This document shows positions 1 through 55,549 of a stretch of 55,549 nucleotides of DNA, piece by piece. The notes beneath the pieces are model-generated. The model saw only the letters and a program-made list of their open reading frames with translations. It made no database searches and was not told the DNA's origin. The stretch's first letter is position 1. Each line of letters begins with the position of its first letter. The DNA is from Denitromonas iodatirespirans (GTDB taxonomy: Bacteria > Pseudomonadota > Gammaproteobacteria > Burkholderiales > Rhodocyclaceae), in the NCBI RefSeq assembly GCF_018524365.1, contig NZ_JAEKFT010000030.1:1-55549 (forward strand), in the 5' to 3' direction. Position numbers and translations under genes: made by a program.

Positions 1-88
1 GGTCGCCTCGACACTCGGCAACCATGCGCACGGCGCGCTCGTGGACTTCGGGGGAGTACTTCACGGGTTTCTTCTTCATGGTGTTCAT
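1..88 (-). CDS. IS3-family transposase OrfA, N-terminal fragment (cut by window edge)
   Basis: Reading leftward from ATG at 88, the product starts MNTMKKKPVKYSPEVHERAV and continues RMVAECRGD to the window edge. This is the start of the helix-turn-helix OrfA protein of IS3 elements, which binds the element's ends and is normally joined to OrfB by a -1 frameshift. A second in-frame ATG at 79 is an equally good start. Only 29 residues are visible, so the family is clear but not the exact element. Confidence 0.8.
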   Translation of the reverse strand, partial: MNTMKKKPVKYSPEVHERAVRMVAECRGD

Positions 89-138
89 GGCTCTATCTTC
101 TCAAGAGGGAGAGCCTCCACCAAACCCGGGGCGATTCA
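1..138 (-). mobile_element. IS3-family insertion sequence, left end only (runs off the window)
   Basis: The minus strand reads inward from a terminus beginning TGAATCGCCCCGGG (plus-strand end at 138), continues through a short leader and enters an IS3-type OrfA reading frame at 88. The TGAAYCGCCCCGGG-type end followed closely by a MKKKPVKYSPE-type OrfA start is a pattern I recognise from IS3 elements of beta- and gammaproteobacteria. The rest of the element lies outside the window, so completeness cannot be judged. Confidence 0.8.
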
Positions 139-253
139 GTGCGCTCAATCGCTACCATTCGCCAGAGCCGCACTCGTGTGTAGTGGTCAAGGTTCTAAGG
201 CGTGAGCGAAAATTGCCCACCTGACGATACGAGGAACTGCCCCATTGTTCGCC

Positions 254-273
254 AGGAGGTGAATCAGCCTCCT
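254..273 (-). terminator. Hairpin overlapping the nrtR stop codon
   Basis: AGGAGG (254-259) and CCTCCT (268-273) form a 6-bp perfect stem with an 8-nt loop at the very end of the leftward NAD operon. No T-run follows on the minus strand, so this would be a weak or Rho-assisted end at best. It could also just be chance in GC-rich DNA. The rest of 139-271 shows no gene. Confidence 0.2.
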
Positions 274-943
274 ACATGCCATCTCCCAAAGGACGGTGGA
301 AGAAGCTTACCTCTTCCTTGAGGCGATACTGAGCTGCGGTGCGCCCCCGTCCAGCTGCCGGCTCCTTCCCCGCAAGCTCAAGAATCCCCATTTCACTCAC
401 CTTGCGGGTGAAACTCGTGCGATTGAGCGGTACGCCTAGCACCAGCTCAAATACGTGATGCATCTGCGGAATCGAGAACCGGGCCGGCAGCAGATGGCAC
501 GGAAGCGTTGAGTAGGTTCCTTTACTGCGTAGACGCTCAACTGCGCGCCTGACGATTTTGTTGTGATCAAAGGCCAGCTCCGGCAAGGCTGCGACCGGAT
601 AGAGATGCAGGGGAATTGCCGAGTGTGATGCCAACGCCTCGCGGGAAATCAACGCTACATAAACGATGCTGACCGACCAGCCTCTTGGGTCCCGTGTCGG
701 GCCCGATATTGTTTCCAGTTGCTCCATGTGCGAAGGCGCGAACCCGAGTTTGGTGGTCATGATGCGTCGGGCTGCGTCGTCGCCGTTCTGGTCGGTGTTG
801 GTGTGCACGTAACCGCCGGGTAGTGCCAGGCGTCCTGCGAACGGCTCCTTTGTCCGCTCCATGAGCGTGACCTTGAGCTGCTCGTCCTCAAGAGTCAGCA
901 GTACGATATCGACAGTGACGATGGGGCTTTCGTGCTCAGGCAT
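272..943 (-). CDS. nrtR: NrtR-type Nudix-domain transcriptional regulator of NAD metabolism
   Basis: About 223 residues with a Nudix fold (roughly 1-130) followed by the winged-helix C-terminal half (about 140-223, with FSIPQMHHVFELVLG) typical of NrtR regulators. NrtR proteins bind ADP-ribose and repress NAD synthesis or salvage genes. The Nudix region keeps LALPGGYV, but the hydrolase box is degraded: the usual RELxEExG helix reads DAARRIMTTKLGF. Catalysis is therefore probably lost and only ligand sensing kept. It is the last gene of the leftward prs-nadV-macro-nrtR operon. I prefer the ATG at 943; a TTG at 979, 3 bp after the macro gene, would add 12 residues. The family assignment rests on domain order plus neighbours, and a plain ADP-ribose pyrophosphatase is the alternative. 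Confidence 0.78.
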   Translation of the reverse strand: MPEHESPIVTVDIVLLTLEDEQLKVTLMERTKEPFAGRLALPGGYVHTNTDQNGDDAARRIMTTKLGFAPSHMEQLETISGPTRDPRGWSVSIVYVALISREALASHSAIPLHLYPVAALPELAFDHNKIVRRAVERLRSKGTYSTLPCHLLPARFSIPQMHHVFELVLGVPLNRTSFTRKVSEMGILELAGKEPAAGRGRTAAQYRLKEEVSFFHRPLGDGM

Positions 944-982
944 TGCTGCGAATTCTTTCCCTTGAGGATTTGAGTTCAATTA

Positions 983-1450
983 TCACCCGCACGACGTCTC
1001 GTTCGGGTCCCACAGATTCCGATCGCTGTTTGGTGCGCCGGCGACGATGCGTGGCGCGACTTCGCTCCATCGGCCGCCACCCAGGCCGCAGCCGATCAAG
1101 GGGAAGTGAATGGAGAGCGCGTCATTGTTTTGAGAGAACCGGGCGACCTGTTCGAAGCAGTTCTGTACGGCATCGTAGTCAACGTAGCGCCGATGATCAC
1201 GACCATAGAACCGCTGCGTGATTGCGTTGGCTACCCATAGATGCTTGCCGACCTGGATAAAGCTAACGCTGCCCAGTTGCAGCCCGTCGGGTGAGTCGTG
1301 TGCCGCCTGATACACTTCGAAAGCTTCGGGCCATCGGGCCCGGATCGCCTTGGCGACGCCGGACCCCATGACCCCCTGGGCGTTGCATCCGTGCACGATG
1401 ATTCCCGTGTCGACCTCGAGGAGGTCGCCGGTGTGCTTGTGGATACTCAC
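983..1450 (-). CDS. Macro-domain protein, probable ADP-ribosyl hydrolase
   Basis: A 155-residue single macro domain. The first strand and ligand loop read GDLLEVDTGIIVHGCNAQG followed by VMGSGVAKAI, and the second loop is FPLIGCGLGGGRWSEV. These are the two ADP-ribose-binding loops of macro proteins, and the style is closest to the TARG1/DarG-like branch that removes ADP-ribose from proteins or DNA or deacylates O-acyl-ADP-ribose. The start is GTG at 1450, chosen because it forms a 4-base GTGA overlap with the nadV stop and because the reading frame upstream of it has no macro-like sequence. The overlap implies translational coupling to nadV, so turnover of ADP-ribose is made together with NAD salvage. 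Substrate is inferred, not seen. Confidence 0.85.
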   Translation of the reverse strand: MSIHKHTGDLLEVDTGIIVHGCNAQGVMGSGVAKAIRARWPEAFEVYQAAHDSPDGLQLGSVSFIQVGKHLWVANAITQRFYGRDHRRYVDYDAVQNCFEQVARFSQNNDALSIHFPLIGCGLGGGRWSEVAPRIVAGAPNSDRNLWDPNETSCG

Positions 1451-3072
1451 ACTACTGCGCCGAGCCGTGCGCGGATGGTGGCCAGATCTTCGTCGACAAC
1501 CAGCTTGCCATCGACAAACACCGTGCGCAGCTCGCCCTGGCGCTCCTGTTCCTCGGTTTGATTGTCGTAGAGCACGAAGCGATTGCCCTCCTGTTCGATG
1601 CGGAGCAAGCCGCATGCGGACTTCTTGGCGCCTCCGTCGGTCACGGGATCCTTTTGCACCGCGATGCGTTCGCCATTGACGACACCGGAGGTGGCCTTGA
1701 TTGCCCAGCCGAAGGAATCACGCGTGATGTACTGGTAGGTGTAGGAGCCAATGCCGAACACCACGTTGCACGATGCGAAGCCCTTGCGTTCCAGCGCGTT
1801 GAGGATTGCCTCGGCGCGTTGCAGTGTGATGGAGTCGCCGTAGATAAGGCCGACACGCTCGTTGAGTACGCGATATCCCTTGTCGGTCTCGGTGCCGCTG
1901 AAGATGTCCCACAGACACTCGACGGCACCCTTTACCTCGGCCTCCCGCGCTTCGCGCAAGAGGGGCTCCTCGCCGGCGCCATCGAGGATGAAGTACTTGC
2001 CGTTGACCTGAATCGCCTCGGCGCCTTGTTCAATGGCTGACGACAAGTCCGACATGCGGTCGATCTCGACGCAGTTGTACCCTCCGATGATTCGCACCGG
2101 GTCGCCCGAGTCGGGACGGAACACCACCTTGGCCAGCCCGATCGCGTTCGGCGTGCGCGCCAGGATCTGTGGCCTCAGCTCGCGGGCATATTCGGTGATC
2201 ACCTTCCAGAAGTCCCAGGTGTCGGAGACGATCGACACCACGCCTGACGGATAGATCTCGGTGATCAAGCGCCGGAAGGTGCCGATCTCGCTTTCCTTGC
2301 CGCCCAGACACATGACTGAGTGCTCGGTCGCCGGCACACTGCCGCCGACTATCTCGCGCTCGGCGTTGGCGTTGTAGCGGTCTTCCAGGTAGTCGATCGC
2401 CGCGATGGTGTCGGTGCCATAGAAGCTCAGCAGGTGGCCGGCGCCGGCACTCATGCTGTCCATGAAGCCACTCATGCCACGTGCGGAGAAATCGTGTCCT
2501 TGCCAGTCAACGAACGCTTTTGGCGCACCCGTGCGCTCGGCGAAATCCTCGAGGAGACGGCGATACTCGTAGGCGATGGTGGCTACCGTCGAGGGCTTCC
2601 ACAATTCATCGCTGATGACGGTTTCCAGATAGTTGGTGACCCAGAAGAACCGTGCGTCCGAGGTGTTGCGAATCGTCATCGTCGGCACGCGGATGTCCAC
2701 GCGCGAGCCTTCGGGCAGCGACTTGATTTCGATCGGCAGATAGCCCAGATCGTGCAAGGCTTCGATGTGGCTCACATCCACCGCGCCCGGGCCCAGTGCG
2801 CAGTCCAGACGCCGCTTGTAGCGCCCGATGGCCACGTCCTTGGGCTGTTTGAAGAAGTTCTCGTTCCAGATCTCGATCAGGAACATCTTGATGAAGCCCT
2901 GCAGGCCGAACCAGACCACTTTCGAATCGAAGCGATCGCGAAGCACCGGCGCGAGGCGGTCGGAGCGCGGGGTGAAGTTGCTGTACACCTCGGTCGTGCC
3001 TTCGGGGTACTGGAAGATGTGGCCGGTCTTGTAGAAATCCGCCTGGCTCAAGGGGTTGATGTTCAAGATCAT
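1447..3072 (-). CDS. nadV: Nicotinamide phosphoribosyltransferase (NAMPT/NadV family)
   Basis: 541 residues. It transfers the phosphoribosyl group of PRPP to nicotinamide to give NMN, the one-step salvage route to NAD. Family landmarks are visible: the N-terminal ADFYKTGHIFQYPEGTTEVY, GSVPATEHSVMC with the phospho-accepting His, VVFRPDSGDP with the Arg and Asp that hold the nicotinamide riboside, GLIYGDSIT, and KATSGVVNGE near the end. The start is ATG at 3072, preceded by CTAAGGAGCGC, a strong ribosome-binding site that overlaps the prs stop; longer in-frame extensions lack any family sequence. It sits 10 bp after prs, which supplies PRPP, and overlaps the macro-domain gene. No NMN adenylyltransferase is visible nearby, so NMN must be adenylylated by a housekeeping enzyme. 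Confidence 0.93.
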   Translation of the reverse strand: MILNINPLSQADFYKTGHIFQYPEGTTEVYSNFTPRSDRLAPVLRDRFDSKVVWFGLQGFIKMFLIEIWNENFFKQPKDVAIGRYKRRLDCALGPGAVDVSHIEALHDLGYLPIEIKSLPEGSRVDIRVPTMTIRNTSDARFFWVTNYLETVISDELWKPSTVATIAYEYRRLLEDFAERTGAPKAFVDWQGHDFSARGMSGFMDSMSAGAGHLLSFYGTDTIAAIDYLEDRYNANAEREIVGGSVPATEHSVMCLGGKESEIGTFRRLITEIYPSGVVSIVSDTWDFWKVITEYARELRPQILARTPNAIGLAKVVFRPDSGDPVRIIGGYNCVEIDRMSDLSSAIEQGAEAIQVNGKYFILDGAGEEPLLREAREAEVKGAVECLWDIFSGTETDKGYRVLNERVGLIYGDSITLQRAEAILNALERKGFASCNVVFGIGSYTYQYITRDSFGWAIKATSGVVNGERIAVQKDPVTDGGAKKSACGLLRIEQEGNRFVLYDNQTEEQERQGELRTVFVDGKLVVDEDLATIRARLGAVV

Positions 3073-3082
3073 GATGCGCTCC

Positions 3083-3907
3083 TTAGAGGATAACGAGCCG
3101 TTCGTTGTCGAGGCCCGACAGATTGTTGGGGGTGAAGATGCGCTCATACGCATCGAGGAGGGTGGCGAGTCCCTTGCTGAAGAGCCCGTGGCTCACATAC
3201 AGATAAAGGGGGCGATCGGTGTGGCGGCGTAGTACCGAGGCAAGCTCGACGAATGTCGCGCCGCCGTCACAGATGTCATCGACGACCAGCAGGGGTACGT
3301 CGGGTACGCCCCCGGCAATGGTCATGTCGAGGATTCGGCCGCTCGCCAGATCGCGCTGCTTGTCCGCATAGACGATCCGGGTGGCGCCCAGCGCCTTGGC
3401 AATGCCTACGGTGCGTTTGCGCGCTCCCGCGTCCGGGCAGACCAGCGCGAAATCACCTGCAAATTCGGGGCGCTCGGCTAAAGCGGAAGCCGGAGCGCTC
3501 GGCTGGATGATCGACACGCGGTCGATGAGCGCCCCGACCACATCGCTGTGCGGATCGAGGATCGTGACCGAATCGTAGCCCTGGGCATTGATCAGCGAGC
3601 AGAACACCTTGGCCGACAAGGCCTCTCCCGGATTGCACACGCGGTCCTGACGTGCATAGGGCACGTAGGGCATGCGCAGTTGCAGCGGAGCACGTGAAGG
3701 CATCACGCGGCGCAGTGCATCGGTGAGCATCAAGAGCGCCATGATGTCGTCGCTGCTGCGCAAGTCGGCATCGATCCGCACTTCGCGCACACGTTCGGGC
3801 AGGGCCCCGCACTGCACCTGGACCTCTCCGCCCGGAAAGACGAAAGCCCGCACATCGACGGGGACAAGCCTGTCGCCAGTGTTTGAATAGACCTTGAAGG
3901 AGTTCAT
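3083..3907 (-). CDS. prs: Ribose-phosphate pyrophosphokinase (PRPP synthetase), short accessory form
   Basis: 274 residues, shorter than the usual housekeeping enzyme of about 310. It makes PRPP from ribose 5-phosphate and ATP. Visible motifs are FPGGEVQVQ near the N-terminus, MPYVPYARQDR with the catalytic loop region, LDPHSDV corresponding to the metal-binding DxHxxQ region (Gln replaced), CPDAGARKR, and the PRPP loop LLVVDDICDGGATF. It is the first gene of the leftward operon, with its own sigma70-like promoter and palindromes just upstream. Placement directly before nadV suggests it is a dedicated PRPP supplier rather than the essential cellular Prs. ATG at 3907 is the only sensible start. 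The altered DxH motif and shorter length mark a divergent subfamily. Confidence 0.88.
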   Translation of the reverse strand: MNSFKVYSNTGDRLVPVDVRAFVFPGGEVQVQCGALPERVREVRIDADLRSSDDIMALLMLTDALRRVMPSRAPLQLRMPYVPYARQDRVCNPGEALSAKVFCSLINAQGYDSVTILDPHSDVVGALIDRVSIIQPSAPASALAERPEFAGDFALVCPDAGARKRTVGIAKALGATRIVYADKQRDLASGRILDMTIAGGVPDVPLLVVDDICDGGATFVELASVLRRHTDRPLYLYVSHGLFSKGLATLLDAYERIFTPNNLSGLDNERLVIL

Positions 3908-3920
3908 TTGAGCACCTGTT

Positions 3921-3939
3921 TTGTTGCTGCGTGCGACAA
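3921..3939. promoter_or_regulatory. Imperfect palindrome just downstream of the -10: candidate NrtR operator
   Basis: TTGTTGCTGCGTGCGACAA has arms TTGTtGC/GCgACAA. It sits immediately downstream of the -10 box, over the expected transcription start. A related TTGT/ACAA dyad (TTGTGCAACAA, 3961-3971) overlaps the -35 box. Position and symmetry suit repression by the operon's own NrtR-type regulator; that it is NrtR which binds is inference. Confidence 0.45.
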
Positions 3940-3968
3940 ATATAATCCTAATTTGACGCGTTGTGCAA
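3940..3968 (-). promoter_or_regulatory. Sigma70-type promoter of the prs-nadV-macro-nrtR operon
   Basis: On the minus strand a -35 TTGCAC (plus 3963-3968) is followed after 17 bp by a -10 TTATAT (plus 3940-3945), leaving a leader of about 25 nt before the prs ATG at 3907. The surrounding sequence is much more AT-rich than the coding DNA. Confidence 0.6.
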
Positions 3969-4133
3969 CAAATAAGTTGATGGAAAGCCGCTTCAGACAG
4001 CCGCTGCTGTGCTTTGCCTTGTTACGCCAAGCTTGACCGCTGGAAGGGTGAGCGCCGAGAGGAACTCCCTGGGGGCAATTTAATGCATTTTGCGTACTTT
4101 GACGCATGTTGCCGGTGAACCCGTGGCTATGAC

Positions 4134-4164
4134 TTGAACATCGAAGCGTCGCGCCTTGTAGAAT
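4134..4164 (+). promoter_or_regulatory. Weak candidate promoter for the peptidase-helicase pair
   Basis: TTGAAC (4134-4139) and TAGAAT (4159-4164) resemble -35 and -10 boxes, but the spacer is 19 bp, longer than ideal. The rest of 3972-4192 between the two divergent operons contains no gene I can support. Confidence 0.3.
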
Positions 4165-4192
4165 CAACCGCGATTTCCTGCGGAGGCTACCC

Positions 4193-5383
4193 ATGTCTTT
4201 CGTCCCGGATCGCGGCGAGCTCTTGCCGCTGACCTATCACACCAAGGTGGTGGACTACCTGCGTCGGCACGAGCCGGAGGTCTGGCGATGGGCTGCTGAG
4301 CGCACCGTTCGTGCCGAGCAGTTGGAATCCTTGCGTGCCGAACTCTTGCGCGATACCTATCGGATCGATGCGCAGGTACACGGCGATGTGCACGCCGCTC
4401 TGACTACTGCCATGTCGAGGCTAGGGATCGAGGGAGGCGCAACCTTGTATCAGTCTCCGGGGCAGGACATGAATGCATCGCTGGTCTTCGTGCCAGGCGA
4501 AATTCATATGGTGCTTCAGGGGCCCTTGCTCGAGCGCTTGTCGTCCGATGAACTGCTCGCCGTATTCGGCCACGAGTTGGCGCACCACCTGCTGTGGTCC
4601 CGGGACGAAGGGCAATTCCTTGTCGCCGACCGGATCTTGCACGACACCGTGGCTGCGCACGGCCCATGTGAAAGCCATCGCGAGACCTATCGGCGCTACA
4701 GCCTGCATACCGAGTTGTTTGCCGATCGTGGTGGCGCCATCGCCGCAGGCGCCGTCGAACCAGCGGTGTCCACGCTGGTCAAGGTCGTCACTGGCATGGG
4801 GGTCGTCGATGCCGCAGCCTATCTTCGACAGGCCGAAGAGATCGAGTCAGCCGAAAAGAGCGCCAGTGCTGCCTACTCGCACCCCGAGACCTTCATCCGC
4901 GCACGGGCCGTGGCCCTGTGGTGGGCGGGACACGCCGACCTGGAAACCTGGCTGCGAAAACGGCTGATCGGCCCGCTGGTGCTCGACCAACTCGACTTGC
5001 TGGACCAGGCGCGACTGCAGGCACTTTCACGTGGATTTTTGGCGCACTACCTGGCGGATGTTGACTGTGTCAGCGAAACCGTCATGACCCAGGTGCGGGG
5101 GATGTTCCCGGATTGGCAGAACGATGAAATCCCCGCTGGCCCGGAAACCTTCGCAAGTGACGTGATGGATGACAGCGTGCATCGCTATTTCAATGCCTTG
5201 ATGATGGATTTGGCGTTGGCCGACCCGGATTTGCGAGATGCAGGGTTGTTGCGTGCAGGCCGAATCGCGACCCAGTTGGGCAGCTTTGAGGCGCTCCAGA
5301 CCAATCTGCGGCGCGACGCCGGGTTCGGCAAGCGAGAGCTGGAGCGATACACGCGTCAGCTGACCGACGAGGTGCGCGCATGA
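4193..5383 (+). CDS. Soluble M48-type zinc metallopeptidase linked to a defence-like helicase
   Basis: 396 residues. HELAHH at 127-132 is an HExxH zinc site, and the downstream ELFADR with E174 is the expected third ligand, as in M48 peptidases. No signal peptide or membrane segment is visible, unlike HtpX- or BepA-type M48 proteins, so it should act in the cytoplasm. The C-terminal half (about 210-396) is helical and unrecognised. The start is ATG at 4193, with GGAGG 6 bp upstream. Its stop overlaps the start of the 1833-residue helicase (ATGA at 5380-5383), which argues for a two-gene functional unit. A peptidase that is activated by, or cleaves, a partner protein during defence is an inference. 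The peptidase fold is well supported; its substrate is unknown. Confidence 0.8.
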   Translation: MSFVPDRGELLPLTYHTKVVDYLRRHEPEVWRWAAERTVRAEQLESLRAELLRDTYRIDAQVHGDVHAALTTAMSRLGIEGGATLYQSPGQDMNASLVFVPGEIHMVLQGPLLERLSSDELLAVFGHELAHHLLWSRDEGQFLVADRILHDTVAAHGPCESHRETYRRYSLHTELFADRGGAIAAGAVEPAVSTLVKVVTGMGVVDAAAYLRQAEEIESAEKSASAAYSHPETFIRARAVALWWAGHADLETWLRKRLIGPLVLDQLDLLDQARLQALSRGFLAHYLADVDCVSETVMTQVRGMFPDWQNDEIPAGPETFASDVMDDSVHRYFNALMMDLALADPDLRDAGLLRAGRIATQLGSFEALQTNLRRDAGFGKRELERYTRQLTDEVRA

Positions 5384-8300
5384 CCGAATACACGCATGCA
5401 ACGGAGAACACCCGGGCTCTGGACACGCTGATCGCGGCGCAAGCAGGCAACGGACTCCCGACAGATGACATCCTGGTGTTGGTCTTGCCGCTGTTCGAGC
5501 AGGTGGCGTCGTTGCATGCGCATGGCCGGGTGGCCTCGCTCGATTGGCGCGATGTTCTGATCGGTGAAGACGGTGGGCTAACGCTACGCCGCCTCGCAGG
5601 CAAAGCTCCAGTGATGAACATCAGCGCCGTCCACCGTGTACAACCCCATGCATCCTCGGGGCTGAATATTGTCGGCGCCCTGCAGATCGATCCCACCGAG
5701 GACGGTCTTCGTGACGTGTCGGACCGGGCGGTGCAACTCGATGCTTCCGCGCCCGTCGAACGCCCGGTATACCTCCCCGGCCCAAGTAGCTGGGAAATCG
5801 CGCTGGGTCATCACGACGAAATCACCGATGTTTTCCTGCTTGGCATGGTGTTGGCAGCGCTGGCATGCGGGCTTGATTTCTCCGATCCGGATGACTTGCG
5901 CAACTTCGTGCTGCATCGGCGCGATCTGTTCAAGCTCGAAGCCCGCTTGCACCCGGTGGTGGCCGCCGTGATCGTCGAGATGACGCAGATCAACCGGCAC
6001 GAGCGTGCGACGGACGTGGCCGACCTGGCAACCCGCTTGCGCACCTGGCGTGACCAGCCCGTCGGTGTCGACGTAGACCGGGCGCTCGAAGGGGCCTCCG
6101 GTCTGGCCTCCCGACGGACAGCGGTGCTCGGTCACTTGCGTGACCGCCTGTTCGACATCTCTCGGCGCAATCGACTGCTCTACTACAAGGCGACGGCGGC
6201 CAGCGTGAACATGACCGTGGCTAGTGTGCCCCTGATGCTCCAGGTCGAACGCATTCGCGCGGATCATATCTGTACCTGGGGTGGTCCGTTCGCCGCCGAT
6301 CTGCTGGCCGGCAAGGCGGTGTCCCTGCAGCGCTGGTTGCGCTTCGAGGATCAACCCTATCTGCCTGCCGCCCTCGATCGGCTGATCGCCGAGGCGCGGC
6401 GTGACCGGGCCGAATACGGCTTCAGCAATCTGCGTGTTGTCGTGGCCTTCCTGCGTTGGCACAACCTGAAGGAGTTCCCGGACGAGCGCATCGTCACCCC
6501 CTTGCTGTGGTTGCCGGTCAGTCTCGTCAAACGCAAAGGCGTGCGGGACCACTATGTCGTCCAAGGGGATGGGGTCGAGGCCGAATTCAATCCGGTGCTC
6601 CGGCATCACCTCGACCAGCTCTATGGCATCCAATTGCCCGAGTCGGTCGATCTGACCAAAACCACGATTGAAGCCATCCACGCCGACGTGCTGGCCCAGA
6701 TCCGTCGCACCGAACCGGCCGTGGAACTGCGTCTCGTCGACAAGGCGGCGATCCGTCTGGTGCGTCACAAGGCGCTGCAGCGCATGCAGCGCTACCAGCG
6801 TCGAAAATCCTCTGGAAGCACGCGCCGTGTTTCCGGCGAGGCAGGGCTGCCGCCATACAGCTACGCCCAAGACGATTATCGACCACTCGGGCAGGCGCTG
6901 TTCGACTACTGGGTGCGACCGAGCCCGCTGCCTCAGCGTTTCGAAGCCGGCGCGGTGCCGGAACCAAACCTGCGTCGGCCGCGCATGGTCGAAGTAACAG
7001 AGGAGGTGCGCGAAGGCTACATGCTGGAAGAATCGGATGGTCACCGCTTTGCCTGGGATCTGGATCTGACCCAGGTGACCTTGGCGAATTTCAACTATCG
7101 AAAGATGTCGCTGGTGCGCGATTATCGGCAGTTGATCGATGAGGCGACCGAGAACCCGGCGTTCGACCGCGTCTTCTCGGTCGATCCGCGCGAGATCGAA
7201 ACCGACGAGCCCCCACCGCTTCAACCCGCAGAGCAATGGAACGTGGTGGCTGCGGACGCCACGCAGAACGCCGCCGTGAGCTTGGCTCGTCACGGGCGCA
7301 GCTTCATCATTCAAGGCCCCCCGGGCACGGGCAAGTCGCAAACCATCACCAACCTGATCGCCGACTATGCCGGCCGCGACAAGCGCGTACTTTTTGTCTG
7401 CGAAAAGCGCGCGGCGCTCGACGTGGTGCACCATCGTCTGAAACAAAGCGGCCTCGATCCGCTGTGTTGCCTGATCCACGATTCGCAGGCGGACAAGAAG
7501 GCGTTCGTTGCGGACCTCAAGGCGTGTTACGAGCGATGGATGTCGGCGCAGGAACAAAGTGAGGCACGCCGGGCACGTCGCCAGGCAGTCGTGGATGTGT
7601 TGTCCGCCCATCAGGCGCGTATCGAGGCGTTCGAATCTGCCATGGCCGACACGCATGACGGGCTCGGTGGCAATGTCCGTGGGCTGCTTCGTCGGATCGT
7701 GCGCTCGCCTCAGGTGCCGGATGTCGGCGCTGGACTGCGCGAGCGCTTGCCACGCCTGGCCGAGTGGGATCGCCAACGACCGCTCGTCGACCGCCTTTAC
7801 GGCTTCATCCGCGAGCGCTTCGGGCTGAACAGTTTTGCCGGGCACCCATTTGCGCGTCTGTCTGCGACCTTGTTGCGCGATGAACACCCATTCAGTCGCG
7901 CCGAGCAGGCGTGCGCCGATATCGACGCTCAGTTCGATGCGCTGGATGCGCATCTGGAGAGTTCGGGACGCTTTATTCGTGGCGATCTTCCGCTCGACGA
8001 AGCGATCGCGATTGCGGCAGAGAGCCGGTGGCTGCTGGATCAGGGGCTTGCCGCTCATCTGGGCATCCTCGATGCAGGTTCGAGCGCTTTCACCGAGGTA
8101 CAGGCGCTGCGCCGTGAAATCGTCTCACGGGCCGAGGCGGTCTCCGCGGCCACGATGGAGACCGCGCATTGGCGCGTCAAGCTGACCGCCGGTGATACCG
8201 AGGCGGGGCTGAACTTGACGAAGCGGCTTGAGTCATCCGTACTGCGCTGGCTGCAACCGGCCTGGTGGCGTCTGCGCGGCGAACTCAAACGCCGCTACGA

Positions 8301-10881
8301 CTTCGGCAAGCATGCGGTTCATCCTGGTTACACGCGGGTGCTCGAAGCACTGTCCGCCGAGTATGCCGCCATCGCGGCGTTCGACAAGGTCAACGCGGAA
8401 AGCTGCAAGCGCTATGACGTGGGCGACATGCAGGACTTCATGAAAGCCGTGGACGAATTAGGCGAGCGCCTGAAATCGGGCGGCGCCACTCATCGTCTTG
8501 TCGATCACCTGCGTCAAGCCGGCGATCCGGTGGCCGCCGCGCATGCCGAGGCTCAGACGCAGAGTTCACTTGAGCGGCTGGAAGAGACCCTGCGCGAAGC
8601 GCTGTGTCTTCCGGGCGACATCCCCCTGGGCGAAGTCGGAGAGTTGGGGCGCGATCTGCGCGAGGTGCTCGATGATCTGCCTGACATGCTGCCCCTGTTG
8701 CGGGCACTCCACGACGGTGATCTCGCGGTTGTCGATACCGTGGGGGTCCTGGATTACCCGCCAACCGTCCTCGAGGCCTTGGTGCTGGATGAGGCCCTGA
8801 AGCGGCTGGAACGGCAAAATTCCGTCCTGGCGCGGTTTGGTGGAGCCGGGCTGGCTCAGTCGGCGCGCGCCATCGCGCAAGGCCAACGGGAATTGCATCA
8901 ACTCAATGCGGAGGTGGTTGGTGCCACCCAGCACCGGCAGTTCTCCGAGCATGTCCGACAGTCCATGCTCTCCGCCACGCAGCTGGACGAAGAAGGCAAG
9001 GCGTTCAAGAAGCGGTACGCCGCGGGCAGACGTGAGCTGGAGCACGAATTCGGCAAGAGCATGCGTTTGCGCTCGATCCGCGATCTGTGTGACGCAGATA
9101 CCGGTCTGGTGGTCAACGATCTGAAGCCGATCTGGCTGATGAGCCCGCTATCGGTGTCGGATACCTTGCCGTTGTCGCCGGATCTCTTCGATGTGGTGAT
9201 CTTCGACGAGGCCAGCCAGATCCCCATGGAAGAGGCTGTGCCCGCGCTGAGCCGGGCGCGCCAGGTCGTCGTAGTCGGCGATGAGATGCAGTTGCCGCCC
9301 ACCAGCTTCTTTTCGACCAGCAGTAGCGAGGGTGACGACGAAATTGTCGTGGAGGAAGAAGGCGAACGTATCGCCATCAACCTGGACGCGGATAGCCTGC
9401 TCAATCAGGCAGCCCGAAATCTGCCCGCGACGCTGCTCGCCTGGCACTACCGTAGCCGACATGAATCGCTGATCAGTTTCTCTAACGCTGCGTTCTACGA
9501 CGGTCGGCTGGTCACCATTCCAGACCGGGCCCTCGAGCAGCCCAACGAAGACGTGCCGCCATTGCATTCCGACGATGAGGGGGCTGCGGTCATCGGTGCG
9601 GACGAGTTGCTCGAACGTCCCATCAGTTTCCATTTGCTCGGTGATGGTGTGTACGAGGAGCGGTGCAACGTGCCGGAAGCGCGTTTCATCGCCAGGACGG
9701 TACGCGAGTTGCTCGGGCGCGAGACAGGGCTGAGCATCGGGATTGTGGCTTTTTCCGAGGCACAGCAAGGGGCGATCGAATCGGCGCTGGATGAGTTGGC
9801 GGCCGAAGATGACGACTTCGCCGTGCGCCTGGAGCGCGAATACGTCCGTGAAGACGAAGGCCAATTCAACGGGCTGTTCGTCAAGAACCTCGAAAACGTG
9901 CAGGGTGACGAGCGCGACATCATCATCCTGAGCATCTGTTACGCCCCGGGGCCGAACGGCAAGATGTTGATGAATTTCGGCCCCATCAACCAGCGCGGTG
10001 GGGAGAAACGTCTGAACGTGATCTTCAGCCGGGCGCGCCATCGCATGGCCGTGGTGACGACCATCCAGGCCGAGGCCATCACCAATGTGCACAACGACGG
10101 GGCGGCCGCATTGCGAGGTTTTCTGCAGTTTGCCCAGGCAAGTGCTGCCGGTCTCTTCGATCGTGCCCAGTCGGTGCTGGGAACATTCGGTCAGGGCGCG
10201 AGGAAGGCGTTCAATCGGGATATTCCCGAAGATGCCATTCGTGACGCCCTTGCCGAGGCCCTGCGTGCCCGAGGTCATCGGGTGGAAATCAATGTAGGTC
10301 GCTCGGGCTTCCGATGCGATCTGGCCATCGTGGCGCCGGATCTCTCAAGTTATGCGCTGGCCATCTTGCTGGATGATCCTGGTACCGATGTCAGCGATTC
10401 TGCCGAACGCTATGTGTTCCGGCCGGCGATCCTGCGCAGTTTCGGATGGCGCGTGCTCGATGTTCCCGGCAAGGACTGGTTGGAAGACCCCGAGGCGGTG
10501 CTCGCGCGCATCGAGCACATGTTGGTGGAGGACGAAGACCGGGCGCTTGATGTGCAGTTGGAACACAGGGACCCCATGTCCAAGATGCCAGCGCGATCGG
10601 AACCGTCGGCGGAGCGGCCCTCGCTCCAGACCGACAAGTCCTCGACCGATGAGCAGGAGGCTTGCGAGCGTAGACTTGTGTGCGAGCAAGGGGCTTCGCG
10701 CAAGTTCTGGCAGGTGCGTGTTGAAGGTGTTGACTTGACGGTTACCTATGGTCGGATTGGTACAGGTGGGAGGACCTTGCTGAAACAGTACGAAACGCCG
10801 GAACGTGCTCGTCGCGAGATGGACAAATTGGTGGCGGAAAAGCTGCGCAAGGACTACGCGGATGAGGCGCAAATTGACTGA
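5380..10881 (+). CDS. 1833-aa kinase-like/DUF4011/SF1 helicase/nuclease-like/WGR protein, candidate defence effector
   Basis: Domains in order: about 25-235 resembles a protein-kinase C-lobe (LFEQVASLHAHG, then TDVFLLGMVLAALACG, then MTQINRHERATDVADLATRL) but lacks HRD and DFG catalytic residues, so it is a pseudokinase at best. DUF4011 begins about 250 (DRLFDISRRNRLLYY). The SF1 helicase has Walker A GPPGTGKS at 646-653, Walker B DEAS at 1276-1279 and motif VI NVIFSRAR at 1546-1553. A Vsr/DUF559-like segment follows (about 1615-1720, GFRCDLAIV with D1647, AILLDD at 1661-1666), in which the expected second acidic residue is Leu1663. A WGR domain closes the protein (about 1760-1833, YGRIGTGG at 1790-1797). 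The kinase-helicase layout recalls Mokosh MkoA, and DUF4011-helicase-nuclease recalls Hhe-type proteins; the WGR end and the M48 partner fit neither as I know them. ATGA overlap with the peptidase gene. Confidence 0.85.
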   Translation: MTEYTHATENTRALDTLIAAQAGNGLPTDDILVLVLPLFEQVASLHAHGRVASLDWRDVLIGEDGGLTLRRLAGKAPVMNISAVHRVQPHASSGLNIVGALQIDPTEDGLRDVSDRAVQLDASAPVERPVYLPGPSSWEIALGHHDEITDVFLLGMVLAALACGLDFSDPDDLRNFVLHRRDLFKLEARLHPVVAAVIVEMTQINRHERATDVADLATRLRTWRDQPVGVDVDRALEGASGLASRRTAVLGHLRDRLFDISRRNRLLYYKATAASVNMTVASVPLMLQVERIRADHICTWGGPFAADLLAGKAVSLQRWLRFEDQPYLPAALDRLIAEARRDRAEYGFSNLRVVVAFLRWHNLKEFPDERIVTPLLWLPVSLVKRKGVRDHYVVQGDGVEAEFNPVLRHHLDQLYGIQLPESVDLTKTTIEAIHADVLAQIRRTEPAVELRLVDKAAIRLVRHKALQRMQRYQRRKSSGSTRRVSGEAGLPPYSYAQDDYRPLGQALFDYWVRPSPLPQRFEAGAVPEPNLRRPRMVEVTEEVREGYMLEESDGHRFAWDLDLTQVTLANFNYRKMSLVRDYRQLIDEATENPAFDRVFSVDPREIETDEPPPLQPAEQWNVVAADATQNAAVSLARHGRSFIIQGPPGTGKSQTITNLIADYAGRDKRVLFVCEKRAALDVVHHRLKQSGLDPLCCLIHDSQADKKAFVADLKACYERWMSAQEQSEARRARRQAVVDVLSAHQARIEAFESAMADTHDGLGGNVRGLLRRIVRSPQVPDVGAGLRERLPRLAEWDRQRPLVDRLYGFIRERFGLNSFAGHPFARLSATLLRDEHPFSRAEQACADIDAQFDALDAHLESSGRFIRGDLPLDEAIAIAAESRWLLDQGLAAHLGILDAGSSAFTEVQALRREIVSRAEAVSAATMETAHWRVKLTAGDTEAGLNLTKRLESSVLRWLQPAWWRLRGELKRRYDFGKHAVHPGYTRVLEALSAEYAAIAAFDKVNAESCKRYDVGDMQDFMKAVDELGERLKSGGATHRLVDHLRQAGDPVAAAHAEAQTQSSLERLEETLREALCLPGDIPLGEVGELGRDLREVLDDLPDMLPLLRALHDGDLAVVDTVGVLDYPPTVLEALVLDEALKRLERQNSVLARFGGAGLAQSARAIAQGQRELHQLNAEVVGATQHRQFSEHVRQSMLSATQLDEEGKAFKKRYAAGRRELEHEFGKSMRLRSIRDLCDADTGLVVNDLKPIWLMSPLSVSDTLPLSPDLFDVVIFDEASQIPMEEAVPALSRARQVVVVGDEMQLPPTSFFSTSSSEGDDEIVVEEEGERIAINLDADSLLNQAARNLPATLLAWHYRSRHESLISFSNAAFYDGRLVTIPDRALEQPNEDVPPLHSDDEGAAVIGADELLERPISFHLLGDGVYEERCNVPEARFIARTVRELLGRETGLSIGIVAFSEAQQGAIESALDELAAEDDDFAVRLEREYVREDEGQFNGLFVKNLENVQGDERDIIILSICYAPGPNGKMLMNFGPINQRGGEKRLNVIFSRARHRMAVVTTIQAEAITNVHNDGAAALRGFLQFAQASAAGLFDRAQSVLGTFGQGARKAFNRDIPEDAIRDALAEALRARGHRVEINVGRSGFRCDLAIVAPDLSSYALAILLDDPGTDVSDSAERYVFRPAILRSFGWRVLDVPGKDWLEDPEAVLARIEHMLVEDEDRALDVQLEHRDPMSKMPARSEPSAERPSLQTDKSSTDEQEACERRLVCEQGASRKFWQVRVEGVDLTVTYGRIGTGGRTLLKQYETPERARREMDKLVAEKLRKDYADEAQID

Positions 10882-11224
10882 ATGTTCTGCTTGGCGATTC
10901 CCATAGACCACGCGTGATCGAGGCGGCAGCTATGTCATGGGAACTTGCCGGTCATATCGACTGACTGCATTCGGCCATTACCGGACGCTGGAGATCCGGC
11001 TAGAATTTCCCTCGCCGGAACCCGTTGAATGACCGGTAAACGGCGACGAGATTGAACCCCGCCTTGGCTCGACTCGGCCAGGAGCGGTCGCTGAGGTGTA
11101 GGTCGAAAGTGCCGTAAATCAAGTTCGGTGTCGTAATATTGACGCTACGTTTCAAAAACGTAGTACCCAGCCGCGCGGAACGCTCTCTACGCGCGCTCCT
11201 ATTTCCTTCGCACTGGTGCTTGCC
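10882..11224. other. Intergenic stretch between helicase and lipoprotein genes, with a perfect hairpin
   Basis: No convincing gene. At 11145-11163 an 8-bp perfect stem CTACGTTT/AAACGTAG closes a 3-nt CAA loop, about 60 bp before the lipoprotein start. It has no T-run after it on the plus strand and could be an RNA structure in the lipoprotein leader or an operator. A leftward reading frame here (ending near 11000) matches nothing I know and is not called. Confidence 0.4.
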
Positions 11225-11929
11225 GTGAAATACACCTCCATTCTCTTCATCGTGCTCCTTGTCGGATGCGCTACGCATCCGCGCCAAACCGGTCATGTCG
11301 TATCAACTGAAGAGGCTGTAGCGCACTTGCATGCTCAGACTTGCTGCGCAGACATACGAGACTTGCCCACACTTCCAATCAATGAAGTTGGAGCGTCATT
11401 CGACTTTAAAGTGACGGCAACGGGCAAACCAATCGGCATCTCCAAGGGGGCGGCATATGGTCGGCTTCTTACTCTTCCGGAGGACGGAAGAACTTACCAT
11501 TTCAAGATCGAGTCATTCAGCAGCAAAATCGAAAACCGAAGGCAGCTATTTGCTCCTATCGTAGTCGTCCTGAATGATGACTACTCAGTTTCCCGAGTTT
11601 CGAGCATGCCGATGTTGCGAGTGGACGACGAGAATCCAATTTGGCAAGAACGGGAGCACGTAACGTTATTTGTTAAGGTCAATCGTAAGACACGCCCCCA
11701 TGAGCGGCGCATCTTGATCACGACCGATCCGGGCGCCTACGGCAAATACCTCGCGCTTCGACGAATACAGGGTCCGGAAGGCCCTATTTACTATGTGACA
11801 AAGCTAACGGCCGAGCCCACATCGACGTTACTGCCGCATCCGATCCAGGCAAGCCCTGAGGGCGAACTCCGGCTAACCAATTTGTCTTCCGTGATGAGCA
11901 AACCGTTTGATCATTGGATCATGTTTTAA
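11225..11929 (+). CDS. Putative lipoprotein, weakly MalM-like
   Basis: About 234 residues. The N-terminus VKYTSILFIVLLVGCATHP is a short lipoprotein signal peptide with lipobox LVGC, so the mature protein is probably acylated and membrane-anchored. The mature part contains a Cys pair (TCCADI), a beta-rich middle with FDFKVTATGK and a segment around IVVVLNDDYSV; the layout loosely resembles MalM-like maltose-operon lipoproteins. GTG at 11225 gives the cleanest signal peptide; GTG at 11216 is also possible and neither has a good ribosome-binding site. Base composition is clearly more AT-rich than in the flanking genes, suggesting recent acquisition. No partner genes adjoin it, and its function is unknown. 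Confidence 0.65.
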   Translation: MKYTSILFIVLLVGCATHPRQTGHVVSTEEAVAHLHAQTCCADIRDLPTLPINEVGASFDFKVTATGKPIGISKGAAYGRLLTLPEDGRTYHFKIESFSSKIENRRQLFAPIVVVLNDDYSVSRVSSMPMLRVDDENPIWQEREHVTLFVKVNRKTRPHERRILITTDPGAYGKYLALRRIQGPEGPIYYVTKLTAEPTSTLLPHPIQASPEGELRLTNLSSVMSKPFDHWIMF

Positions 11930-11977
11930 ATCCGAATTAGGCCGCCTCCGGGATTCATCGCTTGATCGACCGTAGCC

Positions 11978-12004
11978 CCCGGATTGCGCTTCGCTTCGTC
12001 CGGG
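11978..12004. repeat. Intergenic palindromic repeat (CCCGGA/TCCGGG type)
   Basis: CCCGGA (11978-11983) pairs with TCCGGG (11999-12004) around TTGCGCTTCGCTTCG. The CCCGGATTGCGCTTCG wording is a common dispersed intergenic repeat in many proteobacteria. It lies after the lipoprotein stop and might also act as a transcription end. Confidence 0.5.
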
Positions 12005-12097
12005 CTGCGATCCCCCAAAGCGCCAAAGGCGGTGAAAGCTTAACAACGGGCGCTGGATATTGAGATCGTCCGGAAACGCGGCGCGTCAGCAAACGTA

Positions 12098-12181
12098 GGT
12101 TGGGCTGACGAAGGAAGCCCAGCACTCGGTGGCCCACAATTGCACCGCTGAACGTTGGGCTTCGCTGCGCTCAACCCAACC
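12098..12181. repeat. Degenerate long inverted repeat (GGTTGGG/CCCAACC)
   Basis: GGTTGGGCTGACGAAGG (from 12098) matches the reverse complement of the segment ending CTTCGCTGCGC...CAACCCAACC (to 12181) with several mismatches. The CTTCGCTGCGCTCAACCCAAC wording is a familiar dispersed repeat in Rhodocyclales-like genomes. It stops about 10 bp short of the ISAs1 target site, so the element landed beside it. Confidence 0.55.
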
Positions 12182-12192
12182 GACATGATCCC

Positions 12193-12201
12193 CTCTCGGA
12201 T
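12193..12201. repeat. Left copy of 9-bp target-site duplication
   Basis: CTCTCGGAT directly abuts the left terminal repeat of the ISAs1 element and is repeated exactly at 13444-13452. Confidence 0.92.
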
Positions 12202-13443
12202 CAGGGCGATTGCATCCGATCATCATAACGGCTGAATCTGCAGTACGCGCATGCGCTCATCGTCGTCCCAACCGGCGCACTTTCGGCGCAACCTCACGCT
12301 GCGCTTCGGATGTGTCGTATCGAGCTTGAGCATGTTCAGAATGATGCGACGGACGATCGACAGGTTGGCGGGCGCATGATCGCGTTTCACGGCGCAGGCG
12401 TCCTCTCGCAGCATCACGTCGAGTCGCCAATGCAGGTCGTTCTCGATCGCCCAGTGCCTGCGGGCCGCATCGGCCAGTTCATCAGGGTCGAGCCCAGCCG
12501 AACTGATGTAGTAGCGCGTCTCGATACGCGCCGGTTTGCCGTTCGGAACACGCAGCGAAAGGACGCGCCCCAGGCTGGCGCACTCGGGCCACTGTTCGCG
12601 ATCGACCTGACCATCGTTGGGAATGACTTGCGCGATCTGCATGCTCTTTCGCCCATGCCCCTGCCTGACATGTTCGTCGCTCAGGACATCGGGTTGGTCA
12701 GTGAAAGCGTCTTCAAGCGCCTGGCGCAAGCCGGGCTGGTTGCCTTTGACCGCCAGCAGGTAATCGGCGCCGCGCCCACGGATCTGCCGCGCCAGATCGC
12801 GCTGGCATCCGAGCGCATCGAGGCTGACCAGCGCACCGCGCAACTCAAGCGCGTCGAGCAGGTGGGGAATCGCGCTCAACTCACTGCCTTTGTTGGGCAC
12901 TTCGCGCTGCGCCAGCACCAACCCGACTTCGGTGGCGAAGGCGCTGACCATGTGGACCGGGTTGCGTTTGTCGGTGCCTCGAAGACTCTTGCCATCGATG
13001 GCAACGTGTCGAAATGCCGGCAAGGTCTCGCCGACCCAGGCGCGGAAGGCCCCTTCGAAGGCTTTCGGGTCAAGCAGGCGAAACACCCGGTTGAGCGTGT
13101 CGTGAGACGGCAAACCATTGTCCAGGCAGAGAAATCGGCGCAGCCAGGCTTCCTTGTGACGCGCCCATTCAGCGATATCCACGAAGGTCTCCACTTCGGA
13201 GAACATCGCGCAGGTGACGATCACCAGCATCTCGGTCAGGTCGTGCGCCACGCGCCCCCGGCGCGGGTCTTCGATCACGGCAAAATGTTCCACCAGCGTC
13301 TTTCCCATCGGTCGTCCAAAAGACGAGAGTGGACGGGATTTTTGCGCTGTGCACAAGTGTTTTGTTGCCGGTCAGGCCGCCGTGCCCAACACTATCGCCT
13401 CCGGGCGGGCGGATGACTATGCTAAATAGGTGCGATCGCCCTG
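12202..13443 (-). mobile_element. Complete ISAs1-family insertion sequence, 1242 bp
   Basis: Terminal inverted repeats CAGGGCGATTGCA (12202-12214) and TGCGATCGCCCTG (13431-13443) match with one mismatch. They are flanked by perfect 9-bp direct repeats CTCTCGGAT, within the 8-10 bp range expected for ISAs1. One transposase gene fills the element. Intact ends plus an unmutated duplication indicate a recent, probably still active insertion. It marks the right edge of the NAD/helicase island. Confidence 0.93.
12223..13308 (-). CDS. ISAs1-family DDE transposase
   Basis: About 361 residues. It carries the characteristic N-terminal EDPRRGRVAHDLTEMLVI and FVDIAEWARHKEAWLRRFL, the DDE core beginning at FRHVAIDGKSLRGT, LVSLDALGCQRDLARQIRG, DYLLAVKGNQP and a C-terminal RRHWAIENDLHWRLDVMLRED with the catalytic Glu. 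This is the standard ISAs1 layout with no frameshift. I use the ATG at 13308; a TTG at 13356 would add 16 residues without family similarity. It lies between matched terminal repeats, so it should be functional. Confidence 0.92.
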   Translation of the reverse strand: MGKTLVEHFAVIEDPRRGRVAHDLTEMLVIVTCAMFSEVETFVDIAEWARHKEAWLRRFLCLDNGLPSHDTLNRVFRLLDPKAFEGAFRAWVGETLPAFRHVAIDGKSLRGTDKRNPVHMVSAFATEVGLVLAQREVPNKGSELSAIPHLLDALELRGALVSLDALGCQRDLARQIRGRGADYLLAVKGNQPGLRQALEDAFTDQPDVLSDEHVRQGHGRKSMQIAQVIPNDGQVDREQWPECASLGRVLSLRVPNGKPARIETRYYISSAGLDPDELADAARRHWAIENDLHWRLDVMLREDACAVKRDHAPANLSIVRRIILNMLKLDTTHPKRSVRLRRKCAGWDDDERMRVLQIQPL

Positions 13444-13452
13444 CTCTCGGAT
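13444..13452. repeat. Right copy of 9-bp target-site duplication
   Basis: CTCTCGGAT directly follows the right terminal repeat of the ISAs1 element and is identical to 12193-12201. Confidence 0.92.
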
Positions 13453-13933
13453 CCGAACGACCGCTTGGGGTCGGGTGGAGTCATTAGCGTTCGGCAGCTT
13501 TCTGGCAACGAATCTTCGAGTGCAGTTTTCGAGCTCACCACACTCGGCGCTGGCGGCTTCACAGTGGAGGCGTCCAGAGACCACGTTCATCAAGGCTCGT
13601 TTGGACCGTGTGTCCAGGTGGGCAGGGCGGGTTGATGGAGGGCGGGATAACCTTGCACTCCTTGCCCACCAGAAGTCAAAATTGACGTTGTCCATGGAGC
13701 GTTGATGCGCGTAGAAATCGATACTCAGACAGTTTTCGACTTTAGCGTTTCGTCTCGGCAGATTCTTCAGCGTTGAAACCCAGTGAACTCAGGGCCTCAA
13801 GTTTTCGACTTTAATGACCGGGAATAACGTGCACAGGACATAAAGTCCGTCGAGCATGTGCCGACACGCAAATTCAGCCGGAGGTGTTCGATGCTTGCGG
13901 CGGGTGGTGCGTCGCCGCGCGCGGCGAGCCCCA
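13453..13933. other. Gene-poor stretch with two 14-bp direct repeats, possible transposon remnant
   Basis: No reading frame here matches a family I recognise on either strand. AGTTTTCGACTTTA occurs exactly twice, at 13731-13744 and 13800-13813, 69 bp apart in the same orientation, the second copy continuing ATGACCGGGAATAA. Repeated short motifs of this sort occur inside the ends of some transposons (IS21-like, for example), so this may be an eroded mobile-element end next to the ISAs1 insertion. That reading is inference. Confidence 0.4.
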
Positions 13934-16066
13934 TCAAAACCCGCTCTCGCGGATCAGCACGCCGGCGGCGTTCTTCAGGAATTCGCCGAAGAGGGTGCGG
14001 GGCGCGGCGTTGATGACGGCATGGCCGCGCTCGGCATGGGTCAGGCCCTCGCCGTCATCGACGGTGAGGGTGACACGGTAGAGGGCGCGGTCGGGAAACA
14101 GCTGGCCGTTTCGCTCGCGGGTCAGGATCTCGCCACCGTGAGGGGCCGCGAGCATCGGCTCGGGCAGGACCCGCGTGGCGTCTCGGTCGATGCGCAGCAC
14201 GCGCAGGGCTCGCACGGGTTTGCCGGGTGTCTCGGGGAAAAATCGACCGCCGGCACCGGTGGCGATGCGTTCGATTTCCTGCTCGCCCAGATAGGTTTCG
14301 ACCAGCCAGGCGCTTGGGTCGACCAACACGCCGAGACGTTGCTTGGGCGCCACCCACTGGCCGGGGGCGAGGTCGGGCGGGAGGTCGAGCAGGCGGCCGG
14401 CAAAGGGCGCCAGCGGCGCCAGGCGTGCCTGTTCGCGGGCCAGGCCTTCGCGCTGGGCTTGCGCCACGGCCAGTTCCTGTTGCATCACGAGCTGCCGGTT
14501 GCGCCACTCGGGGTCGAAGCCGGCACCAGCCACTTGCCAGCCGAGGGCCTGCACGCGGGCGGCGGCGGCCGACTGTTGGCTGGCCAACTCCGGTGACGCC
14601 AGGACCATGAGCGGCGCGCCGGCGTCGACCGTGCCGCCGGCCGCCACCGGCAGCGCAAGCACCTGGGCCGCCACCGGCGTTACCAAAGGGAAGGACTGTG
14701 CCGGGCGCAGCATCGCCACGCCGCCGACCTGAACGCGCCAGGGAACCAGGCAGAGCAGCAGCAGGCCGGCCAGGAGCCCGCATGACCGCCGCCAGCGACG
14801 GCCCTGGCGCAATTCGTGCCAGCGTCGCCGCCATGTGCCGAGTTCGCGCAATATCGGCCGCAGGAGGAACCAGAAGATCTCGACCGCGAAAAGGACGATG
14901 CCCAGCACTTTGGCGAACATGTGATAGACGAGCAGGGCAATGCCGAGAAAAACGACAAGGCGGTAGATCCACACCAGATAGGCGAAGAGGATCAGGCCGC
15001 GGCGACGCCCGGCGGGAAGATGTTCGGGCGGCGGCTCGCCGGTGCCGAACAGGCTCTCGCGCAGATGCCAGCGTGCCAGGGCAAAGGCGCGCGGGTGCAG
15101 ATTGGGCATCTGCAGCCAGTCCATGAGGATGAAGTAGCCGTCGAAGCGCAGGAAGGGCGAGAGGTTGATGGCCACGGTGTTCACCCAGGTGGTGGTGGCG
15201 AGCAGGAAGGCGGCGCTGCGCAGCGCACCGTCCGGCAGCAGCGCCCAGGCGAGCGTGGCCCAGGCGGCGACGACCAGTTCGGTGATGATGCCGGCACTGC
15301 CGACCAGCAGTCGCTGGCGATGGTCCGGCAACTTCCAGGTCTCGTTGACATCGGTGTAGGCCATGGGGAAGAGCACGAGAAAGGCCACCCCCATGGTCGG
15401 CACGCGACAGCCGTAGCGCTTGGCCGTGAATGCGTGTCCGAGTTCATGGAGGAATTTGACGACCACCAGGGTCAGGCCGTAGTGCGCCAGCCCCTGCCAG
15501 GAGAAGGTGTCGACCAGGGTGGCGACGAAGGGCTCCCATTGGCGGATCACAGCGATCACGCCGGTGAAGAGCGCCAGCGCCGTCAGCAGGAAGAAGCCGC
15601 GTCTGAAAAAGGGTTCGACCCAGGGCAAGGCACGCTCGAGCCAGCGATCCGGGAAGAAGAGCGGGAGGCGAAAAAAGAGGTAGTTGTGGATCAGCGTTTG
15701 CCACCAGCGCTGCTTGCGCCGGTTCTTCTGCTCGAGCAGCCAGGCGTTGCCCGGCGCGCCGGCCAGGGCGAGCAGTTCGTTGGTGCGGAGGAAGTCGAGC
15801 ACCTGGCGCATGTCGCTCTCGCTCGCCTGCAGCGTCGTCTCGCGTGCCAGGGCGTCGAGAATGCGGCCCGGAGCGCCGACATGCCAGCGCGCCAGGATTT
15901 CGAACACCAGCCAGTCGATCCGGAAAAAGAGATTGCGCACAGGATCCTGCAGCACCCAGGCCGGCGAGCCGTCGGCGGTCGGCGCATTGGCGTGGAGCGT
16001 GAGCTCCTCGCGCAGCGGCGGCAGGGTGTCGGGCAGCTTTCCGGAACCGGGCGCAGGTGTCCCCAT
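13934..16066 (-). CDS. M50 site-2-protease-like membrane protein fused to HlyD-like domain
   Basis: 710 residues. The N-terminal third is a soluble PqqD-like or winged segment, then several membrane helices carry the M50 zinc motif HELGH (207-211) and the second motif NLSPFLRFDGYF with D309. After more helices (to about 430) the C-terminal half is a HlyD/biotinyl-lipoyl-like periplasmic adaptor (PVAAQVLALPVAAGGTVDAG, GEQEIERIATGAGG). Such M50-HlyD fusions accompany HlyD and TolC genes near large RTX-type exoproteins. ATG at 16066 lies 11 bp after the stop of the preceding HlyD-like gene; upstream in-frame sequence is non-family. Role inferred: inner-membrane part of an exporter, or processing of its substrate during export. 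Whether it is a true protease or a transport scaffold is open. Confidence 0.82.
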   Translation of the reverse strand: MGTPAPGSGKLPDTLPPLREELTLHANAPTADGSPAWVLQDPVRNLFFRIDWLVFEILARWHVGAPGRILDALARETTLQASESDMRQVLDFLRTNELLALAGAPGNAWLLEQKNRRKQRWWQTLIHNYLFFRLPLFFPDRWLERALPWVEPFFRRGFFLLTALALFTGVIAVIRQWEPFVATLVDTFSWQGLAHYGLTLVVVKFLHELGHAFTAKRYGCRVPTMGVAFLVLFPMAYTDVNETWKLPDHRQRLLVGSAGIITELVVAAWATLAWALLPDGALRSAAFLLATTTWVNTVAINLSPFLRFDGYFILMDWLQMPNLHPRAFALARWHLRESLFGTGEPPPEHLPAGRRRGLILFAYLVWIYRLVVFLGIALLVYHMFAKVLGIVLFAVEIFWFLLRPILRELGTWRRRWHELRQGRRWRRSCGLLAGLLLLCLVPWRVQVGGVAMLRPAQSFPLVTPVAAQVLALPVAAGGTVDAGAPLMVLASPELASQQSAAAARVQALGWQVAGAGFDPEWRNRQLVMQQELAVAQAQREGLAREQARLAPLAPFAGRLLDLPPDLAPGQWVAPKQRLGVLVDPSAWLVETYLGEQEIERIATGAGGRFFPETPGKPVRALRVLRIDRDATRVLPEPMLAAPHGGEILTRERNGQLFPDRALYRVTLTVDDGEGLTHAERGHAVINAAPRTLFGEFLKNAAGVLIRESGF

Positions 16067-16077
16067 GGCTGTGCCGG

Positions 16078-17592
16078 TCAATACCCGATGAAGGCGCGCA
16101 GCGCCGCGAGCGGCTTGCGCAGCGCCCAATAGACAAAGGGCACGCGCTCGCCAGCGATGCGCGCCGAGCCCTTGAGGCCGACCCGTGGCACCGCTTCGCC
16201 GGGCACCAGCTCGGCGCGCAGGCGGTAGGCGTAGCCGCCTTCCGGGCGGATCAGCGCCTCGTGCGCGATATGGCGGACCCGGGCGTCGACCGGCGAAAAC
16301 GGCTGGGCGTTGAGGTACAAGGTGAGCGCCGCCGCGTCCGGAAAGTCGATGAGATCGGCCGGCGACAGCCAGGCCTCGACTTCGACATCGCCGGGCGCCG
16401 CGACCATCATTACCCGCTCGCCGGTGCTCACCGGGCGGCCGACCCACTCGTTCGGATCGTCGAACAAGACCACGCCATCCTGAGGGGCGGTCACCGCTGC
16501 ACGCGTGTTGAGGTCGCGGACGAGGGCCACCTCCGCCCGCTTGACCGCGATATGCCCCTGCAGGGTTGCAATCTGCGCCTTGCTCTTGCTGTCGAAGACC
16601 GCTTGCTGGGCGAACTGGCGATATTCGGCCTCGGCGGTGGCGAGCGCCTGTTCGGCGACCAGCAGGCGGCTTTGCAGGGTGGTCCGGTCGAATTCGAAGA
16701 GCGGCGTGCCGGCGGTGACGGTCTGGTTGGGCTGCACTAGCACGCGGTCGACGATGCCGTCGAGCGGGGCGCGGATCACCGCCGGCTGGGCCGGCACCAG
16801 CTCGGCGGGTGCCAGCACCGTCAGGCGCACCGGGATGAACAGTGCCAGGGCGGCGAGCAGGCTCCAGCGCCGGGCGGGGCGCTGCCAGCATGCGAGCACC
16901 TGTTCGCGCCAGGCGGGGGGATGCAGCAGGGCGCGCAGGCCGGTTGGCGGCTGTGTTTCATGTACGGACCGGCTCAGGCGGCGCCGTCCCTTGGGCGCCC
17001 AGAGCAGCCAGGACTGGGTCCACTGCGCACACCACTCGGCGAGCAGAACCACCTCGCCTTCGCGCCACGGCGTGTCGCGCGCAAAGAGCCAGGCACCGGG
17101 CGACACGCCATTGCCGGGCGCCGGCAGCGGCAGCCACACGGCGTGCGCCGGCCACCATTCGGCCCATTGCGCCGCGTCGTCGTCGGCCAGGGATGCCGCG
17201 GTCAGGACTTGCGGTACGGCAGGGCTGGTGTCCCGAAGCCGGCGTGCGACCCGTTCGAGCCACTGCACGTAGGGCGTGTTGGCTTCCACCGCCGAGACGC
17301 CGGACAGCGTGTCGACCCCGCCGTCGGCGAGCCACAGCGCCGCCTGCCGGTAGGGCAGCAAGGCCTTGGTCTCGTTGACGGCGATGAAGCCCAGTTCGGC
17401 CGCGGATGTTGCTGCACGCGCCCGCCGCCCGAGCTGCAGCAGATGCAGCAGGATGGCGGTTTCCCCGGCGTACTCGGGGTGTGATGGCTGGGACAAGGGG
17501 GCTTCTCGCAATGAACTCGGCAACTTTAACGGAAAACAACGCCGGCCTGCAGACGCGTCGCCGGCGGCCCGAAGCGGTGGCGCCACTGGCAC
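16078..17592 (-). CDS. HlyD-family periplasmic adaptor with GAF-like N-terminal region
   Basis: About 504 residues. The N-terminal 200 residues are cytoplasmic and GAF-like in appearance (ETAILLHLLQLGRRARAATS, NETKALLPYRQAALWLADG). One transmembrane helix follows (RWSLLAALALFIPVRLTVLA), then a HlyD core with lipoyl half-motifs PAVIRAPLDGIVDRVLVQPN and VTAPQDGVVLFDD around a coiled coil. It would bridge the inner membrane to a TolC-type channel. It lies 13 bp after the glycosyltransferase gene and 11 bp before the M50-HlyD gene in the same leftward operon. The start is uncertain: GTG at 17592 is used, but TTG codons about 25-35 residues further in are possible. Confidence 0.78.
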   Translation of the reverse strand: MPVAPPLRAAGDASAGRRCFPLKLPSSLREAPLSQPSHPEYAGETAILLHLLQLGRRARAATSAAELGFIAVNETKALLPYRQAALWLADGGVDTLSGVSAVEANTPYVQWLERVARRLRDTSPAVPQVLTAASLADDDAAQWAEWWPAHAVWLPLPAPGNGVSPGAWLFARDTPWREGEVVLLAEWCAQWTQSWLLWAPKGRRRLSRSVHETQPPTGLRALLHPPAWREQVLACWQRPARRWSLLAALALFIPVRLTVLAPAELVPAQPAVIRAPLDGIVDRVLVQPNQTVTAGTPLFEFDRTTLQSRLLVAEQALATAEAEYRQFAQQAVFDSKSKAQIATLQGHIAVKRAEVALVRDLNTRAAVTAPQDGVVLFDDPNEWVGRPVSTGERVMMVAAPGDVEVEAWLSPADLIDFPDAAALTLYLNAQPFSPVDARVRHIAHEALIRPEGGYAYRLRAELVPGEAVPRVGLKGSARIAGERVPFVYWALRKPLAALRAFIGY

Positions 17593-17605
17593 GGCGCGTG
17601 GGGCG

Positions 17606-18832
17606 TCATGTCAACGGCAGCGGGAAATGCAATGGCCGTTCAAACAAGCGCGCGAGCGCATCCCAGGCGGTGTTCTGCCGGGATGTCAGGCGTGCGGCGC
17701 AGCGTTGCGCCGCCTCCTGCAGCCGCGCGTCGCGCACGAGGTCCGGCAGGCGTTGCCCGAGTTGCGCGATGCTCATGTCGGCACGCACGCTGACCGTTCC
17801 CGGAAGGCTGGCCATGGCCCGCCGGACATTCAGTGCCTGCTCCCGATGACGCGGCAGCAGCAGCTGAGGTCGGCCGGCCATGGCCGCCTCCTCGATCGAC
17901 CCGATGCCGCCGTGGTGGATCAGAAAGGAGGCGCGTGCGAGCACCTCGCGCAACGGTGGCGGCCGGGCGTGTACGCGAATCCCGGCATGTTCCAGCGCGG
18001 CAACCGTATCGGCGGGCGCCTCGTGCAGATAGCACTCCCCCGGGATGCGCTGCTCGGCAAGCGCCTGGAGGACCTTGCATGTCAAGGGGTGTTTGAGGCG
18101 CAGATAGGAAAACACATGGGTCTGCGCCGGTGGCGGTAGGGGCGGTGGCGGTGCCAGCCAGGGGCCTGCCGCCGGATGTGGCCGGGTTGCGGCGTAGATG
18201 TCGAGCTCGCGCGGTACCGACACCACCTGGCCTGCCCCCGCGATGATTTGCGGCAGGCTTTCGGGCTGCGGCAAGCCACGTCCCGCCTGCACCGAGCGAG
18301 CGGCATCGAGCAGGACGGCCGGATCCCAGATCGGCGCGAGCGCATCGTCGAGCGGCGGAAACCTGCCGCCCGGCAGACCGTGCGGATTCACGAAACCGTC
18401 GCCGACCGCGATCACCGGCAGCCGGCCGAAAGCGGCCAGCGACAGGAGCGGCGAATAGTCGGCAATGACGAGCTCAGGCGCTTCTTGCCGGAGCAGGGCG
18501 TCCCAAGCGGCGACGACGGCCGCCAGTTGCGTCGGGTCCGCATAGCCGCAGACGCCCATGATGTCGGCGAAGGTTGCGGCGCGGAATCGCCCCGGCCCGG
18601 CAAAGCAACTGCGATGCGGCGGCGTGGCGATGACCGGGATGTTTGCCGCCGCGTAGCGTTCGGCGAGGGCTGCCGGGTCGCGTGCCGCGACGACCGGCGA
18701 CCATCCGGCGATCCGCAGGCGCTCGGCGATGAGCAGCAGCCGGGCGGCATGCCCCAGCCCTTCGCCCAACTCCCAGGCCAGCAGCACCCGGCGGCGGCCT
18801 TCGCCGACTCGCAGCACGCCGAGAGGATCCAA
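17606..18832 (-). CDS. GT1/GT-B-type glycosyltransferase within the exoprotein operon
   Basis: About 408 residues with a GT-B layout: the N-terminal LLAWELGEGLGHAARLLLIA is the acceptor-side loop seen in UGT- and MurG-like enzymes, and the C-terminal FLIHHGGIGSIEEAAMAGRP is the nucleotide-sugar binding motif. It would move a sugar from a nucleotide donor to a lipid, a protein or another small acceptor in the cytoplasm. The TTG start at 18832 lies 11 bp after the RTX gene stop, with GAGG upstream. Its place between the secreted RTX protein and the exporter genes suggests the exoprotein is its acceptor. Donor sugar cannot be told from the sequence. Confidence 0.8.
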   Translation of the reverse strand: MDPLGVLRVGEGRRRVLLAWELGEGLGHAARLLLIAERLRIAGWSPVVAARDPAALAERYAAANIPVIATPPHRSCFAGPGRFRAATFADIMGVCGYADPTQLAAVVAAWDALLRQEAPELVIADYSPLLSLAAFGRLPVIAVGDGFVNPHGLPGGRFPPLDDALAPIWDPAVLLDAARSVQAGRGLPQPESLPQIIAGAGQVVSVPRELDIYAATRPHPAAGPWLAPPPPLPPPAQTHVFSYLRLKHPLTCKVLQALAEQRIPGECYLHEAPADTVAALEHAGIRVHARPPPLREVLARASFLIHHGGIGSIEEAAMAGRPQLLLPRHREQALNVRRAMASLPGTVSVRADMSIAQLGQRLPDLVRDARLQEAAQRCAARLTSRQNTAWDALARLFERPLHFPLPLT

Positions 18833-18843
18833 GCCCGCCTCTT

Positions 18844-21417
18844 TCAGCTATCCGGGGTCTTTGCCGCCGCGGCAGCACGGACATGCTGGAGCAAGGCGTC
18901 GCGCTCGGCCTGCCGCCCGGCGCTACCGCTCTGGCGCAACTGTTCGCTGAGCGCAAGTTTGCCGGCAGCGCCTTCGGCGAGCATCGCCGGGTCTTGCGGT
19001 GACCCGGCGAGCCGAGCCAGACCGTCGCCGGCTTCCAGGCTGGCGTTGTCGCCGCTTTGGCGCTCCTCGGCGGGCGGTGCCTCGTCGGCGGGCGGCTCGC
19101 CTTCCCCGGTGCCCGGCGGTTCGGTGGGTGAATCGCTGCCGTCGACTCCGCGGGCATCCGCTGGCCCCGTGCCCGTGCCGGAACCGTTGCCAGACCCCCG
19201 GGCGCCGCCAATCCCGACACCGGGCTCGCCGGCCGGCGCACCGGCTCCGCCGAGGATGCCGCCACCCAGCCTGTCGTCGATGCCAGCGCCGATACCGGCG
19301 TTTCCACCAAAACCGTTCGTTGGCAGGAGCGCATCGAGCCCGTAGAACGAACTCAGCATGGACACCCGGTCGGTGGTGACTTGGCTGATCAGCGAGAATG
19401 CGCTGCCTCCTGCCCCGCTCGGTTCATGCACGCCCAGCAACGCGCCGAGCGGCGATCCGCTGGTCGTGCCGCCGAGGATCTGGCCGCCGAGACCCAGGTT
19501 TTCCGGCGTGCTGCGCACCGCGGCATTCGCGCCCAGTGCCGGGGACGCGGCCGGCGCCTCGAACACCGGGGGGGCAACCACCGCGTTGGTGACGGTGGTT
19601 TCTGCCGGCCAGGTCGGCGGGGGAATGATATCCACCACGGGGGGCGGCGTCGGCGTGGCGGCGGTGGGCTTGAAGGTGATCAGCGTCGTGCCGCTAAAAT
19701 CGCTGACGGTATCCACTTGCAAATTGCCGCCGGCCGCATTGCTCAGCGCCAGGGTCACTTCCACGGACGCAAAGTCCGTGCCGTTGGTATCGATTTCGAG
19801 GCTGCCCGAGCCGTTGAAGCGAACATTGGCGGTGGTGAGGCCGGTGATGCCGTTCAGCTGGATGACGTCGTCGGCGGCAAGGTCGCCGAGGGTGTCGCCA
19901 TCGAGATCCGATGCCGACCCCCTGAACGTATCGCTTCCTGTGCCGCCATACAGGAGGTCGGCTTGGGCGCCGCCATACAGCGTGTCGTCTCCGGCCTCGC
20001 CATACAGTTCATCGATCCCCTGCATGCCGGTGAGGACGTCATTGCCATCCCCGCCGTACAGGAAGTCGGCATCGCTGCCGCCGGAGAGTGTGTCGTTTCC
20101 ATTCCCGCCGTACAGTGTGTCGCTTTCTGAGTCACCGCTTAGCGTGTCATTCCCGTCGTCGCCCCAGAGGATGTCATTGCCTTTTTGCCCCCACAGCCAG
20201 TCGTTGCCATCCCCCCCACTCAGGTAGTCGTCACCCGTCGAGGCCATGAGCGTGTCGTTGCCGGCTCCCCCGAAAATCGTGTCGTTGCCATCGCCGCCAC
20301 TCAGGCCATCGTTGCCATCTTCTCCGTAGAGGTAGTCGTCTCCGGTCGCGCCATAGGCAAAATCGTTGCCGGCGCCGCCGTACAGGGTGTCATTGTCACC
20401 ACCGCCGTAGAGCGTGTCGTTGCCATCGTCGCCATAGACAATGTCTGCCCCGTCAAGGGCGGAGACCGTGTCGTTGCCGCCCAGACCGTAGATGGTGTCG
20501 TCGCCGGCCGTACCCGTCAGGGTGTCGTTGCCGGCCGTACCCGTGACGACGGCGAGCAATCCGTCATAGGCGGCGAACTGCGGTGCCACGGCCGTCGCCT
20601 TCTCGACCTCGCCGTGGCGCGCTTCCAGATCCCAGTCGCCGCCCAGCCAGCTTGCGCCGGTGGCATCGTCGGAAGCGGCGATGTCGGCTCCGGTGGCGGC
20701 GGCGAAGCGGCTCACGAAGGCCATGCCGGCTTCGCCCAAGGCGACGTCGCAGCCATAGAGCAGGATGTCGCCGGTCGCGCTCAGGGCGCCGCCCCAGGCT
20801 GCAAGGGTGTCGGCCTGATCGGCCAGGGTGGCCAGCGAGAGGGTTTCCGCCCCGAGATACACCGCGCCCTCGCTGCCATGCGAGACGAGATGCAGGGCGT
20901 CGAGGTTCTGGTAGCGGGCGAGGATGTCGCTGATCTGGTCGAGGGCGCTGGCGCCGGCGTCGAGCAGCCAGACATCGGTGCCGGCACGAACGTCGCCCAG
21001 CAGGTCGGCCAGATCCGGCACGCGGCTGTCGATGATCACCACTTCGCTGGCCTCGCCCTCGGCGTCGACCAGTTGCAGCAAGCCGTCGCGGTTGACGTCG
21101 ACGAGGCCGTCCAGCTCCGCCTGGGTAATGGCGCCTTCATTCAAGGACATGCCGCCAAGGGGCAGGGCGATGTCGGTGGCGGCGGTCGCGCCGATGGCGC
21201 CGTCGGCGAGAGCCGTGTCGACGAAAGTCTCCACCGCCGCCCCATCGAACACCAAGCGCGGCTCGAGCCGCATGAGGCCGGGCCGGGTGCGTACCAGTGC
21301 GCGGCCGGTATCGGCGCGATGGCTGCCGGCGCTCTTGCCGCGCTGCTTGTCGGTCTCGGCGACGGCAACAAAGGTGTCGGCGATCTTGCTCCAGACGGTG
21401 CGGTAGAGGCGGTTCAT
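18844..21417 (-). CDS. Secreted LEPR/DUF4347/RTX-repeat exoprotein
   Basis: 857 residues. The N-terminus [20 protein letters not shown] resembles the extended signal region of large exoproteins and is followed by a LEPR motif ([11 protein letters not shown]). DUF4347, a caspase-like fold, spans about 120-285 with candidate dyad H180 (HLVSHGSEG) and C223 (LLYGCDVA). About 23 nonapeptide Ca-binding repeats of the GGxGxDxLx type lie at about 290-497. A Pro/Gly-rich low-complexity stretch and a charged C-terminus ([20 protein letters not shown]) follow. ATG at 21417 has GGGAG upstream; a longer in-frame start lacks family sequence. It is surrounded by TolC, HlyD, M50-HlyD and glycosyltransferase genes. 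Likely a calcium-folded surface or released protein. Protease activity of DUF4347 is inferred from the dyad. Confidence 0.88.
19920..20545 (-). repeat. Coding tandem 27-bp repeats (RTX nonapeptides)
   Basis: About 23 imperfect 27-bp units encode GGxGNDTLY-type nonapeptides inside the exoprotein gene. The most similar units could recombine and change repeat number. Boundaries are approximate. Confidence 0.85.
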
Positions 21418-21633
21418 GGTGCTTGCTCCCTTCGCGCGCGGCATGTTGCCGGGCTCAATCATTCAATGGTCTCGGTCGGTCGAAGCATCAAAACGCCGCG
21501 ACGGCGGCGAGGTCTTCTGGCCCTTCGGAGAGGCCGGGGGCGCGGGCGCCATTGGGCGGATGCCCGCTTGCGTCCCCAACATGAGTTATCGGCACGCCGA
21601 CGAGATTCGTGAGGCGCTCGGCAAGCGGATCGC

Positions 21634-22482
21634 TCATTGCCCACGGCCCTCCGGCGGCGCGAGTTCAATCCTTCCGCTCATCCCGGCAATCAGCTCGCTG
21701 AAACTGCCGTCGATCACGGCGCTGGCCTTGACCGACTGGCTGATCGGGTCGACCCGCGCCCCCAGGCGCTGGATGCGTGCCGGGTAGCTCTTCTGGGTTT
21801 CGTCGATGAACACTCGGAACGTGTGACCGGGCTTCAACCAGGCGAGCCAGCGCGAGGGGACGATGAAATCGAGCTCCAGCGCGGAATCGTCGAGGATGTC
21901 GAGAAGTGCCGTGCCCGGTTCGACATATTGTTCGGCACGCACCTTCTGCTCGACCACGCGACCGGCGTACGGGGCGTAGATGTTGCATTTGGAGAGCGTT
22001 GCCTGGATGAGGGCGAGATCGGCCCGCGACTTGTCGCGCTCGGCGATGGAGGTATCCAGCTCGACCTTGCCGATGGCGTTCAGCTCGTTGAGTCGGGTGT
22101 TGGCGGCGTAATTCCGTTCGGCGGCGGCGAGTGCGGCTTTTGCCTTGTCGCGCTGGGCGGCCTGGATGACGCAGTCGAGGCTGACCAGCAGTTGGCCGGC
22201 CTTGATGCGCTCGCCTTCCTTGACGGTAATGCGCTTGACCTTGGCGCCGAGTTCGGCCGCAAGTGTCGTGTAGCGTCGCGGCGAGAGCTGGGCGCGGATG
22301 TCGAATTTGTCCAGCGCAGGGGCTGTCGAGGTCGTGGCCGCCGCCGGCGCTGGCGGCGGGGCCGCATGCGCGGCGGCGCTGGCCGCAAGAAGTACGAGCA
22401 GGCGCACCGCGGCGAGTCGCCCCGCCCGGTGTGAACAGAATCTCACGGCGCGCATGATTGCCTGGCGGGTCGCGCGGGGCAC
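21634..22482 (-). CDS. HlyD/RND-type periplasmic adaptor
   Basis: 282 residues. A signal sequence (RLLVLLAASAAAHAA) precedes a compact membrane-fusion-protein core: lipoyl half AELGAKVKRITVKEGERIKA, a short coiled-coil hairpin, the second lipoyl half IYAPYAGRVVEQKVRAEQYV and a beta-barrel. It lacks the long hairpin of HlyD itself and looks like the small MFP type. The GTG start at 22482 shares one base with the TolC-like gene stop (TAGTG), implying coupling; ATG at 22455 is an alternative nearer the hydrophobic signal. The RTX gene lies downstream across about 215 bp that hold no gene but include a GCGGGC/GCCCGC dyad at 21542-21567. Confidence 0.85.
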   Translation of the reverse strand: MPRATRQAIMRAVRFCSHRAGRLAAVRLLVLLAASAAAHAAPPPAPAAATTSTAPALDKFDIRAQLSPRRYTTLAAELGAKVKRITVKEGERIKAGQLLVSLDCVIQAAQRDKAKAALAAAERNYAANTRLNELNAIGKVELDTSIAERDKSRADLALIQATLSKCNIYAPYAGRVVEQKVRAEQYVEPGTALLDILDDSALELDFIVPSRWLAWLKPGHTFRVFIDETQKSYPARIQRLGARVDPISQSVKASAVIDGSFSELIAGMSGRIELAPPEGRGQ

Positions 22483-24035
22483 TACTGGCGCTCGGCCAGC
22501 CGTACGGGCTGTGCCACCGCACTCTCCATGGCGGCTGCGGCGAGCGGGTCTTTCTGCCAGGTCCGCAGGGCGTCATCGATCGCCTTGGAGAGATCGGGGA
22601 GCGACATGTCGTCGAGGCTGCCGATCGCCGGCTCCAGGCCGAGCGTCGCCTGTACCCGGCTGGCGGAGGCATGGACGGCGGCGAGCGCCTGGTAGCGGCG
22701 CAGCTCGGAAAGCAGCGCATTCGTGCGGGCGGCAACGAGGCTCAGCTGGCTTTCCTTCTGGACCTCAGCCGCACGGCGGGAGAGTTTGAGAAGGTCGTTG
22801 TCGACGGTGGCGAGCTCGTCGCTGCGCTGGTATTGGCGCAGCGCGTTGTCGTACTGCTGGGCAGAGAGGTGCACCAGGGACACGACGACCATCTGCAGCG
22901 CCATGCGCCGTGCTTCATAGACCCGCTCGTTGCCTTCGGCGGCTTCGAGGCGGGCCGGGGCGGAGAGCAGGTTGAAGAGGTTGAAATTGACGCGCAGGCC
23001 GGCCTCGTTCCAGGAATTGTTCACCAGGAAACGGTCGTCGTCATGATTCACGCTGTAGTTGAAGGAAATGCCGGGGAAGAGCTGGAGCAGCGACTTCCGG
23101 GTGTCGGCGGCGGCGATGCGGACGTTGTAGGCACTCTCGCGCAGGTCGGCGTTGCGGGTGAGGGCGATCTCTTCCATCGCGTCCAGTTTGAGGGCGAGCG
23201 GCTGCGGTTCGAGTTCGTCGGCAGCGGGCTCGACCAGCTGGTAGCGGGTACCGGGCGGCAGGTTGGTGAGCGCCGCCAGCTCGACCCGCGCCAGCCCCAG
23301 TTCCTGCTGCACGGCTTCCAGGGTGCGCAGGTTTTCGATGAGGGCACGCCGGTAGCGCAGCATCTCGGCCGGCGCCTTGATGCGCTCGTCGGTGACCTTG
23401 CGGGCATCGGCCAGCGCCGATTCGGCGAGCGCGATGTTTTCGCGGACGGCGGCTTCCAGCTTCTGGGCGCTGGCCGCACGCCAGAACGCGGCGCGCACGT
23501 TCTGGATGAGGTTGTGCATCGAGCGGCGGCGCCGTTCGCCGGCGACCAGCAGGCGGTCGGCGTTCTGCTGGGCGGTGTAGTAGCTGGCGCCGAAGTCGAG
23601 CAGGCTCCAGGTCAGACTGAGGTCGGCCACGGTGTGGTCTTTTTCGGTGCTGATGGAATTGGACAGGTTGGGCTGGCGGGTGGTGGCATTGATGGAATCG
23701 CGCACCAGGTCCTTGTCGCGCGTGTAGTAGCCGACGCCGGCCACCAGCTTGGGCAGCATGTCGAAGCGGCCCGCTTCGAGCAGCCCGGCCGCGTGGGCCT
23801 CTTCGAGCTGGTGGGCACGGTGCTCCAGGTTGAACTTCAGCGCCCGGGCAATGGCTTCGGACAGGCTCAGGGGGGCGGTGAGCGGGGGAACATTGGCTTG
23901 CGCCTTTTGCCAGTCGGCGCGGGTGATGGCGCGGAGCTCGTCGATCTGCAGGGGTTGCGGGTTGATGGCGCAGCCGGTGAGCGCGGCTGCGGCGAAAACG
24001 ACGATAGGGGCTTTGTGCCGGAATCGGAGCGGCAT
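22482..24035 (-). CDS. TolC-family outer-membrane efflux/secretion lipoprotein
   Basis: 517 residues. The signal peptide ends in lipobox LTGC (HKAPIVVFAAAALTGCAINP), so the N-terminus is acylated. The mature part is two repeats of coiled-coil and strand typical of TolC/OprM channels, rich in heptads (SLSEAIARALKFNLEHRAHQ, GLRVNFNLFNLL). It would form the outer-membrane exit of the exporter made with the downstream HlyD-like proteins. ATG at 24035 has GGAGG about 11 bp upstream and is the first gene of the leftward operon. The absence of an ABC ATPase or RND pump anywhere in the operon is notable. Confidence 0.88.
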   Translation of the reverse strand: MPLRFRHKAPIVVFAAAALTGCAINPQPLQIDELRAITRADWQKAQANVPPLTAPLSLSEAIARALKFNLEHRAHQLEEAHAAGLLEAGRFDMLPKLVAGVGYYTRDKDLVRDSINATTRQPNLSNSISTEKDHTVADLSLTWSLLDFGASYYTAQQNADRLLVAGERRRRSMHNLIQNVRAAFWRAASAQKLEAAVRENIALAESALADARKVTDERIKAPAEMLRYRRALIENLRTLEAVQQELGLARVELAALTNLPPGTRYQLVEPAADELEPQPLALKLDAMEEIALTRNADLRESAYNVRIAAADTRKSLLQLFPGISFNYSVNHDDDRFLVNNSWNEAGLRVNFNLFNLLSAPARLEAAEGNERVYEARRMALQMVVVSLVHLSAQQYDNALRQYQRSDELATVDNDLLKLSRRAAEVQKESQLSLVAARTNALLSELRRYQALAAVHASASRVQATLGLEPAIGSLDDMSLPDLSKAIDDALRTWQKDPLAAAAMESAVAQPVRLAERQ

Positions 24036-24372
24036 GATGGGGTGATCCTCCCTGCGGGAACAAGCTGCGCTTGGTCGAGGCGATTGGCAGCTTCGGTCGT
24101 TTGGCCCGACCGTGGCGTCTGGTCGAGGATGACAGAATCGATGTCGCTCAAATCTATCTCAAAAATTTTCCACAATCTACCGTCATGTTCCGGGCGGCGA
24201 TCCCCGCGTGTGCCGGCCCCCGGCCGTTCGGCGGCTCATGCATATGGACTGGCGGGCGTGATCGGCCCGCTGCGGCGATGAACCTTGCGGTTACCTGCCG
24301 TCTCCTCCGGATTGCCGCAGGCAGCAAGGCGTCTTTGCCGTAAGATGCCAGGCGACACGATCAGGCTTCGAC
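24036..24372. other. Divergent intergenic region between TolC-like and glycosyltransferase genes
   Basis: Must hold the promoters for both directions. There is an AT-rich patch at 24148-24180 (around CAAAAATTTTCCACAAT) and a TAAGAT at 24341-24346 that could be a rightward -10 box, but no well-spaced -35 partner for either. No gene is seen. Confidence 0.4.
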
Positions 24373-25620
24373 ATGCGTTTTCTCTTCGTTCACCAGAACT
24401 TCCCCGGACAATTCCGCCATGTCGCGCAGGCGCTCGCCGAGGACCCGCGGCACGAGGTCGTCGGCATCGGCGATGTGCGCACCGTCAAGCCGGGGCGGGC
24501 GATGCATCCGCGACTGCAGGTGGTGGCGTATCCCTCGCCGCGGGGTGGCGGCCAGCAGACCCATCCCTATCTGCGGAACTTCGAAGGCCAGGTCCGGCGC
24601 GGGCAGAAGCTGTTTCGCGCCGCCATGCAGCTCAAGGCGACGGGTTTCGTGCCCGACGTCGTCGTCGTGCACCCGGGCTGGGGCGAAGCCCTTTTCCTGC
24701 GCGAGCTGTTCCCGGCCGCGCGGCATATCCATTACTGCGAGTACTTCTACCGGGCGGACGGTGGCGATGTCGGCTTCGACCCGGAGTTTCCGGTCACTGT
24801 CGATGGCCGGGCCGGCGTCCATGTCAAGAACAGCGCCCAGCTCCTCGGTCTCACCCAGTGCGATGCCGGCATCTCGCCGACACTCTGGCAGCGCTCGCGC
24901 TACCCGGCCGAGTATCAACCCAGGATCCGCGTCCTGCACGAGGGCATCGATACCGCCCGGGCCCGGCCGGACGCACAGGCGGTGCTGGCGGTTGGCGGGC
25001 GTCGCTTTCGAGCCGGCGACGAAATCGTCACCTTCGTCGCCCGCAATCTCGAGCCTTACCGGGGCTTTCATGGTTTCATGCGCGCCTTGCCCGGGTTGCA
25101 GGCGCTGCGCCCGGCCGCGCAGATCCTCATTGTCGGCGGCGATGAGGTCAGCTACGGCCGGCGCCTGCCGGCCGGGGAAAGCTACCGGCAGAAATACCGC
25201 GCCGAAATCGCCGACCGGATCGACGCGTCGCGCATCCACTTTCTCGGCAAGCTGCCCTACGACGACTACCTGAAGGTCCTGCAGGTATCCGCGGCGCATG
25301 TCTATCTGACCTATCCGTTCGTGCTGTCGTGGTCCATGCTCGAGGCCATGGCCTGCGGGTGTCTCGTCGTGGCCTCGGCGACGGCACCGGTGCAGGAGAT
25401 GATCGTCGACGGCGAGAACGGGCTGCTCACGGATTTCTTCGATGCCGACATGCTCGCCCGGAAAGTCGCCGGCGCGCTTGCCGATCCGCAGGCGCATGCG
25501 CCGATCCGGGCGCGGGCACGGGCGTTCGTCGTGCAGAACCACGACCTGCGCACGCACTGCCTGCCGGCATGGGTCGATTTCCTGACGCAGGGCGAAGACA
25601 CGACGGACGGCCGCTCATGA
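24373..25620 (+). CDS. GT4-family glycosyltransferase
   Basis: 415 residues. MRFLFVHQNFPGQFRHVAQA is the hallmark N-terminus of a GT4 subgroup, and the C-terminal domain has FVARNLEPYRGFHGFMRALP and the donor-binding LSWSMLEAMACGCLVVASAT with its Glu. It is a retaining GT-B enzyme acting in the cytoplasm; the donor is not predictable. It is the first gene of a rightward three-gene operon: its stop overlaps the next start (ATGA, 25617-25620). It is divergent from the exporter operon, so glycosylation and export may be co-expressed. Confidence 0.88.
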   Translation: MRFLFVHQNFPGQFRHVAQALAEDPRHEVVGIGDVRTVKPGRAMHPRLQVVAYPSPRGGGQQTHPYLRNFEGQVRRGQKLFRAAMQLKATGFVPDVVVVHPGWGEALFLRELFPAARHIHYCEYFYRADGGDVGFDPEFPVTVDGRAGVHVKNSAQLLGLTQCDAGISPTLWQRSRYPAEYQPRIRVLHEGIDTARARPDAQAVLAVGGRRFRAGDEIVTFVARNLEPYRGFHGFMRALPGLQALRPAAQILIVGGDEVSYGRRLPAGESYRQKYRAEIADRIDASRIHFLGKLPYDDYLKVLQVSAAHVYLTYPFVLSWSMLEAMACGCLVVASATAPVQEMIVDGENGLLTDFFDADMLARKVAGALADPQAHAPIRARARAFVVQNHDLRTHCLPAWVDFLTQGEDTTDGRS

Positions 25621-27296
25621 CGGTGTCTCCGCCCTTTGCCCTGTTCTACGACGGCGACGCCTACTCGACCGCCAACAAGATCATGGGCCGGCAATCGGCC
25701 GGCAAGGCGCTCATGAGCGGTATCGCTCGCACCTGGCCGAGCGCCACCGTGCGCGGCCTTGTCCGACGGCCGGCTGCGGGCGAGACCCTGGCCACGCAGT
25801 TGCGCGCCGATGGCTTTGCCGGCCGGATCGACTGCAGCGCGCTGCCCGACTGGCGGGTGGCCGTCGATGCGGGCACCCTCTACTACCCGGCACCGCCGGC
25901 CAAGGACATTGCGGCGGGGCGCAACCTGAGCGGCCCAAGCGCCTTCAGCCTCATGGGCGTGACCCACACGCTGGCCTCGGCCGGTGCCATGGATCTGCTG
26001 GCCGAGCTCATCCTGCCGCCCTTTCAGCCCTGGGATGCGCTCATCTGCACCTCACGGGCCGCGCATGCCCTGGTCGGCGGCCTGCATGACGACATGCGGG
26101 CCTACTGGCGCGAGAGCGTCGGTGCGACGCGTTTCGTCGACATCGAACGCCCGGTGATTCCGCTGGGGGTCGATGTCCCGGCCTTTGTCACTGGCCCCGG
26201 CGATCGCGCCGCCGCACGTGCCGCGCTCGGGCTGCGCGCCGACGAGATCGTCTTCCTGTTCGCCGGCCGGCTCGCCTTTCATGCCAAGGCCAATCCGGCG
26301 CCGCTCTATCAGGCGCTGCAAAAGCTCGCCGGCGAGGTGCCGCTGGTGTGCATCGAAGCCGGCGTCTTTGCCGGCGACAACATCCGCCAGGCCTATCTGG
26401 CCGCGCAGCGGGAGTTGGCGCCTGGCGTGCGCTTTGTCTGGGTCGATGGCGAGGATGCCGACCGCTACCGCCAGGCCTGGCAGGGCGCGGATGTTTTCGT
26501 CTCCCTGTCCGACAATATCCAGGAGACCTTCGGCCTGACGCCGGTGGAAGCCATGGCCGCCGGCTTGCCGGTGGTCGTGTCCGACTGGAACGGCTACCAG
26601 GACACGGTGCGCGACGGCGTCGACGGCTTCAGAGTCCCCACCGTGCTCGCGCCGGCGGGCGCCGGCGCGCAAATCGTCCTGCGCCACGCGCTGGGGGTCG
26701 ATAGCTACGATCGCTACATCGGCAGTGCAAGCCTGGCCACCGTCGTCGACCCGCAGGCGCTTGTCCACGCTTTTCGGCGCTTGGCAGGCGATGCCGGGCT
26801 ACGCAGGCGACTGGGCGCTGCCGGGCGGGCGCGGGCCGCGGCCGAATTCGATTGGCCGCTCATCCTGCACCGCTATGCCGAACTCGCCACGCACCTGGGC
26901 GAGATCCGCGGCCGGGCTGCGCACGAATCCGCCCGGCCCTGGCCGCAGCGCGCCGATCCGTTCCGGCGCTTTGCCGGTTTTGCCAGCGAGACCCTGGGCG
27001 GCGCCTGGCCGGTCAGCGCCCGGCCGGATGCCGCAGCGCGACTGCCGGCGCTTCTGTCGCTCCCTCTGGCCAACTTCGTCTTCGCGCCGCACACCTTCCC
27101 CCGTGAGACGCCTTCGGTGCTGCTCGATGGCTTGCGCCGGGGGCGGGCACACACCGTGGACACGCTGCTCGCCCAAGCGGGCCTGGCCAACGAGGCGGGG
27201 ATTCGGGCGCTCATGTGGTTGTGGAAGTTTGACCTGGTGGACATCCGGCCAGAAGCCGTGCCCACGCCAGCCCCTTCGACGGAAAGCAAGCCATGA
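25617..27296 (+). CDS. GT4-family glycosyltransferase, large form
   Basis: 559 residues. FALFYDGDAYSTANKIMGRQ opens the acceptor domain, EIVFLFAGRLAFHAKANPAP begins the donor domain, and VSLSDNIQETFGLTPVEAMA with AAGLPVVVSDWNGYQDTVRD forms the nucleotide-sugar site. About 120 extra C-terminal residues after the GT fold are of unknown role. It is coupled by ATGA overlaps to both neighbours, so the three transferases are likely made in fixed ratio and may build one glycan. Confidence 0.87.
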   Translation: MTVSPPFALFYDGDAYSTANKIMGRQSAGKALMSGIARTWPSATVRGLVRRPAAGETLATQLRADGFAGRIDCSALPDWRVAVDAGTLYYPAPPAKDIAAGRNLSGPSAFSLMGVTHTLASAGAMDLLAELILPPFQPWDALICTSRAAHALVGGLHDDMRAYWRESVGATRFVDIERPVIPLGVDVPAFVTGPGDRAAARAALGLRADEIVFLFAGRLAFHAKANPAPLYQALQKLAGEVPLVCIEAGVFAGDNIRQAYLAAQRELAPGVRFVWVDGEDADRYRQAWQGADVFVSLSDNIQETFGLTPVEAMAAGLPVVVSDWNGYQDTVRDGVDGFRVPTVLAPAGAGAQIVLRHALGVDSYDRYIGSASLATVVDPQALVHAFRRLAGDAGLRRRLGAAGRARAAAEFDWPLILHRYAELATHLGEIRGRAAHESARPWPQRADPFRRFAGFASETLGGAWPVSARPDAAARLPALLSLPLANFVFAPHTFPRETPSVLLDGLRRGRAHTVDTLLAQAGLANEAGIRALMWLWKFDLVDIRPEAVPTPAPSTESKP

Positions 27297-29755
27297 AGCG
27301 CATCGGTATCGCACTGCCGCTGGGCGCGCATGGCAGCGCAGGCGCCCATGCGCTCGATCTGACGCTGCAACTGGTGCTCAAGGGCTTGCGTCCGACCCTG
27401 CTCGACATGGCCGGGCATGTGGCGGTGGACCCGTTGCGCCGCCGCCTGCTGGCCCCCGCCCTGGATCAATACGCGCGGACCCGTACGCTTGTCGCCCGCA
27501 ACCCCGGGCGCCAATTGCCCTTTCCGGTGCTGCACGCCCTGGGCGAGCGCCTGAGCGCCGGCCGCACCATGGGGGACTCCCCGGGGCGCCCCGACATCGG
27601 CCTGGCGTTCTTTACCCATGTCGACATCCCCCCGGAGCATCTCCAGCGCGCCGCCGCTCTGCCGCTCATCGTTGCCGCTTCGTCCTGGCATACCCGGGTG
27701 CTTCGCGACCGGGGGCTCGACAACGTGGTCAATTGTCCGCCGGGCGTCGATCCGGCCCTGTTCCACCCGGCGCCGCGTGGCGGTCTTTTTCCCGAGCGCT
27801 TCGCGATCTTTTGCAGCGGGCCGCTCAGTTACCGCAAGGGCCACGACCTGCTTCTCGCGGCCTTTCGCGTCTTTCATCAACGCCACCCGGAGGCCTTGCT
27901 GGTCTGTGCCTGGGGTCAGTCCCCGCCGGAGGCCCCGGACGAACTGGCGGCCTCACTGCATATCGACGGCTGCCCGGGTGTGGTCGACGGCATGCTGCAG
28001 CTGGCGCCCTGGCTGGCGCGCAACGGCGTTGCGCCGGCGGCGGTGGTCGACCTCGGTCGTGTGCCCCACGGACAGATGCCGGGCATCCTGCGGGAGTGCG
28101 ATCTGGCGGTGTTCCCCGGGCGTGCGACGCATGGCATCCCCCGCGCCGTCATGGAGGCCCTGGCCTGCGGTTTGCCCGCCGTGCTTTCCGCCAACACCGG
28201 CCACCTCGACCTGCTGGGCGAGCATGTCTATGTGCTCAAGGCTCAAGGCGACATCGGGCGCCTGCGCGGTGATCCCGGCAAGGCGGGCTGGGGCGAGAGC
28301 TCGGTCGAGGAACTGCTGGCAGCGATGGAGAGCGCTTATCGCCGGCGCGCCGAGGCATCGGCCAAGGGCAGGGCGGCCGCTCGTTTCATGGAATCGCTGC
28401 AGTCGTCCCGCCAGGTCGACCGGCTGCTGGCGGCGATCCGGCGGGCCGACGCCGGGATCCCCGTGCCCGCCCCCAAGCTCAGTGAGGACTACCGCTGGGG
28501 GCTCTGCCTGCATCGCGGCGGGCAGTATGCCGAGGCACAAGCCGTCTACGACGAGATCCTCGAACGGGCCCCCGACCATGTCGGGGCACGCATGGATCGC
28601 GGTCACGTTCGCCGTGAGCTGGGCGATGCGGCCGGTAGCGAGGCCGATTTCCGCACCCTGCTCGCCGCCCGGCCCGACCACCCCCAGGCCCTGCACGGTC
28701 TGGGGAACCTCCTGAAACGCCGGGGCGCGATCGAGGAGAGCATTACCTGCCTGCGTCGTGCGCTGCGCGCCGCGGATACCCCCTCGATCCACTGGGACCT
28801 GGCCTGGTGCCTGTTGCTGTTGGGACGCTACCGCGACGCCTGGCCGCACTTCGAGCACCGCCACGCGGCCCTCGGTTTGCGCACGCCCGCCGCGGACAAG
28901 CCGCGCTGGGATGGCCAGCCGGTGGTGGCGGGGACCCTGCTGGTGCTCGACGAGCAGGGCTTGGGCGACACCCTGCAGTTTCTCCGCTTCTTGCCACGGA
29001 TTCCGACGGGGCCGGGGGGGCGGGTGATTTTTGCCGGCAAGCCGGCCACCCTCTCGGTGGTGCGCCGCATCCTGCCCGAGGCGGACGTGTTCGATTGGGA
29101 TCAAGCGCTCCCGCGCACCCAAGCCTGGGTGCCGCTCATGTCCTTGCCGCACTGCCTGGGCGTGACCAGGCCCGAGGAGATTTGCCCCCCGTCGCCTTGT
29201 CCTGGCGCCCTCGTCGAGCCCGCGCGTGTGGCGCAGTGGCGCCGCCAGGTGCGCGGCAACGACGATCGCCCCGTGGTGGGGTTGTGCTGGCGCGGCAACC
29301 CGGATTTTTCGGGTGACGCGGTGCGCTCCCCGGGGTTGGCGGTGCTGCAGCCCATACTGGCGGTCGCGGGGCTGCGTTTCGTGTCCCTGCAGGTCGGGCC
29401 GGGGCGGCGGGAAATCGCCGACCTCGGTCTGGGCGACATACTCCATGACGTCGGCGGTGCCATCGAAGCCGACGGTGCCAACGTGCTCGATACCCTGGCG
29501 GTGCTGGAGAGTTGCGACCTGGTCCTGACCTCCTGCACCTCGATGGCGCACATGGCCGGACTGGCCGGGCGGCCGGGGCGAGTGCTGCTGAGCACGCGCT
29601 CGGACTGGCGCTGGATGACTGGCCGCAGCGACTCGCCCTGGTACCCCTCGCTCAGGCTGATACGTCAGCGTTCGCCCGGCGATTGGGCGGGCGTGGCGCA
29701 GGCGGTCGCGGCGGACCTGGCCGACTGGTGCAAGGCGACCCTGCGCGGAAACTGA
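27293..29755 (+). CDS. Three-part protein: GT4 - TPR - GT9/GT41-like transferase
   Basis: 820 residues. About 1-385 is a GT4 domain (PLSYRKGHDLLLAAFRVFHQ; IPRAVMEALACGLPAVLSAN). About 395-530 is a run of TPR units (AEAQAVYDEILERAPDHVGA, DHPQALHGLGNLLKRRGAIE). About 540-820 is a second GT-B-like domain (LLVLDEQGLGDTLQFLRFLP; PVVGLCWRGNPDFSGD; LVLTSCTSMAHMAGLAGRPG) of the kind fused to TPRs in many protein O-glycosylation loci. TPR-linked transferases often recognise protein acceptors, as in OGT. The gene converges on the leftward sugar operon with only 18 bp between stops and no clear terminator. Confidence 0.86.
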   Translation: MKRIGIALPLGAHGSAGAHALDLTLQLVLKGLRPTLLDMAGHVAVDPLRRRLLAPALDQYARTRTLVARNPGRQLPFPVLHALGERLSAGRTMGDSPGRPDIGLAFFTHVDIPPEHLQRAAALPLIVAASSWHTRVLRDRGLDNVVNCPPGVDPALFHPAPRGGLFPERFAIFCSGPLSYRKGHDLLLAAFRVFHQRHPEALLVCAWGQSPPEAPDELAASLHIDGCPGVVDGMLQLAPWLARNGVAPAAVVDLGRVPHGQMPGILRECDLAVFPGRATHGIPRAVMEALACGLPAVLSANTGHLDLLGEHVYVLKAQGDIGRLRGDPGKAGWGESSVEELLAAMESAYRRRAEASAKGRAAARFMESLQSSRQVDRLLAAIRRADAGIPVPAPKLSEDYRWGLCLHRGGQYAEAQAVYDEILERAPDHVGARMDRGHVRRELGDAAGSEADFRTLLAARPDHPQALHGLGNLLKRRGAIEESITCLRRALRAADTPSIHWDLAWCLLLLGRYRDAWPHFEHRHAALGLRTPAADKPRWDGQPVVAGTLLVLDEQGLGDTLQFLRFLPRIPTGPGGRVIFAGKPATLSVVRRILPEADVFDWDQALPRTQAWVPLMSLPHCLGVTRPEEICPPSPCPGALVEPARVAQWRRQVRGNDDRPVVGLCWRGNPDFSGDAVRSPGLAVLQPILAVAGLRFVSLQVGPGRREIADLGLGDILHDVGGAIEADGANVLDTLAVLESCDLVLTSCTSMAHMAGLAGRPGRVLLSTRSDWRWMTGRSDSPWYPSLRLIRQRSPGDWAGVAQAVAADLADWCKATLRGN

Positions 29756-29773
29756 CATCCGCCTCCGGCGCCA

Positions 29774-31636
29774 TCAACCGAGGATGGCAGCCACCGCAGC
29801 GCGAATGTCGGCGTCGGATGCCTCGGCATCCACAGTGACCACGTTGGCCGCGCCATGACGCAAGGACGCGATCCGGTCGTTCAATACGTTCAAGTACATC
29901 GTCCAGTATTCAAAGCTGGTCGAATGGCGCGCAAAGCGGGGGGTGTCGATCAACGCCGGCCCGACCTGGCGGACATCTTGCGCGACGAGCACCCAGGTGG
30001 CCTCGGGATAGGCACGGGCGAACAGGGGCCACAGCGGCGCCAGCCTGAAGTCCTTCAAGCTCCACCGGCCGTCGCCATCCCAGCCCTGTTGGCGCAAGGC
30101 CTTTTCAATCTGGAAGCGCAGCCAGGGGAAGGGGGGGAGCCGGTCCGGCGGGGGCGGGAAGACGATGCAGTCTTCATCGGCGCCCAGCTTCTTCAGGATG
30201 TTGAAGATCAGGCGGTGCTGTATGAGCGGATTCTCATGGGTGTCGACGGTCGCTGGCGTGTCGGTCTGCGCATCGGCACCCACCCAGATGCCCTGCGCCG
30301 CGAACGCCTGGAGTACGCGCGACAAGCCGGCACCCGGCAAACCGGTGACGAAGATCGGACGATCGGCCGGTTTGCCGCTCGGCGCCGGGGGTGTTGTCTC
30401 CCGCGACTTCCACGCCGTCAAGGCCGATGTGATCCAGCGATCCACGGGGTCGAGCGACAGCGATTCCTTGGCAATCGTCGTTGCGCTCGGATAAATGGAT
30501 CTGGCGTCCGCCTCCTTGCCCCACAGCCAATGGGGCGTGCCATGCATGATGGCCAAGAGCGGAATGCCGGCGCCGCCGGCCAGATGCCAGTTGGCCCCGG
30601 CCACGGAAATCGCGCCGGCCAGCCCCCGCACCAGGTCGAAGGTGGCCAGCGCATCGGCTGTCAGATCGAGAAAAGGCACCTGGATGTTCGGATGCGCCCG
30701 AAGAAAGGCCCTCTCTTCGGCCGTCATGTCGTACTGAAGAACCAGGTAGTCGACATGCTTCGGCAGGAATTCGACAAAGAAGGGCAGCGGAATGTGACGT
30801 TCTTCGCGGCGGTTCTGTGCCGAGCCACCGCGCCAGCAGATGCCGAACACGGGTTTCGCATGCCCAGCGCGCAGGGGCGTGTCGAACACCGCCGCCGGCG
30901 CCAGCGACCGTGTGTTCCGCCACGCGCGTCGAAGGAAGTCGACCGCCAGAATGGCCGGCTTGCCGTCGAAGGCCGCGGCGTCGAGCGTGCTGCGATAGGT
31001 CGCTTGCGGAAAGTAGCGCGTGACCAGCCGCCGGTATTTGGGCATGCCGCAGAAGGTCGATGTGCCGTGACGCGTCGAAGCCTTGATGTGCAGCAGGCTG
31101 ATCAGCACCTCGCCCATGCCTTGTTCGAGCACGATAAGGTCGGGATCTTCGTTCGGATCGTCCGTCATGTAGTGATACTGCAGCGGCGCCATCAGGCTTT
31201 TCGGGGTGTTGATGGCGCGGTATCTCTCCTGGTAGAGCTCAAAACCGACGGTGTATTTCCTTTTCGCCAGACAATGCAGGCCGAGGGTGTAGCGGAAATC
31301 GGCCAGCTCGTTGTCGCTGTATCGATGATCCTTCCGCAGGCGTCGTGCGGTCGCGAAATCGCCCAAGCGGAGGCAGAGCCGGTAGCGAATGGTCGGGTGG
31401 AATCGGAAATCGATTCTTCGATTGATGGCCCGGGCCTTGTCCAGATCGCCGATGCCGTAGATGGCGCATGTCAGGAGGTAGAAGAAATACCTCGGCTGGC
31501 GATCTTCGGGGATGTCGTCCTCCCCGAGTGTCTGCAGGGTCGACCACAGCGCGGAAAACTGCCCCTGACGGAACAACTGCTCTGACGACTGGAAATAGTC
31601 GTCCCAATCGATCGGGCGGGATTCAGGCATGGTCAT
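29774..31636 (-). CDS. TPR - GT-like - sulfotransferase-like fusion protein
   Basis: 620 residues. About 1-170 is helical and TPR-like (SEQLFRQGQFSALWSTLQTL, LDKARAINRRIDFRF). About 180-400 resembles the TPR-linked GT9/GT41-type domain (PVFGICWRGGSAQNRREERH; SVAGANWHLAGGAGIPLLAI). About 425-620 begins with a P-loop-like RPIFVTGLPGAGLSRVLQAF and ends in a fold like PAPS-dependent sulfotransferases. If functional it would both glycosylate and sulfate an acceptor; the sulfotransferase label is tentative and a kinase is possible. ATG at 31636 overlaps the stop of the shikimate-dehydrogenase-like gene (ATGA). It is the last gene of the leftward operon. Confidence 0.72.
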   Translation of the reverse strand: MTMPESRPIDWDDYFQSSEQLFRQGQFSALWSTLQTLGEDDIPEDRQPRYFFYLLTCAIYGIGDLDKARAINRRIDFRFHPTIRYRLCLRLGDFATARRLRKDHRYSDNELADFRYTLGLHCLAKRKYTVGFELYQERYRAINTPKSLMAPLQYHYMTDDPNEDPDLIVLEQGMGEVLISLLHIKASTRHGTSTFCGMPKYRRLVTRYFPQATYRSTLDAAAFDGKPAILAVDFLRRAWRNTRSLAPAAVFDTPLRAGHAKPVFGICWRGGSAQNRREERHIPLPFFVEFLPKHVDYLVLQYDMTAEERAFLRAHPNIQVPFLDLTADALATFDLVRGLAGAISVAGANWHLAGGAGIPLLAIMHGTPHWLWGKEADARSIYPSATTIAKESLSLDPVDRWITSALTAWKSRETTPPAPSGKPADRPIFVTGLPGAGLSRVLQAFAAQGIWVGADAQTDTPATVDTHENPLIQHRLIFNILKKLGADEDCIVFPPPPDRLPPFPWLRFQIEKALRQQGWDGDGRWSLKDFRLAPLWPLFARAYPEATWVLVAQDVRQVGPALIDTPRFARHSTSFEYWTMYLNVLNDRIASLRHGAANVVTVDAEASDADIRAAVAAILG

Positions 31637-32517
31637 GTTTGAAGCGCCCCGGTCATGGCCCGGTCGACGACGGCCGCCGCGACATCGGGGTGGGCCAGCT
31701 GGAAGCCGCGCACGGCCTGCAGGAGGTTCATGCGGGCGCCGCCGCAGCAAACGACCCCGGTGGGCATGGCGTTCAGAAAAGCGGTGTCCGCCGGTTGATA
31801 GACGACATCGAAGGCCAGCTTCACACGCCCGGCATGCTGTGCGAAATCCGGCGGTAGGGGGCTGGCGCCGAGATGATCGGGCGCCGAGCCGAGCACGGTG
31901 CCATTGACCAGCACGGTCGCCTGCGCGAGCGCCGTGCCACAGGCTGCTGGTGCGACCAGCGCTACGCCCATCCACCGCGCCAGGGCCACGGCGGCTTCGT
32001 CTTCGCAGGCGCGGGTGGCGACGACAATGCGCGCCACCCGGGGGCGCAGCGCATTGACCACCGCCTTGGCCGCTCCGCCGAAGCCGAAGACCAGCACGGT
32101 GTCCGCACGGCTCAGCCCGGCATCGTTCAGCACCTGGGCGGCGGCAAGGCCGTCGGTGTTGGCGCCGTGCAACCGCCCGCGGGCATCGCGTGACAAGGCA
32201 TTGACCGACACAATGCCCTGGGCGCTTGGGTCGAGGCGATCCGTGCCCAACCAGTGGGCGACGGCTTGTTTGTGCGGCACGGCGACCGCGCCGCCGACGA
32301 AGGCGGGGTGTGCGTCCAGCCAGGCCAGCAGGTCCGCCAGGCGATCGCCGGTGACGTCGAATGGCAGCATGCGACAGTCGCGGCCCAGCGTTCGATAGAC
32401 CGCATTCCACAAGCGCGGCGATCGCGCGCCCTGTGAGGGATGGGCGCCGATGATGGCCGCAAACTCGCCGGCGGGCAGCGCCAGCGGGTTGTCGATGAAC
32501 GGGATCGTCGCGCTCAT
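31633..32517 (-). CDS. Shikimate-dehydrogenase-like oxidoreductase
   Basis: 294 residues with the AroE layout. The substrate domain keeps VAVPHKQAV with the catalytic Lys and GANTDGLAAAQV with the catalytic Asp, and the nucleotide domain has VLVFGFGGAAKAVVNAL and VLVNGTVLGS. The C-terminal NLLQAVRGFQLAHP matches AroE helices. The N-terminal substrate motif is altered (IIGAHPSQGARSPRLWNAVY in place of the usual GxPIxHSxSPxxHN). It lies between a DAHP-synthase-like gene and a transferase fusion, both with ATGA overlaps, so it probably acts on a sugar or cyclitol acid made by this operon rather than being the housekeeping AroE. Substrate not determinable here. Confidence 0.83.
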   Translation of the reverse strand: MSATIPFIDNPLALPAGEFAAIIGAHPSQGARSPRLWNAVYRTLGRDCRMLPFDVTGDRLADLLAWLDAHPAFVGGAVAVPHKQAVAHWLGTDRLDPSAQGIVSVNALSRDARGRLHGANTDGLAAAQVLNDAGLSRADTVLVFGFGGAAKAVVNALRPRVARIVVATRACEDEAAVALARWMGVALVAPAACGTALAQATVLVNGTVLGSAPDHLGASPLPPDFAQHAGRVKLAFDVVYQPADTAFLNAMPTGVVCCGGARMNLLQAVRGFQLAHPDVAAAVVDRAMTGALQT

Positions 32518-33404
32518 TTCACGCGTCGGCCCACGGCCTTCGCCACCGCGTCCATGTCGTCCATGAGCTGGCCGAAGGCGTCGAAGTCGATGGGTTGCAG
32601 CGGGTCGACCGCTGCATTGTCCGGATCCGGGTGCACTTCGAGCATGACGCCGTCGGCCCCTGCCGCGATCGACGCCAAGGCCATCGGCTTGACCCATGGC
32701 CGCCAGAAGGTGGCGTGACTCGGATCGGTCACCACCGGCAAATGCGTTACTTCGTGGGCGGCGGGCACGACCTGGAGATCGAGCAGGAAACGCGAGGAAC
32801 TGCGGTGGGTGTGGGCGGTGGCGACGCCGCGTTCGCACAGGATCACTCGCGGGTTGCCCTCGATCAGGATGTACTCCGCCGCCCCCAGCCAGTCGCGCAA
32901 GGAGCAGCCGAAATGGCGTTTGAGCATGACCGGTTTGCCGGTCTTGGCGACCCGCGTCAGCAGCGGAAAGTTCTGCATGTTGCGGGCGCCGATCTGGAGG
33001 ATGTCGGCCACGTCGGCGACCGCATCGACGAAACGCTCCTCCATGACCTCGGTGATGATCGGGATGCCTGCCGCTTCGCGCGCGATCTTCAGCCACGCCA
33101 GGCCGTCCTCCCGTGTTTCCGTGTACTTCTCCGAGCGGTAGGGAAAGCTGAGCGGTTTGAACGCACCGCCACGCAGAAAATGGGCGCCGCTGGCCTTGAC
33201 CGATCTCGCGGTCTCGACGATCAAGGCTTCGGATTCGACCATGTTCGGCCCGGCAAAGATCGGCACCAGATCACCGCCGAACTCGACACCCTGCACCGCG
33301 AAACGGGAGCGGTGGTCCGGGTGTTTCTTCGCCGCCAACGGGAATTTGTCGATCATGTCCGCGTCGGACACGTCCTTTCCGGGGGCCTTGTTTTCAATCG
33401 GCAT
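32514..33404 (-). CDS. DAHP/KDO8P-synthase-family aldolase with altered metal site
   Basis: 296 residues, type I-beta DAHP synthase/KdsA fold. Motifs: FAGPNMVESE, FLRGGAFKPLSFPY, IITEVMEER, DILQIGARNMQNFPLL, PVMLKRHFG, ILIEGNPRVILCERG, LPVVTDPSHA, GADGVMLEVHP. Enzymes of this family condense phosphoenolpyruvate with an aldose phosphate to a 3-deoxy-2-ulosonate. DAHP synthases have GPCSVES here; this protein has Asn in place of the metal-binding Cys, as metal-independent KDO8P synthases do, and KPRTSPYSFQG is changed to KPLSFPYRSEK. It therefore probably uses another aldose substrate. Its neighbours are an AroE-like gene (ATGA overlap), Gfo/Idh and CMP-transferase genes. ATG at 33404 has GGAG upstream. 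Confidence 0.85.
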   Translation of the reverse strand: MPIENKAPGKDVSDADMIDKFPLAAKKHPDHRSRFAVQGVEFGGDLVPIFAGPNMVESEALIVETARSVKASGAHFLRGGAFKPLSFPYRSEKYTETREDGLAWLKIAREAAGIPIITEVMEERFVDAVADVADILQIGARNMQNFPLLTRVAKTGKPVMLKRHFGCSLRDWLGAAEYILIEGNPRVILCERGVATAHTHRSSSRFLLDLQVVPAAHEVTHLPVVTDPSHATFWRPWVKPMALASIAAGADGVMLEVHPDPDNAAVDPLQPIDFDAFGQLMDDMDAVAKAVGRRVK

Positions 33405-33458
33405 TGTGCGGCTCCATGCAAGCAGTCAAGCAAAATCCGTTCAGCGAAGGCACCGCCC

Positions 33459-34514
33459 CTAGGACCGACCGAGTCGGGACGAGCGCGGGTTGTCGTCAAG
33501 GCGGACCCAGGCGCCGGTCTCGACGCTCGCATACAGGGCATGCACCAGGCGCAGCGTGCTCATGGCCGACGCAATCGTGATATCCGGGCGGGTGCGCCGC
33601 TCGACGCTGTCGACCAGGTCGCGGATGTACAAGGAATGGCTCAGGCCATAGCCGCTCGGCACCTCGACGCTGCATCGTGCGGCCAGGGTGGCGTCATCCT
33701 CGCTGGCATTGACCAGGTCCCATTCGTCGATCCTGTTCAGCGCGATGCCGCCCACCCGGATCCTGCCGCCTTCACCGACCACCGACAGCGAGGCCTCGAA
33801 GTCTCTCGGCCGTGCCGCCGTGGTGGCCTCGATCGTCGCCAGGGCGCCGCTCTTGAAGCGCAGCACCGCGGCCAGCGTGTCCTCGGCCTCGAGCGTGTTC
33901 ATGCGATTGGCGGCGACGGCGCAAACGGCATCGACCGGCCCGCAGATCCACTGAAGCGCATCGAGATGATGAATGGCCTGCTGGTTGATCACACCGCCGT
34001 CCATGGCCCAGGTGCCATGCCAGCCGTCTTCATAGTAATCCTGGTAGCGACACCAGTGCAGACGGACACTCGCCGTCACCAGGGTCTTCAGACGCCCGGT
34101 CTCGACCGCCGCCTTGGCGGCGCGCAGCGCCCGGTTCCAGCGATTCTGGAACACCGTTGCGCAAAACAGCCCTCGCGTCTCGGCCAGGGTGTCGAGCGCG
34201 GCGGCTTCTTCCGGCGTCATGGTCACCGGTTTTTCGCAGACCACACTCACGCCGTTCTCGAGCGCCAGCCGGGCATGCGCGAAGTGATGGCCCGACGGCG
34301 TGAGCACGAACATGACATCGATCGCGCCGGCATCGAGCATGGTTGCCGCATCGCGGAAGGCGGGGCAGCCGAAGGCCTGTGCCAGGCGTGCGGCCTTGTC
34401 CGGGTCGGTGTCGCACACCGCCACGACCTCGAACCGGTCGACCGGGTCGATCTCGAGCAGCATCTTGCGGTAGTGCTCGGCGACTCGGCCGCAGCCCAGC
34501 AATGCGGCTCTCAT
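33459..34514 (-). CDS. Gfo/Idh/MocA-family oxidoreductase
   Basis: 351 residues. The N-terminal Rossmann fold starts AALLGCGRVAEHYRKML, the family motif is VVCEKPVTMTPEEAAAL with the catalytic-site Lys, and GGVINQQAIHHLDALQWICG carries the active-site His. Members oxidise or reduce sugars and their nucleotide derivatives with NAD(P). Within this operon it likely modifies a ring position of the sugar acid or its precursor. ATG at 34514 follows a GGAG site; 30 bp separate it from the gene before and 54 bp from the DAHP-synthase-like gene after. Confidence 0.87.
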   Translation of the reverse strand: MRAALLGCGRVAEHYRKMLLEIDPVDRFEVVAVCDTDPDKAARLAQAFGCPAFRDAATMLDAGAIDVMFVLTPSGHHFAHARLALENGVSVVCEKPVTMTPEEAAALDTLAETRGLFCATVFQNRWNRALRAAKAAVETGRLKTLVTASVRLHWCRYQDYYEDGWHGTWAMDGGVINQQAIHHLDALQWICGPVDAVCAVAANRMNTLEAEDTLAAVLRFKSGALATIEATTAARPRDFEASLSVVGEGGRIRVGGIALNRIDEWDLVNASEDDATLAARCSVEVPSGYGLSHSLYIRDLVDSVERRTRPDITIASAMSTLRLVHALYASVETGAWVRLDDNPRSSRLGRS

Positions 34515-34544
34515 GAACGCGTTCTCCTGACCGGAGCCGCCGGA

Positions 34545-35921
34545 CTAAGCGACAGGCTCATGCTTCAAAAGAGGCAGGCAGCGCTGCAGCGCCTCCTCCG
34601 TGCGGATTTCAACACTGGCCAGCGGATGGCGGACGGAGTGCAGGCCGATATGCTCGCCGAACAGCGTGCCCGCTCTGAGCAAGGCCGGGCGTACCACGCA
34701 GCCCAATCCCATCAGACCGAGATGCGCGCGCTCCTCGCTCAGTGCGCGCGGCACGAAATCGCGCTTGCCCACTTGTCGCACGCCATGCTCGCCGTCGAGC
34801 CAAACCGGCCGGCTCTCCGGTTTTGCCGCCAACACCGTGTCGAAGCCCTTGTCCAGCGCCAGCGACACCATGTCATCGATCATCCCCGGGTCGCGGAAGG
34901 GGTGCGTTTCCTCGACGACGACCACCAGATCGAAAATGCCGAGGGTCTTCTCCATCTCGGTCAGGCTGTAGGTCAGCACTTGCACGATGTCGACATACTT
35001 CTCCGACAGGGCGGCAGGCCGGATGAACGGCACGCTGGCGCCATGGCGGCGGGCAAGATCGGCAGTGTCTGCACAGTCTGTGGACACGATGATGTCCGTC
35101 AGCGATGTGCACGATGTCAGATAGTCGATGGTGCTTCCCAGCAGGCTGACGCCATCGTGCTGCAGCGAGTTGCCGCGCACCGGCACGATGGCGGCCACCC
35201 GGATGGCGCCCTCGGCGATCTTCGTCATGTCCGCGTGGGGGCCGTGGAGACCTTCCATGATCTGGACGATCTGCTGCGCCCGCGAGATGTCGCGGTCCTG
35301 ATGAATGCCGTGATAGTGATAGACGCTGGCAGTCGGCTCGTAGGCGATTTTCAGCCCGGCCCGGATCACCTCGACCCCCCAGACGCGATCCTCGATGTTG
35401 CTCACCTGTTCGTCGAAGGGGAAGCGCTGCCAGATATCCCGGCGCAGCGCGCTGTTCGCGTTGTGGAAGAAGGAATCCTTGACCTGTATCCGCGGGTCCA
35501 GGCCGAAGGTGATCGCCAGATCGCGCTTGTCGGCCGCCGGGGTAAACGACAACGGCTCCTGCCGCCCATAGACGCCCGCAATCTCTGGGTCGTCGAGGCG
35601 GGCAACCAGGTTGGCCAGCCAGTGCGGGTCCACCGGAATGCAGTGGCCGGAAATGATGGCAATGATCTCGCCCCTGCTGGCCCGGATGCCATCGTTGATC
35701 GCCTTGCCCGGCAGGAAATCGTCGATCTCGACCAGCGTCACGCCATAGCGCCTGGCTCTGGCGACGGTCCGATCGGTGGAGCGGTTGTCCACCAGAATGA
35801 TTTCGTGACGGGTATAGGTCTGCTTGGCGATGGCCTCGAGGCAAAGGCCGATCCAGCGCTCCTCGTTCCGCGTGCGAACGATGATCGAAACCAGCGGTGC
35901 GTGAGACATGTCAGGGCTCAT
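34545..35921 (-). CDS. GT2 glycosyltransferase fused to a degenerate CMP-sugar-synthetase-like domain
   Basis: 458 residues. About 1-230 is a GT2 (GT-A) transferase: VSIIVRTRNEERWIGLCLEA, ILVDNRSTDRT, EIIAIISGHCIPVDPHW, VWGVEVIRAGLKIAYEP. About 235-450 looks like an NeuA-type cytidylyltransferase (VAAIVPVRGNS, IIVSTDCADTADLARRHGAS, LVVVVEETHPFRDPGMIDD). The nucleotide-binding loop IPARGGSKGxPxKN is reduced to VPVRGNSLQHDG, losing the Lys residues, so this half is probably a sensor or inactive. The start overlaps the stop of the true CMP-sugar-synthetase gene (ATGA). The fusion suggests direct handling of a CMP-activated sugar, but a GT2 that uses CMP-sugars would be unusual. Confidence 0.82.
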   Translation of the reverse strand: MSPDMSHAPLVSIIVRTRNEERWIGLCLEAIAKQTYTRHEIILVDNRSTDRTVARARRYGVTLVEIDDFLPGKAINDGIRASRGEIIAIISGHCIPVDPHWLANLVARLDDPEIAGVYGRQEPLSFTPAADKRDLAITFGLDPRIQVKDSFFHNANSALRRDIWQRFPFDEQVSNIEDRVWGVEVIRAGLKIAYEPTASVYHYHGIHQDRDISRAQQIVQIMEGLHGPHADMTKIAEGAIRVAAIVPVRGNSLQHDGVSLLGSTIDYLTSCTSLTDIIVSTDCADTADLARRHGASVPFIRPAALSEKYVDIVQVLTYSLTEMEKTLGIFDLVVVVEETHPFRDPGMIDDMVSLALDKGFDTVLAAKPESRPVWLDGEHGVRQVGKRDFVPRALSEERAHLGLMGLGCVVRPALLRAGTLFGEHIGLHSVRHPLASVEIRTEEALQRCLPLLKHEPVA

Positions 35922-36652
35922 GACCGGTCGTCGGTAAAGAGCGGGACCCGCTCAGGGTGATGTTCGGCCAGATACTCGATCGCCTTTTCCGCGAGGAACA
36001 GATCGAAATCGGTGTGGATGTCGATCGATGTCTCGGGCAGGTTATTGGGCATCAGGTGCACGCGGTCGCCGATACGGCGGCCTTCGCGCCACAGCCGGGC
36101 CCGCGAAGCGCAGGCCAGCCCGGTGTCTTCCCGATAGAGCTTCTCTCGGATCTGTCGTGACGAGTAGTCGCGCATCCACGGCAGCACGCGTGCCCAGTCC
36201 CCGGCCGCGGTCTTGTGCCAGTAGTTCTTGGTCGTCTGATGCACGGCGAAGGCACTGTCCAGTGCCGGGTCGTCGATCAGCGCCTGGACGGCTTGTGTGA
36301 TCCAGTCGGGGGTTCGGAAGACATCGGTGGCGGTCAGAAAGACACAAAGCTCGAAGGTGTTGCCGACATGCGCTTCGTAGGCCATCAAGGCCTGCTGCAG
36401 GGTGGCTTCGGTGGTGGTCAGGTCTTGCGCCAACTCGGCAGGGCGCAGGAACGGCACGTCGGCGCCGGCGGCGCGTGCGCATTCGGCGATTTGAGCATCG
36501 TCCGTGCTCACAAACACACGATCGACAACCCCGGAGGCCAGGGCCGCCTTGATCGGCCAGTCGATCAGCGGCCGGCCGGCGAGGTGCTTGATGTTCTTGC
36601 GCGGCAAGCCTTTCGAGCCGCCGCGGGCAGGAATGATGCAAATCGTTTTCAC
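35918..36652 (-). CDS. CMP-N-acetylneuraminate-synthetase-like cytidylyltransferase
   Basis: 244 residues. ICIIPARGGSKGLPRKNIKH is the CTP-binding loop, followed by GRPLIDWPIKAALASGVVDR, VFVSTDDAQIAECARAAGAD, VPFLRPAELAQDLTTTEATL and a FLTATDVFRTPDWI segment. These enzymes join CTP to nonulosonic acids (sialic, legionaminic, pseudaminic) or KDO. It opens the leftward operon. The start is GTG at 36652 because the preceding in-frame residues up to the TTG at 36670 add nothing family-like. No NeuB or UDP-GlcNAc epimerase is present; the only PEP-condensing enzyme is the DAHP-synthase-like protein downstream. Confidence 0.86.
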   Translation of the reverse strand: MKTICIIPARGGSKGLPRKNIKHLAGRPLIDWPIKAALASGVVDRVFVSTDDAQIAECARAAGADVPFLRPAELAQDLTTTEATLQQALMAYEAHVGNTFELCVFLTATDVFRTPDWITQAVQALIDDPALDSAFAVHQTTKNYWHKTAAGDWARVLPWMRDYSSRQIREKLYREDTGLACASRARLWREGRRIGDRVHLMPNNLPETSIDIHTDFDLFLAEKAIEYLAEHHPERVPLFTDDRS

Positions 36653-36887
36653 AGGCCATCCAAAAGGCAAAAGCAGATCATCTCAAACCTTGCCGTGCCG
36701 CTGGCGACGGCGCCGGCAGCGCGACGCTCACCGTCGAGGCCTCGTGACCCATGGCGCAATGGCAGATCCGGCGTGTTGGGCCTCGCGCCAGGGCGGGCAG
36801 GTATTCGCTCCGGTCGCCAGTTTGCCTCAGGCCGCAGTCGTTCGCACAGGCGCGCCATTGGGGGCCGAGCCGGTGTATCGTTGCCGG

Positions 36888-37793
36888 ATGATTGCTCGCA
36901 AGTATCTCTACCTCATTGCGCTGGCGCGCGAGAAGCATTTCGGTCGTGCGGCCGCCAGTTGTCATGTGTCGCCGTCGACCCTCTCGGCGGCGATTCGCGA
37001 TCTGGAAAGCGAGCTGGGGGTGGCCATCGTGGAGCGCGGGCAGCAGTTTTCCGGGCTCACGCCGGAGGGGCTGCGGGTGGTGCGCTATGCCGAGGTGGCC
37101 GCGTCGCATGCGGCCGATCTCAAGCAGGAGCTGGCGCAATTGCGCGATGGCGGGTTGAGCGGGCAGATCCGCATCGGCGTCATCCCCACGGCCTTGACGG
37201 CGGTGGCGGCCTATTCGGCGGCGATCGTTCGGCGCCATCCGCACATCACGCTTCAGATCGTGTCGCTGCCGACCGGCGACATCCTCACGCAGCTGCGCCG
37301 CTACGAGCTCGAAGCGGGCGTGATCTACCTGCGCTCCGCGACCGATCCCGACCTCGAGGTGGTGCGGGTGTGGGAGGAGGATCACGTGCTGCTCACGACC
37401 GACCGCGATGCGGTCGAGGGGCGCGACGAGATCTCCTGGCGCGAGGCGGCGAGCTTCAATCTGTGCCTGTTGTCGCCGGATATGCAGAATCGGCGCACCA
37501 TCGACGAGACCTTCGCGGCGCTCGGCTGTCACCCCGCGCCGACGATGGAGACCAATTCCATCGTCAGCCTGCTGGCGCATGTGTGCTCCGGCGCCTGGTC
37601 GAGCATCGTGCCGCGCAGCGTGCTCGAACTGATCGGCTCGCCGGAGGCGGTGTCGGTCCTGCGCCTGACCGAGCCGTCGGTGGCATGGGCGACCGGCGTG
37701 GTCACGCTGGCGCGCGATCCGGTCTCGCCCTCGGTGGCCGCGCTTCGTGCCGTGGCGCAGGCGCTGACCGCCTCGTTCGGCAACGACGAATAG
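36888..37793 (+). CDS. LysR-family regulator of the fds operon
   Basis: 301 residues. N-terminal winged HTH: YLYLIALAREKHFGRAAASC, then HVSPSTLSAAIRDLE. A LysR effector domain follows (GGLSGQIRIGVIPTALTAVA). It reads in the same direction as fdsG and ends 145 bp before it, the usual place of FdsR-type regulators. ATG at 36888 gives a normal LysR length; an upstream in-frame extension of about 128 codons has no family sequence. It probably senses formate or molybdenum status and binds the region 37794-37850. Confidence 0.88.
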   Translation: MIARKYLYLIALAREKHFGRAAASCHVSPSTLSAAIRDLESELGVAIVERGQQFSGLTPEGLRVVRYAEVAASHAADLKQELAQLRDGGLSGQIRIGVIPTALTAVAAYSAAIVRRHPHITLQIVSLPTGDILTQLRRYELEAGVIYLRSATDPDLEVVRVWEEDHVLLTTDRDAVEGRDEISWREAASFNLCLLSPDMQNRRTIDETFAALGCHPAPTMETNSIVSLLAHVCSGAWSSIVPRSVLELIGSPEAVSVLRLTEPSVAWATGVVTLARDPVSPSVAALRAVAQALTASFGNDE

Positions 37794-37811
37794 CCGTTCG
37801 AAAAAACTCGA

Positions 37812-37840
37812 TTTTCAGCACCGCGACGGGCCGCTAAGGT
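37812..37840 (+). promoter_or_regulatory. Candidate fds operon promoter
   Basis: TTTTCA (37812-37817) and TAAGGT (37835-37840) with a 17-bp spacer, about 100 bp before fdsG. A TCGA/TCGA dyad around AAAAAC lies just upstream (from 37798) and could be a LysR-regulator half-site pair. Confidence 0.4.
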
Positions 37841-37938
37841 AGGGCAACCGTCCTGCGTCCTGCGCCTTGCAGGTTCCCCTCCCCTCGCGACCTGTTGCGG
37901 GAGCTGGACGGCCCCCTCAGTGCGAAGAGAGAGGCGTC

Positions 37939-38421
37939 ATGGACGAAGCGCGGGACAAGCAGATCATTCAACGGGAAATCGAGGCGCACCGGGCTATGCC
38001 CGGGGCGCTGCTGCCGATTCTCCATGCCATTCAAGATGCGCTGGGCTGGATTCCGCCGCAGGCGACTCCCGCGCTGGCCCAGGCGCTCAATCGCTCGCGC
38101 GCTGAAGTGCATGGCGTCATCAGTTTCTACCACCACTTCCGCACCACGCCGCCGGGGCGCCATGTCGTCCAGGTGTGCCGTGCCGAGTCCTGTCAGGCCA
38201 TGGGCGGCGCCGCGCTGGAGGCCCATGCGCAGGCTGCGCTGGGCACGGCTTTCGGCGAGACGACGGCCGACGGCGCGATCACCCTCGAGGCGGTGTACTG
38301 CCTCGGCAACTGTGCCTGCTCGCCGGCCGTGCGTGTCGATGACGACATCGTCGGTCGGGTGAGCAGTGCGCGTTTCGACGAAATCGTGGCCACGCTGCGT
38401 GGCGAACAGGTGAGCGCATGA
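37939..38421 (+). CDS. fdsG: NAD-dependent formate dehydrogenase gamma subunit
   Basis: 160 residues, NuoE-like thioredoxin-fold [2Fe-2S] protein. The cluster ligands are CRAESC and YCLGNCAC. It passes electrons between FdsA and the FMN site of FdsB in the soluble, NAD-linked molybdenum formate dehydrogenase. The start is ATG at 37939 after GAGAGAGG; the upstream in-frame extension is non-family. Its last codons overlap fdsB (ATGA, 38418-38421). Confidence 0.93.
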
Positions 38422-39968
38422 CGATCCAGATCCATGTGCCGATGGACTCGGGCGCGCTGTCGCTGGGCGCCGAGCAGGTGGCCCAGGCGATTGCCGCCGA
38501 AGCGGCGCGCCGCGGCGTCGAGGTGACGATCCGGCGCAATGGCTCGCGCGGCATGTACTGGCTTGAGCCCTTGGTCGAAGTCTCCGTCGGCGGCCAGCGC
38601 CGGGCCTACGGGCCGGTGACGGCGGCCGACGTGCCGGGGCTGTTCGAGGCGGATTTCCTGCAGGGCGGCACGCATCCGCTGGCGCTGGGGCTCACCGACG
38701 AGATTCCCTTTCTCGCCCGCCAGAACCGGCTGACCTTCGCCCGGGTCGGCGTCGTCGATGCCCTGTCGATCGCCGACTACGTGGCGCACGGCGGTTTCGT
38801 CGGGCTGGCCCGGGCGATCCGCCTGGAACCCGCCGAGGTGGTGCGCGAGGTGACCGATTCCGGCCTGCGCGGGCGGGGCGGGGCGGCCTTTCCGACCGGC
38901 ATCAAGTGGCAGACCGTGCTCAATACGCCGGCCGAGCAGAAGTACATCGCCTGCAATGCCGACGAGGGCGATTCGGGCACCTTCTCCGATCGCATGCTGA
39001 TGGAGGGCGACCCGTTCTGCCTGATCGAGGGCATGGCCATCGCCGGTCTGGCGGTGGGCGCGACGAAGGGCTACATCTATCTGCGCAGCGAATACCCGCA
39101 CGCGCACCGCACGCTCGAAGCGGCCATCGAGGCGGCCCGCCGGGTGGGCTATCTCGGCGCGAACCTGATGGGCAGCGGCCGTGCCTTCGATCTCGAAGTG
39201 CGCCTGGGCGCCGGGGCCTACATCTGCGGCGAAGAGACGGCCATGCTCGAATCGCTGGAGGGCAAGCGCGGCATCGTGCGCGCCAAGCCGCCGCTGCCGG
39301 CCATCGAGGGCCTGTTCGGCCAGCCGACGGTGATCAACAACGTCATCAGCCTGGCCTCGGTGCCGACCATCCTGGCCAGGGGCGCCGCCTTCTATCGCGA
39401 CTACGGCGTCGGCCGTTCGCGCGGCACGCTGCCCTTCCAGCTGGCCGGCAATCTGCGCCGCACCGGGCTGGTGGAGCTGGCCTTCGGCGTGACTCTGCGC
39501 GAGTTGCTGTACGACTACGGCGGCGGCAGCGCCAGCGGCCGGCCGATCCGTGCGGTGCAGGTGGGCGGCCCGCTGGGCGCCTACGTGCCCGAGTCGCAAT
39601 TCGACACGCCGCTCGACTACGAGGCCTACATGGCCATGGGCGCCATGATCGGCCACGGCGGCATCGTCGCCTTCGACGACAGCGTCGACATGGCGAAGAT
39701 GGCGCGCTACGCGATGGAGTTCTGTGCCATCGAATCCTGTGGCAAATGCACGCCGTGCCGCATCGGCTCGACCCGCGGGGTCGAGGTGATCGACCGCATC
39801 ATCGCCGGCGAGGACCGCGGCCGGCAGCTGGCCCTGCTCGATTCGCTGTGCGACACCATGGAAGCCGGCTCGCTGTGCGCCATGGGCGGCATGACGCCGT
39901 ACCCGGTGCGCTCCGCGCTCAAGTATTTCGCCCGCGACTTCGGCGTCGACGAGACGCAGGCCGCCTGA
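38418..39968 (+). CDS. fdsB: NAD-dependent formate dehydrogenase beta subunit (FMN/NAD site)
   Basis: 516 residues. An N-terminal thioredoxin-like part (to about 120) is followed by a NuoF-like core: [16 protein letters not shown] (FMN/NADH loop), [36 protein letters not shown], and the C-terminal [4Fe-4S] site [16 protein letters not shown]. It reduces NAD+ with electrons from formate. It overlaps fdsG by ATGA; 54 bp with a CGCCGGCG/CGCCGGCG dyad and GAGGAG site separate it from fdsA. Confidence 0.94.
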
Positions 39969-40022
39969 CCCCAACCCCGTTCAATCGCCGGCGCAACGCG
40001 CGCCGGCGCGAGGAGACACCCC

Positions 40023-42884
40023 ATGTCCCTGCTGCGTGACCCCGATTTCGGTACGCCCGAGCGTATGTCGGCCGAGCAGATCACCGTGAGCATCGACGGC
40101 CAGACCGTCACCGTGCCCGCCGGCACCTCGGTGATGCGTGCCGCCGCGCTTGTCGACACCCCCATCCCCAAGCTGTGCGCCACCGACAGCCTGGAGCCCT
40201 TCGGCTCCTGTCGGCTGTGCCTGGTCGAGATCGACGGCAAGCGCGGCTACCCGGCCTCGTGCACCACGCCGGTCGAGAACGGCATGGTGGTGCGCACGCA
40301 AAGCGACAAGCTCGCCGAGCTGCGCCGCGGGGTGATGGAGCTCTACATCTCCGACCACCCGCTCGACTGCCTCACCTGCTCGGCCAACGGCAACTGCGAA
40401 CTGCAGGACACCGCCGGCGTGGTCGGCCTGCGCGACGTGCGCTACGGCATGGCCGGCAAGAACCATTTCGACGCCGCCAGCGCCGCGCCGATCGATACCT
40501 CCAACCCCTATTTCGCCTATGACGCGTCCAAGTGCATCGTGTGCAACCGCTGCGTGCGCGCTTGCGAGGAAACGCAGGGCACCTTCGCGCTCACCATCGG
40601 CGGGCGCGGCTTCGAATCGCGCGTGACGGCGGGGGAGAGCCAGAGCTTCTTCGACTCCGAATGCGTCTCCTGCGGCGCCTGCGTGCAGGCCTGCCCGACC
40701 GCCACGCTGATGGAAAAATCGGTGATCGAAAAAGGCCAGGCCGAGAAGAGCGTGCTCACGGTGTGCGCCTACTGCGGCGTGGGCTGCGCCTTCAAGGCCG
40801 AGGTCAAGGGCAATGAAGTGGTGCGCATGGTGCCGCACAAGGACGGTGGCGCCAATCATGGCCATTCCTGCGTCAAAGGCCGCTTCGCCTTCGGCTACGC
40901 CACCCATCCGGACCGCATCACCACGCCGATGATCCGCCACAGCATCGACGAGCCCTGGCAGAAGGTGAGCTGGGAGGAGGCGATCAATCATGCCGCCTCC
41001 GAGTTCCGCCGCATTCAAGCCAAGCACGGCCGCGACTCGATCGGCGGCATCACCTCCTCGCGCTGCACCAACGAGGAAACCTACCTGGTGCAGAAGCTGG
41101 TGCGCGCGGCCTTCGGCAACAACAACGTCGATACCTGCGCCCGGGTGTGCCACTCGCCCACCGGCTACGGGCTCAAGCAGACGCTGGGCGAATCGGCCGG
41201 CACCCAGACCTTCGATTCGGTGATGGACGCCGACGTGATCGTGGTGATCGGTGCCAACCCCACCGACGGCCATCCGGTGTTCGGCTCGCAGCTCAAGCGC
41301 CGCCTGCGCCAGGGCGCCAAGCTGATCGTCATCGATCCGCGCCGCATCGATCTGGTCAAGGGGCCGCACTTCGAAGCCGCCTACCACCTGAGCCTGCGCC
41401 CCGGCACCAACGTCGCCGTGGCCAATGCACTGGCTCACACCATCGTCACCGAGGGCTTGGTGAACGAAGCCTTCGTGGCCGAGCGCTGCGAGGACGCCGC
41501 CTTCCGCCAGTGGTGCGACTTCGTCTCGCTGCCCGAGAATTCGCCCGAAGCCATGGCCGAGATCACCGGCGTGCCGGCCGAGGCGCTGCGCGGCGCCGCG
41601 CGCCTGTACGCGCAGGCCGGCAACGGCGCCATCTACTACGGCCTTGGCGTCACCGAGCACAGCCAGGGCTCGACCATGGTGATGGCGATCGCCAACCTCG
41701 CCATGGCCACCGGCAACATCGGCCGCGCCGGCGTGGGCGTCAACCCGTTGCGCGGGCAGAACAACGTGCAGGGCTCCTGCGACATGGGCTCCTTCCCGCA
41801 CGAGCTGCCAGGCTATCGCCATGTGTCGGACGAAGGCACGCGGGCGCTGTTCGAAGGCGAGTGGGGCGTGCCCATCGGCGACGAGCCGGGTCTGCGCATC
41901 CCCAACATGTTCGAAGCCGCGCTCGACGGCAGCTTCAAGGGCTTGTACTGCGAGGGCGAAGACATCGCCCAGTCGGACCCCAACACCCAGCATGTCGAGG
42001 CCGCCCTGCGCGCCATGGAATGCGTGGTGGTGCAGGACCTGTTCCTCAACGAAACGGCCAAGTACGCGCATGTCTTCCTGCCGGGCTCGAGCTTCCTCGA
42101 AAAGGACGGCACCTTCACCAATGCCGAGCGGCGCATCTCCCGGGTGCGCAAGGCCATGCCGCCGATGGCGGGCAAGGCGGACTGGGAAGTGACCGTGGCG
42201 CTGTCCAACGCGCTCGGCTATCCCATGAACTACACCCATCCGTCCGAGATCATGGACGAGATCGCCCGCCTCACGCCGACCTTCACCGGGGTGAGCTACG
42301 ACCGGCTCGACGCGCTGGGCAGCATCCAGTGGCCCTGCAACGCGGACCACCCCGACGGCACGCCGATCATGCATGTGGGCGAATTCGTGCGCGGCAAGGG
42401 GCGCTTCATGCCGACCCGCTACGTGGCCACCGAAGAGCGCGTCAACAAGCGCTTCCCGCTGCTGCTCACCACCGGCCGCATCCTGTCGCAGTACAACGTC
42501 GGGGCGCAGACACGGCGCACCGGCAACGCCGCCTGGCATGCCGAAGACCGGCTCGAGATTCATCCGCTCGACGCCGAGGACCGCGGCATTGCCGACGGCG
42601 ACTGGGTTGGCATCGCCAGCCGTGCCGGCGAGACGGTGCTGCGCGCCCGGGTGACCGAACGGGTTCAGCCGGGCGTGGTGTACACCACCTTCCACCACCC
42701 GGAATCGGGCGCCAACGTGATCACCACCGACAACTCCGACTGGGCGACGAATTGCCCGGAATACAAGGTGACGGCGGTGCAGGTGACACAGGTCAATCAA
42801 CCCTCGGAATGGCAGCAGCGCTTCCGCCGCAACCAGGAGCGGCAGCAGGGCTTTCTGCGGGTCAACCTCATCCCGGAGGCCTGA
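40023..42884 (+). CDS. fdsA: NAD-dependent formate dehydrogenase alpha (catalytic, Mo-bis-PGD) subunit
   Basis: 953 residues. Ligands in order: NuoG-type [2Fe-2S] C52, C63, C66, C80; His-ligated cluster motif H112, C116, C119, C125; two ferredoxin-type [4Fe-4S] sets from C171 and C214; and C248, C251, C255, C283 for the proximal cluster. The active site VDTCARVCHSPT places the Mo-ligating Cys376 followed by His377, and being Cys it is not a selenoprotein. The C-terminal MopB domain (GRILSQYNVGAQTRRTGNA) completes the cofactor site. It oxidises formate to CO2, or the reverse, in the cytoplasm. The order fdsGBACD is the standard betaproteobacterial arrangement. Confidence 0.95.
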   Translation: MSLLRDPDFGTPERMSAEQITVSIDGQTVTVPAGTSVMRAAALVDTPIPKLCATDSLEPFGSCRLCLVEIDGKRGYPASCTTPVENGMVVRTQSDKLAELRRGVMELYISDHPLDCLTCSANGNCELQDTAGVVGLRDVRYGMAGKNHFDAASAAPIDTSNPYFAYDASKCIVCNRCVRACEETQGTFALTIGGRGFESRVTAGESQSFFDSECVSCGACVQACPTATLMEKSVIEKGQAEKSVLTVCAYCGVGCAFKAEVKGNEVVRMVPHKDGGANHGHSCVKGRFAFGYATHPDRITTPMIRHSIDEPWQKVSWEEAINHAASEFRRIQAKHGRDSIGGITSSRCTNEETYLVQKLVRAAFGNNNVDTCARVCHSPTGYGLKQTLGESAGTQTFDSVMDADVIVVIGANPTDGHPVFGSQLKRRLRQGAKLIVIDPRRIDLVKGPHFEAAYHLSLRPGTNVAVANALAHTIVTEGLVNEAFVAERCEDAAFRQWCDFVSLPENSPEAMAEITGVPAEALRGAARLYAQAGNGAIYYGLGVTEHSQGSTMVMAIANLAMATGNIGRAGVGVNPLRGQNNVQGSCDMGSFPHELPGYRHVSDEGTRALFEGEWGVPIGDEPGLRIPNMFEAALDGSFKGLYCEGEDIAQSDPNTQHVEAALRAMECVVVQDLFLNETAKYAHVFLPGSSFLEKDGTFTNAERRISRVRKAMPPMAGKADWEVTVALSNALGYPMNYTHPSEIMDEIARLTPTFTGVSYDRLDALGSIQWPCNADHPDGTPIMHVGEFVRGKGRFMPTRYVATEERVNKRFPLLLTTGRILSQYNVGAQTRRTGNAAWHAEDRLEIHPLDAEDRGIADGDWVGIASRAGETVLRARVTERVQPGVVYTTFHHPESGANVITTDNSDWATNCPEYKVTAVQVTQVNQPSEWQQRFRRNQERQQGFLRVNLIPEA

Positions 42885-42888
42885 GAGC

Positions 42889-43746
42889 ATGGCTGAGCAC
42901 GCGTCGCTGCCGAGCGCAGCCCACGAGGCGGACGAGGCCTTCGACTGGCCCGACCGGCAGCTGGTGCGGGCGCGCCGGGATTGGGCCGGCGGCTCGGTCG
43001 AAAGCGTGGAGTGCCTGATCGAGGAGGTGCCGGTGGCGCTGGTCTACAACGGGATCTCCCATGTGGTCATGCTCGCCAGCCCCACCGATCTGGAAGACTT
43101 CGCCCTCGGCTTCAGCCTGTCGGAAGGTATTCTCGAAGGCACCGACGAGCTGTACGACTGCGAGGTGGTGTCGCGTGCCGAGGGCCTCGAAGTGCGGCTC
43201 GAGATCGCCGCGGCGCCGTTCATGCGGCTCAAGCAACGGCGCCGGAACCTCGCCGGGCGCACCGGTTGCGGCCTGTGCGGTGTCGAGAGCCTTCAGGCAG
43301 CGGTGCGCCAGCCCGCGCCGGTCGGCCGGCGGGCGCCAGTGAGCACGGCAGCCGTGCATCGCGCCATGGACGCCCTGGCGGCGCATCAAAGCCTCCATCG
43401 CGCCACCGGCGCCGCGCATGCCGCGGCCTGGGTGCGCGAGGACGGCGAGCTGCTGTGGGTGCGCGAGGACGTGGGCCGCCACAACGCGCTGGACAAACTC
43501 ATCGGCGCGCGCCATCGGCACCGTGCCGATGCGACGGCGGAGGGCTTTGCGCTGGTCACCAGTCGCGCCAGCGTCGAGATGGTGCAAAAAGCCGCCAGCG
43601 CCGGGATCGGCCTGCTGGCCGCGATCTCCGCCCCCACGGGGATGGCCACCCGCATGGCCGAGCGCACCGGCCTGACCCTGGTCGGCATGGCGCGCTCAGG
43701 CCGCCTCACGGCCTACAGCCATCCCGACTGGCTGATCAACGCCTGA
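42889..43746 (+). CDS. fdsC: FdhD-family sulfurtransferase for formate dehydrogenase maturation
   Basis: 285 residues, FdhD/FdsC family. The mobile-loop Cys pair is TGCGLCGVESL; other motifs are EEVPVALVYNG, SPTDLEDFALGFSLSEGIL, REDVGRHNALDKLIG and ISAPTGMATRMAE. The protein moves sulfur to bis-molybdopterin guanine dinucleotide and inserts it into FdsA. It starts 4 bp after fdsA, so it is co-translated with its client. Confidence 0.93.
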   Translation: MAEHASLPSAAHEADEAFDWPDRQLVRARRDWAGGSVESVECLIEEVPVALVYNGISHVVMLASPTDLEDFALGFSLSEGILEGTDELYDCEVVSRAEGLEVRLEIAAAPFMRLKQRRRNLAGRTGCGLCGVESLQAAVRQPAPVGRRAPVSTAAVHRAMDALAAHQSLHRATGAAHAAAWVREDGELLWVREDVGRHNALDKLIGARHRHRADATAEGFALVTSRASVEMVQKAASAGIGLLAAISAPTGMATRMAERTGLTLVGMARSGRLTAYSHPDWLINA

Positions 43747-43845
43747 GCGGCCGCGCGAACATGACTGCCCCTCTGCTCGCCCCCCGCCAACGCCCCGCCA
43801 CGCCGGCGTGTCGGCGGATCATTCACCGCCTCTGAGTCCCGACAA

Positions 43846-44079
43846 ATGGAAATCCAGCACCTGGTCAAGATGGCCAACCAGATCGGCCAATACTTCGAAA
43901 GCTATCCGGACCGTGACGAAGCGTGCCGGTGCATTGCCGAGCACCTCGGCAAGTTCTGGGCGCCGCGCATGCGCCAGGCGCTGATCGCGCACCTCGCCTC
44001 GCCCGACGGTGCCGACACACTGACACCGCTGGTGGCGCAAGCGGTGCGGACGCTGCCGGCGGTTCAGATCCCGGCGTGA
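43846..44079 (+). CDS. fdsD: Formate dehydrogenase delta subunit
   Basis: 77 residues. LVKMANQIGQYFESYPDRDE and HLGKFWAPRMRQAL are the FdsD signature. A small accessory protein needed for active enzyme in related bacteria. It ends the fds operon, 99 bp after fdsC. The 75 bp to the convergent regulator gene holds no clear terminator. Confidence 0.92.
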   Translation: MEIQHLVKMANQIGQYFESYPDRDEACRCIAEHLGKFWAPRMRQALIAHLASPDGADTLTPLVAQAVRTLPAVQIPA

Positions 44080-44154
44080 GCCAAGCCGGCGGCTGAGCGC
44101 CTGCCGCATCGAACGACGCCGGCAGCAAGCGCGCGCGATCGGCCGTTCGGCGTT

Positions 44155-45090
44155 TCAGTCCGGCAGGGCGTGGCCTGAGGCTACGCCCTGCCGAAGCATG
44201 TCCACCATGGCGTGGGCAATGTCGCGGGGCGTCTGCTTGCCTTCGCGATACCAGATGGCGACCCAGTTCATGGCCCCCAGCAAGGTCAGGCGGAGCAGGG
44301 TGGGGTTGGTCTGCCCGGTCAGCGGCAGGGCCTCGATGAGCCGTTTGAAGATCTGCTCGTAGGCTTTCCGGTCTTCGCGGATCCTGTCGAACAGCCGCTG
44401 CTCGCCGATCAGCGCGAGGCCGTGACCGGTCAGGCGTTCCACATAGGGCCCCTCGACCATGCCCGAAACATGCTCCTCGCAGGCCAGGCGCAGGTTGTCC
44501 CAGGGGTCGGTGCCGCCGGCCGCGGCGGCCGTCACGCGGGCCAGGATCCGCCGAAACCCCTCCCGATAGATCGCCAGATACAAGTCTTCCTTGGACGGAA
44601 AGTGGTGATAGACCGAGCCCGGCAGCAGGCCGGCCCGGTGCGCGATGTCGCGAATCGAGGTCCGGTCGTAGCCCTGCTCGGTGAACAGCTCGGCGGCCAC
44701 ATGCAGGACAAGCTCCTGGCGACTCAGCGGCTCGCCCTGGCCGGCATCGGCCGGGGGGGCTGAAGGATCCGCGTCTGCCCTGGGCGCGGTCGCCGACAGG
44801 CGGGCGCTGCGCTTGTTGCGATCGAGCAGGCGCTGCTGCTCCGGGGGCAGGTCGGTCTGGCCGTTGGCGACCAGTGCCTCCAGGCGCTTGACCGCCGTTT
44901 CGAGCCCATGCCGCTGCCAGATGTAGCGCACGCCGGATGGCGAAATCCGCACCCCCTCGCTTCTCAGACGCTCGGCGACCGCCGCCTGGCCCAGCATGGG
45001 CAACTCGCGCGCCAATCGCAGGATGAGCGCTTCGGCATCGGCGTTCGACGAGCTGGCGGGTGAGGCGTTGTGGGGCATGGGCGCGGGCAT
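44155..45090 (-). CDS. TetR-family regulator with an additional N-terminal transposase-type HTH
   Basis: 311 residues, about 100 longer than a usual TetR protein. About 18-75 is a winged-HTH-like segment (PMLGQAAVAERLRSEGVRIS, then PSGVRYIWQRHGLE) of the kind found at the start of IS-type transposases. After a linker (76-120) comes a normal TetR HTH (LYLAIY preceded by TSIRDIAHRAGLLPGSVYHH) and ligand domain. The same arrangement occurs in some regulators of aromatic catabolism. It is divergent from the ABC transporter/CoA-ligase operon, with a palindrome and overlapping promoters in between, so it very likely controls that operon, perhaps with an acyl-CoA as inducer. ATG at 45090. Confidence 0.87.
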   Translation of the reverse strand: MPAPMPHNASPASSSNADAEALILRLARELPMLGQAAVAERLRSEGVRISPSGVRYIWQRHGLETAVKRLEALVANGQTDLPPEQQRLLDRNKRSARLSATAPRADADPSAPPADAGQGEPLSRQELVLHVAAELFTEQGYDRTSIRDIAHRAGLLPGSVYHHFPSKEDLYLAIYREGFRRILARVTAAAAGGTDPWDNLRLACEEHVSGMVEGPYVERLTGHGLALIGEQRLFDRIREDRKAYEQIFKRLIEALPLTGQTNPTLLRLTLLGAMNWVAIWYREGKQTPRDIAHAMVDMLRQGVASGHALPD

Positions 45091-45157
45091 GTGTGTAGGG
45101 GAAACGGATAGCGAATGATAGCTGCATCACGGCGGGCTGGCATGCGCATCACGATAA

Positions 45158-45186
45158 AATAAACTTTTTGTCCAAATGTTTGACAA
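45158..45186 (-). promoter_or_regulatory. Promoter of the TetR-type regulator gene
   Basis: On the minus strand TTGTCA (plus 45181-45186) is followed after 17 bp by TTTATT (plus 45158-45163). It lies back to back with, and overlaps, the rightward promoter and the palindrome. Confidence 0.5.
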
Positions 45187-45194
45187 GGTAGTTT
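45161..45194. promoter_or_regulatory. Candidate operator for the TetR-type regulator
   Basis: Interrupted dyad: AAACT (45161-45165) and TTGTC (45168-45172) are mirrored by GACAA (45182-45186) and AGTTT (45190-45194), centred at about 45177. It overlaps the -35 box of the rightward promoter, as expected for a repressor site. Confidence 0.6.
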
Positions 45195-45208
45195 GCCGGG
45201 CGTAATGT
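45180..45208 (+). promoter_or_regulatory. Sigma70 promoter of the ABC transporter/CoA-ligase operon
   Basis: A perfect -35 TTGACA (45180-45185), a 17-bp spacer and -10 TAATGT (45203-45208). The livH start at 45318 is about 100 nt after the expected transcription start, giving a moderately long leader. Confidence 0.75.
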
Positions 45209-45317
45209 GGGCCCGTCGCCGTTCGCGGAACGGGGCATGAAACCCAGAGCGGCACAAGCCGCCGACCCGGTGTGACCCACACGAGCCTTCGGCCCCCGAA
45301 GGAGAGAGACAAGAGCG

Positions 45318-46355
45318 ATGGATCTGCAGATTGCACTTCTGATCGGGCAAGACGGCGTGACCTCCGGCGCCATCTACGCACTGCTGGCGCTGGCCCTGGT
45401 GCTGGTGTTCGCGGTGACCCGCGCGATCTACATCCCGCAGGGGGAATATGTCGCCTATGGCGCGCTGACCCTCGCCACGCTGCAGTCGGGCGCCTTGCCG
45501 GCCACGCTGTGGCTGCTGATGGGGGCCGGCCTGGCGGTGACCGTCATCGACGGGGTCGCCGCGATCCGCAAGCGCGACGGGCGCGCCTGGGGGGCGACAC
45601 TGGGCTGGAACGTCGCTTACCCGGCGGTGCTGGTGCTGACGCTGTCGGCTCTCTCGCCGGCGCAGCTGCCGATGGCGTTGCAGATTCTGCTGACGCTGGC
45701 GATCGTGGTGCCGATCGGGCCGATGATCTACCGGCTGGCCTACCAGCCGGTCGCCGAAGCCTCGGTGCTGGTCCTGCTGATCGTCTCGGTGGCGGTACAC
45801 GTGGTCCTGGTGGGGCTGGGGCTGCTGTTCTTCGGTGCCGAGGGCAGCCGGACGGCGCCGCTGTGGGACGCCAGCTTCGCCGTCGGATGGATGACGGTGA
45901 GCGGGCAGCAGATCTGCGTGCTGGCCGCCTCCGCCGCGCTGATCGTCGGGCTCTACCTGTTCTTCGAGAAAACCCTCTACGGCAAGGCCTTGCGTGCGAC
46001 CGCGATCAACCGGAACGGCGCCCGGCTGATGGGCTTCTCGCCGGTGTTCGCCGGTCGGCTCACCTTCTTGCTGGCCGCCTTCATCGGGACCTTGTCGGGG
46101 GTGTTGATCGCCCCGGTGACCACCGTCTATTACGACACCGGCTTCCTGATCGGGCTCAAGGGCTTCGTCGCCGCCATCGTCGGCGGGCTGGCCTCCTACC
46201 CGCTGGCCGCCGCCGGTGCGCTGATCGTCGGTCTGCTCGAATCCTTCGCCAGCTTCTGGGCCAGTGCCTACAAGGAGGCCATCGTGTTCACCCTGATCAT
46301 CCCGGTGCTGATGTGGCGTTCGCTGCACAGCCACGGCATCGACGAGGAGGCGTGA
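45318..46355 (+). CDS. Liv-type ABC transporter permease (LivH-like)
   Basis: 345 residues, hydrophobic throughout with 8 or more membrane helices. GAIYALLALALVLVFAVTRA and the C-terminal GTLSGVLIAPVTTVYYDTGF and GLKGFVAAIVGGLASYPLAA are the permease signatures of the HAAT (branched-chain amino acid) family. Members of this subfamily also import aromatic acids, which fits the neighbours. ATG at 45318 follows GGAGAGAG. It is the first gene of the operon and is followed 2 bp later by the permease-ATPase fusion. Confidence 0.88.
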   Translation: MDLQIALLIGQDGVTSGAIYALLALALVLVFAVTRAIYIPQGEYVAYGALTLATLQSGALPATLWLLMGAGLAVTVIDGVAAIRKRDGRAWGATLGWNVAYPAVLVLTLSALSPAQLPMALQILLTLAIVVPIGPMIYRLAYQPVAEASVLVLLIVSVAVHVVLVGLGLLFFGAEGSRTAPLWDASFAVGWMTVSGQQICVLAASAALIVGLYLFFEKTLYGKALRATAINRNGARLMGFSPVFAGRLTFLLAAFIGTLSGVLIAPVTTVYYDTGFLIGLKGFVAAIVGGLASYPLAAAGALIVGLLESFASFWASAYKEAIVFTLIIPVLMWRSLHSHGIDEEA

Positions 46356-46357
46356 GC

Positions 46358-48217
46358 ATGTCCGGTACCGCGACCCGAGCCATGCGTCTGCTTGCCGGCA
46401 TGTCCGGCCGATCCATCGCCGCCGTCAAGACGCCCTCGCGCGGGGTGCTCGCCGGCCTCGTCCTGGTGGGGATGGCGCCGCAGTTCCTGCCCGAGTTCTA
46501 CGTGACCTTGTTGAACTACATCGGTCTCTACGCCATGGTCGCACTCGGCCTGGTGCTGCTGACCGGCGTGGGGGGCTTGACCAGTTTCGGCCAGGCCGCC
46601 TTCGTCGGCCTGGGCGCCTACACCACCGCCGCGCTGACCGCCACCGCCGACTTGCCGGGGTGGCTGGCCTGGGCCGGCGGCTCCGCGTGGCTGGCCTTGC
46701 TGATCGGGCTTGCCCTGACAGCGCTGGTGGCCGTGGTGCTCGGCTCGATGACGCTGCGCCTGTCGGGCCACTATCTGCCCTTGGGCACCATCGCCTGGGG
46801 CATCTCCCTGTATTTCCTCTTCGGCACGATGGACTTCCTGGGCGGGCATACCGGGCTGAGCGGCATCCCGCCGATCGAAGTCTTCGGTGTGCCGCTCGAC
46901 GAAGGGCGCGAGATCTACTACCTGATCTGGGCCTTTCTGCTGCTGGCCATGCTGACCACCCGCAACCTGCTCGATTCCCGCGAGGGCAGGGCGATCCGGG
47001 CGCTCAAGGGGGGCATGGTGATGGCCGAGTCGATGGGGGTGGATACCTCGCGCTCGCGCATGATCATCTTCGTCGTCGCCGCCTTGCACGCGGCCGCCTC
47101 GGGCTGGCTCTATGCGCACATGCAGCGCTTCGTCAATCCGACGCCGTTCGGCTTGTCCACCGGCATCGAATATCTGTTCATGGCGGTGGTCGGCGGTGCC
47201 GGCAGCGTGTGGGGCGCGCTCATCGGTGCCGGCGTGATCACGATCATGAAGCAGTGGTTGCAGGACGTGCTGCCGGCGCTGTTCGGCGCCTCGGGCAACT
47301 TCGAGGCGATCGTCTTCGGCGTCATGATGGTGCTCATCCTGCATCGCGCCCGCGACGGCCTGTGGGCGCTGATCGCCCGTTGCCTGCCGGCATCGCGGGC
47401 CACGGTGGCTCTCGATCCGTCCGCCGCGCCGCTGCCGCACCGCACGCAGCCGAGCCGGGGCGAGGTCATCCTCGAGGCGCGCGAGGTGACGCGCCGCTTC
47501 GGTGGGCTGGTGGCCAACGACCGCATGAGCCTGCAGGTGCGCGCCGGGGAGATCCTGGCGCTGATCGGGCCCAACGGCGCGGGCAAGAGCACCATGTTCA
47601 ACCAGCTCTCCGGCGTCGATACGCCCAGCGCGGGCGATGTGCTGTTCCGCGGCCGCTCGATCGCCGGTCTTGCCGCGCGGGACATCGCCCGCCTGGGCAT
47701 GAGCCGTACCTTCCAGCATGTGCGCCTGCTGCCGGGGATGAGCGTGGTCGAGAACGTCGCGCTCGGCGCCCACCGGCGCGGATCGTGCGGCGTGCTGCCT
47801 GCGGCCTGGCGTCTGGACCGGGACGAGGAGGCACGGCTGCTGGCCGAGGCGGCGCGGCAGCTCGAACGGGTCGGGCTCGCCGAGCAGATGCATGAAGAGG
47901 CCGGCAGCCTCGCGCTGGGCCAGCAGCGCATCCTGGAGATCGCCCGCGCGCTGGCCGCCGATCCCTGCGTGCTGTTGCTCGACGAGCCGGCGGCGGGCTT
48001 GCGCTTGCTGGAAAAGCAGGCGCTCGGCCAGCTGTTGCGCAAGTTGCGCGCCGAAGGCATGGCCATCCTGCTGGTCGAGCATGACATGGACTTCGTCATG
48101 GGCTTGGTGGACCGGGTGGTGGTGATGGAATTCGGCCAAAAGATCGCCGAAGGTCTGCCCGACGAGGTGCAGCGCGATCCGGCGGTGCTCGCCGCCTATC
48201 TGGGAGACGTGCAATGA
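46358..48217 (+). CDS. LivM-LivG fusion: ABC permease plus ATPase
   Basis: 619 residues. About 1-345 is a LivM permease (GLYAMVALGLVLLTGVGGLT; AVVGGAGSVWGALIGAGVIT). About 370-619 is a LivG ATPase with Walker A LIGPNGAGKSTMF, signature SLALGQQRILEIARALA (the usual LSGGQQ is LALGQQ), Walker B CVLLLDEPAAGLR and the switch His in LLVEHDMDFV. ATG at 46358 is used; GTG at 46352, overlapping the livH stop as GTGA, is possible. Fusion of the two genes is common in this family. It overlaps the livF-like gene by ATGA. Confidence 0.9.
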   Translation: MSGTATRAMRLLAGMSGRSIAAVKTPSRGVLAGLVLVGMAPQFLPEFYVTLLNYIGLYAMVALGLVLLTGVGGLTSFGQAAFVGLGAYTTAALTATADLPGWLAWAGGSAWLALLIGLALTALVAVVLGSMTLRLSGHYLPLGTIAWGISLYFLFGTMDFLGGHTGLSGIPPIEVFGVPLDEGREIYYLIWAFLLLAMLTTRNLLDSREGRAIRALKGGMVMAESMGVDTSRSRMIIFVVAALHAAASGWLYAHMQRFVNPTPFGLSTGIEYLFMAVVGGAGSVWGALIGAGVITIMKQWLQDVLPALFGASGNFEAIVFGVMMVLILHRARDGLWALIARCLPASRATVALDPSAAPLPHRTQPSRGEVILEAREVTRRFGGLVANDRMSLQVRAGEILALIGPNGAGKSTMFNQLSGVDTPSAGDVLFRGRSIAGLAARDIARLGMSRTFQHVRLLPGMSVVENVALGAHRRGSCGVLPAAWRLDRDEEARLLAEAARQLERVGLAEQMHEEAGSLALGQQRILEIARALAADPCVLLLDEPAAGLRLLEKQALGQLLRKLRAEGMAILLVEHDMDFVMGLVDRVVVMEFGQKIAEGLPDEVQRDPAVLAAYLGDVQ

Positions 48218-48972
48218 ACCCGCTCAACCCGCCGGTGCTCGAGGTCCGCAACCTGAGTGTCGCCTATGGCAAGGTCGAAGCGCTCACCCGGGCGAACCTG
48301 CGCGTGGGCGAGGGCCAGATCGTGACCGTGATCGGGCCCAACGGCGCCGGCAAGAGCACGATGCTCTCCGCCATCATCGGCCTGCTGCGCTCGCACGGGC
48401 AGGTGTGTTTCGACGGGCGGGTCGCGGTGAGCCCGGAGGTGGAGCGCATGGTCGACGGCGGCATGAGCCTGGTGCCCGAAAAACGCGAACTCTTCGGCGA
48501 GATGAGCGTGGAGGACAACCTGTTGCTCGGCGCATTCCACCGCTATCGCAGCGGCGAGCGCAACTACCGCGAGCCCATGGCGCAGGTGTTCGCCCTGTTC
48601 CCGCGCCTGCAGGAGCGCCGCCGCCAGCGCGCCGCTACGCTGTCGGGTGGCGAGCGGCAGATGCTGGCGATCGGCCGGGCGCTGATGGGCAAGCCTCGCC
48701 TGCTCATGCTCGACGAGCCGAGCCTCGGCCTGGCGCCCTTGATCACGCGCGAGATCTTCCGGATCGTGGCCGATCTGCGCAGCACGGGGGTGTCGATCCT
48801 GCTGGTCGAACAGAATGCCCGTGCCGCGCTGGCCGTGGCCGACTACGCTTATGTGCTGGAGACCGGATCGGTGGTCATGGAGGGACCGGCGGCGCGTTTG
48901 CGCCACGATCCGAGAGTGCTCGACACCTATCTCGGGCTGGGCGGCAAGCATCAGGACATGCTGGCCAGCTGA
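48214..48972 (+). CDS. Liv-type ABC transporter ATPase (LivF-like)
   Basis: 252 residues. Walker A VIGPNGAGKSTML, Q-loop, signature TLSGGERQMLAIGRALMGKP, Walker B LLMLDEPSLGLAP and switch His replaced by Gln in LLVEQNARAALA, as is normal in LivF. It pairs with the LivG half of the preceding fusion to energise uptake. ATG overlap with the upstream gene stop at 48214-48217. Confidence 0.92.
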   Translation: MNPLNPPVLEVRNLSVAYGKVEALTRANLRVGEGQIVTVIGPNGAGKSTMLSAIIGLLRSHGQVCFDGRVAVSPEVERMVDGGMSLVPEKRELFGEMSVEDNLLLGAFHRYRSGERNYREPMAQVFALFPRLQERRRQRAATLSGGERQMLAIGRALMGKPRLLMLDEPSLGLAPLITREIFRIVADLRSTGVSILLVEQNARAALAVADYAYVLETGSVVMEGPAARLRHDPRVLDTYLGLGGKHQDMLAS

Positions 48973-49077
48973 GGATCAAGAACAAGGACAGAAGGGCTTC
49001 GCGCCCTCGCCATCGTGACCGCCGGCGGGACGGATGTGCCGACCGGTGACCCAAGCAGGAAGAGTGAAGGAGACAAA

Positions 49078-50220
49078 ATGAAGACCAGAAAGCTTTCCGT
49101 ACTGTGTGTCGCCGCCGGCCTGATGTTCGCCCAGGCCGCTTCGGCCGACGTGAATGTCGGCATTTCGGTGTCGTCCACCGGGCCCGGTGCGGCGCTCGGC
49201 ATTCCCGAGAAGAACACGTTTGCGCTGCTCCCGACCGAGGTGGGCGGCGAGAAGATCAACTACATCGTGCTGGACGATGCCACCGATCCGTCGGTGGCGA
49301 CCAAGAATGCCCGCAAGCTGGTCTCGGAGCACCAGGTCGACCTGCTGATCGGCTCGTCGGTGACGCCCTCGTCGCTGGCCATTGCCGAAATCGCGGTGGA
49401 AAGCCACACCCCGCAGATCACCCTGGCACCGGTCAATCTGCCGCCCGAGAAGAACACCTGGGTGTTCCGCGCGCCGCAGCAGAACAAGATCATGGCCACC
49501 GCCCTGGTGGCCCACATGAAAGCCGCCGGCGTCCGCACCCTGGGCTTCATCGGCTACTCGGATGCCTATGGCGAGGACTGGCTGACCACGATCGAGCCCC
49601 TGCTGAGCAAGGAGGGGATCAAGATGACGGCGGTCGAGCGTTTCAACCGCACCGATACCTCGGTGGGCGGCCAGACGCTCAAGCTCATCGCCGCGCGCCC
49701 CGACGCCGTGCTGGTCGTGGCTTCGGGCAGCCCGGCAGCCCTGCCGCAGACCACGCTGAAGGAGCGCGGTTTCAAGGGGCAGATCTACCAGACCCATGCG
49801 GCGGCCAACCCCGCCTTCCTGAAGGTGGCGGGCAAGGCCGCCGAGGGCACGATCATGCCGATCGGGCCGGTCGTGGTGGTGGACCAGATTCCTGATGCGC
49901 ATCCGTCCAAGGCAAGCGGTCTGGCGTTCGTGAAGGCCTACGAGGCGAAGTACGGAGCGCGCAGCTTCTCGTCCTTTGCCGGGCATGCCCATGACGCCTT
50001 CAAACTGCTGGAGGCGGCCATGCCGGTGGCGCTCAAGTCGGCCCGCCCGGGCACGGCCGAATTCCGCCAGGCCCTGCGCGATGCGATCGAGGCGAGCCGC
50101 GAGGTGGTGGGCGTGCACGGGGTGTTCACGATGACGCCCGAGGATCACTTCGGCATGGACGAGCGTGGTCGCGTGCTGATCGAGGTGCAGGCCGGCGGCT
50201 ACAAGCTGTTGCCGATGTGA
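49078..50220 (+). CDS. Periplasmic substrate-binding protein of the Liv-type importer
   Basis: 380 residues. Sec signal peptide MKTRKLSVLCVAAGLMFAQA with cleavage near ASA-DVN, then a type I periplasmic binding fold (VNVGISVSSTGPGAALGIPE; NYIVLDDATDPSVATKNARK; TLGFIGYSDAYGEDW). Proteins of this branch bind aromatic acids in several betaproteobacterial catabolic operons, and position just before the CoA-ligase gene points the same way. ATG at 49078 follows AAGGAGA. The 105 bp before it is the largest gap in the transporter block. Confidence 0.9.
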   Translation: MKTRKLSVLCVAAGLMFAQAASADVNVGISVSSTGPGAALGIPEKNTFALLPTEVGGEKINYIVLDDATDPSVATKNARKLVSEHQVDLLIGSSVTPSSLAIAEIAVESHTPQITLAPVNLPPEKNTWVFRAPQQNKIMATALVAHMKAAGVRTLGFIGYSDAYGEDWLTTIEPLLSKEGIKMTAVERFNRTDTSVGGQTLKLIAARPDAVLVVASGSPAALPQTTLKERGFKGQIYQTHAAANPAFLKVAGKAAEGTIMPIGPVVVVDQIPDAHPSKASGLAFVKAYEAKYGARSFSSFAGHAHDAFKLLEAAMPVALKSARPGTAEFRQALRDAIEASREVVGVHGVFTMTPEDHFGMDERGRVLIEVQAGGYKLLPM

Positions 50221-50236
50221 GCGGCGGGAGGCTGGC

Positions 50237-52126
50237 ATGAATACCGAAATACGGGATCAGCCCCCGTCCCAGGCGGGCGAACGGATGTTTGTCGAACCGG
50301 TGGTGATGATCGAGGCCCGTTCGGACGGCACCCGCGTCCTGCGCTCGGGCATCCCCCTGCCCGACAACTACGGCCGCTGCGTGGGCGAGTGGCTCGAACA
50401 CTGGGCGCGCGAAGCGCCGGAGCGCGTGTTTCTCGCCGAGCGCGGTGGCGATGGCCGGTGGGTCGAGCTGCGCTACGGCGAAGCGCGCCGCCGCGTGGTG
50501 GCCATCGCCACCTGGCTGCTCGACCAGCAGCTGTCGCCCGAGCGGCCGGTGGTGATCCTGTCGGACAACGGCATCGAGCATGCGCTGTTGATGCTGGCGG
50601 CGATGCATGTGGGCGTGCCGTCCTGTGCGATCTCGACCGGCAATTCGCTGATGTCGAAAGACTTCGGCAAGCTCAAGGCCAACATCGAACTGCTCAGACC
50701 CGGCGTGATCTACGCCGACGGCATCGAGCGCTTCCGTCCGGCCATCGACGCCGTGGCTCAGTTGCACAACGGGGTCGTGATCGCCGGCGGGCAGAGCGCC
50801 GATGTCGGCAGCGCGACGCCCTTCGTGGCGATCGAACAGCACAGCGACGAGCCGCGCGTGATGTCGGCCTTCAACCGCGTCACCCTCGAGACCATCGGCA
50901 AGTTCCTGTTTACCTCGGGCTCGGTCGGCGTTCCGAAGGCGGTCATCAACACCCAGCGCATGATGGTCTCCAACCAAGAGGCCAAGGCGCTGATGTGGCC
51001 TTTCCTGCGGAGCATGCCGCCGGTGCTGGTGGACTGGCTGCCGTGGAGCCACACCTTCGGTGCCAACCACAACCTGAACATGGTGCTGCGCTGGGGCGGC
51101 ACGCTCTACATCGACGACGGCAAGCCGGTACCGGCGCTGCTGCCGAAGACCGTGCGCAATCTCAAGGAGATTTCGCCCACCGTCTATTTCAACGTGCCGC
51201 GCGCCTTCGACATGCTGGTGCCGCTGCTGCGCGAGGATGCGGATTTTCGCGAGCGCTTCTTCCGCAAGCTGAAGTTCGTGTTCTACGCCGGCGCGGCCTT
51301 GCCCCACCATCTGTGGACCGCCCTCGAAGATCTGTCGGTGCAGGCCACCGGCGAAAAGATCCTGATGGTCTCCGCCTGGGGAGCCACCGAAACCGCGCCC
51401 ACCGCCTCCGACTGCCACTTCCGCGCCAGCCGGCCCGGGGTGATCGGCCTGCCGGTGCCCGGCACCGCGCTCAAGCTGGTGCCCACCGCCGACAAGATGG
51501 AGGTGCGGGTCAAGGGGCCGAACGTGTTCCCCGGCTACTGGAAGCAGCCCGACGTCACCGCCAAGGCCTTCGACGACGAGGGCTACTACCTCACCGGCGA
51601 TGCGGTCGAGTTCGTCGACCCCTCGCATCCGACGCTGGGGCTGGTGTTCGACGGGCGCGTGGGCGAGGACTTCAAACTGCTCACCGGCACCTGGGTGCAT
51701 GTCGGGTCCTTGCGGGTCTCCGCCATCGACTGCATGAAACCGGTGGCCCAGGACATCGTCGTCACCGGGCATGACCGCGACGAGATCGGCTTCCTGATTT
51801 TCCCCAATATCCCAGAGTGCCGGACGCTGTGCCCGGGCTTGCCGCCCGACGCGCCGGTGGAGGACGTGCTCTCCAACCCGGCCGTGGTGAACCAGGTGCG
51901 CGCCGGCCTGCAGGCCCTCAAACAGCGCGGCGGCGGCTCCTCCACCTACGCCACCCGCGCCCTGCTGATGGCCGAGGCGCCCTCGGTCGAGCACGGCGAG
52001 ATCACCGACAAGGGCTACATCAACCAACGGCTGGTGCTGTCGCGCCGCACCGATCTGCTTGCCTATCTGTATGGCGATCTGCCCGACAAGGGCGTGATCA
52101 CCGTCCATAGCGCCACCGACCGTTAG
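50237..52126 (+). CDS. Feruloyl-CoA-synthetase-like acyl-CoA ligase (hydroxycinnamate activation)
   Basis: 629 residues, ANL superfamily. The AMP-binding loop is LFTSGSVGVPKAVINTQ, followed by LVDWLPWSHTFGANHNLNMV, the adenylate motif VSAWGATETAPTASDCHF and VFDGRVGEDFKLLTGTWVHV near the C-terminus. Length and these motifs match feruloyl/4-coumaroyl-CoA synthetases, which use ATP and CoA. The following hydratase, thiolase and SDR genes support a phenylpropenoic or phenylpropanoic acid substrate. The exact ring substitution is not predictable. Confidence 0.87.
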   Translation: MNTEIRDQPPSQAGERMFVEPVVMIEARSDGTRVLRSGIPLPDNYGRCVGEWLEHWAREAPERVFLAERGGDGRWVELRYGEARRRVVAIATWLLDQQLSPERPVVILSDNGIEHALLMLAAMHVGVPSCAISTGNSLMSKDFGKLKANIELLRPGVIYADGIERFRPAIDAVAQLHNGVVIAGGQSADVGSATPFVAIEQHSDEPRVMSAFNRVTLETIGKFLFTSGSVGVPKAVINTQRMMVSNQEAKALMWPFLRSMPPVLVDWLPWSHTFGANHNLNMVLRWGGTLYIDDGKPVPALLPKTVRNLKEISPTVYFNVPRAFDMLVPLLREDADFRERFFRKLKFVFYAGAALPHHLWTALEDLSVQATGEKILMVSAWGATETAPTASDCHFRASRPGVIGLPVPGTALKLVPTADKMEVRVKGPNVFPGYWKQPDVTAKAFDDEGYYLTGDAVEFVDPSHPTLGLVFDGRVGEDFKLLTGTWVHVGSLRVSAIDCMKPVAQDIVVTGHDRDEIGFLIFPNIPECRTLCPGLPPDAPVEDVLSNPAVVNQVRAGLQALKQRGGGSSTYATRALLMAEAPSVEHGEITDKGYINQRLVLSRRTDLLAYLYGDLPDKGVITVHSATDR

Positions 52127-52144
52127 CCAGCGAAAGACCCGACG

Positions 52145-52915
52145 ATGACAGAACACCTCGTAACCACGGCCTGGGACGGCCAGATCCAGACCGTCACCCT
52201 GAACCGGCCCGCCAAGCGCAACGCTGTCAGCGACCGCCTGCTGGCGGCCCTCGAGGCGGCGCTGCTGGCCACGCCCGAGGGCACGCGGGCGATCATCCTG
52301 AACGGCGCCGGCGAGCACTTCTGCGCCGGCCTCGACCTGGCCGAACACCAGCACCGCGACCCCTACGGCGTGATGCAGGCCTCGCAGGCCTGGCATCGCA
52401 TCTTCCAGCGCATCCAGTTCGGCGGCATTCCGGTGATCGCCGCCCTGCGCGGGGCGGTGATCGGCGGCGGGCTGGAGCTGGCGGCCGCGGCGCACATCCG
52501 CGTCGCCGAGCCCGACACCCTGTTCCAGCTGCCCGAAGGGCGCCACGGCATCTTCGTCGGCGGCGGCGCCTCGGTGCGTGTGGCGCGGATCATCGGCGCC
52601 GGCAGGCTGTGCGAAATGATGCTCACCGGCCGTGTCATCGCAGCGGAGGAGAGCTTGCGCCTGGGCTTGTCGCACTACCTGGTCGACGCGGGCGGCGCGC
52701 TGGACAAGGCGCACCAGCTCGCCTTGCGGGTGGCCGAAAACGCCCCGCTGGCCAATTGGGCGATGTGCAGCGCGATTGCGCGCATCGAAAACATGGCCAG
52801 CGAGGACGGCCTCTTCGTCGAATCGCTGACCGCTGCGCTCACCCACAGCGGCCCCGACGTGGCCGAGCGGATCGGCGGCTTCCTCAATCGCAAGGGACAA
52901 GGAGCGCAAGCATGA
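52145..52915 (+). CDS. Enoyl-CoA hydratase/isomerase (crotonase family)
   Basis: 256 residues. The first oxyanion-hole segment is HFCAGLDLAEH and the second ALRGAVIGGGLELAAAAHIR; the catalytic-region Glu lies in FQLPEGRHGIFVGGGA. It would hydrate the cinnamoyl-CoA product of the ligase. Because a dehydrogenase and thiolase follow, a plain hydratase for beta-oxidation is more likely than a retro-aldol hydratase/lyase that would release an aldehyde. It overlaps the thiolase gene by ATGA. Confidence 0.87.
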   Translation: MTEHLVTTAWDGQIQTVTLNRPAKRNAVSDRLLAALEAALLATPEGTRAIILNGAGEHFCAGLDLAEHQHRDPYGVMQASQAWHRIFQRIQFGGIPVIAALRGAVIGGGLELAAAAHIRVAEPDTLFQLPEGRHGIFVGGGASVRVARIIGAGRLCEMMLTGRVIAAEESLRLGLSHYLVDAGGALDKAHQLALRVAENAPLANWAMCSAIARIENMASEDGLFVESLTAALTHSGPDVAERIGGFLNRKGQGAQA

Positions 52916-54174
52916 GCCCCGCCAATCCATTCGCCGCCAGCGAGGCGGCGGCGCAGAGCGCGCAGTACGACGACATCTGGCTGGTGGCCGGCCAGCGCAC
53001 GCCCTTCGCCGACTACAACGGCGCGCTGCGCGACGTGTCGGCCACCGACCTGGGCATCTGCGCCGCCCGCGCCCTGTTCGCCACCAGCGGCATCCCCGCC
53101 GGCGAAGTGGACGGCATCGTTGCCGGCAACATGGCGCAGTCGAGTTTCGACGCCTATTTCCTGCCGCGCCATATCGGGCTCTATGCCGGCGTCGCGCCGA
53201 CGGTGCCGGCGCTGTTGGTGCAGCGCCTGTGCTGCACCGGCTTCGAAACCCTGCTGACGGCGGCAGACCAGATCGCGCTCGGCAAGGCGCGCGTGGTGCT
53301 GTCGGTCGGCACCGAGTCCATGTCGCGCAACCCGGTGGCGGCCTACACCCATCGCGCGGGCTTCCGTCTGGGGCAGGTGGATTTCCGCGACTTCCTGTGG
53401 GAGGCGACCCTGGATACGGCGCCGGGCATCGGCATGGGCGATACCGCCGAGAACCTGGCCAAGCGCTACGGCATCAGCCGCGACGAGGTGGACCGCTTCG
53501 CCGCCCTGAGCTTCGAGCGCGGCTGCGCGGCCTGGGACGCCGGCTGGTATGCCGATGAAGTGTCTGCCGTCGTCAACGCCACCTGGTCGCTGGACGGCTA
53601 CCGGCCGCGCAGCCTCAAACTGGCCGACCGGCTCGAACGCTTCGCGCGTGACGGCCATGTGCGGCCCACCGCCTTCGAGACCCTGAAAAAGCTCAAGCCC
53701 GCCTTCGGCGGCGTGCAGACCGGCGGCAACAGCTCGGCCATCGTCGATGGCGCGGCGGCAGCGATCGTCGCCCATGGCGACTGGGTGCGCGCCCACGGTC
53801 TTACGCCGCTGGCGCGCATCGTCGGCGGGGCCGCGGTGACGGTGCCGCCCGAAATCATGGGCATCGGCCCGGCGCCGGCCATCCGCGCAGCGGCGGCCCG
53901 CTGCGGGATCGCGCTCGGCGACATCGGCCGCATCGAGATCAACGAAGCCTTCGGTGCCCAGTTCCTGGCCTGCCAGCGCGAACTGGGTTTCGAGCTCGAA
54001 CGCGCCAACAGCCGCGGCGGCGCCATCGCCATCGGCCATCCGCTGGGCGCCTCCGGCGTGCGTCTGACCCACACCGTGGCGCGCCAGATGCGCGCCGACG
54101 GCGTGCAGTACGGCGTGTCGTCGGCCTGCGCCGGTGGCGGGCAGGGCGTGGCCGTGGTGCTCGAAAACGTCTGA
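52912..54174 (+). CDS. Thiolase (3-oxoacyl-CoA, probably 3-oxo-arylpropanoyl-CoA)
   Basis: 420 residues. Nucleophile Cys is in [17 protein letters not shown]; the other active-site motifs are [32 protein letters not shown] and the second Cys [16 protein letters not shown]. It would cleave the 3-oxoacyl-CoA into aroyl-CoA and acetyl-CoA. The start is ATG at 52912, overlapping the hydratase stop; a longer in-frame reading upstream is not real. Confidence 0.9.
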
Positions 54175-54188
54175 ACGGGAAGCTGCGA

Positions 54189-54956
54189 ATGAACACCGAC
54201 AACACTGTCTTCATCGTCACCGGCGGCGCCTCCGGCCTGGGCGCGGCGAGCGTGCGCGCCCTGCACGGGGCCGGCGCCGCGGTCGTGATCGCCGATCTCA
54301 ATGCCGAGCGGGGCGAGGCCCTGGCGGCCGAACTGGGCGAGCGCACCGCCTTCGTGCGCACCAACGTGGCCGAGGAGGCCGACGCGCAAGCCGCCGTCGA
54401 TCTGGCGTGTTCGCGCTTCGGCGGCCTGCACGGCCTGGTCAACTGCGCCGGCATCGGCAACGCCGCCCGCGTGCTGGGCAAGGACGGCCCGCTGCCGCTG
54501 GCGGCCTTCGCCCGCTCGGTGCAGGTGAACCTGATCGGCAGCTTCAACATGATCCGGCTGGCGGCCGAGGCCATGGCGCGCGGCGCGAGTGGCCCCGACG
54601 GCGAGCGCGGCGTGATCGTCAACACCGCCTCGGTGGCGGCCTTCGACGGCCAGATCGGCCAGGCCGCCTATGCCGCCTCCAAGGGCGGCATCGTGTCGAT
54701 GACGCTGCCGCTGGCGCGCGAGTTCGCCCGTGTCGGCATCCGCGTGATGACCATCGCGCCGGGCCTGTTCATGACACCGATGATGGAAGGCGTCCCGGCT
54801 GAGGCACGCCAGGCGTTGGGCGAGTCGGTGCCCTTTCCGCCGCGCCTGGGCGAGCCCGAGGAGTTCGCGCATCTGGTGCTCGCGATCGTGGGCAACGTCA
54901 TGCTCAACGGCGAGACGATCCGGCTGGACGGTGCCGTCCGCCTGGCGCCGCGCTGA
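54189..54956 (+). CDS. SDR-family 3-hydroxyacyl-CoA dehydrogenase
   Basis: 255 residues. N-terminal [16 protein letters not shown] is the NAD loop with Asp at VIADLNA favouring NAD; NCAGIG, the catalytic Ser in [14 protein letters not shown] and YAASKGG complete the SDR set. It resembles 2-methyl-3-hydroxybutyryl-CoA or type II 3-hydroxyacyl-CoA dehydrogenases. It would oxidise the 3-hydroxy intermediate between the hydratase and thiolase steps. It starts 14 bp after the thiolase gene. Confidence 0.9.
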
Positions 54957-55033
54957 GCTGCGCGGCGAGGCCGGCGCGATACATGAACCCCTTCCGGAGG
55001 ACACCCGACGGAACCGCGGCACAACACGATGAT

Positions 55034-55056
55034 CCGGTCACCCATCCGCTGACCGG
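55034..55056 (+). terminator. Hairpin between the dehydrogenase and porin genes
   Basis: CCGGTCA (55034-55040) and TGACCGG (55050-55056) form a perfect 7-bp stem with a 9-nt loop, without a T-run. It may slow or partly end transcription before the porin gene or shape its leader. A second small GGCC-TTCG-GGCC stem-loop lies further on, near 55150. The 259-bp gap has no gene. Confidence 0.35.
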
Positions 55057-55215
55057 CTGACGATCCTGGCAAGGCGAAAGCCACCTCAAGCGCGTGTGCG
55101 TTGGCGCCCGTGCGGGGAGCGCTCGCGCCTTGAAAAAGGAGAAGCACGGCCTTCGGGCCTGACATGAAGCGCGCGGCGCACCGTGCGCGACACCACCCAC
55201 GAGGAGACTGAGACG

Positions 55216-55549
55216 ATGAGAAACAACACAAGGGGCGTGACCCAAGGCGCCGTGCTCACGGCGATCGCCGGCGCCCTGGCGCTGGCCTTCGCCATCCCCG
55301 CCCATGCCGCGTCCGATCTGGACGCCCTGAAGGCGGAGCTGCAAAAGCAGCGCGAGATGCTCGAACGCCAGCAGGCGGTCATCGACAAGCTGGAACAGAA
55401 ACTGGCCAAGCAAGCCGACGCGCCCGCGGCCAAGCCCGGCATGGTGGCGGCATTGACCCGTGGCGACAAGCCGGTGCTGACCATCTACGGCATCCTCGAC
55501 GGCGGCGTCGAGCACCTGACCAACATCGGTGCCGACAAGAAGAGCCTGA
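55216..55549 (+). CDS. Outer-membrane porin, N-terminal part (cut by window edge)
   Basis: 111 residues visible. The signal peptide AVLTAIAGALALAFAIPAHA is followed by a heptad-rich coiled coil (DALKAELQKQREMLERQQAV), then the first porin strand VLTIYGILDGGVEHLTNIG, the start of a betaproteobacterial trimeric porin. The periplasmic coiled coil before the barrel is seen in porins of this group. It would let the aromatic substrate through the outer membrane, completing the uptake part of the operon. ATG at 55216 follows GAGGAGA. Confidence 0.88.
   Translation, partial: MRNNTRGVTQGAVLTAIAGALALAFAIPAHAASDLDALKAELQKQREMLERQQAVIDKLEQKLAKQADAPAAKPGMVAALTRGDKPVLTIYGILDGGVEHLTNIGADKKSL

Follow-up and report, generated by a model that had tools for sequence, protein, structure and literature searches.

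Several described systems share parts with the locus presented here, which lies in a window of 55,549 nucleotides (the whole stretch that was analysed) from Denitromonas iodatirespirans. Its synthase has the fold of the type I-beta DAHP synthases (TIGR01361), with their PEP residues and their metal-binding His, Glu or Asp, and Asp; however, their KPRT motif is replaced by KPL[ST]FPY, Asn takes the place of their metal Cys in the window protein and in 81 other rows of our alignment, residues are inserted after the motif, and the gene context is that of surface sugars. KdsA proteins carry a KANRS motif, which is missing from the window synthase, whereas the host's own KdsA, encoded elsewhere, reads KANRSS. 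The two nevertheless share a predicted product type, a 3-deoxy-2-ulosonate destined for CMP activation, and the metal-free class of KdsA shows the same change of the metal Cys to Asn (described in a section of PMC3052366). NeuB, PseI and LegI likewise condense PEP with a sugar aldehyde into a product for activation by NeuA, as we predict here, but they belong to a different synthase family: the window synthase matches the NeuB model (PF03102) over residues 95-161 only (67 residues, 22.7 bits), and a Pfam search found no SAF domain in it.

Other likenesses concern the accompanying enzymes. The nearest solved relatives of the Gfo/Idh protein are the UDP-GlcNAcA 3-dehydrogenases WlbA and WbpB, but Pfam models identify no partner of the WbpE, WbpD or WbpI type in the operon. 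EpaA and EpaB, involved in 8-epipseudaminic acid, combine a CTP_transf_3 protein with an oxidoreductase modifying a CMP-activated ulosonic acid; in the available part of PMC12053666, however, EpaB is a short-chain dehydrogenase rather than an AroE or Gfo/Idh protein, and the pair comes without a synthase. Finally, 5-ketofructose reductase (7cok, 7col) is an AroE family member that reduces a sugar (PMC7954740, partial text), but it is not the closest relative of the window AroE-like protein (139 bits, versus 183 for the shikimate dehydrogenase 1nvt). Our searches of one open-access library listed no description of this gene set.

A six-gene operon and its distribution

A preliminary description had placed four gene types at 31633-36652, and all four are present on the minus strand, with matches to PF02348, PF00793, PF08501 and PF01408 (90.7 bits for the last, the Gfo/Idh gene). 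The operon is thus real, but larger than first drawn: a gene between NeuA and Gfo/Idh had been overlooked, as had a sixth gene overlapping the end of the AroE-like gene by 4 nucleotides. The genes are as follows.

35918..36652, minus strand: NeuA/PseF-type cytidylyltransferase, 244 aa (PF02348, 89 bits; GTG start at 36652)
34545..35921, minus strand: fusion of a GT2 domain (PF00535, 79 bits, residues 12-163) and a degenerate NeuA fold, 458 aa
33459..34514, minus strand: Gfo/Idh/MocA dehydrogenase, nearest to the WlbA type, 351 aa (PF01408, PF22725, PF02894)
32514..33404, minus strand: PEP-dependent synthase, DAHP synthase I-beta fold, 296 aa (PF00793, 184 bits)
31633..32517, minus strand: AroE-like dehydrogenase, 294 aa (PF08501, 39.8 bits)
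29774..31636, minus strand: transferase-like protein, 620 aa, ATG start (no Pfam family above cut-off)

The in-frame GTG of NeuA at 36652 coincides with the end first given for the operon; a TTG at 36670 is also open. Three 4-nucleotide ATGA overlaps occur, between the GT2 fusion and NeuA genes, between the AroE-like ATG and the synthase stop, and between the ATG of the 620-aa protein and the AroE-like stop. Neither NeuB nor a UDP-GlcNAc 2-epimerase is encoded among the operon genes, as had been noted, and a genome-wide search (listed completeness 100%) gave no PF03102 match at E <= 0.001 either.

A search with a KPLS-type motif pattern yielded 88 loci, with SAR11, SAR86, Prochlorococcus, Marinomonas and Roseibium among the hosts, a spread that the preliminary description had missed. 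All five core genes (synthase, NeuA, GT2, Gfo and AroE) are present in 25 of the 39 adequately flanked loci, 18 of which have the exact gene order of the window, while the synthase stands alone at three; in genome G209, the roughly 9 kb around the synthase contain neither NeuA nor GT2. This recurrence in several phyla argues that the gene set is not a chance assembly. The conserved set holds no aminotransferase, acetyltransferase or phosphatase. The same pattern gave no stretch in the viral_contigs set. Matches were seen in 112 plasmid records, none of which reached 60% identity.

A modified DAHP-type synthase

The synthase scores 286.8 bits against TIGR01361, above the cut-off of 267.75, and NCBI's equivalog model would therefore label it a DAHP synthase; a surface-sugar gene may thus pass for an aromatic amino-acid gene in genomes like those of SAR11 and Prochlorococcus. 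It scores far below the cut-off for KDO8P synthases (TIGR01362, 96.9 bits versus 314), and on model scores we rejected both a KDO8P synthase and a NeuB identity. The five PEP-binding residues, R60, K65, R120, K141 and R171 in the Aro1A numbering of PMC6362186 (partial text), are all kept in the window protein and are invariant in every row that has a letter at these columns (90/90, 90/90, 88/88, 87/87 and 86/86, respectively).

The acceptor side differs. The Arg of KPRT binds E4P (according to the same part of PMC6362186), but the window synthase reads KPLS, with Leu85 in its stead; all 90 family rows have Leu here, and all 15 outgroup rows have Arg. Although 86 of the 90 were picked by a pattern requiring Leu, the four found without it have Leu as well. 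The metal-binding Cys, for its part, is replaced by Asn54, a change that had also escaped the preliminary description: the column holds Asn in 82 family rows, Cys in six, all basal members, and a gap in two, against 13 Cys, one Gly and one Asn in the 15 outgroup rows. Since that last outgroup sequence is of the KPRT type, Asn alone is not diagnostic. The Cys-to-Asn swap marks metal-free KDO8P synthases (same section of PMC3052366), while all DAHP synthases reported as of 2019 were metalloenzymes (PMC6362186, partial text). Tree support is 100/100 for the synthase family and 100/98 for the Asn clade. By its sequence, the protein is a DAHP synthase I-beta family member with a conserved PEP site, a rebuilt acceptor site and a lost metal Cys.

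Accompanying enzymes

The cytidylyltransferase falls short of the PseF model (TIGR03584, 133 bits, cut-off 205.7), and its nearest solved relatives are CMP-nonulosonate synthetases. Its ARGGSKGLPxKN and SIDIHxxFD (DIxxxxD) motifs, which we take to bind CTP and metal, respectively, are intact in the window and conserved over 44 rows. By contrast, the NeuA-fold domain of the GT2 fusion has lost the CTP motif: at six positions of the KGLPxKN stretch, 92-100% of 42 rows have a gap. This C-terminal half still matches CMP-NeuAc synthetases by profile (4.6e-18), and in an AlphaFold2 model (pLDDT 91.2) it resembles CMP-Pse and CMP-Neu synthetases with a target TM of 0.74-0.82. Among 200 genomes of the order, we found besides the window fusion only partial GT2 matches, in four. 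To our knowledge, no GT2 enzyme has been described that takes a CMP-sugar as its substrate, a point against the main reading given below.

A WlbA-like Gfo/Idh protein and an AroE-like protein, both predicted dehydrogenases, accompany the synthase across phyla. Two solved structures, 3q2k and 3q2i, presumably both WlbA, stand apart as relatives of the former (215 and 193 bits, next entry 71; 297 and 292 bits with the family profile, next 116). It is thus nearest to WlbA-type sugar 3-dehydrogenases, and UDP-GlcNAcA C3 oxidation is a putative activity. The AroE-like protein is below every AroE equivalog cut-off listed (best 125.7 bits versus 252), and its model has a shikimate dehydrogenase fold (pLDDT 95.9). 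Lys71, Asn94, Asp110 and Gln255 are invariant in 33 rows, the catalytic Lys, Asn and Asp being present in 100% of rows with a letter. The Ser-x-Ser carboxylate site is altered, however: aligned to 1nvt, the window reads GARSP instead of HSFSP, and the first Ser is Ala in 98% of AroE-like rows, although one locus (L085) keeps Ser-x-Ser.

Predicted product and competing readings

Taken together, these features probably describe a stand-alone surface-sugar cassette, a pathway of its own leading to a CMP-activated 2-keto-3-deoxy sugar acid. Such a product, proposed earlier from a DAHP/KDO8P-type synthase, fits the evidence and stands as a prediction. The synthase would join PEP, without metal, to an aldose lacking a terminal phosphate, yielding a 3-deoxy-2-ulosonic acid. 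PEP plus an aldose phosphate had been suggested; loss of the E4P-binding Arg weakens this step and, with no phosphatase in the conserved set, tips the balance slightly towards an unphosphorylated acceptor. The two dehydrogenases may then carry out oxidations and reductions at carbons of the ring or of a precursor; as a pyranose, an acid of this kind resembles quinate, which would explain the recruitment of an AroE protein. NeuA would couple the product to CMP, and the GT2 fusion would transfer it, perhaps with the dead NeuA half serving to recognise the CMP-sugar. Since CMP-Pse, CMP-Neu and CMP-Kdn synthetases are closer relatives of the cytidylyltransferase than KdsB is, C9 is the leading candidate for product size, at somewhat under even chances, with C8 or C7 less likely; the C7 acid first put forward is supported no better than C8 or C9.

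More tentatively, KDO8P synthase and NeuB could here be joined by a third natural family that makes 2-keto-3-deoxy sugar acids, derived from a metal-dependent DAHP synthase that lost its metal site once and acting on a non-phosphorylated sugar. Together with the WlbA-like and AroE-like dehydrogenases, it would build an undescribed CMP-sugar, to be transferred by a GT2 bearing a dead CMP-sugar synthetase for recognition, with a marine surface sugar in SAR11, Prochlorococcus and others as the outcome. Should the main reading hold, a separate enzyme family would join the makers of CMP-activated sugar acids, and metal loss by a Cys-to-Asn change would be known twice in the synthase fold. The cassette is present in very abundant ocean bacteria with poorly known surface sugars. 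Which acidic sugar marine bacteria display would then become testable, and this matters for phage attachment, for which surface glycans are commonly needed.

Could these be new enzymes for a known sugar, such as Kdn, Kdo or a close ulosonic acid? Kdn requires just PEP and a hexose, in line with a conserved set devoid of aminotransferase and acetyltransferase, and the second-best solved relative of NeuA is PpNeuA (83 bits), described as a CMP-Kdn synthetase. However, neither Kdn nor Kdo would call for two additional dehydrogenases, and the genome already has KdsA (405 bits) and KdsB (306 bits, its only other PF02348 match), which leaves this reading unlikely.

Less likely still, the synthase, Gfo/Idh and AroE-like enzymes would make an acyl or ring substituent on nonulosonic acids, the adjoining NeuA activating a NeuB product. 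NeuB is present in 14 of 16 synthase-bearing genomes tested (G209 and 13 of 13 other operon genomes), so that NeuA could have another supplier in most hosts and a side-group role may apply there, and two loci (L042, L075) have the synthase beside NeuB and a PseG-like gene (PseG by eye). Against this, the window genome and a sister with the same operon keep NeuA and synthase without a true NeuB, and most NeuB genes have their own NeuA nearby: by hand count, 11 of 13 genomes have another PF02348 match no more than 10 kb from a NeuB, the nearest in Marinomonas being about 25 kb away. In Prochlorococcus AG-409-M05, the operon's own PF02348 match is the only one on its contig. Six of eight other genomes of the genus have NeuB; as a replacement of NeuB in this genus, the pattern falls short of significance (Fisher p 0.13). 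For the host genome, though not for the others, we rejected sialic-type acids from elsewhere as substrates on the empty PF03102 search. This absence and the housekeeping copies make both objections raised initially, such a supply and ordinary DAHP synthesis, look unlikely.

An ordinary DAHP product with an AroE-like enzyme acting on shikimate-type rings, for aromatic or cyclitol decoration, is very improbable: the TIGR01361 score and the resemblance of the enzyme trio to the RifH, RifI and RifL set of aminoshikimate clusters favour it, but KPRT is changed throughout, 82 of the 88 rows with a letter no longer have the metal Cys, the AroE-like protein lacks the first carboxylate-binding Ser, labelled recurrent neighbours include no dehydroquinate synthase, and dedicated AroG (599 bits), a second AroF/G/H (468) and AroE (261), all above cut-off like KdsA and KdsB, rule out a shikimate role as the main reading.

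The 620-aa protein is 57% identical to the protein at the same place in Marinomonas ostreistagni and weakly similar to TPR glycosyltransferases (E 1e-4 and 6e-4). By eye, its C-terminal part contains a P-loop and looks sulfotransferase-like.

The operon and its DAHP synthase-like enzyme

The preliminary description proposed that an operon at 31633-36652 makes a CMP-activated 2-keto-3-deoxy sugar acid. All four genes it named are confirmed, but it overlooked two genes of the operon, which reads:

35918-36652, minus strand, NeuA
34545-35921, minus strand, GT2 and NeuA-like fusion
33459-34514, minus strand, Gfo/Idh
32514-33404, minus strand, synthase
31633-32517, minus strand, AroE-like
29774-31636, minus strand, 620-aa protein

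Four-nucleotide overlaps occur at three junctions (NeuA/GT2, synthase/AroE and AroE/620-aa), and upstream lies the start of a divergent LysR-type gene (PF00126 and PF03466).

With TIGR01361, the DAHP synthase model, the synthase reaches 286.8 bits and so exceeds the cut-off of 267.75; the KDO8P synthase model gives only 96.9 bits against a cut-off of 314, and the NeuB model 22.7 bits over 67 residues. Searching 398 genomes from the phylum by similarity gave 12 matches at E 1e-40: its own, one at 75%, one at 65% and nine at no more than 43%. Our alignment comprised 90 family rows and 15 that are more distant. The family rows are the window synthase, the 86 pattern loci and three relatives that similarity searching identified; L062 and L096, which duplicate L029 and L028, were excluded. 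According to PMC6362186, PEP is bound by R60, K65, S119, R120, K141 and R171, E4P by R67 and T68 of the KPRT motif, and the metal by C36, H206, E232 and D243. Wherever family rows have a letter, they retain the PEP residues R60 and K65 (both 90/90), R120 (88/88), K141 (87/87) and R171 (86/86). The R67 column holds Leu in 90/90 rows, a residue that the search pattern demanded in 86 of them, so that the independent evidence is the four rows found without the pattern, all with Leu; the T68 column holds Ser (31) or Thr (59). Metal His (86/86) and Asp (85/85) are always present, the Glu column has Glu 79 times and Asp 6 times, and the Cys column has Asn in 82 rows, Cys in 6 and a gap in 2. The distant rows have the KPRT Arg in 15/15 cases and, at the metal column, Cys (13), Gly (1) or Asn (1); the last, L024, cautions that Asn may arise elsewhere too.

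In KDO8P synthases, the change of this Cys to Asn is described as needed for metal-free catalysis, and the metal-free enzymes carry additional changes near the metal Asp (PMC3052366); DAHP synthases reported up to 2019 are described as all metalloenzymes (PMC6362186). On these precedents, we predict from its residues that the window synthase is metal-free and that its acceptor is other than E4P.

In a tree of 96 rows (IQ-TREE, LG+C20+F+G4; five short and four distant rows removed), the family (85 rows) has support 100/100 and an Asn clade (79 rows, 78 with Asn and one without a letter) 100/98. The six Cys members, from Acidobacteriota, Nitrospirota, Chloroflexota, Omnitrophota and Parcubacteria, fall outside this clade, their own grouping unresolved (47/81). 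The simplest history is that the acceptor motif was altered first, followed by a single later loss of the metal site; the long branches of L085, L045, L097, L089 and L099 and the long join of ordinary to family sequences leave the deep order unsure. The rows nearest to the window synthase are the sister genome and Marinomonas ostreistagni.

Distribution and arrangement of the genes

The motif pattern occurs at 88 loci in genome_contigs and at none in viral_contigs. Hosts include SAR11 (Pelagibacteraceae), other Alphaproteobacteria, SAR86, Prochlorococcus, Marinomonas, Roseibium, Nisaea, Thalassobaculum, SAR324 and Acidobacteriota, among others. Loci are tiles of at most 8 kb, many of them cut; 39 of the 88 extend at least 3 kb before and at least 1.1 kb after the synthase. 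These 39 contain NeuA (30), GT2 (32), the pseudo-NeuA half of the fusion (24), Gfo (33) and AroE (35); all five core genes are present in 25, in exactly the window's order in 18, and the synthase stands alone in 3. Marinomonas has a compact island of the same six genes, encoding proteins 49-81% identical to the window's. Only 2/10 genomes searched in the window's genus have the operon, which points to gain by transfer.

Variants were also seen. In SAR11, the cassette NeuA of L036 (4881-6632), L046 (4474-6216) and L034 (4369-6111) has 580-583 aa; its C-terminal half is a putative methyltransferase, a hint that the sugar is O-methylated. In 10 tiles there is a radical SAM/SPASM protein (cluster c6, with the L060 member scanned as representative), often directly behind the synthase (L036, L040, L046, L053, L056, L060, L065, L108, L109 and L111). 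In the basal Cys-bearing clusters L069 (725-1666) and L089 (232-1233), a deviant NeuB with a SAF domain (80 and 116 bits) adjoins AroE.

Partner enzymes and a proposed pathway

The NeuA CTP motif is intact in 44 rows (from 46 loci with a match of at least 190 aligned residues, rows of at most 40% identity removed and the window added). In the fused NeuA half, six CTP-motif columns are missing in 92-100% of 42 rows; it reaches 17.7 bits with PF02348, under the cut-off of 22.6, and its profile still matches CMP-NeuAc synthetases (4.6e-18). The AlphaFold2 model of the fusion has a mean pLDDT of 91.2 but a pTM of 0.63. Its top Foldseek matches are two-domain GT2 polymerases, which superpose poorly (rmsd about 20); CMP-Pse and CMP-Neu synthetases come next (target TM 0.74-0.82).

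The Gfo/Idh profile matches 3q2i (297 bits) and 3q2k (292 bits), which we take to be WlbA; the next entry scores 116. WbpB is described as a 3-dehydrogenase (PMC10622841). The AroE-like protein, modelled with a shikimate dehydrogenase fold, retains Lys, Asn, Asp and Gln, and its Ser-x-Ser site reads Ala-x-Ser. A sugar-acting member of the AroE family, 5-ketofructose reductase, is described together with a close homologue that was inactive on 5-ketofructose when tested (PMC7954740); this reductase, however, is not the nearest relative of the window protein.

How might these enzymes act together? PEP and an unphosphorylated aldose would give a 3-deoxy-2-ulosonate (acceptor and product as we infer them), Gfo/Idh and AroE would alter oxidation or stereochemistry at steps whose order is presumed, NeuA would form the CMP-sugar and GT2 would transfer it. 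The closeness of NeuA to CMP-Pse, CMP-Neu and CMP-Kdn synthetases mildly favours a nine-carbon product. The individual folds are all known; our searches of one open-access literature library yielded no description of the synthase subfamily, the GT2/pseudo-NeuA fusion or their operon.

Other suppliers, sugar destination and neighbourhood

The window genome encodes AroG, a second AroF/G/H, KdsA, AroE and KdsB, each above its cut-off, and has no NeuB at E 0.001; apart from the operon, its PF02348 matches are KdsB only. The sole PF03102 match of the sister genome (23 bits) is the synthase itself. NeuB reaches at least 209 bits in 6/8 other genomes of the genus, a contrast that is not significant (Fisher p 0.13). 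It reaches at least 195 bits in 13/13 other genomes tested, which counts against a simple story, and G209, a synthase-bearing genome, likewise has NeuB. By hand count, 11/13 genomes have a non-operon PF02348 match within 10 kb of a NeuB (the exceptions being Marinomonas and Prochlorococcus AG-409-M05), so the two pathways are likely to be separate.

A KdsB-type cytidylyltransferase overlaps or adjoins an HpcH/HpaI aldolase in Ca. Pelagibacter HTCC9565 (L147, 12074-13569) and Prochlorococcus MIT 9302 (L146, 15935-17420; aldolase assigned by eye), with scores of 141 bits (PF02348) and 96 bits (PF03328). In HTCC9565, 6-phosphogluconolactonase-like and 2-hydroxyacid dehydrogenase genes accompany the pair. 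A pyruvate aldolase may here be the basis of a second CMP-ulosonate module.

Where is the sugar destined? SAR11 and Prochlorococcus lack flagella, so a polysaccharide is likelier there. In Nisaea nitritireducens, the cassette lies near a flagellin gene (flagellin by eye) and near a gene for a 697-aa protein, 27% identical over 379 aa to the window ORF 27293-29755. The flagellin transferase FlmG consists of TPR and GT-B parts (PMC7591256). Elsewhere the window contains:

13934-24035, type I secretion genes (HlyD, M50-HlyD, outer membrane efflux protein), RTX/DUF4347/ESPR protein, glycosyltransferase-like gene
12223-13356, transposase (PF01609 and PF13808), island edge
5380-10881, 1833-aa protein with AAA, DUF4011, MTES_1575 nuclease and WGR domains

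The secretion and RTX genes stand beside glycan genes, and we speculate that the RTX protein is a glycoprotein target. The 1833-aa protein is possibly a defence helicase-nuclease.
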